From positions 51,150,001-51,214,000 of the forward strand of contig OX485804.1 of assembly GCA_950295325.1 (NCBI GenBank): 64,000 bases of DNA, given 5' to 3'. Source of the stretch: Polytrichum commune. Taxonomy: Eukaryota > Streptophyta > Polytrichopsida > Polytrichales > Polytrichaceae. The notes beneath the pieces were generated by a model. It did no database searches and had not been told where the DNA came from. It was given only the letters and a program-made list of their open reading frames with translations. The position numbers were made by a program, and so were the translations under genes. Below, piece after piece: positions 1 through 64,000 of the stretch. Position 1 is the stretch's first letter, and the number at the start of each line of letters is the position of its first letter.

Positions 1-3000
1 ACCAATAATCTATTGTAGTTTCCGTACAAATGAATAAAAAAAGTTATAAATTGTTGTAATGTAATTTTGACCCAATGTAATTTGTATGGGTAAAGAAGAG
101 TGGAAATTAAGGTGGTGTTAATTAGACCAATCTTAATGAATTATTGTGCAAACATGAGGTGTCATGTGACATCCCTCTAGTTTTCACCTAGTTCTTTGCA
201 ACACAAATAATGTGGATTGATAATGAATAACGTGGGCCAAATAATGGTAAACTCTTAGACATTAGAATCATGCAAGTTTGTTTGGAGAGTTGGCTAGGGC
301 ATCTACCATGACAAGGAGGTGGGGGGGTTGATTTCTCTTTACTACTCCAATGTTGGCATATAGGTGTTGACAAGGACCATCCAATAAGTGAGAGTTGGAA
401 GGACCATCTAATTAGGGGGAGTTGCCATATTAAAGCACCTGACATGTATTTGTTCATTATCATGACGGGACACAATATATTATATGCTTCATGGTCAATG
501 GCAAGCCAAAAGGTTTGGTATAGGTTTGGGAGGGGAATTATAACATTAGTCAAAAGAGCCAAAACATTGTCAAATGTGGGCCATTTCATGTCATTTTGAT
601 ACCTTGTTTCTACTTGTGAAGTGACCATGATGATTGCACATTTGACACCAAACTTGCAAACTTGAATCACCTTTGACATAGCTCAAACTAGCCCAAACAT
701 AGTTACAATGCAATCATCTTGCAATCATACTGATATCTATGTTCCACTACACTATTGTAGAGTCAAAATATTGGATTTTTTGCTCCAATAAGAAAAAAAT
801 TGTGAAAATAAATTAAAGCTCGGGGGGGGGGGTAGTCATTGGTTGGAGTAGGAATATACGTGCGAACAAATGATAGGGTATTTTAAAAACATGGGGGCAA
901 AAATTTATAAATGGACTTAAGAGTAATATAGGGTATCAAAAATGGCACTGGACATCTTTAAAGTACTATAGGGTATGGAATAATAGGTAATTTGGAATTA
1001 TAAGTAATACAAGCCATTTTTCTATTAACCCAAAGTAGAAATATACATAATGATAGCATGTGAAAAAAAAAATTGAAAGTATTACCCCCCTATAAAATAG
1101 TGGTTGTTTGCACCTATATCCTTAACTTTTTAACACACTGCCCCCCCCCCCCCCTTTGAGGATTAAAGAAACTACAAATTTAATTATCATGTGCCAAAAT
1201 TCAAGCCATAGCCTAGGAGATAGAGAAAGGAAGTTTTTGAACGACGATGGTCTGATAGAAAGTGTTGTAGCCCTTGAAAACATACAAAGTGAGATGGAAG
1301 AAATGTAAGTGTGTGTGTGTGTGTCTGTATTTCCTTCTTAAGAGAGATGTAAAGACAATCTTCTTTTAACTTTGGCCAAGAGGGAATTTATCTTACAATG
1401 TATTAAGGATCAGGGATTAATCCTCATTTATATCAATTTACCCTTGTTAAGAGGACTATGAGTGTTTTTTGTGATAAAAAATGATTCTTTAGGCAATCGT
1501 CTGCATAAAAGACGTCGTATTAGTTTGTGACACTAGTTGAAAGCAAAGTGATGTTGATTAATCTTTATGATTGAAACTATAGTTTGTATGACACTCAATA
1601 CAAATTTGTAAGTGGCAATCAGTACAAATTTGTAAGTCGCAATCAGTAAGGGAAATTCTTGGTAGCAAATTGATTGCCAAATAAACGAGACCATGTTATC
1701 GAAGAGAACCCATTGAGGATTATAATGGGGGCCATTTATGATTGGATACTACTTTTGGGACAACAGAATTTAGGACTATGTCGCATTGGATCTCGGCGTT
1801 TATTATGATTTACTATTATTTGATCAATAAATTTTAATCAATAAGTAAATAGGTCATAAGACTTCTCAAGAAAGATATTATTCAATATTAAATAATCACC
1901 AATAATAGATAAATCTTTTATGAAATGAGTAGATAGGTCATAGGATTTGTAAAGAGGTCATATGACTTGTTTGGGCCACATCAATAACAATTTCATTATT
2001 GAAGTGTACATCGGAGGTGAATTATTTCCTATTTTCTATACATATATTGTTTTATGTCCAATTCTAATACTAAATGTTCCTTTTTGATGGAGCTATGTAT
2101 TGTCTATTGTTGGCCATGTTTGGTGTCATATGTAAAGCTATACAATTGGTATGCAATACATTTTTAGTTCTATTGGTACATGATTGAACAATAATTGTAA
2201 GGAAAAAAATCGGGATCACTTCAATTAATTTTTGTTGTCCTTTTCATTCCTTGATCCTAAGGTCAACAATTTTGACAACACCCATGGATGTCCGTTAAGG
2301 AATCAAATTGATATCTAAGATCACCTTATTTCTTGTAAATTAACTTTGTCGGTGTAGTCAATATGGAATACTAAATGTAGATATGATCCAAAATATGCTC
2401 CACAATGCAAATCTAAGCACACCAACTATGTAAAGTTATCCAATTTAGTCCTTTAACTGCTAGACATTTAGATGTAATTTTATACCGAGTAAAGATGTTA
2501 ACATTCTACAATGTCCAAACAATTCATTTCACCTTTGTTGACAAGAAACGAATATACAGCAAATAGGTATAGCATTGCGTAATTCCAAATAGTAAGTGAC
2601 ACTGAGTATAGTATTTAGTGTAGTGACGGAACTGGAAATGTGAAGGTGGGCAAGGTTTTGGTCGGGCAGGGGCTTGAGGGGCGGGCTGCCCGATCCCACG
2701 GGACCCGTCCCTGAGGAGGCCCTGGCAACCCCTCCCCTAAATGAGGCCCTCCAGGAGGGTTCACCACCTACTAAGCTTAGGCTGTTGACGAAATTACCTG
2801 CATCAAATCCAACCCAAAATTATAAACCCACGTTGACTGTACTCACTACGTAGTACTTGTCTGTACTCACTAGTAATTGTCGGTATTGCCTAGGAGTAGG
2901 CAGCATGCCAATTTTTGAAGGCATCAATGACATCATCAGCATGCCATATTTGAAAGCTGGACATTTAAGCAGTGGCGGCATACATACATGCCTTCTTATA

Positions 3001-3490
3001 AAACACCTTCAAGGGAATGATGTAATTAAAACCTCATCCAAACCGGGAAGGGATTACTGTGTATGGGATGATTAGGATAATAGGATTGTTTTATTTACAG
3101 TTTTTCCATTTGTTAAAACAAATAGCATTTTTCATTGGTCGAAGACAAATACACCACATGCGTTCATTCATTGATCCCCATTCCTAAACCAAGTTTGACC
3201 CGGCCCATAAGTTGTGTGGCTCTTTCACCATGCAAGAGTTTGGGGTTCGCGAGTTAGTGGCCACTCGAATTCCAAAAGGATAGGGCAATGAAGGTTACTC
3301 TCAAGCACTTGTTCAATGCATAAATCCTAGTGCAGGGAGCGGGAAAGAGAGATGTAATGCCGGAGGAGGAAAAAGGGGCGGAGCCTCCGATACATTGAGA
3401 TTTGTGCCTTGATAGCTTAGATCCAATATGTAGATCTCAGGGACGTGTGAGTTAGGGCATTTGCGATTGGAATATTAGCGTTCGATCTTA
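1..3490. other. Gene-free AT-rich stretch
   Basis: No convincing coding region is seen. It contains homopolymers (poly-C near 1,141), a TG microsatellite at about 1,308-1,323, and a GC-rich patch at 2,640-2,770 resembling the ends of the foldback element at 7,711-8,895 (gggcgg/cccgtcc wording). The short open frames are also present in copy 2 but show no domain. Confidence 0.6.
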
Positions 3491-3642
3491 ATAGTTTAGA
3501 GGAACTTTGAATCAAGGAGCCGTTCTCGTGGAACTAAGTGAAGATCAGAGCTGTAGATCTGAAGACGAAGGATAGAAGATCTGAAATGGAGACATTTGCA
3601 GAGAAGGTGCGATATTGAAATGGACCAAGGTTCGATCCGCTC

Positions 3643-4794
3643 ATGGAGGAGAAAGGGGGGTGGATCTCTGGAGAGGCACCACGACAAGATGTGGAAATGA
3701 TTGAGGCAGTAATGGAAGTGATGGAGGAGGCCAACAAACAAATCTCAAAAGCAGATCTTAACCCATTCAAAATACAAAACGGTGAGATCCTCCCACCAAA
3801 CTTGGGGAGGAGTTTCAATTGGTTTCTTCTTCCTTACTCGAGATGACAGGGATTGCCTTGAATAACGCTCTTATGTTGTCACCCTTCAAAACTAAATGGG
3901 GCACATGTATGTTCCAAAGCTAGGTACCAGAATTCAACCTTGACAATCCAGTAACCTAGCATTCCCAACATGGGTTGCACTTAGAAGGTTACCTTTCGAA
4001 CATCATGGCCAAGCCCTAGTAATAGCTAAAGCCCTTGGCAAGGTTATAGGTATTGATACGGCAAACAAAACTGCACAAGATCCAAGGTTTTGTATTAACC
4101 TTATGGTTAACAAAGGATGTGCAACTAGCATAGATCTAGAATCGGAAGGGGGAATCTCACCACCTCAAAGAGTGTTGGTGGACTATGATAATCAACTCAT
4201 CATATGTAAAGCTTGCCACCGCTAGAAACATAAAGTCAAAGATTGCGTGGAAATCACCAAAAAACCACGGAGAGGAGCTAGGAGGCCACCACAGGTGGAA
4301 AACACACATCAGCAAGTAAGACAGAAAGGAGTTGTGATGGACCAAGATGGCTTTCAACAAGTTCAAAATCAGAGGGGCATCAGAAGAAACATATTTGATG
4401 ATGTGAATGATAAAGCGAGACAACATGCATTGGAGCAGAGAACTATTGCAAGGAAATATACTAATCAAGCACAATATGAAGTTACACTAGTCAAAGATGC
4501 AACCAAGTCCAGGTTGGAAAACCAGCAAGGGAAGGGTAATCCGAGAGAATTGGCAAGATTGCGGAAGCATGGCCAGGGGTCACCATGAACACGGGAAGCG
4601 AAAGCAAGGCCAAAACCAACCAAATGGCGGCAGGTTGCGATACTAATAAGGCAGTTGAAGAGGCTCCCGCAATAAATCTAGATGAGGCGGCTATTGGGCA
4701 ACAAGGAATGGCAGCAACACTAGACCCCTTTACTGTGGTAATACTACAACTCAAAGAAAGTGGGTGTCTAGCCTTAACCATTATGGACATATGA
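3643..4794 (+). pseudogene. DUF4283/zinc-knuckle protein remnant (LINE ORF1-like), copy 1
   Basis: Conceptual translation shows an N-terminal part beginning MEEKGGW, a middle part with FPTWVALRRLPFEHH, and a zinc knuckle of CX2CX4HX4C spacing (C-K-A-C … H-K-V-K-D-C) near 4,212-4,240. A Gln/Lys-rich tail follows. The layout fits plant DUF4283 plus CCHC proteins, often ORF1 of L1-type LINEs or derived genes. A TAG stop sits inside the knuckle in both duplicate copies, and other frameshifts occur between 3,846 and 4,247, so it was dead before the segmental duplication. No reverse transcriptase accompanies it. It could instead be a captured host gene fragment. Confidence 0.6.
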
Positions 4795-4899
4795 TGAAAT
4801 CACACTAAAATTAACTTAGCAATCACATGATGCTCGGGATATGAAAGTTTGACTAGCTTAATAATTTGGAGTTTGTGAGTTGAGTTACATACTGGTGTA

Positions 4900-5375
4900 C
4901 TTAGGGTGAGTTTCCATGTAGGCCACTCACCTGCCAAATTCTAGATAATAGTGGATCTGAGGTGTTCACATATAATTAAGGGCGAGTTTATGTAGGTTGC
5001 TTGCCCACCATTTTCTAGTGTGAATAAGGATAAACCCATCCAAATATAGAGAGAATATGGTGTGATAGGGTTCGTATGTGCCAACTAGCTACTCCCATCT
5101 TCTCAACTTTGGGCCCACATACTAACCTCCTCCTCCAAGTTAAAACCTTCTCCTTCTAAAACCGGTCTTCAAAAACTTCAGTGAGCGGCACTTGTAGGTT
5201 AAAGATTCTTTAGTGGGCACATGGAAGTCTAGTGGCATGTGTCCACAACCCTCCATGTTCTAGCGGACCACCAAAATGTTAGATGATGGCTCACGCTTAA
5301 GTACATGCGAACACCTCCGACCATTATTTTCTAGAATCTAGTGGGCAAGCGACCTACATGGAAACCCACCCTAAG
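4900..5375. mobile_element. MITE-like element with about 45-bp inverted ends
   Basis: The left end reads CTTAGGGTGAGTTTCCATGT and the right end, reverse complemented, reads CTTAGGGTGGGTTTCCATGT. Similarity continues through the following CTAG. An inner inverted pair (about 5,190-5,250 against 5,430-5,490, around AAAGATTCTTTAGTGGGC) overlaps the right end, so nesting is likely. No convincing target duplication is seen. A copy lies in the second duplicate at about 54,598-55,077. Confidence 0.5.
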
Positions 5376-7632
5376 CACCACCCACCTACCAACCACATTT
5401 TGGCGGTCTGCTAGAATGTGGAGGACCATAGAAACGGGCCGCTAGACTTCCATGCGCCCATTAAAGAATCTTCTACCTACAAGTGCATGTCATCAAACAT
5501 TATGAGAAAACGTTGTTTTTTAAAATGTCAAAGAAAACGGCTCTTGGCGTTCACTTTGACAGGCAAGTACTTTTTTGGAACGTCACCTAAAATGCTTTAT
5601 GAGGGATGGGCAAAAAATGGTCAACAAACAAAGAAAACATGGTCAATTTGAGCTTGTTTTTATCTAAAGTCACAGAAAACAAGGTCTTTCATAATCCCCA
5701 TAGACGAACACATGGAGGATAGGTAGGCTCCACGCAAGCAACTTATGAGTGGGCAATGCCACGACATCCACTTCTACATGCGTTCCCTTGTTGACGTGGG
5801 GTGTCCCTTGGACCCAAGATAGAAATGATGTGGAATGTGAAATGAGTGACGTGCAATTCATTTTTGTTGATGTGGACATTGCATTCCCTGTGGCTAGTTT
5901 GGCAAATGTCCAATGGGAGAGGGGAATGTCATGTGGGACATCATATTGGACGTGAACATTGAATCTCGTGAATTTGCAGTTTGATGCGTTGTTTTGGCAA
6001 ATGTCCCATGCAAAGGGAGAATATTCTTTGTGGCATCATATTGGACATAAAAAAATTTGACGTTGTGGGGTGGACACAACATAGTGGGTCTGACGAGACG
6101 TTTTGGTTGACAACATCCCACTAATAAGGATGTCCTTATTCACATGGATTGATGTTGGTGTGGATGTATGCATGAACATATCGGAGACACTATTGACGTT
6201 GAGTTGGATGGCTATTACAATGACTACTTGTGAATGAGGTGTTTTCTTGGGCGTCTACATGACTCAACTTGGACGTCACGCATTCCACATGGCCATGGGC
6301 ATAGATGTAAAGAACAAGAGGAGTAGATATTGTAGGCCATACGTATGCAGATCATAAAATGGAATGTCTTCATTTCTACGACATGTTGCAACCAAAAGGC
6401 TGCATTTGTGGACAAGACGTTGGTGCCCGTCGGTAAGCACGGGTAGATCACTTAGTGCATTTTAAAAACGACGTGCGGCATAATATAGAGAGGATTAAAA
6501 TCATTTGATAGAAAATTTATAAAGGAATTCCAAATAATGAAGGGGCCATTAAATGTAGACAATCCCATTATAAGTAAGTTAGATGGACATAAAACGTGGG
6601 CCATTATTTTTTTGTAAAATTAATATAGGGGCTGAAGATAAGGATCCTAGAAGGTATGTTTAGTATGGTATGTAAATGGGTTTAGGACTCACGGGGATGG
6701 ATGACAATTGGGATTTCCATCTGTCCAAAAATGTATGAAAAGGGAATGCGCTGTAACATTGCGGACTCCACCCTAAATTGTAAATTCTAAACCCGTTGTA
6801 CTATGCTCTGTGGTTTTGGTCACTTGCATTGCAATGACCGCTATGGTATTCGTGTTGGCATCTCCTATGTGTTTTCATCATAACAGTGTTTGCAATGATA
6901 TTACTTTGTTATGGTCTCCTATGTGTTTTATTCATAACTATGTTTGCAATGGTATTATTGTTTGCACCCTTCTTTGTTTCCATGCTTTCGCTAAACATTG
7001 GTTAATTACGTTAGGAAGTAGATTAGCTTTTATTACTTAAAAGGAATATAGAGTACAAAAAATTGCAGTGACTTGGACAATATAAGTAATGGAAGGGTGC
7101 AAACAAATGGGCCATTTTTGAAATTTAAGTAATTATAGGGAGGCTTTAATTCAACCCTTGAAGGTAAATAGCCCCAAAACAAAAAAACCCCCAGCCGCAC
7201 GTGGTGCACAAAAATGCCTTAGAGTGATCTACCCGTGTCGGTGAGTTGTCTACGACAAAGGAAAAAATAATGTTCTTTACCAATCATTAGTCATCCCACA
7301 ATTAACACAACATCCATCCTTGCAACGTCACTCTCTAGAACGGCATGTGTGGTCCTGGACGGGGATGTAGAGAATGATGGACCACTCCAACTTCGACTGC
7401 AACTAAGGAGTAAAATTGGTTGAAGACTCAAAAAAACCAACGTTAGTCTAGAATTTCGTCCTTGATAATCGGAGAATTAGTTAGTAGGTAGACCCATATT
7501 TGAGAAAATGAGAGTAGCTAGTGAGGACATAAAAACCCTACCCACCAAATTCCCTCTACATTTGGGCTGGTTTGTCCTTATCCACACCAAAATTTGGTGG
7601 GCGAGCGGTGTACATGGAAACTCACCCTTGCA
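4979..7632. repeat. Long inverted-repeat pair, about 150-170-bp arms
   Basis: About 4,979-5,130 matches the reverse complement of about 7,455-7,632. Shared words include GATAAGGA, CTTGCCCACC/CTCGCCCACC and CTAGCTACTC. In copy 2 the pair is about 54,680-54,830 and 56,380-56,525. It is probably the long terminal inverted repeats of an old DNA transposon. The MULE-like insertion at 6,438 is nested inside it in copy 1 only. Confidence 0.45.
6438..7236. mobile_element. Non-autonomous Mutator-like element (MULE-MITE), 799 bp
   Basis: The termini are inverted: left CACGGGTAGATCACT, right reverse complement ACGGGTAGATCACTC, with similarity continuing to ACGTGCGGC (about 40 bp). It is flanked by a 9-bp duplication, GTCGGTAAG (6,429-6,437) and GTCGGTGAG (7,237-7,245). 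Copy 2 of the segmental duplication has a single intact GTCGGTGAG at 56,131, which proves insertion after duplication. There is no transposase ORF. A 9-bp duplication with long inverted ends is characteristic of MULEs. A shorter, inverted relative is at 24,003-24,550. Confidence 0.85.
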
Positions 7633-7710
7633 TTCAACTGCCTGACTCACCCTAGAGTTTTAAGTTAGCCCTTGGATTCGTTCAACCTGTCTGCATGGCC
7701 TCACTCCAAC

Positions 7711-8895
7711 GGTAGACATTAACACCCCCCTATAAACTTTGGGGGGTGTCAGATCCGGGTGGGGGCAGCCCTCCCGGGAATTTTTTTAACCCGACCGAAA
7801 ACTGCTGCCCGCTCCGCCCAACTTTGAAAAAACATTGCCCTTGCATTCTTGAAGGCCGCTTGACTACAAATCCCATATTGAGTGCACTTCACCTTCAAGG
7901 TTTAAAATCCAATATATAGGTTCACTTCCATTGAATAAATAAGCAATTGATTGGGATTTCATTATCAAAGTGAAACCGTCAATAAAGCATGTAATTGATT
8001 TGGAAGTCAAAAATATTACAAAACTCTCACTACCACTGAGGTTATAATTTTTGTGACGTACAATTTGAATTTTTCTTTGTCATTCTAAAATGATACTTGC
8101 ATTAGTGTGCTGATGTAGTATGTATATTTTATAATATTTTAGGTAATGTTGTTTACTTTCACATGTATTCATACGCATTCAAACAAATTAAGTGTGATTG
8201 AATGTAATAAAGTCTAATTAATCCCAAATAAATCAGAAAGTATGTTTACCAAGTTGAGTAAACATAATTAATCATGAAATGCACTGTAATCAATTAATTT
8301 ATGGAATTAATTCCAATGAATTAATTCTAATAATTTGTTTTTGGAATGAATTATCATGAATTGATTATAATAATTAAATTATGGAATTAGTTCCGGTAAA
8401 TTAATTATAGTCTTTATTAATTATTGAATGCATATGAATACATGTGAAAGTAGACAACATTACCTAAAATATTATAAAATATACATACTAAATCAGCATA
8501 CTAATGCAAGCGTCATTTTAGAATGACAAAGACAAATTTAAATTGTAAGTCACAAAAATTACAACCTTAGTGGTAGTGAAGGTTTTGTAATATTTTTGAC
8601 TTCCAAGTCAATTACTTATTTTATTGACAATTTCACTTTGATAATGAATCTCAGTCAACTGTTTATTTATTCAATGAAAGTGAACATATACATTGGATTT
8701 TGAAAATTGAAGGTGAAGGGCACTCAATATGGGATTTGTAGTCAAGCGGGCTTCAAAAATGCAACGACAATGTTTGTTTCGAAGTTGGACGGGGCGGGCA
8801 ACAATTTTCGGTCGGGTTCAAAAATTTCCCGGGAGGACTGGCCCCGCCCGGATCTGACACCCCCCAAAGTTCATAGGGGGTGTTTAATGTCTGCA
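7711..8895. mobile_element. Foldback element with about 470-bp inverted arms and 9-bp target duplication
   Basis: The left arm (7,711 to about 8,182) and right arm (about 8,423-8,895) are close reverse complements: GGTAGACATTAACACC against TGCAGACATTAAACACC at the tips, followed by a GC-rich block. The roughly 240-bp centre is very AT-rich. It is flanked by CACTCCAAC (7,702-7,710) and CACTCGAAC (8,896-8,904). The length of the duplication suggests a Mutator-like foldback element. It is present in both segmental copies, so it predates the duplication. It has no coding capacity. Confidence 0.8.
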
Positions 8896-8925
8896 CACTC
8901 GAACTTTGTCAACTACAATTTATTA

Positions 8926-9473
8926 GGGCCAAGTTCCATGTGCCGGTCCGGGTCCATTTTTTTCAAAATAAATGGGTGGGCCGGTGAAAAGAGGGTGGTG
9001 CCATGTGCCCATCCTTCTCACCCAAGGACCGGTACCCCCCATGGATGGGTGTCCCACATTTTGTGTTGTGCAAGAACGGGTGCCAAAGGACCGGCAGTCC
9101 TAACGGTCACAAGAAGGACATGTGCCGGTTAGAAAGCTCTGGTGACCGGATCGGCCGGTCACCTATCGTACACCCTTGGATACTAAAGGCCACTTTGTTC
9201 TTCTAGTCCCTTCTTTTGAGGAGTACTCCTAGGGAACGTGTATTTTAAGATGTTTTTAGAATCTAGAGAACCTTCATTGCCGGTGACCTTCATAAAGTGT
9301 CATGTCTTATCACTCACCAAATTTAGTTAGAAAGTAGGAAATCGAAAAAAACCGGCACCCCACATAGAAGTACCCCTCCATAAAATGGATGATGTCACCC
9401 ATTTTTTGGATGATGTCACCCGTTTCTCACCCATCCAAAAAACGGACCGGGACCGGCACATGGAACTTGGCCC
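8926..9473. mobile_element. Tourist/PIF-like MITE, TTA target duplication
   Basis: Inverted ends GGGCCAAGTTCCATGTGCCG (left) and its complement at the right are flanked by TTA (8,923-8,925 and 9,474-9,476). The 548-bp length and 3-bp TTA duplication fit PIF/Harbinger-type MITEs. The interior repeats the ACCGG motif many times. It lies 30 bp to the right of the foldback element. Confidence 0.7.
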
Positions 9474-9479
9474 TTATTA

Positions 9480-11290
9480 GTGGGTGCAAACAGTAGACCT
9501 GCCCAAATGTACAGGTTCCCAAAACCTAAACAATGTTTGGCGTTGGCTGTCTTGGCCTTCTGTCTAAAAAAAAAACAAAAAAAAACAAAAACCATGTAAC
9601 ATTCTAATCAGGGTCATGGCAGGCGTGAGCACTATTAGAACGGCGGCCAGGGCTAGATGCTCTCCTCTTTGAGCTTGGGCCCAAAATAAGCCATGGCCTT
9701 AAAGAGGCAGGATACGCTTCTACATAAATTATTGGAAACTGGGTCCTTATAGCTTTGAAATATTTGGAAATATGGTAGCACCAAGGTATCCTGCCCTATT
9801 ATAGAGAACTACTGTATGCCGCCCTATTGTATTTAGTATCACTTACTCTTTGGAATTACGCAATGCTGTAACAATTTACTGTATATATCATGTTTGGACG
9901 TAACATGAATTAGTTATGAGATTTTGAAGTGTTATGTTAGGTTAATGTATGATGGACATAGTGACACCTCATATTAGATTTCAAGTATGCTCATTCATAG
10001 AGAATAACGGTTGCCATCGTTGTTCATGAGTCTTGGAACCAACACCTAGTGAGCCAATGACACAATAACTTGATTCTAAACACCCTCATCATCATGTGTC
10101 TTGAATCCGACACTCTAGCAACCAATAGGACAGAATAGGAAGAAATTTATCTTGTTCTTGAAATCATGCTTACCTTGTCATGTTTAGAGAGATTATGTTC
10201 TTGTGTTTGGTGCACTAAAATGGTCCTATTAGTGTGGGTGGAAAATTAGCTTGGAAATAATTAATGTGTTCCACAATTATTTCATAGTCAAGATGAAATT
10301 AACGTGAGTCTAAGACATTTGGGCCCTCCAATAAGTCTTCATGAAGACTTATGACCAACATATTGAATATAAATTATAGGACAAAAGTAGCATAAAATAA
10401 AATAATCATGCACATTAACTTTGTACTAGAATATAGCGTGGGTTGAAAATGAATGTGACCCACATTAATTCTTATTACGAGAATCACTATGGCTCTCAAT
10501 AATGTGACTATTTAGTGCACTTTCCTCCTCCCATGTAAGTACCTCTAGTGTCCCGGGAGATTTTTGAACACAATCGACTGAGATCCTAGTGTTTTCAAGT
10601 CCAACCATTTACATGTTGACATCTTTTGGCTTTTCTTTATGAATTTAGGTATGTCTCTAAATTCCTCTAAAATGATAATTTAGTAATTTTCTTGAACTCT
10701 TGATTTTCAGCTAATTGATTCTCAAACTCAACCGGTTACTCCCTAAGTAGCAGTTGGTTCTCCCCATTCATTGAGGGCCACTTCACACACGAGATTGCGA
10801 GCCCATGACCATTACACTTCAAGCACTCTCTGTGGTGGAACAAACGGAGCTGGTCCAAGTCCTTTCTTCACACTACGCTTGAGGGACCAACGGAGCATGG
10901 GAATGCAAGATGAATGTAAAGTCTACATGGATTCCTACATGGCATCAAAATGGATCATGTTTCATGGTCACTTGGATTATTTTCAAAAACCACCTCTTGA
11001 AGGTAGGCCTAACACATAACCGGGAGACCATGGCACTCCGAATGCTCACAACCATTGATTTATTCTATTCTATCATGTGTGAGGACCCACGTGAATAGAA
11101 ATAGCATTTGGTTGAGGGTCCCGTCACATATGATTTCACACTACACTTTAGGATCCGTGAGCACACTACATGATTTTGAAGGTGTATTAGGACAACCTTT
11201 GAACACTTTCTTTTGGGCTCTGACAATTTCATGGTCACGGCTCTTGGCTTGTGTGTGAAGTGGTCCCGAATGCTTCTAAATTTCCTTCAT
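9480..11290. other. Gene-free stretch of copy 1
   Basis: No supported gene is seen; the equivalent part of copy 2 is about 58,400-60,440. A poly-A/CAAAA run lies near 9,568-9,590. A 233-bp segment found only in copy 2 (58,821-59,053) is missing at 9,891. A segment near 10,560-10,790 resembles 38,290-38,850 upstream of the minus-strand two-exon gene. Confidence 0.5.
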
Positions 11291-11304
11291 GGGATGGGCT
11301 CCAC

Positions 11305-11570
11305 TGAACTCCAACGCCTCCCCTCCCTCATTGGTTCAGCACATTGGAAACTTTGAGAACCTTAGGATCCTATATTTTGGAATTTGACAGTCCCTCGAGC
11401 TCGACGGAAAAGGCATTCCCTCGGTAATAGGACAGCATTACCTTACCTTACTTAAAGAGGTCTGCGTTTCTTGTGCCGAAGAGTCTCAAGATCCGCTCGT
11501 CATTTCCAGCCCCAAGCGAGAGAAATTGCTCACCTTGGTCCTTGTCGTGGAATCGCAGGGATTGGTTTGA
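11305..11570 (+). pseudogene. Leucine-rich-repeat remnant, copy 1
   Basis: Broken frames give LRR-like phrases in order: ELQRLPSLIG, ENLRILYF, IPSVIGQ and LLTLVL. These are typical of the LRR region of plant NLR or LRR proteins. Stops and frame changes separate them. It lies just upstream of exon 1 of the two-exon family, so the family members may have arisen next to, or been fused to, an LRR gene. Part of the segment also recurs upstream of the 63.5-kb member. Confidence 0.45.
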
Positions 11571-11669
11571 TCTTCACCGACGTGAGGATTCCAAGTGCGG
11601 ATCACCTGTGGACTGAGTTCATTCTTGGAGGTTGCAGCAACTGATCAGATACGGATAATTCCAAGCAAA

Positions 11670-12604
11670 ATGGCCAGTAACTACATCTGTGAGTCGATTG
11701 CTCGTGGCGTTCACAAAACCATCCGGCAGGCAGCGAAGATACCTTACATGATGGAGGACGAAAAGACAGTGGCCACACAGGAAGGATCCTACTTCAACCG
11801 ACTCGAAGGAGTATTGGGTGAAGAGACATACAAGCAGGGTTGTCTATCCCGACGTCATGATGGTGTCATGCCGTCATGACGTGTCGTGACGGACCCCTCC
11901 ATCACGACACAATAGGGTCCACGTAGGGTCAACCTAGGGGGAAGCTAGTAGGGTGGGTAAAATACTTACCTTCTTGCCAAGGTGGCGTCCTATGTGGCAG
12001 AAAAGGCCGACGTGGACGTGGATATGCCTAGCGCCAGGTAAACCATTTTGCCACTCTGTCTATCATTCTGTTAAAATCAAAGTAGTAAAATATGACTAAG
12101 GAGGGTGTGGGGCGGACGGGGGCGGACGGGGGGGAACGGGGTTGGACGCGGGGGGGGGGGGGGGGGGGAACGGGGGGGAATGGGGACGGACGGGGGTTGG
12201 GAACGGGGGCGGGAACGGGGGCGGATGGGGGCTAGTAATTTTTTCCCCACTTTACCTCTACTTTGCTGACATGTCATCACACGTGGACATCTTACATCCT
12301 ACGTGTCCGAAATGGGGTAATGTAATTACACACAGAATTTGGTAAAATTCAAGTCCGTCAGGATAAAGACAACATCCGGCATAATGTCGTGACGGATACG
12401 TGTCGTGACGGCACGACATTATGCCGAGATTAGCCTCCGTCACGACACAATAGACAACCCTGCATACAAGGCACTGTGTGCAGACATGGCTGATGTTGTG
12501 TTGGAGACAATCTATTACTGTCAAACGGAACTCGTCAGTCTCGGTGACAATCTGTACGAATCGTGAAAAAAACAGAATCCTAATTTCGACCACAATGAGG
12601 AGGT
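11670..12604 (+). pseudogene. Two-exon family, broken member: exon 1 only, split by a transposon
   Basis: The ATG at 11,670 opens the same exon as the intact gene at 60,826 (MASNYICESIARG…). The frame is interrupted at 11,835-12,462 by a hAT-like insertion. After it the exon resumes (GCACTGTGTGCAGAC) but carries a TGA where the intact copy has CGA (near 12,562). The segmental duplication ends at the exon's donor site, so exon 2 is absent. It is non-functional by three independent lesions: insertion, stop and loss of exon 2. Confidence 0.85.
11835..12462. mobile_element. Non-autonomous hAT-like element, 628 bp
   Basis: Ends CAGGGTTGTCTAT and ATAGACAACCCTG are inverted, with an exact 8-bp duplication CATACAAG at 11,827-11,834 and 12,463-12,470. 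The segmental copy 2 shows the empty site (AATACAAG, 60,983-60,990). CAGGG-type tips and an 8-bp duplication are hallmarks of hAT elements. Subterminal GTCGTGACGG-like motifs recur on both strands near each end, as expected of transposase-binding repeats. The interior is a G-rich run (12,100-12,240). There is no transposase ORF. Confidence 0.9.
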
Positions 12605-13518
12605 GAGCCTTGTAAAACCAAAGTTTTGGCTATCGCCTAGTCGAAGTTGGCCATTTTCACTTTTTGATGAGATTCATCCGGCTATTAGCCACTGGAAGCC
12701 ATCCAGTGTGAAAAGGAAGGGCTATTGCCGTTGTAGAAGCGGTTAGACTACTAACCGACTGCCCTCACCCTCGACGCTATGAGGAGGGGACAGTCGAGGT
12801 TGAAGGCAGGCTATTTTCAAAGGTAGAATTAGGCATAGTCTTAGATTATAGCAATAGGCTGATAGGGCATCAACGCTCAGTGATTGAGGTTGGGTGCAAT
12901 TAGGCAGACTCCGAGTGGGATACTCGAGAGAAAGATAGCAATAGGGAGATGAAGAGCCGAGAGATTCGGTGTCTTGTGATTGAGAATACTAATATGTGGA
13001 ATATAGCATTTTGATAAGCAATAGTCTTGCAGTGTGTGTGTGCAATGCAATGTAGATGATGGTAATGACTGTTTGAATGAGAGCAAGTTGTCTTGAATGG
13101 AATGACATTTTGAGTAAGGGCAGAATAAAAGTGATGAGAGTTAGTCTTAGTCTGAAATTAATGTCGAGAAGGCAAGTTGAGTAGTGAAGCATATTGGCAA
13201 TAGTCAGGAGCGTTGAAATAGACAACTAATTCACCAAGAGGGCGAAGTAGTTAGAGAGTAAAATTTGGAGTGTTATTAAGTCGTAAGAAAGGACTTGGTA
13301 GAGTCAATTTGAGTAAGACTGTGTCAGAGAGTGTGAGTATGATTATTGAAAGGCCAAGTCGTTTGTAAGAAAGTATATTCGGGCGATAGGCCGACGAAAA
13401 AGGAGAAGAGTCTAAGAGAGTAATGTCTAGAAAGGTCGGCATTGTCTGAGAATAATCGTAGTAACCTGTTGAGCGCAATGGCCGAGAGCATAAGGAATAG
13501 TCAGAAGGCCAAGTAGAT
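12605..13518. other. Gene-free stretch between the duplication end and the copia gag fragment
   Basis: No supported gene. The sequence is purine-rich on the plus strand, with repeated short words (ATAGCAATAGG, GAGAGTAA). It may be decayed downstream sequence of the copia element, but no pol motifs could be read. Confidence 0.4.
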
Positions 13519-13921
13519 TCAATGAGGTTGTGAGAGCCTCGTGTCTATACCAGCGAGTGAACCTTGGGATATTGCCTGAGAGATTACAAAGTCATGTAAA
13601 ATCTGGAACGGAAAGTGAAAATCTTGGCGATGGCTATGATAGCCACGACCATGATCCCTACAGCGAACATGACTCTCACGGCGACCATGACTCTCACTGT
13701 GTCTAGAGGAGATATAAGCGGCAGAAGACTTGTTTGAGTAGTATGCGTTGGTATCAGGAGATGCTTCTTCAGCTAGGCGTCGTTTGATCTTGGTTTCTTC
13801 CTTGAGTAAACGGAGTTGAAGATTCGCAAATGTACGTTCATCCAACGGAGTGCTATCCCAAGTAGTAATGAAAGAATCAAAGCCTTCAGGTAAATTGGTG
13901 GTGAGCTTGGAGATGAGCATG
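13519..13921 (-). pseudogene. Copia gag, C-terminal part (left of the 17.3-kb insertion)
   Basis: The minus-strand frame starts MLISKLTTNLPEGFDSF and continues through LDERTFANLQLRLLKEE, which is the plant copia gag (UBN2-type) signature, then an Arg/His/Ser-rich tail. The N-terminal part lies at 31,191-31,623. Across the insertion, FNND on one side is followed by MLIS on the other, in phase, once a 2-bp duplication (TG on the plus strand) is counted once. The nucleocapsid knuckle and pol that should follow are not readable, so the retroelement is truncated. Confidence 0.85.
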
Positions 13922-13950
13922 TAACACTATATTCGTTAAATTGAGACTTT
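13922..13950 (+). repeat. Left 29-bp terminal inverted repeat of the 17.3-kb element
   Basis: Begins TAACACTATATTCG and ends GAGACTTT. All 29 positions are identical to the reverse complement of 31,162-31,190. It abuts copia gag codons directly. Confidence 0.93.
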
Positions 13951-14040
13951 TTGGGCATTTTGAGACATTCACATAAATAAGAACAAGGATAAATGGAACA
14001 CATATTGGAGAAAGTTGTAAGATGCGAACACTTTGTGTCG

Positions 14041-14330
14041 GGTATTTAGAACAAGAACCCCATTAATAACTCATATTTGGGATTGTTTAGGATGAGCAAT
14101 CCAAACCTTAGGCCAAATTGAAGGGGAAATCTTAAAACATTCATATTATCGCACACAAAATATGAGATCTTGTATGAATATGTTTTAGGTAGGGCACTCC
14201 AAACCCTTAGACCATATTGAAGGGGAACTATGTGAACCAATATAATATAACATACAAAATATTCCAAACTCATATTTGTGATGGTTTAGTTAGGGCAATC
14301 CAAACCTTGGACCATATTGAAGGGGAAATC
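14041..14330 (+). repeat. Left subterminal tandem repeats with degenerate palindromes
   Basis: Three related units of about 100 bp each contain a degenerate palindrome (GTTTAGGATGAGCAATCCAAAC near 14,078 is written here as GTTTAGGATG, then AGCAATCCAAAC) followed by ATTGAAGGGGAA. The others lie near 14,184 (TTAGGTAGGGCACTCCAAAC) and 14,287. The phrase ATTAATAACTCATAT and its palindrome recur at about 23,690-23,740. Confidence 0.7.
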
Positions 14331-14551
14331 ATGTGACACTTATATTATTGCAAAAAAAACATACAAAGTATGGCATGTAAAATGCATAGCATGCTAACAC
14401 CACACATACATTGGATAGTGCGACCCAAAATGATGTTGCCTATGGCCCAAAACCCTATGCCTACTATGGCCTATCTAGCCTCGGAGATTGCCTCTTTTTC
14501 TTTTGCTTTTTTTTCTTTTGCCTTTTTTTCTTTTGCTGCGGCTTCTTTTGC

Positions 14552-15261
14552 TCACATTGCTTCAACATTCCTGAAAATCTCCGCCCCGCGACTATAGCCA
14601 TTCTTGGGGTGACCGCCATCCATAAGACATTTTGGAGTCCGTCGGCCGCCCGAAATATACGTCGAAGAATTCGAATACGATGAAGTGGATTGTCTCGCAT
14701 TTCTGGTCATGGCGTACATACGCTCGAACTCGATGGACGCACTAGACCGCATAGGTTTACGGGTGGGAGCAACCTGCAACGCGTCATTGCAAGACCACAT
14801 GTGTTAGTTTAGGGAGGAAGACCCAAACGTGTCACACGATCATTTTTTAAGTGCAAAATGATTGTAATGCGCGGTTAACCATGTTTTAGAGAGGGGGGGG
14901 GGTTCACCTTGTCACCGGGGGCGTTCCCATCGGAGTTGGCAAGGAGGGGCAAGGCGTCCCGCAAAGGAATAGGAAGGGTTCCACTCTTCGTTGGCCGTGC
15001 GTCCATCCGCAGCCGCCGTTGAGGTGTAATACTTCCGCCGGGCCGAGAGGGGGATGTCCGGACGCATTTGCGATTTATGCCCTTGAGCGGCGACGGGGAC
15101 GGAGATCGCCGTAAGATTTGCTTGGGTGGGGGGCTATCGACGACGCCGGCGTCAATAGGCTCCTTGGAGTAGTCAATGGTTGACGCGGCGTCGTAAACGG
15201 TCTCGTAGAAGAAGCTCCCCAACTCTGACTCGCTGACGATGTCAATCGAGGGCTCCAAACG
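14552..15261 (-). CDS. Basic protein of unknown function (two visible exons, 5' end uncertain)
   Basis: Two minus-strand exons are linked in phase 0. 15,261-14,908 follows an acceptor (TTGCGCCAG) and ends at AAG before GTGAAC; 14,773-14,552 follows TTGCAG and ends in a stop. The first visible exon has an acidic/serine start (SIDIVSESELGSFFYETVYD) and a Ser/Pro/Arg-rich stretch (ILRRSPSPSP). The second is Arg/Ser-rich (RKPMRSSASIEFERMYAM). A Lys/Glu/Ala-rich frame lies just beyond the stop. No domain is recognised. It lies in the 17.3-kb element, just downstream of the FCP-like gene and on the same strand, so it may be further exons of that gene or a separate accessory gene. An upstream start exon was not found. 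Confidence 0.45.
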
Positions 15262-15400
15262 CTGGCGCAAAAAAGGAAACGAAACAAAACCCAAAGGAAG
15301 AGGGTTTGCTAGAGCGCGTGAAAATCAAGATACATATGAAGCATATATTACACAAAGTGGGCGGGCGCATACACACACACACACACACACACGTGCTGCC

Positions 15401-16150
15401 TCAAATGAGCTTGTTAAATTTCGCGTGAGAGAACAACTCTCTGTACAAATGGTCTCGTGGATCCAAGTATCTCTCGCCTATCGGATTATTCCTAACAAAA
15501 TTGTTTACAGGTAGTCCGCTTCCCCTGAGCGCCTGGAGGTATTTACTAAGGTCTAACAAAAATCGGTCCCGGACCTTCTCGACCGTCCACGTAGGGCAAA
15601 CTATTAAGTTGGCCGTCGGGTTCAACATGTTCTTTGCGGCGCTGTCGTCCACCATGAGCGTGTTCTCCCGGGTGGGACGGACGTCGTAGGGGACACCTAT
15701 CAATGACGGACGCTGGTCCCAAAAAATGGGCTTCAAGACCTTGAGGTATTGGGGGGAAGCGGGGTTGTTTGGTTTTTTGACGACTTTGCCGTCCGGTGTG
15801 TACAATATTCTACAGGCTTCCTGTGCTAGGACCATGCAGGGGGGCTCGATGCCCTTGAAGATGAACTCCACGACTGCATTGGTGTTCTCGGCCTTCATGG
15901 AGCTCCACACGACCACCCACCATCGTTGTTGGGCGATCTGGAGGAAGGTCCGAAGCCACGGGCGGAGGTGAACTAGCTTGCTCTTTATGAACGTGGGCGG
16001 CCCGTCGTAATTCGCGTCCTCGGGCTTGCAAAAGGGCACCGTGGGGGTCCTCGGGCAATGAACGCATTGGACGAGGACCCCGTTGAGGTCTAACACCAGG
16101 AACCGGGTCTTAGGCGGCAAAGGTGGAACGGGTAAAATGGGGGGGACCAT
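15401..16150 (-). CDS. FCP/SCP-like HAD phosphatase domain protein
   Basis: This 249-residue open frame starts at ATG 16,150. After a proline-rich lead it has the HAD motif I region FLVLDLNGVLV (residues 17-27). The usual DxD is DxN here (D21, N23). W-S-S at 82-84 fits motif II, and MVDDSAAKN (166-174, D168-D169) fits the acidic motif IV. The spacing matches the FCP1 homology domain of C-terminal-domain/NLI phosphatases. Loss of the second Asp, the usual general acid, suggests altered or absent phosphatase activity, although DLNG variants are common among plant FCP-like proteins. Its place inside a large transposon, on the same strand as the DGQHS gene, suggests a captured or element-borne accessory gene. 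It could also be the 3' part of a longer transcript from that gene. Confidence 0.75.
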   Translation of the reverse strand: MVPPILPVPPLPPKTRFLVLDLNGVLVQCVHCPRTPTVPFCKPEDANYDGPPTFIKSKLVHLRPWLRTFLQIAQQRWWVVVWSSMKAENTNAVVEFIFKGIEPPCMVLAQEACRILYTPDGKVVKKPNNPASPQYLKVLKPIFWDQRPSLIGVPYDVRPTRENTLMVDDSAAKNMLNPTANLIVCPTWTVEKVRDRFLLDLSKYLQALRGSGLPVNNFVRNNPIGERYLDPRDHLYRELFSHAKFNKLI

Positions 16151-16673
16151 CGCGCTACCTTCCTCGCTTCTTGGAGAGGCCCGGCGGGGAGCCGCGACGC
16201 TATGCTCCGATCCCTATGGAGACGAGCGACATAAGGCGGGGGAAGACTATGTCATGCTATGTCCACTTAAAGTGAATACAATATTTTCTGTGAAAAATAC
16301 AAGAACCACTATGCATAGGCGGCCATACAAATGCAAGAGGGGGCAAGAGGAAAAAATATACATTTGAACACGAAAACAAACATAAGGGCACAAAATAATA
16401 ATTTTATTGTTTGCAATGCTCTATGTACAAAATGCCTAGGGGTGCGAAGCCGCGTTGAACGATCCGTTCAAACTATCCTAATTCAACATCTACAAAATTG
16501 TGTGCACGCCTCCAAGTTCGAGTAAAATCGTGGGACGGGCGACGTTAGTGATCGTCGGGGGGGGGGGGGGGGCTGAAGGGATGCGAGAGCGGATGGACGG
16601 GGTGGGGGCAGTTCCTCCTAGCTAGGGGGGACACGACCACGGCAACAAGACAATAGACCAGGAGTTTGGGTCG

Positions 16674-17082
16674 AGCGACCCAAACTGAGGAGGTCTCAGT
16701 GTATTACCTCTCCCTGGTCATGCATGGACGCCATGGAAGCCTCCACCGCCTCCGCTTGTCGTTCTCTCTCGCCACCGCCTTCTCCGACGATGTCAGCACC
16801 CCTCTCCTGCAAGCGCTCAGTGTCAGGACCTTCTCCTAACCCAACCTCCGCATGTGCATCATGCATAGGTTCATCGATTGGGATAGGAGTAGAGGTATCA
16901 CCAGGCCCTCGAGGTCCTTCAACATCAGGCATGGGTGTGTCTCTTTCAGACCCATGCTGGTCCATTGAAGACTGAGCGGTAACGGGGTCTGGGTCGGCCG
17001 ACCCAAACTCTCGTGCATCATGAGATTGGCCTTGTTGCACTGTAAGGGGGGGGGGGGCGGGTTTGGGTCGGACGACCCAAAC
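16674..17082. repeat. Three 22-bp palindromes at the 3' end of the DGQHS gene
   Basis: Copies lie at 16,674-16,695 (centre AG), 16,987-17,008 (diverged, GTCTGGGTCG left arm, inside the last coding part) and 17,061-17,082 (centre GA, one arm change). The first begins immediately after the last stop, and the third lies in the probable last intron, next to a poly-G run. Confidence 0.85.
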
Positions 17083-18308
17083 ATGTGGGGGTCGTCCTGC
17101 TGATGGGGCGGGGGGATCACCAGGGGCGGCCGAAGTGGTGGGGGGGTCACAAGTCTAGAAGACCCGGGAAGGCGCCATATATTGGGGTCATCCGCTTGTT
17201 GAACCGGCGGATACGGACGGACGTGGGGGGGAACCATGTGCTGAAAGTTGAAGGAGGATTGCGGCACGGGCTGCGGAGGAATGTTCTGGGGAGGGAAGCC
17301 GGGGGGCAAGTGTGGAAATGAGCCCGGGGGAGCCACCACCAAACCCTGCGCCCACATGCCTCGAATCACTTGCGTGATCAAGTCCGCACTAGTTGGAGGT
17401 TGCGCCAATGCCCGCAGTCGCTCTTGCTCCAATAAGAGAGCCCTTAGCTCTGCCACTTCGTTCCGCACTGAGGGTTCTTCAGCAGTGGCCTTTTGCAAGC
17501 GGACGCGTTGTTCTTCGTCCCTTAACATCTTCTCGTTGGCTTCTTGCACGGTGAGGACTTCCGGCTTCACCTTCACCATCCCTGCGAAGGCACCTGGAGA
17601 GGGAGGGTCCGACCTGAGCCGTTTCGCGAGCTCCATGTCGTCCTCGTCTTCGCTGCTAATGGCAATTGTCTCCTCGATGGCATAGTCGCCATAGAGTTTC
17701 TTGCCTTTTAGTTTCCTCCTCTCCCTGAACGCGGCAGTCGCATCCCTGGAGTACATGTCGCGGGCATCATCAACCGTCAGGACGGGCACCAACTTACTTT
17801 GTGGAGTTGCTACCCGCATTGCCTTCTTTCGTTGAGGGGCTTCAGATTCCTGAGTGAAACCTGTTCCCCCTTCTTCGACCTCGCCCTCCACTTTAGCCTC
17901 TTCTTCCTCCTCTTCCACCTCCTCATCCTCCTCCTCCTCCCCCTCCTCGTCACGCGGTCGCCGAGAGGATGTGCCTGGATGCACTTGGACCAGAGGCTCT
18001 GGTACAGCAACTGGAACCCTTATGGCCAACTCTTCAGGGTTGACACGCCTCGCCTTATCCAGCGGGCTCTCACCCCCTTCAACAGTCTCCTCGGCGTAGC
18101 TCCCAGGGATCCAGTCTAGTATATCTATCTTCTTCGAGTTAGATTTTTGGGCCTTGTAGAATTGGATGTCATTAAGGTCTACATAGCTGTACACGTTCAG
18201 CCCCAGCATCTGCAGAAATCCCACCAGATGTTATTATATGGCATAACATGTGATTCCACCGAAAAGGGGAAGTACATACAAGACCTAATATCAATTGCAA
18301 AGGTTATA

Positions 18309-18402
18309 GTTTGGGTCGAGCGACCCAAACTAGCATCAGTGTTAGTTTGGGTCGAGCGACCCAAACTAGCATCGGTGTTAGTTTGGGTCGCTCGACCCAA
18401 AC
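18309..18402. repeat. Three 22-bp palindromes in an intron of the DGQHS gene
   Basis: Positions 18,309-18,330 (AG), 18,345-18,366 (AG) and 18,381-18,402 (CT), spaced exactly 36 bp with linker TAGCATC-G-GTTA. They fill the centre of the intron between exon 2 (ends 18,432) and exon 3 (starts 18,209). Confidence 0.95.
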
Positions 18403-19871
18403 TATGAAAACAATTATGGTAAGGAGCTTACCATGCCAGCGAAGACGGGCTTGGTGCCGCCGAAGACGTTGAATATACAGTCCCCTCTTCTCGTCAAGGC
18501 CCTCATTATTCGGAGATAGAATTCCATCCGCAACTCATCCGAATGGTATATGGCATATTTTGCCTCGTCGTAGAGGGACTTACTTGTGCCCAGGCCTTCT
18601 GGAACTTGGAATAGTTTTTGCATCCGGGTTATGGGGTGGTTCTCCACCTTCAGCAAGGTTTCTTTGAACACAAAGTACAAGCACAACAAATTCATGACTT
18701 TGGTTTTCTTGTCCTTTAGTGTCGTGTACACCCCCTCCGCCGGTGCAGCAATGTAGTGAGACTTAGACACCGCATACTCAGGCTGCAATTTCCTCACAAT
18801 TTCATACACCTGCTCTGCTCTCCTATCCTCTACTATCCACAGCCACATATCGACCTCCCTAAGCTTAGGGCTTGCATACTCCACGAACTTCGACATGAAG
18901 GGCTCGTAGAAGGGTGTACCCATTGTGCCCTCAAACGTACTCCCAGGAATGCTCCGGAAGTCTATTATACCAAAGGGGAACCGGTCCGCTGCTCTTACTC
19001 GTATTTCTTTCCTGGAATCAAGGCCGGGCCATCCCTGGATTTTAATAGGGTCAAAAGCGACAAGGTTGAAATGCGCATCCCCCTCAAAACTTACAATCTT
19101 CTTCTCCTTTATAAAGTTTGAGAAGGCACGCGTCGAGTGTTCTGGAAGAGCCAGGTTCTTCCCACCCTTCACCAGTTTTGACTTTAGGAAGTCTTCTCCT
19201 GCCTCCCTGATCAGAGCTGCCATGGATGCACTGGTGAAGTTGTATTCAGCCTTGAACGCTCTCCAGTTCACCTCGTTCACCTCGTCATCGACAAAAATGT
19301 TCTTTTATGGGATTAGCTTCTGCAGCTCCTGGACGATCGTTGTTTTCTTCTTCCTATTCTCCGCCCATTCCTTCATTGTGTAGCATGGAGGAACAAAGGA
19401 TTTCGGCTTGGTGAAGACTATTTTGGGGTACACCCAAAATCTCTTAGGGGTCGGGTTGTTGTGCAAGATGTGCGTTGCCGCCTTCCCCATTTCCGCCTCC
19501 GAAAGACCCTGCAGACTTCTAAAGAATTCTCTCATGAGAGGCTTCATCACCTTGAATCGAGAGGACGAGTTGAAGAGGTTGCATGTGTCAGGATCCATGA
19601 GATCCCCTGTCTCGTGTTTCTCAAACACTGTCTTCCACTTCTGCCAAACCATGTCGGATGATGTAATCAAGTAGATCTCTCCTCTTAGCTCATTGTACTT
19701 CTTTTGCTTGTGACTTGAATTGTCAATTGAGGAGAACTTGTTTATCATTTGGTATTTGAAAAGCTGCACAAGAGCATAGAATGCGTGTTAATTCTCAATA
19801 TGTTGTTTCCAAACAAAGAAGAAAAATGATGAACAACAAACTGTGTAGACAAACACAAACTAAAACACAAG

Positions 19872-20053
19872 GTTTGGGTCGAGCGACCCAAACTGTATGA
19901 AGAAACACAAGGTTTGGGTCGAGCGACCCAAACTGTATGAAGAAACACAAGGTTTGGGTCGAACGACCCAAACTGTATGAAGAAACCCAAAGTTTGGGTC
20001 GAGCGACCCAAACTGTATGAAGAAACACAAAGTTTGGGTCGAGCGACCCAAAC
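19872..20053. repeat. Five 22-bp palindromes in a strict 40-bp tandem array (intron 1)
   Basis: Starts at 19,872, 19,912, 19,952, 19,992 and 20,032, with centres AG, AG, AA, AG, AG. The linker is TGTATGAAGAAACACAAG-like. The array lies wholly within the intron 20,076-19,764. The exact period implies tandem amplification of a palindrome-plus-linker unit. Confidence 0.95.
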
Positions 20054-21429
20054 TCTGTTTGAGAAACAATGCTCACCTCCCACTTTGGATTCTTGTCTTT
20101 TGCATTCTCCCTTTCCTTGGGAGGCCGGCCGTAGAACTCCCACACATCCCGCGATGCCATGATGTTCCTAATCCAAGAAGCTTGATATGCCCGCTTCCTG
20201 TTATTCATGTTGAAATAGCGGGAGATATCGCTCAGCCGGGTTTCGTCGTCCGACCACACGTCCAATGCCTTCCATACCTTCAATTTTTCCTTTAGACCAT
20301 TAGGATCATTCCACTCCGTCATCAGTTGAAGTTTCTTTGAAGCTTCAACACTGTGCTGACCGTCAATCAGCCAAAAATCGCCTTTCTCTATAGAAGGCCA
20401 CATATCCGGTGTAGGCATTCTTTTGTGTCCCTGAGGCATGACAACAATAGTCTGGCTATCATGTTTAAACTGGTCGCTCACCATCTGGGCGATTAACCAA
20501 TCAACATACGCATCTTCCTTTGCCCGAACGCACTTCTCTGGTGGCGCTAGGTGGCATTGTGCGATGTTGACATCAAACTTGAATTCTCTGCCCATGAAAA
20601 AATAATGTAAACACTTGGTGTCGAAATTGTTGAGTATTTTCTGGATCTCCGATGGCTCCACTCCTTCCCCGGGCTTGGGCATACGTAGCTCCGGTGAAAC
20701 AGGCTCATCTGTCATGGCATATACTGACTCTCTCGGCCTCTTAGATGGTGTCGTCTGCCGGCTTTGTGATGGCGTCGGTGTTTCACTATCAGCAGGAGTT
20801 GCCGTAGGTGTTGTTCTCCTCGAGTCAGCTGGAACCGGTCGGGGCTTCCTCATTGTTTGAGGTCTTGACGACCCTGCGCCCTCTTCAGCAGTCGCCTTGC
20901 GCCTCACAGCTTGTTGAGATTTTGACTTGCTTTGCTGGGTCTTGTTTATTGCGTTGATTGCCTGCTTAAGTTTAGTGAACCTGGTTGCAACCTTCGTGTT
21001 TGAAATGATCGCATCTATGAAGATTGTATCCGGTTTAACAATGTCTGGCTCAGCGCAGGATTCCTTCACGTATACCGGATCGAATGGCTCGGCTTGCTCA
21101 TTCATGAACATGTGCACATTTTCCAGAGAAGAGTTTTCCAGGATGACGTCAACGTGCTCTCCTAGAGCATGAACTGATGCCACCTCCCATCCCGTCAAAG
21201 CATCCCATGTGTGTTGCTCCTCCGTGCCAACCTTCAAAACAAGGAGGATTTTGAATTGAGCTGCCTTTACTACAAGAAAGGACCATGCAATTACAATGTC
21301 TTCTTTTGCTACGTAGGATTGGTTTTTAGGAGTTTCGTGCTCCTGCCAGATCGCGTCTGGTGCCGGCTTGAACCATCGTTCTCCAGGTCTTTTCTTGGGG
21401 GGCATCTGCAAGTAGAAATACATATGTTA

Positions 21430-22180
21430 GTTTCGGTCGGGCGACCCAAACTCTTTCAAATCATATAGGCTTATGTCTGGGTTTAGTAACATTTATATAT
21501 GGGGTTACTTTTCACAGGTTTGGGTCGAACGACCCAAACCTGTGCCTACAATGGCTAATGAATAATATATTATTTGGCTACGAAAACCAATCTTTAAGTT
21601 CATGGATACAACAATCATCACGAGCTACTGTTCTAGTTGTGGGTCATTTCATTATTGCTTGGGTGTTTGAGTTGTTGTTTATAAGTGTAAGTATTGTTCG
21701 TAAGCAGTAAAAATTTACGCAGAGTTTGGGTCGTTCGACCCAAACTTTGTAGCGGTATGGAATGATCGGCTATGGCCTTAGATCATACCCAAGATGATGA
21801 TTACCTAAATTATGAATTACCATTTCATGCGCTGTTTGGGTCGAACGACCCAAACTCTGCAGATGGATTGGGTCGAGCGACCCAAAGCATGTGCTAGTTT
21901 GGGTCGAGCAACCCAAACTCTGCAGATGGATTGGGTCGATAGGGTTAGATATTCACCCAAGATGATGATTAAATTAATTATAAATGAACATTTGATGCGG
22001 AGTTTGGCTAAACCCTAGACCCAAACAATGCTTATGGTTTGGGTCGAGCGACCCAAACTCTGCAGATGAATTGGCGCCCACGACCCAAACCATCTTTAGA
22101 GTTTGGGTCGCTCTACCCAAACCAGTTGCAGAGTTTAGTGTTTTAGGGTTTCAAACTGAAGTTTGGGTCGTCTCTCGAAA
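21430..22180. repeat. Cluster of about nine palindromes upstream of the DGQHS gene
   Basis: Full or near-full copies lie at 21,430, 21,518, 21,724, 21,834, 21,868 (shortened), 21,897, 22,037 and 22,101, with half-copies near 21,933, 22,080 and 22,161. The one at 21,518 extends to a perfect palindrome of 15-bp arms (21,513-21,544). Centres AA, TT, AG and CT all occur. It covers the putative promoter/5'-UTR of the minus-strand gene. Confidence 0.9.
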
Positions 22181-23689
22181 CACTTTTGATTCCAGAGACC
22201 TTTATAATGTGTTTACGCAGCATATACAATGCTTATGCATTGTAGATGCTGCGAAACTCTAAAGAAATTGACACACATAAAGAAGTTGAAGAAATCACCT
22301 TGCTTTGCAAACTACACAACAAGCTGCTGTTGGAAGCAGTTCTAACAAGCTAGTCTTGGAAGCTGATTCTAGAAAGGATTGGATATCAGAAAACTAAGAA
22401 CGCCTCACAAACATTCACTCTGAATTGAAGAAGCTTTCACAAACATTCACTCAGAATTAAACAATCCCTCACAAACATTCACTCTGAATGTAACAAGTGT
22501 TTACAAACATGAACAAAAAAGCTATCTGAAGGCCACACATGCACACTGATTTTCGAACAATCATTCTAATTCCGAAATCACTCTACACTCACACATGAAT
22601 GTTTCTAAGACCAGGAGGAACTGACACAACCACCTTGAAACAACACTCACACTCCAAAACAACAAAGACGTTCTGAAATGGCTAAAATGTATAGACTTTA
22701 ATACAAAAACAAACCCTAAACTCATACTACACTCAGAACAAAAGAAGAGGAGGAGTGAAAGAGAGAATGAGATAATGATGAAGAGGGAAGGAGAGAGGGA
22801 ATGCGAGTTCGACAAGGAGAGAGAGAATGCAAGGGAGGAGGCGGCGCTTTCAAGAGCGGCGGCGCCTCCAGAAAGTATGAGGAACGTACAAAGGAGGAGG
22901 AGCTTGGAGCGGAGGAGAGAGAAGGAGAAAGTGCGGAGGGGAGAGTGAAAGGGGGAAGGTCACTCAAGGGCGGGACCCATTCGGGCCGGCGCCTTTCGTG
23001 TCCGTTCGGCTCATGGCCGCCAAGTGTCACGGGGCGCTCCATGGCCCAAACGAATACACAATCTGAGCCATTGGAGAGCCCCAGGCCCATCGACGGTCGA
23101 TAGGCCTCGCAGGTGGGTATCCTTTAGCCACCTATCCCATACCATCCTTGAGGATACTAAAAAACCTTTATAGCCTAAGGTTTTTAATTTAATGGTCCCC
23201 CGATGGATTTGCTAATATCAAATAATGAAACTGTATTGGTTTTGTAATTTTAGTAATCTACACATATGCATGAATCGAGAATGATAGATACTAGACTAAG
23301 AGGAGTATTTAATAATTATATTGCAATCCTCGTAGGCAATTACATAATGGAATAATATAACTATGGTAACCATTTACACAATGAATGGTTTCGAGTTATA
23401 TATTGTAATTATCTATGAAGGTTGTTGGTAAAGGACAATGCTATAGCCTACGATGGATCCGTTAACACATACCATTGAACTAAATCTAATTATACAAGTT
23501 TATGTAGTGTCATTCATTATAATATGGAATTATGCAATATTAAGTGTTGACAACTTAATATCATTGTTGTTTGTGAAAAGCAACAAAGATGTTGTTTGAT
23601 TTATAGCATGATGGAACATTAACATACTTATTTACAAGTTTACATATTTATGAGATACAAATATATTGAAGCGGGTGTTTTTGCTGAAG

Positions 23690-23813
23690 AACCCAATTAA
23701 GAACTCATATGAAGATGGTTTAGGTAGGACGACCCAAACATTAGACAATGTTGTTGTTGTTCATATATTTAGTTGAGACAAGATAAAGTCTACAAATATT
23801 GAATATAGTGATA
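23690..23813. repeat. Internal degenerate subterminal repeat and terminus
   Basis: 23,693-23,740 repeats the left subterminal phrase, with palindrome variant GGTTTAGGTAGGACGACCCA. 23,785-23,813 matches the right terminus at about 21 of 29 positions (AAAGTCT … GAATATAGTG). This suggests that the element is a composite of two related units or contains a nested, decayed relative. Confidence 0.5.
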
Positions 23814-24002
23814 GTAAATGAGAGAAGCACCATGTATACAAATATGAAGCTATCAAATACTAATATGTGGAGTTCAACATTATATGAAGCCATTTAAGCA
23901 ATCACTTTGTTGTTGGATGATCCCTCCACATATATTAAACAACATATCTTATTAGGAAATGAGGCACAAATTACAGTAGATGGTGTTCTATATGGAAGCT
24001 AC

Positions 24003-24550
24003 ACGGGTAGGTCACTCTAAGGCATTTTTGTGCACCACGTGCGGCTCAGGGTTTTTTGTTTTGGGGCTATTTACCTTCAAGGGTTGAATTAAAGCCTCCC
24101 TATAATTACTTGAATTTCAAAAATGGCCCATTTGTTTGCACCCTTCCATTACTTATATTGTCCAAGTCACTGCAATTTTTTGTACTCTATATTCCTTTTA
24201 AGTAATAAAAGCTAATCTACTTCCTGTTAAGGGAAACCATGGAAACAAAGAAGGGTGCAAACAATAATATCATTGCAAACAAAGTTATGAAGAAAACACA
24301 TAGGAGACCATAGCAAACATTATACTAAACATACCTTCTAGGAACCTTATCTTCAGCCCCTATATTAATTTTACAAAAAAATAATGGCCCACATTTTATG
24401 TCCATCTAACTTACTTATAATGGGATTGTCTACATTTAATGGCCCCTTCATTATTTGGAATTCCTTTATAATTTTTATTTCAAATGATTTCAATCCTCTC
24501 TATATTATGCCGCACGTCGTTTTTAAAATGCACTAAGTGACCTACCCGTG
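24003..24550. mobile_element. Second copy of the MULE-MITE family, inverted, 548 bp
   Basis: Both ends match 6,438-7,236 in reverse orientation (left ACGGGTAGGTCACTC, right end CTACCCGTG). It is flanked by its own 9-bp duplication, GGAAGCTAC (23,994-24,002) and GGAAGCAAC (24,551-24,559). It lacks an internal stretch that the 799-bp copy has. It is nested in the 17.3-kb element, so it inserted after that element's central region was assembled. Confidence 0.85.
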
Positions 24551-24574
24551 GGAAGCAACCCTGAACAACTACGA

Positions 24575-24620
24575 GGGTGTAGGGTGTAGGGTGTAGGGTT
24601 TAGGGTTTAGGGTTTAGGGT
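24575..24620 (+). repeat. Interstitial plant telomere-type repeats
   Basis: Three GTGTAGGG-type units are followed by three TTTAGGG units, 15 bp to the right of the MULE-MITE's target duplication. TTTAGGG is the canonical land-plant telomere unit. Such short runs occur at repaired double-strand breaks. Confidence 0.75.
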
Positions 24621-25729
24621 ATATAAATGTGTCTTGTTGCACTCGAAGCCATAAATGAATGGCGCATAGGTCAAATGAGGGGGCCAAGTCGCTTGTGGTT
24701 CTAAAAACAAATGTATATAGATATCACAATAGTCTAATTCATGAACATGAACGTTGGTTACATTTCATGTTATGTTTGTTATGTATGTTATGTTACGTCG
24801 TAGATGCGTTCATATCTAGTGTATAAATCTCTAAATATTTTATTTAGTGTAGTGACACTAGAACACACCAACATGTATTTAAGGACATGTTCTGCTCAAC
24901 TTGCATTGAATAGATACAACTATATATGTTTAGATTTTTCATCAAACATTTGTTAAAACAAATAAAGTTGACTACATTTTTTTTGGCAAGCCAAATCAAT
25001 AAAAACTATAGGTACAAAACACAACTACAATAAGTATGATATTTAGTGTTTGATACACTAAATACAAGTGAATACACAATATATCAATAACCATATGAAA
25101 GTAATAAACATTAAATATAAGCTATAGTAATATGTGGCATTGACATGTTTGAATTTAGTGTTAGTAAGGATGTGAAAAGAAGAAATATACGTGAGAGTAG
25201 AAGGTAGCAACACATTTACTTCTAACACTAACTGTCATAGGATTGAAAATTAATGTTGAGCATGTAAGGGTGGTAACCATAGTCCGCCAAGAGCCTAAGG
25301 CTAGTGTAAATGCAGCCTACAAAATTTGTGACTTAGCCTATAAAATTTTGAAAGTGTAGGACAAAGAGCCTATGGACAATTTTAAAACATAGGATATCAA
25401 CCTATGTGGTAAAAAACATGTAGGAAATTTTGCCTACAAAGTTTTTAAAAGAGCGGATTTTAGCCATTCATCCTTCTTCAAATTGGGAAATTAGTTGGCC
25501 TAAGTACATATCTTTAGGCTAATACTCGGGGCTCTTGAGTGGCACATAGGCGGATATCAATAATAGCCCTGACTCCCTCCCCGTCGATCTTTACAAATAC
25601 CACAGCCCAAGCCCCATCACCGCATAGAGGTTGAATCAGAAGATGGTGAGGACTTTCACCCTTAAACTCATTTGAATTTTAGCAACCTTTCATAACTTAT
25701 AATCAACTCTTTAAAAAGGAGTTGGTTAA

Positions 25730-25784
25730 TCCTTGGCCTTCAAACGTGGTGAAGGGCTTAGCCAGGTTCAATTCCTGCCAAGGA
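25730..25784 (+). other. tRNA-like fold without D-arm, or SINE head
   Basis: TCCTTGG (25,730) pairs with CCAAGGA (25,778-25,784). A CCTTC/GAAGG stem and a T-arm-like CAGG-TTCAATT-CCTG lie between. GGTTCAATTCC fits the pol III B-box consensus, and TGGCCTTCAAACGTGG is a possible A-box. At 55 nt it is too short for a normal cytosolic tRNA. A tRNA-derived SINE or a chance fold are both possible. Confidence 0.3.
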
Positions 25785-26492
25785 TACCACTTAGTACTCA
25801 AATTTTGAATTTAAAGCCTACAACATTAAAAGATATGAAGGATTTTAACCTACTAAAAATTAGTTTTAAAGGCAATTGGCAGGTAACTTAAAAACTCAAA
25901 AGGTTTTCAACTTACAAAAATTTGATATTGTAGGATGCAACCTATGCCATGAGGGAAATAGCCTATGCCCTTTTAAAGAGGTAGGCAATTAACCTCAATA
26001 ACTTCAAAAACTTTTCGGACACTGGTGGTAACAACACTACATATAATCAAATCCACACATCATATTTTGTGTAGTTATTTAATAGCGGAATTAGGAGGTT
26101 AGTTGTCCAAGGTCATTTGATGGTTGGCGCCACGAAGAGGCAAGCTAAATATGGATGCTCTATTACCAACAAGAAGCGGGAAATTCTGTCAGAAGGTTTG
26201 AACTTAGGTTTAGGGTTTACGTTCGGGCGGGAAAGGGATCCAAAGAGGAAGGCCAAGGCGGAGGCGGGTAGTATAAAGTACCAAACCCCCCAAACTTTGC
26301 TCCTTTTTTCTCATCTCTCCATTCTGAAATGGTTGCAAGCTCTCTCAAGTAGTGGTGGAGTGCAAGGTTCGTGTATGCATCCGTTGATGAGTAGCTAATT
26401 ACAACAGCCATGCACGGCCTGAATTCTTCCAATTAGTATCCACGTAGCTGAATATGGAAGATTACCGCAATTTAAGGCGGAATTTGCGGAAT

Positions 26493-27400
26493 GTTTGGGT
26501 CGCTCGACCCAAACCCACCCCCATAGTGAGGTTTGGGTCGAGCGACCCAAACCCACCCCCATAGTGAGGTTTGGGTCGAGCGACCCAAACCCACCCCTAT
26601 CACGGGCTGGGCCTGGATTAGCAAGCCCATCCTGTCACGAGGTTTGGGTCGCTCGACCCAAACCCACCCCCTCTCACGGGCTGGGCCTGGATTAGCAGGC
26701 CCATCCTGTAACGAGGTTTGAGTCGCTCGACCCAAACACACCTCCATTGTGAGGTTTGGGTCGAGCGACCCAAACCCACCCCTGTCACAGGTTGGGCCTG
26801 GATTAGCAGGCCCATCCTGTCACGAGGTTTGGGTCGCTCGACCCAAACCCACCTCCATTATGAGGTTTGGGTCGAGCGACCCAAACCCACCGCTATCACG
26901 CGCTGGGCCTGGATTGCCAGGCCCATCCTGTCATGAGGTTTGGGTCGCACGACCCAAACACACCTCCATTGTGAGGTTTGGGGCGAGCGACCCAAACCCA
27001 CCCCTGTCAGGGGTTGGGCCTGGATTAGCAGGCCCATCCTGTCACGAGGTTTGGGTCGAGCGACCCAAACCCACCCCTATCAAGGGCTGGGTCTGGATTA
27101 CCAGGCCCATCCTGTCACGAGGTTTGGGTCGAGCGACCCAAACCCACCCCTATCAAGGGCTGGGTCTGGATTACCATGCCCATCCTGTCACGAGGTTTGG
27201 GTCGAGCGACCCAAACCCACCCCTATCAAGGGCTGGGTCTGGATTACCAGGCCCATCCTGTCACGAGGTTTGGGTCGCTCGACCCAAACACACCTCCATT
27301 GTGAGGTTTGGGTCGAGCGACCCAAACCCACCCCTGTCATAGGTTGGGCCTGGATTAGCAGGCCCATCCTATCACGAGGTTTGGGTTGCTCGACCCAAAC
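26493..27400. repeat. Palindrome satellite upstream of the transposase gene (about 16 copies)
   Basis: Palindromes start near 26,493, 26,531, 26,569, 26,642, 26,716, 26,754, 26,828, 26,863, 26,938, 26,974, 27,049, 27,123, 27,197, 27,270, 27,305 and 27,379. Two linker types alternate: a short one (CCACCCCCATAGTGAG-like) giving 35-38-bp spacing, and a long one containing GGGCTGGGCCTGGATTAGCA and GGCCCATCCTGTCACGAG giving 73-75-bp spacing. The central dinucleotide flips between AG and CT, so individual units have orientation. The long open frames here are repeat translations, not genes. Confidence 0.95.
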
Positions 27401-27570
27401 CCACCCTCATGCACACAATGGGGATGTGCATAGATGGATCCTGAATAAACTGTTGTGCGCTCCATTTTTTGGAACCCATCGATATAATATTCATACAACA
27501 TTTGTTATGATAAGGTTTCTGTGTTTTTCTATTGGACCCTATAGCTTTTGTCAATTCTTTACAAGGTTCC

Positions 27571-30500
27571 ATGTTCATGTGTGTAGGCAAAATGGATGGG
27601 TATACTGGAAGAGGGTATTCGTCTGGAGAAGACATGGCCACTTGGCCATCTGCATCTGAGGAAGAGCTAGACATTGTCGGGGAGGCTACTATGGATGAGA
27701 GTTCAGATGAAGAGCATTTCGATATACCTTCGCGTTCCGTACCGGACTGTCCCATTCCAGAGTGTGCCGTGCTTTCAAGAGCTTCATGGGTGAATTTGGA
27801 TGTATTACTTCTTAATGACAATGGGGTTGTTGTGGCGGAGGGTATCTGTCGTAACACCCATCCACAAGATTGCATTGATCAAAATCCGCTTGGCACCGAG
27901 GACGTTGGGATTGTCATATTGGAGTCACTCGTTCCTTCTGAGGTGGATCCCACTCATAGGTTCTCCCTCCGCAGGTGGCCATTGAGGAATGTCACGACTG
28001 ATGGAGTTAGCTTGCGTGAACATGAGCAACGACACATGCAACTCGAAAAGGAAATGCAATCAAACATGCGGCCACGCAAGGGTCAAAGAAAGTACGATAC
28101 TGTGGCACGTCCTTCTCCATCTGCAACTGATTGTAAACGTCAAAGGCTGCTTGGGGAGGAGTCCATAAGAGAAGTTGCCACAAAGGATTGTTGTGTGCAT
28201 TGTTGTTGCCAATTGTTTCCAAGGGATAAATTGAAGGCCATCCGTGAAGAAATGTGGCTTGGAGATTTTCGTCTAAGATCCACAAAAAAACTTGATGTCC
28301 ATAGGGCAATACATGTGAATGGGACGGGTCGCAAGGTAATCACCATTGAAAGCATAGACGTGTGTTGTAAGGCATGGTACACCATTTACGGTGTGTCGAA
28401 GGCGGACTTCTATAGACAAGCTGCTTATGCCAAGGAAGGCCGCCGGTCCCGTCACCATGGGAACGTGGATTTAAAGAAACCTAGGGAAGCAACAAGGCAA
28501 GCAACGGCAACTCTAGCAACCATCATTGTCCCCCTTGCTGATGCAATGCCGCACAAAACACGCACACTCACAACCGGTGAAAAGGTTGTGGAGAAAGTTC
28601 TTCCCACAAGCACAAAATGGAAAGACATATTGTTGGACGTTAATGCAGTTGGCGAGAAGATTGGGTTGGAGCCAATTTCATTGTCAAAATTAAGTGCAAT
28701 CAAGAAACAAAACTTTAGCGAATACATTACAAAAAGACGAGGGGACAAATTTGCCAGGTGCTCTAATTGCGAGAAGTTGAAGCGCCTCCAGAATGCACAC
28801 ACGATGGGTACCGAGTCATATGCAGCGCATCAATTGAACTATTTCAAGCACGTAAACATGCAAGAGGCACACCGTAATGATTACTACACAAATAGAGCTT
28901 TGTCCATCTCCAGGCCCTTGGAGGTTCTTACGGTCATCCATGACAAAATGGACCATGCCAAAACAGCCTCCCCATGTTTTGCAAATCGAATCAAGGCCAC
29001 GGATGGGTTTTTTAAGTTGCCTGTATCGGTTACAGGTGAACTTCGAAACAATGTCATGACATACCCTAAATGTTGTGGTTTTTTATTCCGTGATGTACTG
29101 GAGAACATGGATTCCTTCATAATGGTTTATTCATACATAGATGCTAATCACGTTGGGTTGGCATTGCAGGAATGATTGCACATGGACACGGTGATGTCAA
29201 GTTTGCTCATTATGCTCTTGATTTGTATCCAGCGGATTCAAACCACACGATAGGATCATTTGCAAGGCTTTTACGTGATTTAGAGAAACCACCAGCCTAT
29301 TCTTCAGGATTGTTATTTGAGAACGCGGGTTCAACACCTTTATATGAAGCGGTGCTGGATGGAAAAGATGTATGCTTGCATTCGTTGCCCGAGCCACCCA
29401 ATGAACCCGTGATTGCCAAGAAGTTGCCTCCAACTTTGCGTGTCCAATTGGACAATTGTGCCAAGGACAATAAAAGCAGATATGTATTTGCATATTGGTC
29501 GTTGTTGGTTGCAAAAGGCATTTTCAAGGAGGTTTTTGTGTCCTTCCTATTGGTAGGCCACACGCACGATGATATTGATGCATCTTTTGGGCGGTGGAGC
29601 ATGAAGTTGCGGGAGGAGGATTTTCCTACAATCCCATTATTGATGAAGTCGTACATGGATTTGGAGAACGTTCCCGTCATCCCCCATATGATTGAGAAGG
29701 TGCCAGACTTCAAGGCATTTATGAAACCTTATATTCGAAGTAGAGCTCACCGATTGATCGGGCATACGAAGGCACAACAATTCCGGTTCTACATGCGTGA
29801 CGATGGTGTCCCGGCCATGCAATACAAGTTGTTGTGCACGACACAAGACTGGAGCCCGCCGGAGGGTCTTCTTGTGTGGCGCGTGGATGCGGATGGGAAG
29901 ACCATGTTACCGGATGGGGAGCCTAGCCCTTGTAAGCCAATAGCCATGAAGAATTTGGAGGATATTTTGAAAGATATATCAGGCTTCATACAATATTGGG
30001 AGAGTTTGAAGATAGCGGATGTTGGCGGATCATGTTGGCATCGTTATGGGAGTTGGATACATTATTGGACACGTGTTCGTGCCGCCTTGGTAGACCTCCA
30101 CCAAGATAGCCCTCATACTTTGAGGCATGGATTTTGGCCACAAACACGAGTCGATGTACAAGCTTCAGAGGCTAGTCTTTTGGGAAATGGAGAGGTTCGA
30201 GAGGAGTTTGATGTGGACGACCATTACGTGGGGCCTGCTAGTAGTCGTCCGCCACCATCTTTCCGCATTGCAGTGGATTGTCATGAAGGATATATGCTCA
30301 TTTTGCGTCCTGGAGACGAGACATATGTGAAGCCAGTGTGGGTGGCAAGAGCTTTGTCCAAACCCAATTTTGTAACTTCCAGCCCTCATTTTCGACAAAT
30401 ACAAGTGGAGTACTACCGACCGACGGCAAGGAATGAAGATGTGATTCGGCATTATACAGGCTGGGATACAAACCCTAACTTTCAGTGGAAGGTGGATTCT

Positions 30501-30656
30501 GAGCACGGTCCATCTTGGGTAGATACAGATTCCATATTCATAGCATGGAAACCACGGAAAAATCATAGTGGATCAGTGTCCATCCCTCAAAAGTACATAA
30601 CTTTTGCAAAAGACAACCTTGCTCGGATCACAGAAGAAGCAACCCACGTTGAATGA
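27571..30656 (+). CDS. Candidate transposase, DUF7869-like, 997 aa, one intron
   Basis: The frame runs from ATG 27,571 (alternative 27,592) to 29,077, then a 92-nt intron (GT at 29,078, AG at 29,169), and resumes in frame to 30,656. The donor is inferred from phase. N-terminal half: an acidic lead, a Cys cluster (CCVHCCC near residue 206), WYTIYGVSKADFYR and CSNCEKLKRL near residue 397. C-terminal half: IHDKMDHAK (D458/D461), MIAHGHGD after the splice, QLDNCAKDNKSRYVFAYW (D597) and GHTHDDIDASF (D636/D637/D639). This is the motif order of DUF7869 proteins, and the three acidic sites look like an RNase H-fold D-D-D/E core. It lies directly downstream of the palindrome satellite and is the only intact large ORF of the element. 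The transposase role is inference. Confidence 0.7.
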
Positions 30657-30975
30657 GAAGTTGGTAGGATTGTGTTAGCATGATTATAGTGTAAACAGTA
30701 ATTCTACGAACATATATTACTCATATGTGTGCTCTTCAAAATTGGGGCAGAGTTTGGGTAGAACTTACGAATACTATATTGTTTTGGAGTTGGATGAATA
30801 TCCATTTACTATATTTCAATACAAATGTGAAGTTCATTTTTTTATTAAGTTTGGGACTAAATTGTCCATTGAAAAAATATGCATTTATTACATGCACTTT
30901 GTATGTTGCAATGTCTATATTCTATGGAGCATGCTAATAATAGAAATCATTATATATATATTTTTGGGTGAAACT

Positions 30976-31060
30976 TGTTTGGAGTGCTCTACCCAATGTG
31001 TTTTTGTTGATGAAATTGGTGTTGAGTGCTCTACCATATGTGCTTATGTCCGCACATCAT
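30976..31060 (-). repeat. Right subterminal motifs mirrored to the left end
   Basis: TTTGGAGTGCTCTACCC (about 30,979) and GTTGAGTGCTCTACCAT (about 31,021) are reverse complements, with changes, of the left-end motif GGTAGGGCACTCCAAA (14,187). Mirrored subterminal repeats are typical of transposase-binding arrays. Confidence 0.6.
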
Positions 31061-31161
31061 AGGTGTGGGATATTAGAACATTTAATATATTTGAGATTGT
31101 TGACAATATAGTTTCAGGCATCTTCATGTTGTTTGATCCATATATTAATTTGAGACTAGAG

Positions 31162-31190
31162 AAAGTCTCAATTTAACGAATATAGTGTTA
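31162..31190 (-). repeat. Right 29-bp terminal inverted repeat of the 17.3-kb element
   Basis: Ends CGAATATAGTGTTA on the plus strand, followed at once by TG and copia gag sequence. It is a perfect inverted match to 13,922-13,950. Confidence 0.93.
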
Positions 31191-31623
31191 TGTCGTTATT
31201 GAAGGTAGTGTCACCAATCTCGGCAAGCTCACTGAGAATCAACTGGAGCTGTCAAATGTACTCCGAGATAGATTGTTGAGGCTATAGCTTAGCATTGAAG
31301 AAATGCCGTTGAAGCTCATGGACATCCTCACCGGACTTGTGTTCATAGATGGATAAAAATGTATTCCAAATTTCGGTAGAAGTAGGACAATGTAGTAAAG
31401 GAGTCAAGATACGACGCTCAACCAAATTACAGAGGAGAGTGAATGCAGAATATTCACGAGCCTGTCATTTTTTTTTATCTGCGGCTTCAGCAAGGGTTTC
31501 AGTGCCATTGACAATGGTAAGGATCTGCTTGTATTGAAGCAAGGACCTCATTTGCCACTTCCAAATGTGGAACTCATCGCCATTGAAGCGTGCGATACCG
31601 CTGAGTTCTTTGTCTAGCGACAT
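31191..31623 (-). pseudogene. Copia gag, N-terminal part (right of the 17.3-kb insertion)
   Basis: Minus-strand start at 31,623 (MSLDKELSGIARFNGDEFHI), then KWQMRSLLQYKQI, and after a TGA and further lesions QLQLILSELAEIGDTTFNND just before the transposon. This is the standard copia gag opening followed by the UBN2 region. Stops show that the retroelement was decaying, but the insertion junction itself is clean. It is preceded on the minus strand by an LTR-like block at 31,916-32,190. Confidence 0.85.
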
Positions 31624-31814
31624 AAAATCAAGAAAATCAAGAAATTCAGGAATGGTGAAAACAACGAAACCCTATAGGCCTAGTCATTGGCATTCCATTT
31701 CGGCAAGAGAACTATCAAGTATACAACAAAAAAATTCCACTGAGAATCCTCTCAACTAATGGATCCGTGGCTCTCTGCATGGAGCATTTCAAACTTGGTC
31801 CGCAAGAAAAGCCA

Positions 31815-31908
31815 ACACCGAACAATGAAACTAAGTAGCGGACAACGAAACTAAACAACGGACAATGAAACTAAGCAGCGGTCAATGAAACTAAGTAGCG
31901 AACAATGC
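31815..31908. repeat. About 20-bp tandem repeat, 4-5 units
   Basis: Units of the form GGACAATGAAACTAAGTAGC repeat with small changes in the leader between the copia LTR and gag. Confidence 0.8.
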
Positions 31909-31915
31909 TTGAGAA

Positions 31916-32190
31916 CGGCCCATAACCTTCTGTAATCTTAACATACACAAGAAAGATGGTGACGACACAAATATATTTCACAAGACAGATTACAATCACA
32001 ATCAGCAATGTAATGCTCTTCTCAACTCTTACTTGTAGTGACTGTCAATGCTAATGTATCTTTTGGAATCTTCTAATATCATCTTTTCTCAGTTTATCAA
32101 CTACCTACTAATGCGACAACTAGTTACTAACCCTAACTTGAAACTAACTAAACAGCTAATAACTAACTAATCCAAAAGATGCCTCAATAG
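31916..32190 (-). repeat. Copia LTR (minus orientation)
   Basis: The reverse complement matches 35,590-35,870 over about 270 bp (GGATTAGTTAGTTATTAGCTG … CACTACAAGTAAG … CATCTT-CTTGTGTATG). It lies upstream of gag 31,623-31,191 on the same strand, which is consistent with a 5' LTR. Exact edges are not fixed. Confidence 0.75.
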
Positions 32191-32869
32191 TTTTTGTGCA
32201 CGTGAGGAATCAAGATCAAGAAACGGAGGATTTTGTCCATACGTATCCTGCTTTTTTCTTACATTTGGAAAAATAAATCTTGTTTCAAACATCATTGCAA
32301 CACAGGTTCAAATTGGACCACCATCCCTGTGGCGGATTTGGGTTGGCCTTTGTTTTGGGGGGGACGTTAAGTTCCCTTCCCCAATGAACTTTCCACTTAG
32401 GGGTGAAGAAACCTTAGAAGAGCTTGAAGAAAGCCAAACCAGAACTCACTCCTCGGAACTGAGCTGTTCAATGAAGCAAGGGGAAGTACAAGATTCATAC
32501 TAATATAACTCTAATTTTGGAAGTTACCTTAAAGGTAAAAGAGCGACTACCCTAGTAGATTTTTTCATAACAAAGAAAGAGGGCGTAAGGTTTCAACACC
32601 CCCTCTTGCACACCTAGTTTTTTAAACTAAGCGGGAGCAATGGACTTATCCTAAAGTAGGTGAAACACTGGTAAGACTACTATCTATTGGCATCAAATTA
32701 CATTTCTTAGATTAAGGTATGACAAAAAATAGATACTTATAGAAATTGACAGTTGAGAGTCTTGATGCTGTTGATATGGGCGCTCGTTGTAATACTCAAG
32801 CAAGGTATCACAATTTTGATAGACATGATCAAGTATCCTCTCTTCGAGAAGATTGAGTCAGGTTTGAGT

Positions 32870-33252
32870 GAACTTTCAAGATACAAGGTTTGTGAGGGAC
32901 TGACATTGTTGCCCCCGCTTAATGATGAGTTGGTGCTTGGTCAGCCTTGTGGAGACTTCAGCAAGTGAACCATGCTTGGAGAGATTGTGTCCGTAATGCT
33001 TTGGAATGGGCAGCTTTGGACATGGTTCGAGTAGATACTCCAGGTTATGTCAGCTCTTTCGAAAGTAGCAAAGAGAGACATGACAGATGGAATGGGAGGT
33101 CTAGAAGGCGGTTACAACGATATAGAAGAGAAGCAATACGTGCAAGAGGAATAAAGTTTACCGACCTTCTAACAAGTGAAATGATAATCAATTTCAAAGT
33201 GTTTGGAATTTTCTTGGAAGACAAGATTGTAATTGAGTTTGAGTCACTTTGA
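32870..33252 (+). pseudogene. F-box-like protein remnant
   Basis: Two overlapping frames together give LPPLNDELVLGQ, then LWRLQQVNHAWRDCVRNALEW, followed by a basic region RWNGRSRRRLQRYRREAIR. The arrangement resembles F-box-like helices (L-P-x-L/I-x-D-E-L … L-R-x-V-N-x-x-W). A frame change near 32,945 and missing intervening residues indicate a broken gene. It is similar in design to 40,839-41,198. The F-box assignment is tentative. Confidence 0.4.
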
Positions 33253-33283
33253 TTATCACAGTAGAGAGTGGTTGGTTTGTCGT

Positions 33284-35160
33284 CTAGAAATCTAGGGCTC
33301 TATACTTAGACTCACATGATGATGTAGAGGTGCTAGATTGTTTCTTAGAGTTCCAAGAAATCGGTGTTCTTCCTAGAAAGAAGATGTAGGCACGAACTGA
33401 TGTTCTGTCATCTACGTCTTGACCATAATCAACGTCCATATAGCCATGCAGATGGTTTTCCTCCCCTTTTGCGAAGAACAAGCCTAGGTCTGGATATCAA
33501 CACAAATAATGTAAAATATGTTTTGTTGTTTGTAAGTGCAACACGTGAGGGGTTTGCATGAATCTACTAACAACACTAACAAAATATGTAATATCTAGTC
33601 AAGTTTTAGTAAGAAAAAGAATATTTTCGACCAACATTCTATATAACGTAGCATCTACATAAGGTGTGTATGTTTCTTTTGACGGAGTCAAGCTTTCAAG
33701 GAAAAGAGTGCGAGAAGGCGCGCAATCATCCATACCAAATTGATGAAGAATGCTGAAGGCATATTCCGTCTGGTGCATCCGTAAAATTGAACTCCTAGGT
33801 ACCCTTGAATGGGCCGAGATCAATGGTTTCAAGTGTACGTATGGTGTAGATAATTCTTCAATTGAGTAATGAGACATGAGTTGTTACCTGTGACAAATAT
33901 GTCACCGACATAAACGATGAGTAATACTGTGTTAGTAGCCATGTGAGCAAAATAGAGATTTGGATCGGAATTTGACTGTGTGAGATCTCAAGCGAGAAGT
34001 AGTGCAGCATCAAGACGAGCATACCAAGCTCGAGGACTTTGAGGTATACCATATAGAGATTTGTGAAGCGTACAGACAATAAGGAGTAGTGAACTCTTGG
34101 TGAATACCTTCAGAAATACAAAATTCAACCAAGTGATGATTCTTGAATTCCTCACCACGATCTGTGCGAAGTTTAACAACAGCTGTGGAAAGGTCACGGC
34201 GTACTGTAGCAACAACCTGCTTAAAACATCGAAGGGCCTCGAAACTTCTGAGCTATGCAGATAACAAACCGGAAGCTCGACTAATCATCCTTAAAGGCCA
34301 CATAGTAGCAAACACCACCAAGAGAGGGAACTTGCATGGGACCGCAGAGATCACGATGAAGTTTAATTTAAGGCCCGAAGCTGGAACCCGAGTGCGCTTA
34401 GTATGAACAGGAAAATGTTGCCGATATAGTTTACCAGAAGTACAGCGCGCCAAACCATAACTCAGGCACAGTACGATAAGTGATCTTCAGACCAAGAACC
34501 GTATTATATCGATCCATGCGAAGAATTATGAGATGATCCAGGTGACACAAACGGTTGTGCCATAACTCAAGTGTTTGAGGGCCACCTTGGAGTGCACTCA
34601 AACCTGGATAAGTAGCATATAGTGCTTGAGCTGGAGGCCTCAGAAACCTTGAGATGAAGATTGTAAACCATGCGAGAAAGAACGCCCTCCATCACCAACT
34701 CTCCACGATGAATTAACTGACAGCATGTTTTATTGTAAATGGTCCCAATATCACGTTGAGCTGCAAAAGCTATGGAATAAAGATTATGGCGGAAGGGAGG
34801 CACATATAAAACATCGTGAAGTACTCCGGTCTCCCACTACCCATGAATAAACGTGAGAAGATCAATGTCACCTATGCCACATATCCAATTGAATTGGCCA
34901 GCCACGGCTTGAACAGGCCAAAGACCTTCGGAAATTGGACAGAAAGCACGAAAAATCTCCCTGTAAGGCGCCATATGGGGAGAAGCACCACTGTCCGCAT
35001 ACCATGTGGCCAGTGATGACGGAGAATTAGCAAGGAACATCATAAAGGCCCTTGGTTTGCGTCCTGGAGAAGCATGGGGACTGCCATACGGACTTGAGTA
35101 AGGAGACATATGAGGACTAGCAGTGGGAGTAGCATGTGGACTGATCACTGATAAACTCAC
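33284..35160 (-). pseudogene. Copia pol remnant: protease to RNase H
   Basis: Minus-strand frames in order show WYADSGASPHM (protease active site, about 35,000), a pre-integrase/integrase start with CTSGKLYRQHFPVHTKR (about 34,430), KSLYGIPQSPRAWYARLD (reverse transcriptase, about 34,030), and GYMDVDYGQDVDDRTS plus PISWNSKKQ (RNase H, about 33,284-33,450). Many stops and frameshifts occur. It meets the plus-strand RNase H fragment head to head at about 35,165. Confidence 0.85.
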
Positions 35161-35164
35161 AGAC

Positions 35165-35535
35165 GAACCGCCGGTCTTGAAACCATGTGTTGCAACCAGT
35201 ACTACTCATAGCGAGTACATTGCATGTTAAGCTGCAATTATTGAGGTGATATGGCTCGGGCGTCTCTTGGCTAGTATAGGTATTCCGCAATCAAAACCAA
35301 CTGTTATTAACACTGATAGCCAGAGTGCCATGCGACTTGTTGTTAACCCTGAATTTCATTCTCGTACTAAGCACGTGGACGTTAAGTTTCATTTCTTGCG
35401 AGAACATGTGGTTCTTCGTTCAATCGAAATTTAGTATATTCCTACACTACAACAAATTGCTGATATTCTCACCAAAGCACTTAGACTAGATCAATTTCGG
35501 CGCTTGCGCGAACTCTTGACACTCACTACTTAGTA
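35165..35535 (+). pseudogene. Copia RNase H/C-terminal fragment
   Basis: Plus-strand translation gives HSEYIAC, then NTDSQSAMRLVVNPEFHSRTK, HVDVKFHFLREHV and, after a stop, QQIADILTKAL. These are the end of copia RNase H and its C-terminal tail. It runs directly into the plus-oriented LTR. Confidence 0.85.
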
Positions 35536-35544
35536 TTAAAGTGG

Positions 35545-35870
35545 GAGTATTTGTATTTCAATACTCGTAGTGACTTGTCAATGAGTCGGAGTTTTGGATT
35601 AGTTAGTTATTAGCTGTTTAGTTAGTTTCACGTTAGTTTCACGTTAGTTTCACGTTAGGGTTAGTAACTAGTAGTCGCATTAGTATGTAGTTGATAAATT
35701 AAGAAAAGATGATATTAGAAGATTCCATAAAATACATTAGCATTGACAGTCACTACAAGTAAGGGTTGAGAAGAGCATTACATTGCTTATTGTGATTGTA
35801 TTTTGCCTTGTGAAATATATATGTGTCGTCACCATCTTCTTGTGTATGTTAAGGTTGACGAATAACTGGT
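35545..35870 (+). repeat. Copia LTR (plus orientation)
   Basis: It follows a plus-strand RNase H end and a polypurine-like AAAGTGGGAG (about 35,539), which is consistent with a 3' LTR. It contains three tandem copies of AGTTTCACGTT. It is inverted relative to the LTR at 31,916-32,190. Confidence 0.75.
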
Positions 35871-36440
35871 TGAAGTTCAAGACTCAGGACAGTTACCCAT
35901 CTTTTGAGGAATCTATGCAATACATCTCAAATTAAATAAAGAAAAACCGGAAGATCACAACCTGTAACCGGTTGGACTTGGAAATGCTAGGATTTTGACG
36001 ATTATGCCCAAAAATCTCCCCGGACACTGAAATGAGAATGCAGCTTATTGATTTGCACAAACTTCAATCCCAGGACTCAATCTATGGCTCCTCATAACTG
36101 CACATAGAATTTCCTTTCAAACCACACCAAATATTATAGTTGAATATATGGTGTGCCACGTCCGAATGTAATATAATACGATTCCTTACCCGGTCTGCAC
36201 GGGCAGCCAGAACAAAATTGTGGTGCCCAAACTAAAAGAAGTCGCATGGGAATAGAACCATGAGTCACGGTCATATAAGAATAATAAAGCTTACTCAAGA
36301 ATAGACAACTCTACCTTTATTTCAGAACAGACAAGTCTTAGTTACAGCGCCTCAATCCCCCCCGCCGCAATTCTCCCCATAACAACTATTCCCACTCTGC
36401 TGTTCTACAATGTGGCAATCGGTTCATCTACTCAGTGACT

Positions 36441-37909
36441 TTATCTGCGGCTGGTGGACCATCCAATTACTTTCTTCCATGTCTTGACGATGTTTTTGGA
36501 GTTGAGATTGGCTTCGAGATCCTGGAGCTCCTTCTGAAGCCGGGCCCTCATCGCTTCGTCTCCACCACTGACCTTGGTAATGCACTCCATCAGGAGCCGT
36601 TTGGCGGCACTTGTTGCGTAGTCCCAGCAATTGTGGTCCCGTAAGTTATAATGCGGGGTGTCTGCTTCCAACAGGAGGTTCTGGAGGCTGTCGAGTTTCA
36701 TCGGCACCCCGCCGCAGTCAATCCCGAGGAGCACCACATTCTTCTCGTCATAATCCCCCGGCTCCGCCTTCTGAATGTAAATGCCCGCTTCGCCCTTGCC
36801 ACCGACCTTTTCAGCGAGAATGTAGAGTTTCTCGGTTGGACTCGACTGGACCTCGAGAACGAGGTATTCGTGGTTGATTAAACCTCGCATCTGCACGTGT
36901 TCGCAATATCCACATGCATTAAGGGCACTCTACGGTACTACAGCTTGAGGGCTTGTAACCATTGAAATCTAAATCTGTGGCCATTGGTAGGAAAGGCCGA
37001 TACCGCCCAATTTCACTTTACACTATCACTTGACAGCTCAATGGATCAGGGAGGAAAACCCCAAATACTGGGTTTGTACACGCCATGCACTGGATACTGT
37101 TTCATGGTGTACCGGATTTTGCTTCGACGAAGAAACAGGTTCAACACAGAACCAAAAGACCATGACACTTCTAAATCTCATAACCCTGAATTAGTTATAA
37201 CTTACTGTGTGGGAAGTGCACACATGATACTGATGGTAATTAAGGACATTATTATAGCATTCATTTGAGAACCTAGTCATGTATGTCTTTTCAACATACG
37301 TTGACGAGAGTAGCTCAAAATGCAGCTGTGAACTGACTATCCGTAGGATTATATTTCGAACCTCCCTTGAGAATCAGCTAGTGTGGGCGACCTCATCACC
37401 AAGATATGTGGTCACCCACAAGATATGAGGTGCCCGCACTATGACCACATCCCTTTACATCACATCACTAGACCCTGATAAAAATCAACATATGAAGATG
37501 CATGGCCATGGAGGTTTCGATCTATCACCTTCTGGATCCCCTGCGCTTCCTCTGTTGTCACTTCCTCACCAGTGAGATCCTTCAGCTCCTTCTTGCTGGA
37601 TTCGAAGCTCCCGGAGGCCATCATCTTCAACTGCTCCAACTTGCTTTGGCAGTAATGGATCTTCTGCAGGGAGAGGATGGGCGGATCTGCGCAATACCGT
37701 TTGAAGTCTTCGTCCCCGAGCTCCCCGGCCAGTCTCGGGTACTTCTTCCCGTCGTCGGTGACGTTGCTTCCTCCGGCTGACATAGACTTGAAGGAGTCCA
37801 CCGCCAACCTGGCCACCTCCCTCTTCACTTTGTTGGACATGTGCGAGGAGCTCTTTAAGACTGATCGGCTGGACGCCGTAGAATTTGCGAAGCTGCCGAA
37901 AAACGACAT
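36441..37909 (-). CDS. Two-exon family member (His…NCWDY protein), minus strand, 276 aa
   Basis: Exon 1 is 37,909-37,529 (127 codons, ends at AAG before GTGATA). Exon 2 is 36,890-36,441, after TGCAG, joined in phase 0. The N-terminal part is helical and contains YPRLAGELG, CADPPILSLQKIHYCQSKLEQL, and a Ser/Lys/Glu tail matching the exon 1 of the 60.8-kb gene. Exon 2 opens RGLINHEYLVLEV (H134), continues through IYIQ and GIDCGG, and carries DHNCWDYATSAAK (C215). It ends in a charged coiled-coil-like helix (ARLQKELQDLEANL). The start chosen is the first ATG after a possible 5' acceptor; MSNK, 23 codons further on, is an alternative. The His-then-Cys order with NC resembles LRAT/PPPDE permuted papain folds. 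Function is unknown. Confidence 0.7.
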
Positions 37910-38119
37910 GACGATGGGTTTCCTGCCAAAAGCAGAACACGTGCAAAGAAATGCTGATTCAAGAGGGGACGCAATACCGTAAACTCTCGTGCAACTGGAT
38001 GATGAGCGAGGAGAGAAGAGGCGATTGGAACCTTGACTGCTCCTCAATGAAATGATCGGAGCAAGTCTTTATAGCTGGGTGCAGCTTCTGTGCTTGGGCT
38101 TCGACCCGCAACCGGCGTG

Positions 38120-40838
38120 AGTAAAAAGTTTCACTATTCAATTGGAGAATCGTCCAAACTTCCAAATAACTATTAAAGTCCTAGCACAGGGCCGGGGAAC
38201 TGTCGCGTCGCCATCGTCGAACGTTCAAGCCTCCTTTACGATACGAGCTCATGCAGGGGACTGTTGTCAGGGAATCCTGACAGACGGACTGATTCAGGGG
38301 AGAATTTTGGGCATACTCGGTCGAGATCATAGTGTTTCCAAGTTCAACCGGTTATTGAATGGAACTGGAGAAGGCAAAGTAGATAGTGAGGTAGGGCGGT
38401 TGTCCGCCAGTTGCTTGTGCTGGTGTGGGGGTGGTCCCTGACAGGTGGTTCTGGGGGTGGTCCTTGGCCGGTGGGGTGGGGGGATCATTGCTCTGGTGGT
38501 GTTCGTGGGTTGTCCTTGCTGCTTGGTGGGTGTTGGTCTTTCTTACGTGGCGGTGTTTTGCACCCAAGGGGTCCCGCCTCCCCTCGGTGAGGGTGTATTT
38601 TCCTGTTTGTTTCAATTCATCCTGGCGTTGGCTTTGTTGGCTTCTGTCTCCAAAAAAAAAGAAAGTTCAATCGGTTACCGACACTTTCATATTTTTCTGA
38701 GTGTTTTCTTTCAATAAATTAAAAAATTGAATTGAAATCTATTCTATCAATTCTTTTTAAATGATCGGTAATTTTCTTGAAGTCTTGAACTTCAACAGGT
38801 TGATCTGTAACTCAGCACCCCCTATCCACATTCATTCAAAGGGTCCCTGGGTGTCTGCTCTCCCAACCAAAAAACTTGCCCACAATGCGAGTTTACATAG
38901 ATGTCACAAACCCTGACACATTTGTAAAGTTCAAAACAACAAAGAAATACAAAAGCAAGTTTTATTTTGACTACTCTTCTAAAAAACATCGTGAAATTAA
39001 AGTTCACACTTTCAAAGACATCTTTTTCATGGTCAAACACAATCTTCACTTCACGCTAAGTAGAGAAGTTAGCTGAGTGATATTTTTGCTTCCAAGTAGC
39101 TTAGAATTCCTTGATTACAAGTCTAATTCCTCTTAATCATCTCAATACACATCTTAGATGTTCTAGTACATGGGGGTGTATATATATTGCAAATTGGGCC
39201 CCAAATACAAAGTCTAATGAGTATGGACAATGCAATAGTAGAAATAAGATATTTCCATGACAACCACATATGACACAAACTGGGCTTGAGTCCAAATCGT
39301 TGACAGCGATGATTTCGGATACTTTGGTTTATAAAAATTTAAAGACATGCTGAAAAGTCATTGTCATTTTTGGTGTGGTAACTAAATACGAGGTTCGGTA
39401 GCTACTTCGTAAGGTTTGATGGCTAGTATGTAACCAATAAATGAGGCTCAGCCCTGGCTCAAAAACTACTTGCAAGGTTGGGTAGCTACTAAAGGTCCTT
39501 CCACACCTAACGAAGGTAGCAGACAAATGTTATCTTCAAACATTTGTTGTTGACTAAAAAACCATATTCGTTCACACGGTGGACAAGAATACGAGATATT
39601 ACGGATTTTGTATGATACGAAACACCGATGATATATATTGTCTGTACACACCTATGGCCGTATCTGCCCTATATCTGTGTAACACCTCATGATCGCGTAA
39701 CGGCCTTTCACATCAGAAAAGCGATGTCTTGCACCACACCGATGTTTGAATATCGTGCCTTCGCGGTCCTTTAAGGTTTCTTTTCCTCTCTGATGAGTTT
39801 CTGAGAAGGAAACACAGATCTCTCCAAACCCTAAACACTCATCCACTTCACGTTACAGAAGCCCACATTGATTTCATTCACCGCCGCAACACTGCACGTC
39901 GCTCCAAGGATGAATCGAAGAGGAAGTTGCGCTCCAATTCAAGGATGAATCGAGGAGGAAGCTGCGTTCCCCGGAAAGATCCGAAGGTGCTGTGCTGCAA
40001 GTAGATCTGCCATGTTCCCGTCGTCTTTTGTCTCTTTCGCGTGCAATACGATCTATAACCAGATCTATGGTTCTTCTATTTTAGGGAAAAAGGGAGCAAT
40101 CGGGGCTGGAGTGGAGAAGGAGCAGCGTGCAGCAATTGGTGCACTTGTGAAACTTTCAGCAGACAACCCACCCAAGGTGTTGACTTGTGTAGGGAAGATT
40201 TACGCACCCTTCGGTTGAAAAAAGTATGAACTTCTCCCGTTCTTGCCTTCAGAGTGCAAGTTCTCTAGGGATAGATTTTATTGGGTTTGCATCCTGGGTT
40301 TGAATGTGTCAAATGTGATGACGATTCGATGCCATCGTCTCCACTTCTACCCATACGTCATGCACAATGTTGAGTGTGTGTGTTTCCTTTTCCTTTTCTG
40401 TCAATTCCTGTCTTGTGACCTAAATGTAAGGTAGTTGCAGAGGACCTTGCGAGAATGGCGCCCAACCTTTCCGGTATGAACAGATCGGTATTTTGTGCAA
40501 AATATTCACAAGAACAAAACTACCATATACCATATACGTATGAACTACCATGAACTGAATACCCGTATACGTATGAACATGAATTCTCTTACTGAGTAGT
40601 AATGTTTTAAGGAGATTGGACTACGTCTTCAAATCATATTCAGTACTCCACACTCAACAGTTCAAAACTACCATGCATTGAACATCTCCAATATTGAGGT
40701 CCTAATCATTGCTCCCTCACTAATCTCCAAAACTCAACTCCAACACCAGTAAGCTACAACTGTGAATAAAAGAACTCAGGTGGCCACATTATAGAAGCAA
40801 CAACCTTAAGAAACTTTCAAACATGCACGTCCTCATCC
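38120..40838. other. Gene-free stretch
   Basis: No supported gene. 38,290-38,360 and 38,650-38,850 resemble 10,560-10,790 upstream of the 11.7-kb family member. Short frames at 40,012-40,218 and 40,243-40,434 show no recognisable domain. A 17-base word at 39,492-39,508 recurs inverted at 48,303-48,319 (possible transposon end). Confidence 0.5.
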
Positions 40839-41198
40839 CTAGTTGCACCTCCACCCATTGGGGAAGTAGTTTTCCAATGCCTGCATTTCCTCGTCATGGT
40901 TAGGGTTGGGCTCCAGACTCTCACCCAAAACCCTCAAACCAAAGAAAGCAGCACGTGCAGCATAGCGTTGATTGGCTCGCATTGCTTGATATCGAGCAAG
41001 CCACTCTGGGTGATTTCTAATCATCCAGCTCCAGGCAGTGTTCACAAGACGGAGCTTAGACAATTGAGCAGTAACCTCATCAAATGTACCTTCCAAAATC
41101 ACCTTCAAAATGTTTTCCAAGAAGAGGTCCTCTGGAATGGGAGGTAAAATAGAGCCCATACTGATGAGGTGAGGAGAGCTTCTCCTACCAAAACTCAC
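40839..41198 (-). CDS. Short F-box-like protein
   Basis: This 119-codon minus-strand frame begins MSFGRRSSPHLISMGSILPP. LPPIPEDLFLENILKVIL and SKLRLVNTAWSWMIRNHPEW follow the L-P-x-D-L … L-R-x-V-N-x-x-W plan of F-box-like domains, and the rest is an Ala/Arg helix. It is short for a complete F-box protein and has no substrate-binding repeat, so it may be a fragment or first exon. A related broken copy lies at 32,870-33,252. Confidence 0.4.
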   Translation of the reverse strand: MSFGRRSSPHLISMGSILPPIPEDLFLENILKVILEGTFDEVTAQLSKLRLVNTAWSWMIRNHPEWLARYQAMRANQRYAARAAFFGLRVLGESLEPNPNHDEEMQALENYFPNGWRCN

Positions 41199-41199
41199 A

Positions 41200-42480
41200 T
41201 AGATTCAAGATAGTTTCAGCTTGGTGCATACATTAATTCACTCAGGCCATGCAAATCATAAACAACCGGTCGTGGAGCAGTTGAATGCTACTACGCTAGA
41301 TAGATTCTGGACTAGATGGCTCTAATAAGACAGCAAAACTCACAAAAACTAAAACTATATAGTTTCACTCATGTAGTTGGAAACACCTTCCCTGGGGAGA
41401 TGATGAAGACTATATTTTTTCTACAACTCTGACATATCCACAAGAAAAGAAAACTCTGTGGATGGGGGATTCTGTTCTCCCCTCCTATTAGCTAAATTAC
41501 TCTGAACTCTTGCAACCAAGGGCAAGATCTCCAACTTGCAACATGGAGAAGTTATTCCTTCCTGTGCACACCAACCCACCCCACATATGGTAGCAGACAA
41601 TCCATGAATAAGGGCTTTAACAATCTGATGAGTGTACTCAACATCCTTGATACACAACAAGCAAATTAAAATCAGAGACAATTTCAAGCCTAGAAACACA
41701 GTTACCCAATTCAAGTCGGTCATGTGAATTCACTGCAAACTCTATCCATGCTCAAGGGGCAAACTCACATACCCGAAAAAGTCACCACAAGTGCTTGGAG
41801 AGTTGTGCAACAGCAAAAGTACACACATGCACCATAAAATCAGAGAGGAGAGTGCACAGAGAGATTCAATCAGGAAAGCTGATTGAATACTCTCCCTTAC
41901 TGCCTAAATACTCTCCCTTGTAAATCACAAGTAATTAACAGAAATAAAATCTTGATTTGCAATTATGACTGAATCAGGAAAAGTTAATCATGAAAGTAAG
42001 TTGATGAAAAAAAAACGGCGATGGAGAGATAAGTTGACACGTATTAATAGGAAAAACTGACACGTAGTAAAAAGCGGACACGTAGAAAAAAAACGGACAC
42101 GTAGTAAAAACTGACACGTAGTGATCACTACGTGTCAAAGATCTGAGCAAAATGAATAGAGAACCTGACACGTAGCAAGATCCTATGAGTAGGGTAAAAA
42201 GAGTGAAAAAATAGCCAGGGGTGAGGTGACAAAAGAAATGACGAAAAACTAGGGAGTTATTTCATTGCTAGCACAGCTTCGCGATGGGGTTTCTGAAGAG
42301 GGTGAGGTATCTGTGTTGGAGAGGACTCGTGAGGGTTGCATTGCATTGATCGAACTCCTGTTGCTTCTGGTGTTGCTTCTGTTGCATTGATGGTGGTTGA
42401 TAACCTTGACTAGTATGTTGTCGTTGCGATCTGTCAGGTTGTGAATAGTTGAACTCTAGAAGTTGTCAGATTTTGTGTTG
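41200..42480. other. Gene-free stretch with an ACACGTAG array
   Basis: No supported gene. At 42,030-42,180, ACACGTA(G) occurs about seven times separated by A-rich spacers, ending in a perfect 26-bp palindrome. Confidence 0.6.
42112..42137. repeat. Perfect 26-bp palindrome built from ACACGTAG
   Basis: The half-site TGACACGTAGTGA is followed directly by its reverse complement TCACTACGTGTCA. It joins the forward ACACGTAG array to a reversed unit. CACGTA/TACGTG cores resemble bZIP/bHLH sites, but function is not shown. Confidence 0.85.
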
Positions 42481-42484
42481 CACT

Positions 42485-42640
42485 TCTGCAAGGGAAGCCA
42501 TGGGTAAGTTGCTTCGAAACCGTTCAAACCTGTCTCTTGGTAGAGCTTTAGTCATTATGTCCGCAAGTTGTTGATCTGTTGAGATGTATGCAATGTCGAT
42601 CTCAACACATTTTTCAGAAAACTTTGCTGCATGATTTACA
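42485..42640 (-). pseudogene. Copia RNase H C-terminal fragment
   Basis: The minus frame gives VEIDIAYISTDQQLADIMTK then ALPRDRFERFRSNL, the end of copia pol. It is related to but distinct from the fragment at 42,917-43,504, so at least two copia elements contributed. Confidence 0.8.
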
Positions 42641-42916
42641 GCATATGTGATGTCTGGCCGGGTAACCTATTGCTTCTTTATAAGGTACATCTAACGCTGT
42701 TGAGTTTTCTGAAGCATCAGGTACCGCTTCCATTGCTCCCACTGCTCCCACTGCTGTGTAGAATAATAGTGCTCCCACTGCTGTTTAGAAAAAACTTAGG
42801 GGGTTAGTGCTTGCTGATGTTGGATATGGAGTGCTCTGGTAACACGACTCCCACACCTGGTGAAGAGGAAACTGATGTTTAGAAACAGAAGATAGAGGAT
42901 CTGCAGAGTGAGGTAA

Positions 42917-44150
42917 CTAAGGCCGTGTAACCCTAGTGAGCGTGTCTTGAGGTTGATCTGGAAAAACGTGGAGATCGCGGAGCAAAACCATAGGAAGTTG
43001 TGATCGAAGGTGCTCAAACTTATCTCGAGGTAAAGGTTTTGTCATTATATCTGCAATTTGTTGATCAGTAGGGATGTAAGAAATGTCAATATCACCGTCT
43101 TTGAACTTCTCTCGTATAAAATGATATTGTATGTCAATGTGCTTCGTACGCTTGTGATATTCTGGGTTTTTGACTAGCCGAATAGCACTCTGATTGTCAC
43201 CTAACAAAGGTGTAGGTTCAGTTTGCGGATATCCAACGCTGTTGAGTAAGCGTCTTAACCACACTTTTGTGGCCAGGCAGGCGGCGATGTACTCAACTTC
43301 AGTTGTAGACTGCGCTGTACACTTTTGGCTTTGCGAACTCCATGCGATAATACCGGAGCCGAACTGAAACACATACCCTGAGCGCGATCGACGTGTGTCG
43401 AGGTCTCCTCCGTAATCGGCATCGCAATACCCCGTAAGCTGTGGGATGGCTATCCAGCGTTGATAGATAAGGCCGTAATCTGAGGTACCTCGAAGGTATC
43501 GCATAATCCTCTTTACTTCTCGTGATGGTTTATACTTGACTTTGTAAATCCACTTGCATTTGATGGCTTTTCGACCTTCAAGTAAAGGTTTCAGAACCCA
43601 AGTTTTTGTTTGCAGTTAGAGATGCAAATTCTTTTGCCATTGCTTCTTTCCATTGAGATGCATGCGGTGATTTCATGGCTTCTTTATATGTTTTGGGTTC
43701 GGGGATGCGTGTTGTTTGTGTAGCGATGTATGCTGCCGATGCATCCTTACTTTTGTTGTTGTCATACCTGACCCATTCTCCATATCGAATTGGAGGTTGT
43801 CTGCTGCGAGGTTTGCGTGAAGACTCTGTGGAATGTTCATCTAATACGGTACTGTTGCCACCCCTGTTCTCTGCTGTACTTGTATTAGAAAAAAATGTTG
43901 ACCCTGGTGCTGCTGTTGTGATGTGATAAGGCTCATGCTGTATTGGTAATGCAGTCTCTCCCTGTTGACATGTGGTAGTTGCTTCGAGTATTGGTTCGAC
44001 TATCTCTCCCTGTGACAATGCTATGATATCCTCCTGTATTGGTACTGTTTGCATGTCAATGGTCTGAACTGGTGTCGAGTTAGCTTCGTCATATATATCT
44101 TCATTTGTAAATTGGTCAGGAAGTATGGAAAGAAAGGAAAGGAAGGTCAT
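42917..44150 (-). pseudogene. Copia pol fragment: integrase tail to RNase H
   Basis: 43,504-42,917 is an open frame with MRYLRGTSDYGLIYQ, LTGYCDADYGGDLDTRRS, WSSQSQKCTAQSTTEVEYIA and DNQSAIRLVKNPEYHKRTK, which is canonical copia RNase H. 44,150-43,578 gives the region between integrase and reverse transcriptase (RQPPIRYGEWVRY … TYKEAMKSPHASQWKEAM). Almost all of the reverse transcriptase between them is deleted. No flanking LTRs were found. Confidence 0.85.
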
Positions 44151-44663
44151 TAAATCATAGATGAAGGAAGGTCATTAACGTGCATTTGTGGGCCATTTAA
44201 TTATCATTTATTTGTGCATTTAATTATCAGAAATAAAATCTTGATTTGATTTATCAGACAATGTTTTGTTTCTGATGGAAACACAAGTGTGTGGCTATGG
44301 ATGCAGTTTTGAACAATTTTGCATAAATCTTGCAAATGAGAAGCTTCAACAACATTTTGACCAGGTTAGTTTTGCTGCCACATATGTAGTTTTATTTATA
44401 TATATATATATTTTTTTTTAAGAAATAAAATAATCACTTTTGTCACTTTTGTTTATAAGCAGAGGTTGTAGCTGCATAAATGGCGCCATAACGAGAGCGA
44501 CCAGAAAGAAAGGGCGCTTCATTCAAATTTACAGTGTAAGCGGGCTTATTTGGAAGTCGCAGTAGGTCCTTTTGAATTTGTGACACTGTAAAACGTTGTT
44601 CCAGGGTATTTCGATTAATATCTTTGGGCTTGCATTTTTCAATGCAACTAGCACTGTGGAAAT

Positions 44664-45998
44664 ATGGCGATACTTTCAGAAAGTGTAGAGGTTCTTGCCT
44701 TTGTTTCTTCGCTCATACTGCTTCTGCTAAATGTACATGATGAGATGCAAAAAGACGTTGCCCTTCATGATGAGGTTCACCATGATGAAGCTAATTACAC
44801 TGTCATTCGATCAATCCATCGATCAATGCATATGAACTACATTTCGTCAATTCTTCACAATTTTAGAGTTAGCAATGCTGGAACGCTTCTTGATGAGGAT
44901 TTGGGTTTTTGGGTGAAACCACGTTCCAAAGTATGGTTCAGTATATTTGTCATGACTGTTTATGATGATGAGCGTTGGGTAGCTAATTTTCGCCTCACAA
45001 AGGATGCATTATTTAGACTATCAGACGTTCTTATGCCTCACATAATCAAGCAAAACACTAAGTTCAGAGAGGCAATACCAGTTAAAATTAGAGTGGCAGC
45101 TGCTATATTCAAGCTTGTGCAAGGGTCAAATTTAAATGTCGTTTCAGAGATGTTTGCTATTGGTCTCTCAACAGTATCAAAGGTTTTAAGGGAAGTAGTT
45201 ACAGCTGTAAACATTGTGTTCAAAGATGAAATTCAATGGCCCAATAGTGCAAGAGCTTTACAAAACATGGTAGCCTTCAAAGATTACTGTGGTTTACCTG
45301 GCGTAATTGGTGCCATAGATGGCACACATTTTTCCATTTCCAAGCCTTCCCACTTTGCTGAAGATTATTATTACTTCAAAAGTAATGGCTATAGTATCGT
45401 TTGCCAAGCTGTGGTGGATCGTGACAAGAGATTTTTAGATTTGTTTGTAGGCCTCCCCGGGAGTGTCAATGATAGTAGAGTACTAAGACGATCTAGACTT
45501 TTCAGGAAGGCAACAGATGGCCGAATCGTCGAAGGACCTGCAGTCTCCCAAGATGGATTCACACCTTATTTGCTAGGAGACAAAGGTTATCCTTTGCTCC
45601 CTTGGCTTATGACGCCTTATCGAGAGGGAAGACACACAGTTCTAGAGACACTTTATCAACGCAAACATAAACGAGGGAGAAGTGTAATTGAACATGCTTT
45701 TGGTATATTAAAGCAAGCATTCCGTGAGCTTCAATATAAATCAGAATTACATGTTACTTTTCTTCCAGATGTTGTCACATGTTGTTGCTATCTACATAAT
45801 CTCTTGCTTGGACAAGATGAAGAACAGGTGCAAAGGCTCATGGAGCGCCTTAGAAATGAAGGGTTGGAAAATGAAGTGGAGGATTTAGACCTACCTGAAG
45901 TGGGCATTGAAGCTGAACCTGGCATTTTAAGAGCAGCAGAACACATGCGACAAGAGCTTGGGGAGTATCTTGGGAGACAAAGACATATCAACCTTTAG
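44664..45998 (+). CDS. PIF/Harbinger transposase (HARBI1-like), intact DDE triad
   Basis: This is a 444-residue continuous frame. The N-terminal part includes a helix-turn-helix-like segment (SNLNVVSEMFAIGLSTVSKV). The DDE_4-type nuclease shows GAIDGTH (D219), VGLPGSVNDSRVL (D270) and SVIEHAFGILKQAF (E343), preceded by the usual LLGDKGYPLLPWLMTPY. Length and motif spacing are normal for plant PIF/HARBI1 proteins. It converges on a Myb/SANT-like gene (46,231-47,400), the standard two-gene composition of PIF/Harbinger elements, in which the Myb-like partner aids DNA binding and nuclear import. No frame lesion is seen, so it may be functional. Confidence 0.92.
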   Translation: MAILSESVEVLAFVSSLILLLLNVHDEMQKDVALHDEVHHDEANYTVIRSIHRSMHMNYISSILHNFRVSNAGTLLDEDLGFWVKPRSKVWFSIFVMTVYDDERWVANFRLTKDALFRLSDVLMPHIIKQNTKFREAIPVKIRVAAAIFKLVQGSNLNVVSEMFAIGLSTVSKVLREVVTAVNIVFKDEIQWPNSARALQNMVAFKDYCGLPGVIGAIDGTHFSISKPSHFAEDYYYFKSNGYSIVCQAVVDRDKRFLDLFVGLPGSVNDSRVLRRSRLFRKATDGRIVEGPAVSQDGFTPYLLGDKGYPLLPWLMTPYREGRHTVLETLYQRKHKRGRSVIEHAFGILKQAFRELQYKSELHVTFLPDVVTCCCYLHNLLLGQDEEQVQRLMERLRNEGLENEVEDLDLPEVGIEAEPGILRAAEHMRQELGEYLGRQRHINL

Positions 45999-46230
45999 AT
46001 TTCTCCAGTAAGTTTCTACACATTTGCTTCCCAGTTTTTCACATCTTTTATATTTGATTCTATGACTCACCTTTATTTGACATATTTTGCAACTTATGTT
46101 GATGTTATTCTATTTGTTGCACATGTAGGATCTACTACAAAGTATACTACAAGTTACAGAAAATTGGTAAGTCAATTCTTTGTCAAATTTCGTCAAATTT
46201 CCTATCATGTTTGCATGGCAGTGTTCATTT

Positions 46231-47400
46231 CTACATGGCATTGTTCATTTTTGCATGACACTGGTCATTTCTACATGACTCACGGTATCCACTTGGCCCC
46301 TCTCGCTCTGCAGGATTTGGTGATGGAGCCGTAGTTGTCGGTTGAGTAGCACATGGTGATGGTGTTGTAGTTGCCGATTGAGTAGCAATGCCAACACCCT
46401 CTTGGACTGGTCGAAGACCAATGCTAAGGACTTGAGTTAGTCCAGTAATTGCTTGTACCAACATACTCTGGTTCATATGAGTCAATCGAGCATTTTCTTG
46501 AACAAGCATATCCTTTTGTCGATTGTAAATAAGTTGTTGCTGGAAGATGTCCCACTGCAGCTTGGAATCTCTTTCATTTAATTTCTCCAATGTAGTAACA
46601 AGTTTGTCATTCGAATCCCTAGTAGCTTCTGCTATCTTAGTATGACCTGAAGTACTCTTTCTCTTTTGGCCTGTGTTGCCATACTTGCGACTAAGATGCT
46701 GATAAGTTGTCTCCTCTGAAGAAGACAAAATCTGAGTGACAGTGGGTGGGGGAGGTGTTGGTCCATTCGTTGATTCAACAGGTGGACGTTGAAGTGGTGT
46801 AGGACTCGCTACAGGTGTAGGGATTTGTGGTGGTCGATAGAAACTGGAAGGCCCACCTGGTCCAGATGAAGGATGCTCAGGTTGCGGGTGGATGAAGTGG
46901 CCACTATCGCTACTGTCAAATTCTTGGTTTATTGTTGCACGACTGTACACATTATCTCCAGGTTGACTAAGATCACGTACATGTGGTGGGTTGATAATAG
47001 GTCTGATGTGGTACCAAGCATCAATCGCGTCGTGGTTATCTTTGAGGAAGTGTCTTGGCAGATTTTCTTCAATACGCTCAGGTACACCCATACTCCAATA
47101 TTTCTCTTCGTTGATCCCCGTTCCTTTATGAAAGTCATGGATCCGCTTGTAATCTGCTATGAGAATACCCCATTTGTCTTTGCAAGAGGGTCCATCACGA
47201 TAGCAGATAGACCTCTCTCCAAGTATTTGCATGACTCTTAAAGAGATGTTATTCCATTGAGTTCCCTCTCTTTGCATTAGAAGAGGTGAATGAGCATTGT
47301 CTAAATCCTCAAAGAATTTCTCTCGCTTTGCATCAATGAGAGCAGAGATCTCTGGTTGAGTCCAGTTTGGGAGGCGTTCTTTCCGTGGTCTTCTTGCCAA
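46231..47400 (-). CDS. Myb/SANT-like DNA-binding protein, PIF/Harbinger ORF2
   Basis: 389-codon minus frame. The first 100 residues form a trihelix/Myb-SANT-like domain (LPNWTQPEISALIDAKREKF, WNNISLRVMQIL, CKDKWGILIADYKRIHDF with its conserved Trp residues). A proline-rich linker and a helical C-terminal part follow (LEKLNERDSKLQWDIFQQQL). The last codons run close to the tail of the convergent transposase, and the end (SGYRESCRNDQCHAKMNNAM) looks unlike the rest, so a downstream splice may be missed. It pairs with the transposase at 44,664-45,998. Confidence 0.8.
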   Translation of the reverse strand: MARRPRKERLPNWTQPEISALIDAKREKFFEDLDNAHSPLLMQREGTQWNNISLRVMQILGERSICYRDGPSCKDKWGILIADYKRIHDFHKGTGINEEKYWSMGVPERIEENLPRHFLKDNHDAIDAWYHIRPIINPPHVRDLSQPGDNVYSRATINQEFDSSDSGHFIHPQPEHPSSGPGGPSSFYRPPQIPTPVASPTPLQRPPVESTNGPTPPPPTVTQILSSSEETTYQHLSRKYGNTGQKRKSTSGHTKIAEATRDSNDKLVTTLEKLNERDSKLQWDIFQQQLIYNRQKDMLVQENARLTHMNQSMLVQAITGLTQVLSIGLRPVQEGVGIATQSATTTPSPCATQPTTTAPSPNPAEREGPSGYRESCRNDQCHAKMNNAM

Positions 47401-48970
47401 GTTGTTTTCAGTGTCTCTCTCAGTAGTTCTAACCCTTTTTCCTCGTCCTCTAGCCCCTCTTACTCTCTGGTGTGTTGTGATGGATTGTCTAGCAAGGTCT
47501 GCATAGTGTCAAGATTTCAAGAACTATTTCTTTAGAGAAGAGTCTTCCAAAACTGAAGCAAAGAATTGACAACAAGAGATATTACTTAAACCAGAAAGTA
47601 TTAATTCAAGAACTTGTTTAATTTCTTTGATCAATTTATTTATATTCGTCATGAAACTTGAAACAACAATGGAAATGGACTTGCAATCGTACCGTCATTG
47701 GTGTTTGCAGCATATGCTCCAAAAAGTGCGGCACTGGCTTCACGAGCAAGAGATTCAGCAACGGAAGGATTGTCATCGTATCGGCGAGCGTTGGAATCCG
47801 TCAATGAATCACTATCATAGTCCATTGAGATTTGTGCAAAGCAAACTCTCTTTTAGGATAGAAAATTTGTTGTAGCAATAAAGCCGCAAGAAACAAAGAT
47901 TCACAGGAGTAGCAACAGAAAAATCGCATACTAGTGAGCAGAAAGATTCAATTTGCAAAGGTTCAAGAACACTGGAGCTATTTTTTTTAAGCAAGAACAA
48001 GAAACAGTAGAGAAGTCCAAAAATAGAAGCAAGTGCGAGGTCACTTTTGCGCCCAAATGATGTAATGGGGGGGAAGGAGGTGCTTTACGTAACACCTCGC
48101 TGATTTCTCTTAAATCTAGGAATTTTGAAGATTTTATAAAAATCTCTGAAATTGCGTTAACTGCGGAGTTACACATTTTATATTGCAACCATCGCTTGTC
48201 CAACTCAGATTCCACGTCTGCACAGTGTTTCATACCACTTGTAATGTGAATACAGAATAAATTTACTATAAATTTTGGCATGCTAACATGGCCTACCACC
48301 GCAGGTGTGGAAGGACCTTAAGTGATGTTTGGTAGCCCGTTAGTAGTAGTTACCATGGAGGTTTTAATCTAGTATTGTAGGTTGTGTGCTCAATTGGTGA
48401 TTTGTTTTATCATGTAAGTAATTGCAAGTCAAGAAGATTGTCATTCAACTTCAAAATTGGAGTTCACATGCAAAATTTACAAGAGGTTAAAGTAAGAAGA
48501 TTCTCTTAAAACACTGATGACATCAACCCTCTCAATCGTGTTGATTGTGTGAACTTCGAATGGTTCCTAGTTTGTTTCTTGAGCACATAGTCCAATCCCA
48601 TTATAACAAAGTCTTATTGATGTTTAGTTTAAACCACTAACCTCTTCACACACAAACTATTATACTTGTATTTATGTCAATGTGGTGTGCCCAAAGTATA
48701 TTCTTGAATTACATACTTTCACACTTGGCTAATTATGTCAAAACTGACCTCATATAAAACTAACTCATTCATAAAGAACATTCTCCACTAGGTGTGAAAA
48801 GTGCACTTGAAGAATGAGTTAATCTTACATAGGTCCTTCTTGACACAATTGACTAAACACGATATTCAATATTTTGAGAGAGTGGGATCCTCTCAAAATA
48901 ATATTGGCCATTTGGACACCTAAAAGTCATGTTAGGTTGATAAATACGTACTAGATTATACTTCAGACGT
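47401..48970. other. Gene-free stretch
   Basis: No supported gene. It is probably the rest of the Harbinger element (5' side of the Myb-like gene) up to about 48,340, then AT-rich intergenic DNA. Confidence 0.5.
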
Positions 48971-49249
48971 GTAGTTTCCATTAAAATGAGAGTATGTTAA
49001 GTTGGGAAATCGACTCATTTAGGTTGAGTTGACCTAAATGAGGACAATATTTTGTCAATTTAGGTTGAGTCGACCTAAATGAGGACATTATGTTGTCAAT
49101 TTAGGTTGAGTCAACCTAAATGAAGACATTATTTTGTCAATTTAAGTTGAGTCGACCTAAATGAGGACAATATGTTGTCAATTTATGTTGAGTCGACCTA
49201 AATGAGTCGATTTCCCAGCTTAACATACTCTCATTTTAATGGAAACTAC
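48971..49249. mobile_element. 279-bp palindrome-built miniature element
   Basis: Inverted ends of about 50 bp (GTAGTTTCCATTAAAATGAG … GGAAATCGACTCATTTAGGT, and the complement at the right) enclose about four to five tandem units of 46-47 bp. Each unit carries an imperfect palindrome, TTTAGGTTGAGTCGACCTAA, with spacer ATGAGGACAATATTTTGTCA. The whole can fold as one long hairpin. No target duplication is evident. It lies 0.47 kb left of the start of segmental copy 2. Confidence 0.8.
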
Positions 49250-52200
49250 GGCGGAATTTACGGCGGAAAATCAAATGTTATTTTTTTACTTGTACTCTAC
49301 AACTTTCCAGTGGTTTTCATTTCATTCTTGGATTAATAGTTTTCTTTATGTACTCTCAATTCACTGGCAAACTCTCATTTTAATGAATATGGTGTTACTA
49401 AAATGAAAGTTTGCAATTCAAATATTTAGTATAGTGATCGATTATTTTACGAATGACTATCCTTTAATTTCTCCTTGAAATAAGATAATATACCTTGCAT
49501 ATCAATTGAAAACCACTTAAATCAAATTGACACAAATTAAGACTTGATGACGACTTATGAAAACTTTGCTTACATAACTTAGACGCTCAAGAGTTAAATA
49601 CAAGCCTTAAGTACATAGGTTAACTACATTGATATCTGCAATTAAGTTGGCCCATGCCAGTATATTATCAAGATTCCACACTATTTGAATAATTATTAAA
49701 TTGATAAAAGAAGACAATAACCAATAATCTATTGTAGTTTCCGTACAAATTAATAAAAAAGTTATAAATTGTTGTAATGTAATTTTGACCCAATGTAATT
49801 TGTATGGGTAAAGAAGAGTGGAAATTAAGGTGGTGTTAATTAGACCAATCTTAATGAATTATTGTGCAAACATGAGGTGTCATGTGACATCCCTCTAGTT
49901 TTCACCTAGTTATTTGCAACACAAATAATGTGGATTGATAATGAATAACATGGGCCAAATAATGGTAAACTCTTAGACATTAGAATCATGCAAGTTTGTT
50001 TGGAGAGTTGGCTAGGGCATCTACCATGACAAGGAGGTGGGGGGTTTGATTTCTCTTTACTACTCCAATGTTGGCATATAGGTGTTGACAAGGACCATCC
50101 AATAAGTGAGAGTTGGAAGGACCATCTAATTAGGGGGAGTTGCCATATTAAAGCACCTGACATGTATTTGTTCATTATCATGACGGGACACAATATATTA
50201 TATGCTTCATGGTCAATGGCAAGCCAAAAGGTTTGGTATAGGTTTGGGAGGGGAATTATAACATTAGTCAAAAGAGCCAAAACATTGTCAAATGTGGGCC
50301 ATTTCATGTCATTTTGATACCTTGTTTCTACTTGTGAAGTGACCATGATGATTCCACATTTGACACCAAACTTGCAAACTTGAATCACCTTTGACATAGC
50401 TCAAACTAGCCCAAACATAGTTACAATGCAATCATCTTGCAATCATACTGATATCTATGTTCCACTACACTATTGTAGAGTCAAAATATTGGATTTTTTG
50501 CTCCAATAAGAAATAAATTATGAAAATAAATTAAAGCTCGGGGGGGGGGTAGTCATTGGTTGGAGTAGGAATATACGTGCAAACAAATGATAGGGTATTT
50601 TAAAAACATGGGAGCAAAACATTATAAATGGACTTAAGAGTAATATAGGGTATCAAAAATGGCACTGGACATCTTTAAAGTACTATAGGGTATGGAATAA
50701 TAGGTAATTTGGAATTATAAGTAATACAAGCCATTTTTCTATTAACCCAAAGTAGAAATATACATAATGATAGCATGTGAAAAAAAAAATTGAAAGTAAT
50801 ACCCCCCTATAAAATAGTGGTTGTTTGCACCTATATCCTTAATTTTTTAACACACTGCCCCCCCCCCTTTGAGGATTAAAGAAACTACAAATTTAATTAT
50901 CATGTGCCAAAATTCAAGCCATAGCCTAGGAGATAGAGAAAGGAAGTTTTTGAACGACAATGGTCTGATAGAAAGTGTTGTAGCCCTTGAAAACATACAA
51001 AGTGAGATGAAAGAAATGTAAGTGTGTGTGTGTGTGTCTGTATTTCCTTCTTAAGAGAGATGTAAAGACAATCTTCTTTTAACTTTGGCCAAGAGGGAAT
51101 TTATCTTACAATGTATTAAGGATCAGGGGTTAATCCTCATTTATATCAATTTACCCTTGTTAAGAGGACTATGAGTGTTTTTTGTGATAAAAAATGATTC
51201 TTTAGGCAATCGTCTGCATAAAAGACGTCGTATTAGTTTGTGACACTAGTTGAAAGCAAAGTGATGTTGATTGATCTTTATGATTGAAACTATAGTTTGT
51301 ATGACACTCAATACAAATTTGTAAGTGGCAATCAATACAAATTTGTAAGTCGCAATCAGTAAGGGAAATTCTTGGTGGCAAATTGATTGCCAAATAAACG
51401 AGACCATGTTATCAAAGAGAACCCATTGAGGATTATAATGGAGGCCATTTATGATTGGATACTACTTTTGGGACAACAGAATTTGGGACTATGTCGCATT
51501 GGATCTCGGCGTTTATTATGATTTACTATTATTTAATCAATAAATTTTAATCAATAAGTAAATAGGTCATAAGACTTCTCAAGAAAGATATTATTCAATA
51601 TTAAATAATCACCAATAATAGATAAATCCTTTATGAAATGAGTAGATAGGTCATAGGATTTGTAAAGAGGTCATATGACTTGTTTGGGCCACATCAATCA
51701 CAATTTCATTATTGAAGTGTACATTGGAGGTGAATTATTTCCTATTTTCCATACATATATTGTTTTATGTCCAATTCTAATATACTAAATGTTCCTTTTT
51801 GATGGAGCTATGTATTGTCTATTGTTGGCCATGTTTGGTGTCATATGTAAAGCTATACAATTGGTATGCAATACATTTTTAGTTCTATTGGTACATGATT
51901 GAACAATAATTGTAAGGAAAAAAATCGGGATCATTTCAATTAATTTTTGTTGTCCTTTCCATTCCTTGATCCTAAGGTCAACAATTTTGACAACACCCAT
52001 GGATGTCCGTTAAGGAATCAAATTGATATCTAAGATCACCTTATTTCTTGTAAATTAACTTTGTCGGTGTAGTCAATATGGAATACTAAATGTAGATATG
52101 ATCCAAAATATGCTCCACAATGCAAATCTAAGCACACCAACTATGTAAAGTTATCCAATTTAGTCCTTTAACTGCTAGACATTTAGATGTAATTTTATAC

Positions 52201-53329
52201 CGAGTAAAGATGTTAACATTCTATAATGTCCAAACAATTCATTTCACCTTTGTTGACAAGAAACGAATATACAGCAAATAGGTATAGCATTGCGTAATTC
52301 CAAATAGTAAGTGACACTGAGTATAGTATTTAGTGTAGTGACGGAACTGGAAATGTGAAGGTGGGCAAGGTTTTGGTCGGGCAGGGGCTTGAGGGGCGGG
52401 CTGCCCGATCCCACGGGACCCGTCCCTGAGGAGGCCCTGGCAACCCCTCCCCTAAATGAGGCCCTCCAGGAGGGTTCACCACCTACTAAGCTTAGGCTGT
52501 TGACGAAATTACCTGCATCAAATCCAACCCAAAATTATAAACCCACGTTGACTGTACTCACTACGTAGTACTTGTCTGTACTCACTAGTAATTGTCGGTA
52601 TTGCCTAGGAGTAGGCAGCATGCCAATTTTTGAAGGCATCAATGACATCATCAGCATGCCATATTTGAAAGCTGGACATTTAAGCAGTGGCGGCATACAT
52701 ACATGCCTTCTTATAAAACACCTTCAAGGGAATGATGTAATTAAAACCTCATCCAAACCGGGAAGGGATTACTGTGTATGGGATGATTAGGATAATAGGA
52801 TTGTTTTATTTACAGTTTTTCCATTTGTTAAAACAAATAGCATTTTTCATTGGTCGAAGACAAATACACCACATGCGTTCATTCATTGATCCCCATTCCT
52901 AAACCAAGTTTGACCCGGCCCATAAGTTGTGTGGCTCTTTCACCATGCAAGAGTTTGGGGTTCGCGAGTTAGTGGCCACTCGAATTCCAAAAGGATAGGG
53001 CAATGAAGGTTGCTCTCAAGCACTTGTTCAATGCATAAATCCTAGTGCAGGGAGCGGGAAAGAGAGATGTAATGCCGGAGGAGGAAAAAGGGGCGGAGCC
53101 TCCGATACATTGAGATTTGTGCCTTGATAGCTTAGATCCAGTATGTAGATCTCAGGGACGTGTGAGTTAGGGCATTTGCGATTGGAACATTAGCGTTAGA
53201 TCTGAATAGTTTAGAGGAACTTTGAATCAAGGAGCTGTTCTTGTGGAACTAAGTGAAGATCAGAGTTGTAGATCTGAAGGCGAGGGATAGAAGATCTGAA
53301 ATGGAGACATTTGCAGAGAAGGTGCGATA

Positions 53330-54496
53330 TTGAAATGGACCAAGGTTCGATCCGCCCATGGAGGAGAAAGGGGGTGGATCTCTGGAGAGGCACCACGACA
53401 AGATGTGGAAATGATTGAGGCAGTGATGGAAGTGATGGAGGAGGCCAACAAACAAATCTCAAAAGCAGATCTTAACCCGTTCGAAATACAAAACGGAGAG
53501 ATCCTCCCACCAAACTTGGGGAGGAATTTCAATGGGTGTCTTCTTCCTTATTGGAGATGACAGGGATTGCCTTGAATAACGCTCTTCAAAACTAAATGGG
53601 GCACATGTATGTTCCAAAGCTAGGTACCGGAATTCAACCTTGACAATCCTAGTAACCTAGCATTCCCAACATGGGTTGCACTTAGAAGGTTACCTTTCGA
53701 ACATCATGGCCAAGCCCTAGTAATAGCTAAATCCCTTGGCAAGGTTATAGGTATTGATACGGCAAACGAAACTGCACAAGATCCAAGGTTTTGTATTAAC
53801 CTTATGGTTAACAAAGGATGTGCAACTAGCATAGATCTAGAATCGGAAGGGGGAATCTCACCACCTCAAAGAGTGTTGGTGGACTATGATAATCTACCCA
53901 TCATATGTAAAGCTTGCCACCGCTAGAAACATAAAGTCAAAGATTGCGTGGAAATCACCAAAAAACCACGGAGAGGGGCTAGGAGGCCACCACAGGTGGA
54001 AAACGCACATCAGCAAGTAAGCCGGAAAGGAGTTGTGATGGACCAAGATGGCTTTCAACAAGTTCAAAATCAGAGGGGCATCAGAAAAAACATATTTGAT
54101 GATGTGAATGATGAAGTGAGACAACATGCATTGGAGCAGAGAACTATTGCAAGGAAATATACTAATCAAGCACAATCTGAAGTTACACTAGTCAAAGATG
54201 CAACTGAGTCCAGGTTGGAAAACCAGCAAGGGAAGGGTAATCCGGGAGAATTGGCAAGGATTGCGGAAGCATGGCCAGGGGCCACCATGAACACGGGAAG
54301 CGAAAACAAGGCCAAAACCAACCAAACGGCAGCAGGAGGCGATACTAATAAGGCAGTTGAAGAGGCTCCCGCAATAAATCTAGATGAGGCGGCTATTGGG
54401 CAACAGGGAATGGCGGCAACATTAGACCCCTTTACTGTGGTAATACTACAACTCAAAGAAAGTGGGTGTCTAGCCTTAACCATTATGGACATATGA
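53330..54496 (+). pseudogene. DUF4283/zinc-knuckle protein remnant, copy 2
   Basis: This is the duplicate of 3,643-4,794 with the same in-knuckle TAG stop (after C-H-R, near 53,925). The C-terminal part is one continuous frame here (53,948-54,496), whereas copy 1 carries an extra frameshift near 4,560-4,585. About 14 bases around 53,582 present in copy 1 are missing. The shared stop shows that inactivation preceded the duplication, and the private lesions show later decay. Confidence 0.6.
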
Positions 54497-56604
54497 TGAA
54501 ATCACACTAAAATTAACTTAGCAATCACATGATGCTCGGGATATGAAAGTTTGACTAGCTTAATAATTTGGAGTTTGTGAGTTGAGTTACATACTGGTGT
54601 ACTTAGGGTGAGTTTCCATGTAGGTCACTCACCCGCCCAATTCTAGATAATAGTGGATCTGAGGTGTTCGCATGTAATTAACGGCGAGTCTATGTAGGTC
54701 GCTTGCCCACCATTTTCTAGTGTGAATAAGGACAAACCCATCCAAATATAGAGAGAATATGGTGTGATAGGGTTCGTATGTGCCAACTAGCTACTCCCAT
54801 CTTCTCAACTTTGGGCCCACATACTAACCTCCTCTTCCAGGTTAAAACCTTCTCCTTCTAAAACCGGTCTTCCAAAACTTCAGTGAGCGGCACTTATAGG
54901 TTAAAGATTCTTTAGTGGGCACATGAAAGTCTACTGGCATGTGTCCACAACCCTCCATGTTCTAGCGGACCACCAAAATGTTAGATGATGGCTCACGCTT
55001 AAGTACATGCGAACACCTCCGACCATTATTTTCTAGAATCTAGTGGGCAAGCGATCTACATGGAAACCCACCCTAAGCACCACCCACCTACCAACCACAT
55101 TTTGGCGGTCTGCTAGAATGTGGAGGACCATAGAAACGGGCCGCTAGACTTCCATGCGCCCATTAAAGAATCTTCTACCTACAAGTGCATGTCATCAAAC
55201 ATTATGAGAAAACGTTGTTTTTTAAAATGTCAAAGAAAACGGCTCTTGGCGTTCACTTTGACAGGCAAGTACTTTTTTGGAACGTCACCTAAAATGCTTT
55301 ATGAGGGATGGGCAAAAAATGGTCAACAAACAAAGGAAACATGGTCAATTTGAGCTTGTTTTTATCTAAAGTCACAGAAAACAAGGTCTTTCATAATCCC
55401 CATAGACGAACACATGGAGGATAGGTAGGCTCCACGCAAGCAACTTATGAGTGGGCAATGCCACGACATCCACTTCTACATGCGTTCCCTTGTTGACGTG
55501 GGGTGTCCCTTGGACCCAAGATAGAAATGATGTGGAATGTGAAATGGGTGACGTGCAATTCATTTTTGTTGACATGGACATTGCATTCCCCGTGGCTAGT
55601 TTGGCAAATGTCCAATGGGAGAGGGGAATGTCATGTGGGACATCATATTGGACGTGAACATTGAATCTCGTGAATTTGCAGTTTGATGCGTTGTTTTGGC
55701 AGATGCCCTACGCGATGGGAGAATATTCTTTGTGGCATCATATTGGACATAAAAAAATTTGACGTTGTGGGGTGGACACAACATAGTGGGTCTGACGAGA
55801 CGTTTTGGTTGACAACATCCCACTAATAAGGATGTCCTTATTCACATGGATTGATGTTGGTGTGGATGTGTGCATGAACGTATTGGAGACACTATTGACG
55901 TTGAGTTGGATAGCTATTACAATGACTACTTGTGAATGAGGTGTTTTCTTGGGCGTCTACATGACTCAACTTGGACGTCACGCATTCCACATGGCCATGG
56001 GCATAGATGTAAAGAACAAGAGGAGTAGATATTGTAGGCCATACGTATGCATATCATAAAATGGAATGTCTTCATTTCTACGACATGTTGCAACCAAAAG
56101 GCTGCATTTGTGGACAAGACGTTGGTGCCCGTCGGTGAGTTATCTACGACAAAGGAAAAAATAATGTTCTTTACCAATCATTAGTCATCCCAAAATTGAC
56201 ACAACATCCATCCTTGCAACGTCACTCTCTAGAACGGCATGTGTGGTCCTGGACGGCGATGTAGAGAATGATGGACCACTCCAACTTCGACTGCGGCTAA
56301 GGAGTAAAACCGGTTGAAGACTCAAAAAAACCAACGCTAGTCTAGAATTCCGTCCTTGATAATCGGAGAACTAGTTAGTAGGTAGACCCATATTTGAGAA
56401 AATGAGAGTAGCTAGTGAGGACATAAAAACCCTACCCACCAAATTCCCTCTACATTTGGGCGGGTTTGTCCTTATCCACACCAAAATTTGGTGGGCGAGC
56501 GGTGTACATGGAAACTCACCCTTGCATTCAATTGCCTGACTCGCCCTAGAGTTTTAAGTTAGCCCTTGGATTCGTTCAACCTGTCTGCATGGCCTCACTC
56601 CAAC

Positions 56605-57813
56605 GGTAGACATTAACACCCCCCTACAAACTTTGGGGGGTGTCAGATCCGGGTGGGGGCAGCCCTCCCGGGAAATTTTTGAACCCGACCGAAAACTGCT
56701 TCCCGCTCCGCCCAACTTTAAAAAAACATTGCCCTTGCATTCTTGAAGGCCGCTTGACTACAAATCCCATATTGAGTGCACTTCACCTTCAAGGTTTAAA
56801 ATCCAATATATAGGTTCACTTCCATTGAGTAAATAAGCAATTGATTGGGATTTCATTATCAAAGTGAAACCGTCAATAAAGCATGTAATTGATTTGGAAG
56901 TCAAAAATATTACAAAACTCTCACTACCACTGAGGTTATAATTTTTGTGACTTACAATTTGAATTTTTCTTTGTCATTCTAAAATGATACTTGCATTAGT
57001 GTGCTGATGTAGTATGTATATTTTATAATATTTTAGGTAATGTTGTCTACTTTCACATGTATTCATACGCATTCAAACTAATTAAGTGTGATTGAATGTA
57101 ATAAAGTCTAATTAATCCCAAATAAATCAGAAAGTATGTTTACGAAGTTGAGTAAACATAATTAATCATGAAATGCACTGTAATCAATTAATTTATGGAA
57201 TTAATTCCAATGAATTAATTCTAATAATTTTTTTGGAATGAATTATCATGAATTTATTATAATAATTAAATTGTGGAATTAATTCCGGTAAATTAATTAT
57301 TATAATTAATTAATTATAGATAGTCTTTATTAATTATTGAATGCATATGAATACATGTGAAAGTAGACAACATTGACATTACCTAAAATATTATAAAATA
57401 TACATACTAAATCAGCATACTAATGCAAGCATCATTTTAGAATGACAAAGACAAATTTAAATTGTAAGTCACAAAAATTACAACCTCAGTGGTAGTGAAG
57501 GTTTTGTAATATTTTTGACTTCCAAGTCAATTACTTATTTTATTGACAATTTCACTTTGATAATGAATTTCAATCAACTGTTTATTTATTCAATGAAAGT
57601 GAACATATACATTGGATTTTGAAAATTGAAGGTGAAGGGCACTCAATATGGGATTTGTAGTCAAACAGCCTTAAAAAATGCAACGACAATGTTTGTTTCG
57701 AAGTTGGACGGGGCGGGCAACAATTTTCGGTCGGGTTCAAAAATTCCCGGGAGGACTGGCCCCGCCCGGATCTGACACCCCCCAAAGTTCGTAGGGGGTG
57801 TTTAATGTCTGCA
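56605..57813. mobile_element. Foldback element, second segmental copy
   Basis: This is the counterpart of 7,711-8,895, flanked by CACTCCAAC (56,596-56,604) and CACTCAAAC (57,814-57,822). It carries small AT-rich indels in the central spacer relative to copy 1 and otherwise has the same structure. Confidence 0.8.
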
Positions 57814-57843
57814 CACTCAAACTCCGTCAACTACAATTTATTA

Positions 57844-58395
57844 GGGCCAAGTTTCATGTGCCGGACCGGGTCCGTTTTTGCAAAATAAATGGGTGGGCCG
57901 GTGAAAAGAGGGTGGTGCCATGTGCCCATCCTTCTCACCCAAGGACCGGTACCCCCCCTGGATGGGTGTCCCACATTTTGTGTTGTGCAAGAATGGGTGC
58001 CAAAGGACCGGCGGTCCTAACGGTCACAAGAAGGACATGTGCCAGTTAGAAAGCTCGGTGACCGGATCGGCCGGTCACCTATCGTACACCCTTGGATACT
58101 AAAGGCCACTTTGTTCTTCTAGTCCCTTCTTTTGAGAAGTACTCCTAGGGAACGTGTATTTTAAGATGTTTTTAGAATCTAGATGACCTTCATTGCCAGT
58201 GACCTTCATAAAGTGTCATGTCTTATCACTCACCAAATTTAGATAGAAAGTAGGAAATCGAAAAAAACCGGCACCCCACATAGAAGTACCCCTCCATAAA
58301 ATGGGTGACATCACCCATTTTTTGGATGATGTCACCCGTTTCTCACCCATTTAAAAAACGGACCGGGACCGGGACCGGCACATGGAACTTGGCCC
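57844..58395. mobile_element. Tourist/PIF-like MITE, second segmental copy
   Basis: Same element as 8,926-9,473, flanked by TTA at 57,841-57,843 and 58,396-58,398, with minor indels such as a duplicated GGGACC near the right end. Confidence 0.7.
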
Positions 58396-58820
58396 TTATT
58401 AGTGGGTGCAAACAGTAGACCTGCCCAAATGTACAGGTTCCCAAAACCTAAACAATGTTTGGCGTTGGCTGTCTTGGCCTTCTGTCTAAAACGAAAACAA
58501 AAAAAAAAAAACAAAAACCATGTAACATTCTAATCAGGGTCATGGCAGGCGTGAGCACTATTAGAACGGCGGCCAGGGCTAGATGCTCTCCTCTGAGCTT
58601 GGGCCCAAAATAAGCCATGGCCTTAAAGAGGCAGGATACGCTTGTACATAAATTATTGGAAACTGGGTCCTTATAGCTTTGAAATATTTGGAAATATGGT
58701 AGCACCAAGGTATCCTGCCCTATTATAGAGAACTACAGTACTGTATGCCGCCCTATTGTATTTAGTATCACTTACTCTTTGGAATTACGCCATGCTGTAA
58801 CAATTTACTGTATATATCAT

Positions 58821-59053
58821 ATTTTATCAACAAAGGTTGAATTGGTTGTTTGGACATTATGGAACATTCATATTTTTACTTGGTCAAACTTACATTAATA
58901 ATAAAAGTTAAAGCATTGTGTAACTCCTATAAGTAACGGAAACTAACTACATTATTTAGTGTACCTTTGTAGCAATTATACAATTCTTCAAGAAATTTTT
59001 TCTATAAATCAAGAAAACGAATTTAAATCTCTAATTTTTATATTTCATATTTC
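58821..59053. other. 233-bp segment present only in segmental copy 2
   Basis: Copy 1 passes from ATATATCAT to TTTGGAC with one base between (9,890-9,892); copy 2 has 233 bp there. Its first part is the extension of the inverted-repeat arm described at 2,487-9,900, so copy 1 probably suffered a deletion. CAT occurs at both edges, compatible with a microhomology deletion. Confidence 0.7.
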
Positions 59054-60448
59054 TTTGGACCTAACATGAATTAGTTATGAGATTTTGAAGTGGTGTGTTA
59101 GGTTAATGTATGATGGACATAGTGACACCTCATATTAGATATCAAGTATGCTCATTCATAGAGAATAACGGTTGCCATTGTTGTTCATGTGTCTTGGAAC
59201 CAACACCTAGTGAGCCAATGACACAATAACTTGATACTAAACACCCTCATCATCATGTGTCTTGAATCCGACACTCTAGCAACCAATAGGACAAAACTGG
59301 AAGAAATTTATCTTGTTCTTGAAATCATGCTTACCTTGTCATGTTTAGAGAGATTGTGTTCTTGTGTTTGGTGCACTAAAATGGTCCTATTAGTGTGGAT
59401 GGAAAATTAGCTTGGAAATAATTAATGTGTTCCACAATTATTTCATAGTCAAGATGAAATTAAAGTGAGTCTAAGACATTTGGGCCCTCCAATAAGTCTT
59501 CATGAAGACTTATGACCAACATATTGAATATAAATTATAGGACAAAAGTAGCATAAAATAAAATAATCATGCACATTAACTTTGTACTAGAATTTAGCGT
59601 GGGTTGAAAATGAATGTGACCCACATCAATTCTTATTACGAGAATCACTATGGCTCTCAATAATGTGACTATTTAGTGCACTTTCCTCCTCCCATGTAAG
59701 TACCTCTAGTGTCTCGGGAGATTTTTGGACACAATCGACCGAGATCCTAGTGTTTTCAAGTCCAACCATTTACATGTTGACATTTTTTGGATTTTCTTTA
59801 TGAATTCGGGTATGTCTCTAAATTCCTCTAAAATGATTAGTAATTTTCTTGAACTCTTGATTCTCAGCTGATTGATTCTCAAACTCAACTGATTACTCCC
59901 TAAGTAGCAGTTGGTTCTCCCCATTCATTGAGGGCCACTTCACACACGAGATTGCCATGACCATTACACTTCAAGCACTCTCATTGATGGAACAAACAAA
60001 GCTGGTCCAAGTCCTTGCTTCGATCACACTACGCTTGAGGGACCAACGGAGCATGGGAATGCAAGATGAATGTAAAGTCTACATGGATTCCTACATGGCA
60101 TCAAAATGGATCATGTTTCATGGTCACTTGGATTATTTTCAAAAACCACCTCTTGAAGGTAGGCCTAACACATAACCGGGAGACCATGGCACTCTGAATG
60201 CTCACAACCGTTGATTTATTCTATTCTATCATGTGTGAGGACCCGCATGAATAGAAATAGCATTTGGTTGAGGGTCCGGTCACATATGATTTCACACTAC
60301 ACTTTAGGATCCGTGACCACACTAAATGAGTTTGGAGGTGTGTTAGGACAACCTTTGAACACTTTCTTTTGGGCTCTCACAATTTCATGGTCACGGCTCT
60401 TGGCTTGTGTGTGAAGTGGCCCCGAGTGCTTCTAAATTTCCTTCATGG

Positions 60449-60725
60449 GATGGGCTCCACTGAACTCCAACGCCTCCCCTCCCTCATTGGTTCAGCACAT
60501 TGGAAACTTTGAGAACCTTAGGATCCTATATTTTGGAATTTGACAGTCCCTCGAGCTCGACGGAAAAGGCATTCCCTCGGTAATAGGACAACATTACCTT
60601 ACCTTACTTAAAGAGGTCTGCGTTTCTTGTGCCGAAGAGTCTCAAGATCCGCTCGTCATTTCCAGCCCCAAGCGAGAGAAATTGCTCACCTTGGTCCTTG
60701 TCGTGGAATCGCAGGGATTGGTTTG
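60449..60725 (+). pseudogene. Leucine-rich-repeat remnant, copy 2
   Basis: Duplicate of 11,305-11,570 with the same interrupted LRR phrases, immediately upstream of the intact two-exon gene at 60,826. Confidence 0.45.
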
Positions 60726-60825
60726 ATCTTCACCGACGTGAGGATTCCAAGTGCGGATCACCTGTGGACTGAGTTCATTCTTGGAGGTTGCAGCAACTGA
60801 TCAGATACGGATAATTCCAAGCAAA

Positions 60826-62305
60826 ATGGCCAGTAACTACATCTGTGAGTCGATTGCTCGTGGCGTTCACAAAACCATCCGGCAGGCAGCGAAGATACCT
60901 TACATGATGGAGGACGAAAAGACAGTGGCCACACAGGAAGGATCCTACTTCAACCGACTCGAAGGAGTATTGGGTGAAGAGAAATACAAGGCACTGTGTG
61001 CAGACACGGCTGATGTTGTGCTGGAGACGATCTATTACTGTCAAACGGAACTCGCCAGTCTCGGTGACAATCTGTACGAATCGCGAAAAAAGCTGAATCC
61101 TAATTTCGACCACAATGAGGAGGTGAGCCCAGCCGCTACTGTCACAGCAACATATATGCAACGGTCGTGCATGCATGTCCTTGTGTTAATAATATTTCTC
61201 TAATTGTTTAGATGCGTTTCCCGGGTTTTGTACACATTCGAGGTGCCGACTTCCGCAAGACAGCTTAGATATCAGAAAACACTAGCGAGTATGCGACATT
61301 CAACTTCCCTATGTTTCTTATCATCCCCGAATTTCTTCTAATGTGACAAATATAGTTAGTAATTCAATCCGTGTTTCAACACTTTCCTTCTGGGAACCGT
61401 CGCAATAACGTCATATAATCTGTCGACGAATTTTGTATGTAATCCATCAATCGGCAGCTCTATAACTTTTTATCAGAAGAGAGGCTCAATTTGTGCAGAC
61501 ATAGTACTTCATGAGGATGTGAACGCTCCACCAAGTTCGCGGCAGAAGCGTGGCAGATCATTCAAACTTTCTAAAACCTAATCACGGGAATCATAGGAAC
61601 TGTGAGAATTTGCAAATCGGTGCTAGTTGTCGCCGTCTTGGTGTTTTGATGTCCTTGTTGTCCCTACCACCGTAAGGCAGTTCAGTTTTCACCAGATCAA
61701 GCAATGTCTATGCGAAACATTGTTTTTCCATATGTCTTCGATCCCCGAGCTTCAACTACTCCGATGATAGTTAATTGTTTCATGGTATCCGTATGCAGAA
61801 GAAGCGTCTCATCAACCACGACTATCTCATACTGAAGATTCAAAGTGGACCTCGCCACCGGCATACGTGGCAGCCTCCAATTTACATCTTCGCGGAGAAA
61901 GTAGGAAAAGATGAAATAACTAAGGCAGGCATTTACATCACCAAGTTCGAAAAAGACCCGGCCGATATCGACACCAAATATGCTCTTCACAGCATCGATT
62001 GCCGCAGTACTCGCTTCGGCAGTCTCCTTAACCTCGTGGAAACCCTAAAGATTTGTTCACCGGACTACAACGTCATTCACAACAACTGCTGGGACTACGC
62101 ATTCAGTACCACCAAGTTGTTGCTGAAAAAGTGCATCCAAATTTCCAAGGAGCGTGGGGGAGCTGAAGAAGAACGCGAGAGGTTGCATGAGGAGCTGAAC
62201 CACTTGGAAGCAAATATCATCCGAAAGCATGCACAGAACCAACTCAAGAGGGTAGCGAACTTTGTGACAACCAGCAGGCGTGATGCATTGGAGCAGTCGG
62301 AGTAA
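60826..62305 (+). CDS. Two-exon family member (His…NCWDY protein), intact, 267 aa
   Basis: Exon 1 is 60,826-61,122 (99 codons, MASNYICESIARGVHKTIRQ …), ending at GAG before GTGAGC. Exon 2 is 61,799-62,305, after TATGCAG, in phase 0, 168 codons. Exon 1 is amphipathic-helical with FNRLEGVLG, YKALCADTADVVLETIYYCQ and TELASLGDNLYESRKKLNP. Exon 2 has KKRLINHDYLILKIQSG (H106), IYIFAEKVG, GIYITKFEKD, SIDCRSTRF and VIHNNCWDYAFSTTK (C196, D198). A basic/acidic coiled-coil-like tail follows (REERERLHEELNHLEA-type). The same order is found in the minus-strand paralogue at 36.4-37.9 kb. A Cys hydrolase/acyltransferase of permuted papain fold is a motif-level guess. There is no signal peptide. Confidence 0.78.
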
Positions 62306-63467
62306 GCTCACCCTGTGATTCATTAACGCAGACCCTGTTGGTACCAGAGATTATGTGTGCATTTAATTACTACCTTGATTATGATAAATATTGTGCGCCA
62401 CACTAATTATAACAACGAGGAACCGGGAATACAAGCTAACCGTTTACAATACTAGGTGGGATAAAAGGCAACAAACGATTTGGCAATGGCTTCGTGACAG
62501 CGTTAGGATTGTGTGGGGGTAAGGTTTTCCAAGACTCGAAAAGGGAAGCTATTATCTATGATGACGGCCTTGCTAATTTCGACACGACATGGGCCGGCAA
62601 CGACCTTTTTTCCCATGGCTTGCCATGAAAGGATTTTATGGAAGAATAGGGCGCCTTATGTTGGCTTAGTTAATCATGTTTACTAGATTGATTACCCTTC
62701 TTGGAGTCTTGTGGTTCCACCATGTGCACCACAAAGAGTGTCCAATGGCCTTTGTATGTTTTGTTATGTGAAATAACACCTGTCTCAAAAGACATTGTGG
62801 ATGTTATTCACCAACCCACACTATGTACTATCACAAACAAATATTCTATCTTGTAGAGCTCCTCGTGTTCTTTCTTAAGACATCAAGGCTGCCTCCTTAA
62901 TTCTTCGTCACTTGAATGCAGTGACCATTCAAAGATCAGCTGGCCATATCCTCAAGAAACACCTTCATGTTTTCCACCTCGATTCTTTGGACTTAGAAGG
63001 GAGTGTATGCTTTTTGAATTCTCATTCTCAATTGCTTTCAAATCAAATGTTACCCACAACTAAAAAGTGAAAAAATGAGAACATGGTGAGTGATGAACGA
63101 TTCGTTGTGCATATTTTCACACTGAAGAAACACAAGCTTACGATAGGAACTGTGCAGATGTATTCCAAATGAACAATCATGGTTCATCATATACAAGTGA
63201 ACCCGGCCATGAGCTAGACTAACCTACCTAGAAGACTGTTTCTAATTATGAGGTTGACCAACTAATCCAGAAGACCTCATCGATTCCATCGATTCCAGCC
63301 CCAAGCGAGAGAGATGTAGAGATTGCTCACCTTGTCGTGGAATGGCAGGGACGGATTTGATGATCACAGACGTGAGTTTACAGATGTGGATATTCCACTT
63401 ATAGACCGTATGATTTATTCCTGGACACTTTGCTGACTACGAAATCGAAATTCGGACACTGCAAGCG
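62306..63467. other. Gene-free stretch between two family members
   Basis: No supported gene. Broken frames at 62,560-63,080 contain short protein-like runs without a recognised motif. 63,295-63,360 matches the leader of the other family members (CCAGCCCCAAGCGAGAGA). Confidence 0.45.
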
Positions 63468-63758
63468 ATGGGCGTTACGGTGAGTCAATTGCTCGTGGCG
63501 TTCACGAAACCATTCGGCACGCTACTAAGGCACCTTACATTGCTGAAGGAAGAATCAGAAGTGGCCAACCAAAAAGGAACCGTCTTCAACCAACTCCGAG
63601 GAGATTTCATTGAAAAGAAGTACGAAGCAATGTGTGCAGACACCGCTGATGTTGTCCTTGAGACGATCTGTTACTGTCAAACGGAACGCAGCAGTCTCGT
63701 TGTGTCTTTGCAGGCATCGCAAACACGGCTGAACCCCAATTTCGACGACACCGAGCAG
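63468..63758 (+). CDS. Two-exon family member, exon 1 only (gene runs off the window)
   Basis: 97 codons from ATG 63,468 to GAGCAG before GTAAGC, the same phase-0 donor position as in the 60.8-kb gene. It shares KKYEAMCADTADVVLETICY, CQTE and LNPNFDDTEQ with that gene, but its first 40 residues differ (MGVTVSQLLVAFTKPFG). The start could be elsewhere. Exon 2 is expected to the right of 64,000. Confidence 0.65.
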
Positions 63759-64000
63759 GTAAGCACGGTCGGTACTGTTCGCAACATATATTAGGTACTG
63801 CTTGTCGCTTGCCCATGTCGTCATTGTTTTGATGCGACCACTTGGATTTGCTCACGTTCGAGATGCCGGTACTTTCGTAAGACAGCTTAGTAATAAGAAT
63901 GAATTTTTGGGCATTAGGGTTTGTATGTACCCGTTTACATGAACAATTACTAGTAATCCGTTTCGTTACTTGGTTCGAGAAGGTTCGCGATCATATGCTT

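Follow-up and report, generated by a model that had tools for sequence, protein, structure and literature searches.

The window analysed here is a stretch of 64,000 nucleotides of Polytrichum commune DNA (GenBank assembly GCA_950295325.1, contig OX485804.1, positions 51,150,001 to 51,214,000), and it carries a DNA transposon of 17.3 kb at positions 13923–31189 of the window. The element ends in perfect terminal inverted repeats of 28 bp with the tip AACACTATATTCG. The left repeat, AACACTATATTCGTTAAATTGAGACTTT, lies at 13923–13950 on the plus strand and the right repeat at 31162–31189 on the minus strand, both recognized by their inverted match and their recurrence throughout the genome. Outside them stand the two copies of a target-site duplication, ATGT, at 13919–13922 and 31190–31193, which were assigned by comparison of the flanks and of relatives of the empty site. 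An earlier note on this DNA had described perfect inverted termini of 29 bp starting with TAA. The 29-bp match (13922–13950 and 31162–31190) is indeed perfect in the window sequence, but its outermost base on each side is target DNA, so that the ends start with AACACTA and the earlier delimitation was off by one base per end.

The genome (408 Mb, 64 contigs) was searched for the 29-mer with up to three mismatches, which gave 788 forward and 802 reverse matches, 1,590 in total; the reversed 29-mer used as a control over the whole genome at the same threshold gave none in either orientation. Among the first 100 matches listed, all of them exact, 21 pairs of plus and minus neighbours lie less than 50 kb apart, the window included, and 13 of these 21 are spaced by 16–22 kb.

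The four bases before AACAC were compared with the four bases after GTGTT at both ends of each pair. A literal 4-bp duplication is present in the window and in 19 of the 20 other pairs picked with the 29-mer, the exception being L009/L010 (ATGT/ACAT), and it replaces the 2-bp TG duplication proposed earlier. All of these duplications, that of the window and the other 19, have the form ANNT. This is a by-product of selection, since a match to the 29-mer already dictates both the T and the A. A genome search for the 28-mer preceded by a base other than T found 339 exact ends, and all ten pairs picked in this way have a 4-bp duplication (GTAA, TATA, GAAG, TTAG, GATA, TTTG, TTAG, CCTA, CGAA and CATA), so an ANNT target rule was dropped. 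The two lists can be compared over C1, C2 and the initial 10.6 Mb of C3, for which neither is truncated: there AACAC follows a T at 100 exact ends and one of the other bases at 80, which makes this position target DNA. The element is therefore delimited as 13923–31189 with a 28-bp repeat, and its target duplication is 4 bp long without a fixed target sequence. Terminus pairs 27–43 kb apart (C1:16319790, C1:27865736, C3:8670998 and five others) have matching 4-bp duplications in 8 of 8 cases; each pair therefore seems to bound one very large copy, which may contain nested insertions.

The element interrupts a fragment of a copia-like gag on the minus strand. The left part (13519–13922) was recognized by its frame, a weak Pfam match and its relatives, and the right part (31190–31493) has the extent that aligns to the relatives. 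When the flanks are joined with a single ATGT, they match two uninterrupted copies in the genome at 516 of 561 and 517 of 556 positions, and the insertion junction falls within an ungapped alignment block against both. The earlier claim of an in-frame copia gag split by the element is borne out as to the split at the junction, the empty relatives and a frame that passes through. What has to be amended is that this frame is decayed, with three stops in about 200 codons (one stop in each of the two uninterrupted relatives), that the copia gag label comes from a Pfam match of 0.11, below the cut-off, and that ATGT and not TG is removed to restore the site. With 1,590 termini, 4-bp duplications and empty sites, the description of the element as a large DNA transposon of many copies, delimited by an interrupted retrotransposon gene, is well founded. 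Other features were seen in the flanks: three palindromes occur in the same order at 6123–10352 and at about 55825–59513, on either side of the element, which suggests two copies of another repeat, and a G-rich short-period repeat lies to the left of the element at 12094–12240.

The transposase gene is on the plus strand and consists of two exons. Exon 1 (27586–29035), delimited by alignments and with an uncertain start codon, contains the first Asp motif, IHDKMDHAK. An intron of 134 bp (29036–29169, GT...AG) was placed by comparison with the related frames L043 and L070, which have no intron here and which both give the same exon junction. Exon 2 (29170–30656) encodes a DUF7869 domain (PF25273, 6.8e-43) with the motifs QLDN and GHTHDDID. 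The alignments show conservation of IHDKMDxxKT, QxDNC...NK and GHTHxDxD, and in one copy (L041) Ser replaces the second Asp. We read these three motifs as a putative catalytic triad of Asp residues. Structure predictions reached a pLDDT of 31 for the whole transposase and 32 for its core, values too low for a fold, and sequence searches of the PDB with profiles of the transposase and of the accessory protein described below gave a best E of 0.41. All of the 150 candidates that were scored, from 1,491 at first look, match DUF7869, so that the genome contains at least 150 matches. The elements described here give this domain a likely role as a transposase. Viral contigs were searched for relatives and none was found. 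The sole match in a search of genome contigs was L070 (CADCWO010000071.1), an uninterrupted DUF7869 transposase frame of 963 codons filed under a cyanobacterial (Synechococcales) MAG, which is probably misbinned eukaryotic DNA.

The remaining genes are all on the minus strand. The accessory gene has three exons: A (20077–21405), with a DGQH motif and ParB-like by motif reading; B (18432–19763), with a methyltransferase-like end, also by motif reading; and C (17157–18209), defined by its frame and by comparison with a sister copy, with an uncertain 3' end. Neither A nor B gave a profile hit, and searches of Pfam, NCBIfam and PDB sequences with the accessory protein returned no match to ParB or to a methyltransferase. 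The ParB part had no match in plasmids, the methyltransferase part had one match in phages (E = 2), and no DPPY-like motif was seen in the protein. On its motifs, it may be described as DGQH/ParB-like and methyltransferase-like. In the window copy exon B has an in-frame TAA at 19305–19307; at this position many other copies have an open frame of 457 codons, and the stop of the sister copy lies elsewhere. Further downstream on the same strand are a gene for a NIF or FCP/SCP-like phosphatase (15401–16213; PF03031, 1.4e-15), with relatives in two other families, and an ORF (14875–15324) that is 93% identical over 138 aa in the sister copy. Phosphatases of this kind usually have the motif DxDx, and DLNG is read at its position here.

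Between the window and one sister copy, which has five stops in the aligned parts, dN/dS is 0.08–0.21 in the six parts where it is computable; in exon A dS is saturated and the ratio is not computable. The values of dS are 0.28–0.63 for the transposase and NIF parts and 1.2–1.5 for accessory exons B and C, and this higher dS suggests exchange of modules. The searches for accessory genes scored 134 of 1,035, 84 of 1,201 (A clade) and 88 of 806 candidates, and another search scored 150 of 965; the copy numbers are lower bounds. More than 300 stretches with an accessory gene were matched (134 + 84 + 91).

An unexpected feature of the element, absent from the earlier note's account of it, is a 22-bp palindrome, GTTTGGGTCG-NN-CGACCCAAAC, of which an exact search found 27 copies. 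Two of these are at 16664–17082, three in the B–C intron of the accessory gene (18309–18402), five in its A–B intron (19872–20053), four upstream of exon A (21518–22058) and 13 upstream of the transposase gene (26493–27327). Exact copies are absent from the 7,914 bp assigned as exons and from the 46.7 kb of window flanks, and the first and the last lie 2.7 kb and 3.9 kb, respectively, from the ends of the element. Many of the palindromes form regular tandem arrays. Genome-wide there are 9,231 palindromes of the window type and none of the reversed control; 77 of the first 100 sites listed have an exact terminus at a distance of up to 20 kb, and the other 23 do not.

DUF7869 transposases also occur in other families, and identity between the transposases of the families is 34–66%. 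The second family ends in ATGGGGATATTAACTAAAATGAG[A/C]C (95 ends when two mismatches are allowed), with 37 pairs of plus and minus neighbours less than 70 kb apart, 25 of them at 21–29 kb; all ten pairs read have a 4-bp duplication. An example of this second giant family, at C5:45513543-45538642 (L066-L068), has its own termini, NIF gene, accessory genes and palindrome. The third family, an element of 11.0 kb on C6, has the ends AACACCGGTTTCG; the single copy read is flanked by a duplication of TTCC, and no NIF hit was obtained in its stretch. The A family, on C7, has ends nearly identical to those of the window element and the duplication TTGT, again in one copy read. Identity to the window genes is 25–46% for the accessory frames and 40% for NIF in the A family, and 31% (over 118 residues) and 32%, respectively, in the second family.

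In the loci examined the palindromes follow the clade of the accessory gene, with the exceptions given here. The window arm is present in eight of eight further loci of the window accessory clade (the sister copy and seven others) and in none of the 18 rows taken for comparison from other clades and stretches. On C6, past the third-family element, window-type sites also stand upstream of a window-type transposase. The A family has the palindrome TTTACGGACG-NN-CGTCCGTAAA, found 1,147 times in the genome with a control of 0. Its arm is exact in four of six further A-clade loci and present in all six with up to three mismatches, and for 47 of the first 50 A-type sites listed, an A-clade accessory match is found no more than 10 kb from the start of the site. 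The window and A families have the same ends but different palindromes, and the palindrome therefore does not follow the termini. The second family has arms CCCACGGGTG (the 22-mer occurs 644 times genome-wide and its control not at all); a relative at 85% identity has the same arms, and relatives at 70–74% have CCCACGGGCG, a change that is present in both arms. Four further types of palindrome were found in the third family and in four loci whose accessory frames are 24–27% identical to that of the second family. Most types, these four included, were counted with an arm taken from the very locus concerned, and in the clade counts at three mismatches CCCACGGGTG/CCCACGGGCG and TTCCACTCG/TTTCACTCG/GTTCCTCTCG are not cleanly separable. 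The palindromes of homologous introns differ from family to family. Intron sites of the A element are located beyond the splice donors as read, yet inside stop-to-stop frames, and one site of the second family (f2r 4471) is inside an open frame with no evident intron. Beside the A-family element, C7:5147900-5153400 (L075, L045) contains 32 exact sites of a ninth type with AGGCCTCGG arms, mixed with 3 and 1 exact sites of two other types. Upstream of the L070 transposase frame are three pairs of related half-sites, one of them exact, with a 3-bp spacer.

The type of the element, which the earlier note could not recognize, can be approached through published descriptions. Sola elements are described as having a DDD transposase, a 4-bp duplication and variable ends, a length of mostly 2–9 kb with some above 15 kb, and as being present in the moss Physcomitrella patens, according to the passages on this superfamily in PMC10741241. 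The 4-bp duplication and the size fit this description, as would the three conserved Asp motifs of the DUF7869 transposase if they form the putative triad, and we consider the element to be probably Sola-like, as matched to the published description and not to sequences of proven members. The 4-bp duplication common to Sola (PMC10741241, in the part concerned) is found here in both the window family and the second family, and the inverted termini are variable, being 28 bp long here and different in two other families. The closest published likeness is Sola1-1_Ec32 of Ectocarpus, an element of 21.5 kb in which transposase and accessory gene are on opposite strands and the accessory product has ParB-like and DNA methyltransferase domains, according to the passages devoted to it (PMC12477816). 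Both elements are giant and have this opposite arrangement; the ParB-like and methyltransferase parts are published there, whereas here they are read by motif without profile support. The present element adds a NIF gene and clade-specific palindromes, and the passages on Sola1-1_Ec32 in PMC12477816 mention no palindromes. A literature search for palindromes in Sola elements, judged by titles, found none.

Could DUF7869 instead define a superfamily distinct from Sola? The only Pfam label is a domain of unknown function, a literature search for "DUF7869" found nothing, and the fit to Sola is one of description and not of sequence comparison. We nevertheless think a separate superfamily unlikely, given that the 4-bp duplication, the Asp motifs (read as a putative triad), the length above 15 kb and the variable termini match Sola as described in part of PMC10741241, and that the 21.5-kb Sola1-1 likewise has its accessory gene on the opposite strand in the account excerpted from PMC12477816. 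A CACTA (En/Spm) element, like the present one, is large, with short inverted ends and CACTA letters near the tip, but the tip here is AACACTA, so that the ends are not exactly CACTA/CACTG, the duplication is 4 bp and not 2–3 bp, and only DUF7869 is above the cut-off in the transposase frames; these differences rule out CACTA for practical purposes. Tc1/mariner was rejected as well, since the duplications are 4 bp and not the TA target duplication.

What binds the palindromes, if anything does? The half-sites are 10 bases long, the two-base spacer between them is free, changes in one arm are matched in the other, and the sites are placed in introns and upstream regions. These traits suggest that a DNA-binding protein of the element, most likely the accessory protein, acts on them as a dimer. 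ParB-parS offers a comparison: ParB has a DGQH-type motif and acts with palindromic sites in cis, and both features are found in the element, although no profile match to ParB was obtained and no role in segregation is suggested. That a dimeric accessory protein and its 22-bp 10-2-10 palindrome change together as a code of self-recognition, eight or more palindromes being found next to genes of this kind in a single genome, is a tentative proposal, to which we give somewhat less than an even chance.

The palindromes might alternatively be binding sites of the transposase, as are the subterminal repeats of En/Spm. The transposase also diverges between families, at 34–66% identity, and the largest array is directly upstream of its gene. 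However, the exact sites are not subterminal, the outermost being 2.7 and 3.9 kb from the ends, and the window and A families share termini and have transposases that are 65% identical, and still differ in their palindromes. We regard this alternative as unlikely, though it has the best standing among the other readings. Less likely still, and in our opinion improbable, are passive repeats spread by slippage with no protein partner. In favour of this reading, many of the palindromes form regular tandem arrays, and such arrays are self-homogenizing. Against it, similar geometry is found across clades, the change between CCCACGGGTG and CCCACGGGCG is in both arms, a single element has identical arms in different introns and upstream regions, and in the window element no site falls within an assigned exon.

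Returning to the accessory protein as the binder, we propose the following mechanism. The DUF7869 transposase would cut at the inverted ends and insert the element with a 4-bp stagger; the pattern of insertion is observed, and the catalysis is what we infer from the motifs. The accessory protein would bind, as a dimer, the 22-bp 10-2-10 palindromes present in the accessory introns and upstream of the transposase and accessory genes. Because related clades carry different palindromes, each clade would chiefly recognize copies of its own. Such recognition would most likely serve to keep the genes expressed against silencing by the host, in the way VANC does for VANDAL. Taken as a whole, this explanation, of a probably Sola-like transposon whose accessory protein recognizes its own palindromes and counteracts silencing, seems to us to have slightly the better of the argument.

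The VANDALs of Arabidopsis are Mutator-like elements. The motifs to which VANC proteins bind vary among related VANDAL elements and are tandemly repeated in their introns and upstream regions, and the proteins cause DNA methylation to be lost, according to the sections of PMC5735166 that treat them. Both systems have short element-specific motifs that are multiplied in introns and upstream regions and change with a protein encoded by the element; the arrays in non-coding parts of the present elements are clade-specific, with the exceptions given above. The VANDAL motif YAGTATTAY is shorter than the 22-bp sites described here, and the string 'palindrom' is absent from the main text of the VANC paper (PMC5735166, as far as that text goes). 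Loss of methylation belongs to the VANC system; for the present elements anti-silencing would be a predicted role.

If the proposal is correct, these elements would be an independent counterpart of the VANC/VANDAL anti-silencing system, built on another protein and on sites that are longer and symmetric. To our knowledge, self-recognition by transposons and their escape from silencing are known in detail for few cases. One genome offers here several pairs of protein clade and DNA site with similar geometry, together with natural point variants, and these pairs could be used to study the recognition code and whether VANC-like anti-silencing arose more than once.

Follow-up and report, generated by a model that had tools for sequence, protein, structure and literature searches.

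A 22-bp palindrome in giant moss transposons is a candidate recognition site for a ParB-methyltransferase-like protein encoded by the same elements

We analyzed a 64-kb stretch of genomic DNA (hereafter the window, 64,000 nucleotides at its full length) and found a giant DNA transposon that carries dozens of copies of a 22-bp palindrome. These copies adjoin a gene, DGQHS, whose product is predicted to resemble ParB in one part and a methyltransferase in another, and they are therefore probably docking sites of that protein. On balance, we lean towards reading them as parS-like cis recognition sites for the transposon's own DGQHS product.

The transposon is 17,267 bp long (13923..31189) and lies within a Copia gag frame; rejoining its flanks without the element gives an open gag frame. 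Comparison of the ends revealed perfect 28-bp terminal inverted repeats (TIRs), the left one (13923..13950, forward strand) beginning AACACTATATTCG and the right one at 31162..31189 (reverse strand), and comparison of the flanks revealed a 4-bp target site duplication (TSD), ATGT (left copy 13919..13922, right copy 31190-31193). No empty insertion site was found in the window. Sola1 superfamily elements produce a 4-bp TSD, and all four full-length elements described here have one (ATGT in the studied element and AAGT, CCTT and ATAA in its siblings). Membership in CACTA was ruled out by the 4-bp TSD and by ends that read AACACTA; CACTA (En/Spm) elements have a 3-bp duplication and ends starting CACTA (PMC2613891). 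The element carries (i) a NIF/FCP1-type phosphatase gene (15401..16213, reverse strand; PF03031, E 1.4e-15); (ii) the DGQHS gene, also on the reverse strand; and (iii) a transposase gene in two overlapping frames (27514..30656, forward strand; DUF7869, PF25273, E 6.8e-43), which has moss relatives.

Each palindrome has the form GTTTGGGTCG-NN-CGACCCAAAC, with arms 12 bp apart, or about one helical turn. About 36 copies at 16674-27400 had been claimed in a sequence-only reading of this DNA. With up to three mismatches allowed we counted 36, of which 27 have perfect arms, whereas the expectation from 100 dinucleotide shuffles was 0.00; the first site begins at 16664, ten bases earlier than had been given, and the end at 27400 agrees. 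The same reading described conserved arms and variable linkers, and this holds because arms compared across clusters have an identity of 0.967 while that of the 20-nt flanks (0.300) is close to random (0.292). Centre dinucleotides among the 36 copies are predominantly AG/CT, which we count as one site read on two strands, along with AA/TT, GA, CA, GC and GG. The palindrome forms taken as candidate targets of the DGQHS protein are GTTTGGGTCGATCGACCCAAAC and GTTTGGGTCGAGCGACCCAAAC, and an inferred variant is GTTTCGGGCGATCGCCCGAAAC.

The sites avoid mapped coding sequence: it spans 6562 of the 17,267 bp and holds 0 of the 36 copies, in a tally that leaves out exon 3 of the DGQHS gene. Three sites (16664..17082) fall in the interval bounded by DGQHS exon 3 and the NIF gene; two of them overlap the uncertain 3' part of the exon-3 frame. 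Three more (18309..18402) lie in DGQHS intron 2 (approximately 18210-18431) and five (19872..20053) in intron 1 (approximately 19764-20076). Eight (21430..22122) sit immediately upstream of the DGQHS ATG, probably within a 5' intron that ends there. One imperfect copy stands alone (23718..23739), and a tandem array of 16 (26493..27405) lies upstream of the transposase gene.

Confinement of the palindrome to the 17.3-kb element, as first proposed, is correct for the window, where the best match outside the element has 13 of 20 arm bases and none falls within three mismatches, but it does not extend to the genome, which has 9,231 exact copies, against 0 for a control pattern. The first 100 of these copies listed form six clusters, all in repeat loci: 77 are in three sibling elements, and the other 23 are in a second repeat (X type), which we read as a MULE-like transposon. 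Scatter independent of the element, which would have told against the original proposal, is thus seen only in part, in those 23 copies, with none of the 100 elsewhere. The siblings share the gene order and the site-bearing intervals of the studied element, and also its TIR, except for three mismatches at one end of one sibling; their NIF/FCP1-type genes are 77-97% identical. In all four full-length elements the transposase and the ParB-methyltransferase-like gene are on opposite strands, the exon 3-NIF interval contains three sites, and intact sites, numbering 16 to 36 per element, occur in promoters and introns. Searches for the palindrome and DGQHS relatives in viral_contigs and genome_contigs gave no match, nor did searches for three arm variants and DUF7869 relatives in viral_contigs.

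Relatives from other assemblies contain the same palindrome, encoded by intron read-through of their proteins, and their arm variants partly follow protein clades. A Fisher test on the palindrome table of the relatives gave p 0.014, with the regexes and the cut between conserved part and read-through set after the tails had been inspected; four rows from transposases and one that starts with M are left out of the two-arm table. We looked for two-arm compensation in the studied genome and saw none, so the two-arm claim draws only on the relatives' peptides. By hand count, an AT centre, which would make the palindrome perfect, fits 32 of the 57 palindrome peptides, and a recombinase reading, which the asymmetric centres had originally suggested, is therefore not needed. 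Recombinase or cleavage sites are not supported, given these centres, the many intact internal sites in each element and element ends that lie elsewhere.

We then considered the DGQHS protein itself, with exon borders read by hand from splice sites. Exon 1 (20077..21405) encodes an N-terminal PH-like domain and a ParB/Srx-like domain with the DGQHS motif, and exon 2 (18432..19763) a helical part and an N6/N4-methyltransferase-like fold; exon 2 of the studied copy has an in-frame stop at 19305-19307. Exon 3 (16836..18209, from reading frames, 3' end uncertain) is 63-67% conserved over its first 73 aa in the three siblings and probably carries on the methyltransferase-like fold, judging by its motif pattern. 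We found 39 homologues of exon 1, and the AF2 model of one (P0003) matched Noc, ParB and KorB by Foldseek and VIA; the exon-2 model was compared by VIA only. In predicted structures, the DGQHS gene product thus has a ParB/Srx-like fold and, after it in the same protein, an N6/N4-methyltransferase-like fold. The ParB family in bacteria binds palindromes, and a canonical ParB has a CTP-binding motif, an HTH domain and the partner ParA. A Pfam search of protein P0006 returned no ParB or HTH domain at E up to 1, a Pfam search with the spliced end of the methyltransferase part returned no family, and sequence or profile searches against solved structures gave no meaningful match. A DPPY-like motif is the catalytic motif expected of such methyltransferases, and none was seen by eye in alignment A4 (36 of the 49 proteins in a second set; tree, 34 of 49). 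Because the expected catalytic residues seem to be absent, as judged from the alignment, a role of the methyltransferase part in DNA binding or dimer formation appears more likely than catalysis. The exon-1 alignment (A3) covers 32 of 39 proteins and its tree 31 of 39, and the transposase alignment (A5) 24 of 120 listed relatives among 239 found; an alignment that combined exon-1 with exon-2 proteins (A2) was dropped because the exon-1 group was misaligned.

We infer that the DGQHS protein binds the palindromes, with the consequences outlined here, from the location of the sites in promoters and introns in each of the four elements, the partly clade-linked arm variants and the neighboring gene with its predicted ParB fold; to this extent, the original proposal of sites for an element-encoded protein stands. 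A DGQHS dimer would read the two arms. Sites that cluster at each of the three gene promoters and within the DGQHS introns would let the protein mark the element and its siblings. Marking might control expression or chromatin state, as VANC does for VANDAL elements, or, like TNPA in CACTA elements, it might aid transposition. A bolder version, which we offer only tentatively, is ParB-parS-like self-labelling: the ParB-fold protein would load at the palindromes, spread or bridge, and so mark self, and the module of palindrome and ParB-methyltransferase-like gene would be shared by two transposon superfamilies.

Other binders are conceivable. The palindromes may instead be CACTA-like, subterminal-type transposition sites bound by the DUF7869 transposase or by some other product of the element, the DGQHS protein being unrelated. 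Binding of repeats in the manner of TNPA is known (PMC2613891), and the left subterminal region (14085..14828) holds five degenerate copies with at least 14 of 20 matches (at 14085, 14183, 14284, 14409 and 14807) against 0.15 expected, although the right end is weaker (1 vs 0.10 at 14 or more of 20; 4 vs 0.55 at 13 of 20). We consider this unlikely, as the intact sites are internal and distant from the ends and the X type bears the same palindrome with a different transposase. Alternatively, the sites may be those of a host factor (an insulator, a silencing protein or a transcription factor), accumulated by the elements so that their genes are driven or shielded, as the shared palindrome of two apparently unrelated repeat types would allow. 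This seems slightly less likely still, since the first 100 listed copies (of 9,231) are all in apparent transposable elements and some arm variants track the clade to which the element's protein belongs. Hairpins acting in RNA near splice sites, affecting splicing or feeding small RNAs, would suit the relatives, where sites often lie close after 5' splice sites, and the sites here in both mapped internal DGQHS introns, but many sites are in arrays upstream of genes, an Rfam search matched no family, and half-changed sites are, by eye, mostly not G-U wobbles, which makes such a role improbable. Just as improbable is a palindrome devoid of function, either a selfish repeat or one that arose incidentally through tandem duplication and gene conversion: array periods of 36, 40 and 73-111 bp do indicate multiplication by duplication, but arms stay conserved between clusters amid random flanks, and the four elements have their sites in matching intervals, the relatives in introns.

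Recognition by the DGQHS protein, the reading we favor, has parallels in several systems. Bacterial ParB/Noc with parS/NBS likewise combine this fold, predicted here as ParB/Srx, with clustered palindromic sites; unlike them, the DGQHS protein belongs to a eukaryotic transposon; we identified neither an HTH domain nor a canonical nucleotide motif and saw no ParA. In Arabidopsis, the VANC/VANDAL21 motif forms dense tandem repeats in the introns of VANC21 and VANB21 and in the region 5' of the transposase gene; from one family to the next, motif and protein change jointly, and anti-silencing has been demonstrated (PMC5735166). The moss element resembles this system in pairing an element protein with dense short-motif arrays in noncoding regions. 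However, the VANDAL21 motif has nine bases in the same orientation whereas ours is a 22-bp palindrome, and ours is not confined to one family, given the X type. CACTA elements (PMC2613891) also have many short repeats that diverge between families and an element-encoded DNA-binding protein (TNPA), but their repeats are at the ends, and ends and TSD length differ.

ParB-methyltransferase proteins in giant eukaryotic transposons are already published: according to PMC12477816, they are accessory proteins of giant algal transposons such as Sola1-1_Ec32 of Ectocarpus, proposed to bind and modify their own element. As there, we find a giant DNA transposon in which a ParB-like and methyltransferase-like gene runs in the opposite direction to the transposase, here named DUF7869 by its Pfam match. 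Unlike there, candidate target sites are at hand, the methyltransferase part seems altered in its catalytic residues, and the host is moss-like; in the literature available to us, in part as excerpts, we found no published report of target sites for such proteins. What is new is this candidate target, a 22-bp palindrome with 9,231 copies in one genome and variant arms in relatives, which makes the self-binding proposal directly testable. If the proposal is true, transposons in plants would have put ParB-type DNA recognition to a new use, that of recognizing themselves. Independently of VANC in Arabidopsis, they would have found an answer to the same problem, and this answer may be common to two kinds of transposon.

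The 17,267-bp element ends in a perfect 28-bp inverted repeat (AACACTATATTCG...) with outer limits at 13923 and 31189, and is flanked on either side by ATGT. Once joined, its flanks read as an open Copia gag frame, indicating insertion into a retrotransposon; a search of the window for an unoccupied copy of the insertion site found none. The element encodes a DUF7869 transposase (PF25273, E 6.8e-43) and, at 15401-16213, a NIF/FCP1-type phosphatase (PF03031, E 1.4e-15), whose gene was present in all four full-length elements examined. Between these genes lies the DGQHS gene, on the minus strand, with coding exons placed by splice-site reading at 21405-20077, 19763-18432 and from 18209 downward. 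With its predicted ParB/Srx-like and methyltransferase-like folds, it fits the class of ParB-methyltransferase transposon proteins described from Ectocarpus (Genome Biology 2025, PMC12477816), for which binding and modification of their own element have been proposed. The window's copy is probably inactive, because exon 2 carries a stop codon at 19305-19307 where the relative P0006 has Glu. We also note that a flanking-region repeat (6438-7238) recurs inverted inside the transposon (24001-24550; 92-97% identity), probably as a nested insertion, and that long direct repeats occupy 1-11834 and 49720-60990 (96-98% identity, ~49 kb apart, three aligned blocks).

Allowing up to three mismatches, we found 36 copies of the main palindrome, GTTTGGGTCG-NN-CGACCCAAAC, at 16664-27400, where none was expected in the window; 27 of the 36 have perfect arms. 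The copies fall into eight clusters. Between clusters, arm identity is 0.967 and that of the 20-nt flanks 0.300 (random level 0.292), which bears out the sequence-only reading that arms are conserved and linkers variable, and argues that the clusters are not simply fragments of one duplicated segment. Tandem duplication has multiplied sites locally: two clusters have periods of 36 and 40 bp, and the large array has periods of 73-111 bp. By splice-site reading, DGQHS intron 1 holds five sites and intron 2 three; eight precede the start codon, probably within a 5' intron, the array ahead of the transposase gene holds sixteen, one is at 23718, and three lie before the phosphatase gene, two of them overlapping the uncertain end of the exon-3 frame. 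The mapped coding sequence (exon 3 excluded) contains no sites, and the best match in the window outside the element has only 13 of 20 arm bases. A foldback-like element at 49005-49215 has a 41-bp tandem array whose unit, the palindrome ATTTAGGTTGAGTCGACCTAAAT, is similar to the main palindrome and differs by transitions.

The 407.8-Mb genome (64 contigs) contains 9,231 exact copies of the main palindrome, and none of the same pattern reversed. Contrary to the sequence-only reading, the palindrome is therefore not exclusive to this element; it also occurs in siblings and in X-type repeats. Positions were available for the first 100 listed of the 9,231 copies, which is not a random sample, since all lie within the initial 2.2 Mb of a single contig. 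All 100 fall inside six clusters; three extra 10-kb background stretches contain no main palindrome. Three clusters, with 77 of the 100 sites, are full-length siblings (18.1, 18.6 and 17.0 kb) with the window element's gene order and target duplications of 4 bp (AAGT, CCTT and ATAA). Their ends match those of the window element, perfectly in two siblings and with 3 mismatches at one end in the second. At up to three mismatches, the window element and the siblings carry 36, 40, 26 and 36 sites, in intervals common to all, and 0 of these 138 lie in coding matches, although coding covers 36-39% of each element. The stretches flanking intron 1 align between the window element and the sibling E1, and both copies of the intron carry sites, whereas the intron itself gives no blastn match above 80 bp; sites thus persist while linkers turn over.

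Protein searches returned 39 exon-1, 49 exon-2 and 239 transposase relatives; those transposase relatives that bear an organism name in the list come from two mosses, Ceratodon purpureus and Physcomitrium patens. Predicted proteins of the relatives often read past the splice site, and in each of the three reading frames the intron part spells out the palindrome (VWVxRPK, FGSxDPN and LGRxTQT). Using search patterns composed after the tails had been inspected, we counted 56 palindrome peptides in 2425 aa of read-through, none in 36838 aa of the relatives' conserved parts, and none in 65362 aa from 120 of the 239 transposase relatives. At least 8 aa of read-through occurs in 61 of 88 proteins, 40 of which have a palindrome peptide, and 32 of 57 listed peptides are compatible with an AT centre, which gives a perfect palindrome.

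Some arm variants follow clade and others do not. Peptides of GTTTCGGGCG type mark one clade (100/100 support) in each of two trees, apart from a single ISVDRPK row in the first tree and a single unscored row in the second, and P0179 has the GTTTGGGCCG type in read-through on either side of exon 2. Conversely, P0018 (VWA) pairs with P0008 (VWV), and P0170 has both VSV and VWV. Where the frame reveals the states of both arms, left matches right more often than chance predicts (p 0.014 and 0.038, uncorrected for relatedness), on codon data that are no substitute for DNA. The window's genome speaks against such agreement: 191 sites from it show 98 one-arm and 7 two-arm changes, only 1 complementary, and it contains 0 copies of the two-arm variant GTTTCGGTCG.

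The remaining 23 of the 100 sites belong to three loci, X1-X3, of another repeat type, whose transposase is called MULE-like from frame reading and from a sub-threshold SWIM match (E 0.076). A palindrome array lies upstream of the motif FFIWDGNHRF, by 1.8 kb in X1 and 0.9 kb in X2; further past the motif, an X2 segment joined by eye across two frames matches N6_N4_Mtase (E 8.4e-4, below the Pfam cut-off). X3, with one listed site, shows neither feature in the 20 kb examined, and the exon-1 profile search did not pick up the X gene. We read the X gene as a candidate for a second ParB-methyltransferase-like gene, distantly related and associated with the main palindrome, a reading that is suggestive but falls short of proof. 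X1 and X2 also contain a different perfect 22-bp palindrome, CCCTGTGCGT-TA-ACGCACAGGG, and X1 a further one, GGTGTCTCGG-TA-CCGAGACACC; both are possibly sites of other proteins. At 44652-47508 of the window, a DDE_Tnp_4 transposase frame adjoins one whose Myb/SANT-like match falls below cut-off; together they read as a Harbinger-type pair.

Fusions of the ParB fold to N6_N4 methyltransferase, commoner in phages, are described in a PNAS 2025 survey (PMC12704722). The literature searched, mostly outside subscription papers, describes no palindromic sites for ParB-methyltransferase transposon proteins. In site anatomy the nearest match is VANC/VANDAL21 (PMC5735166), whose motifs form tandem repeats within introns and ahead of the transposase gene and co-vary with the protein. 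A cleavage or recombinase function, as once proposed, is unnecessary; the accompanying suspicion of dyad sites for an element protein was well placed. Most likely, the palindromes are the sites that the element's own ParB-methyltransferase-like protein recognises.
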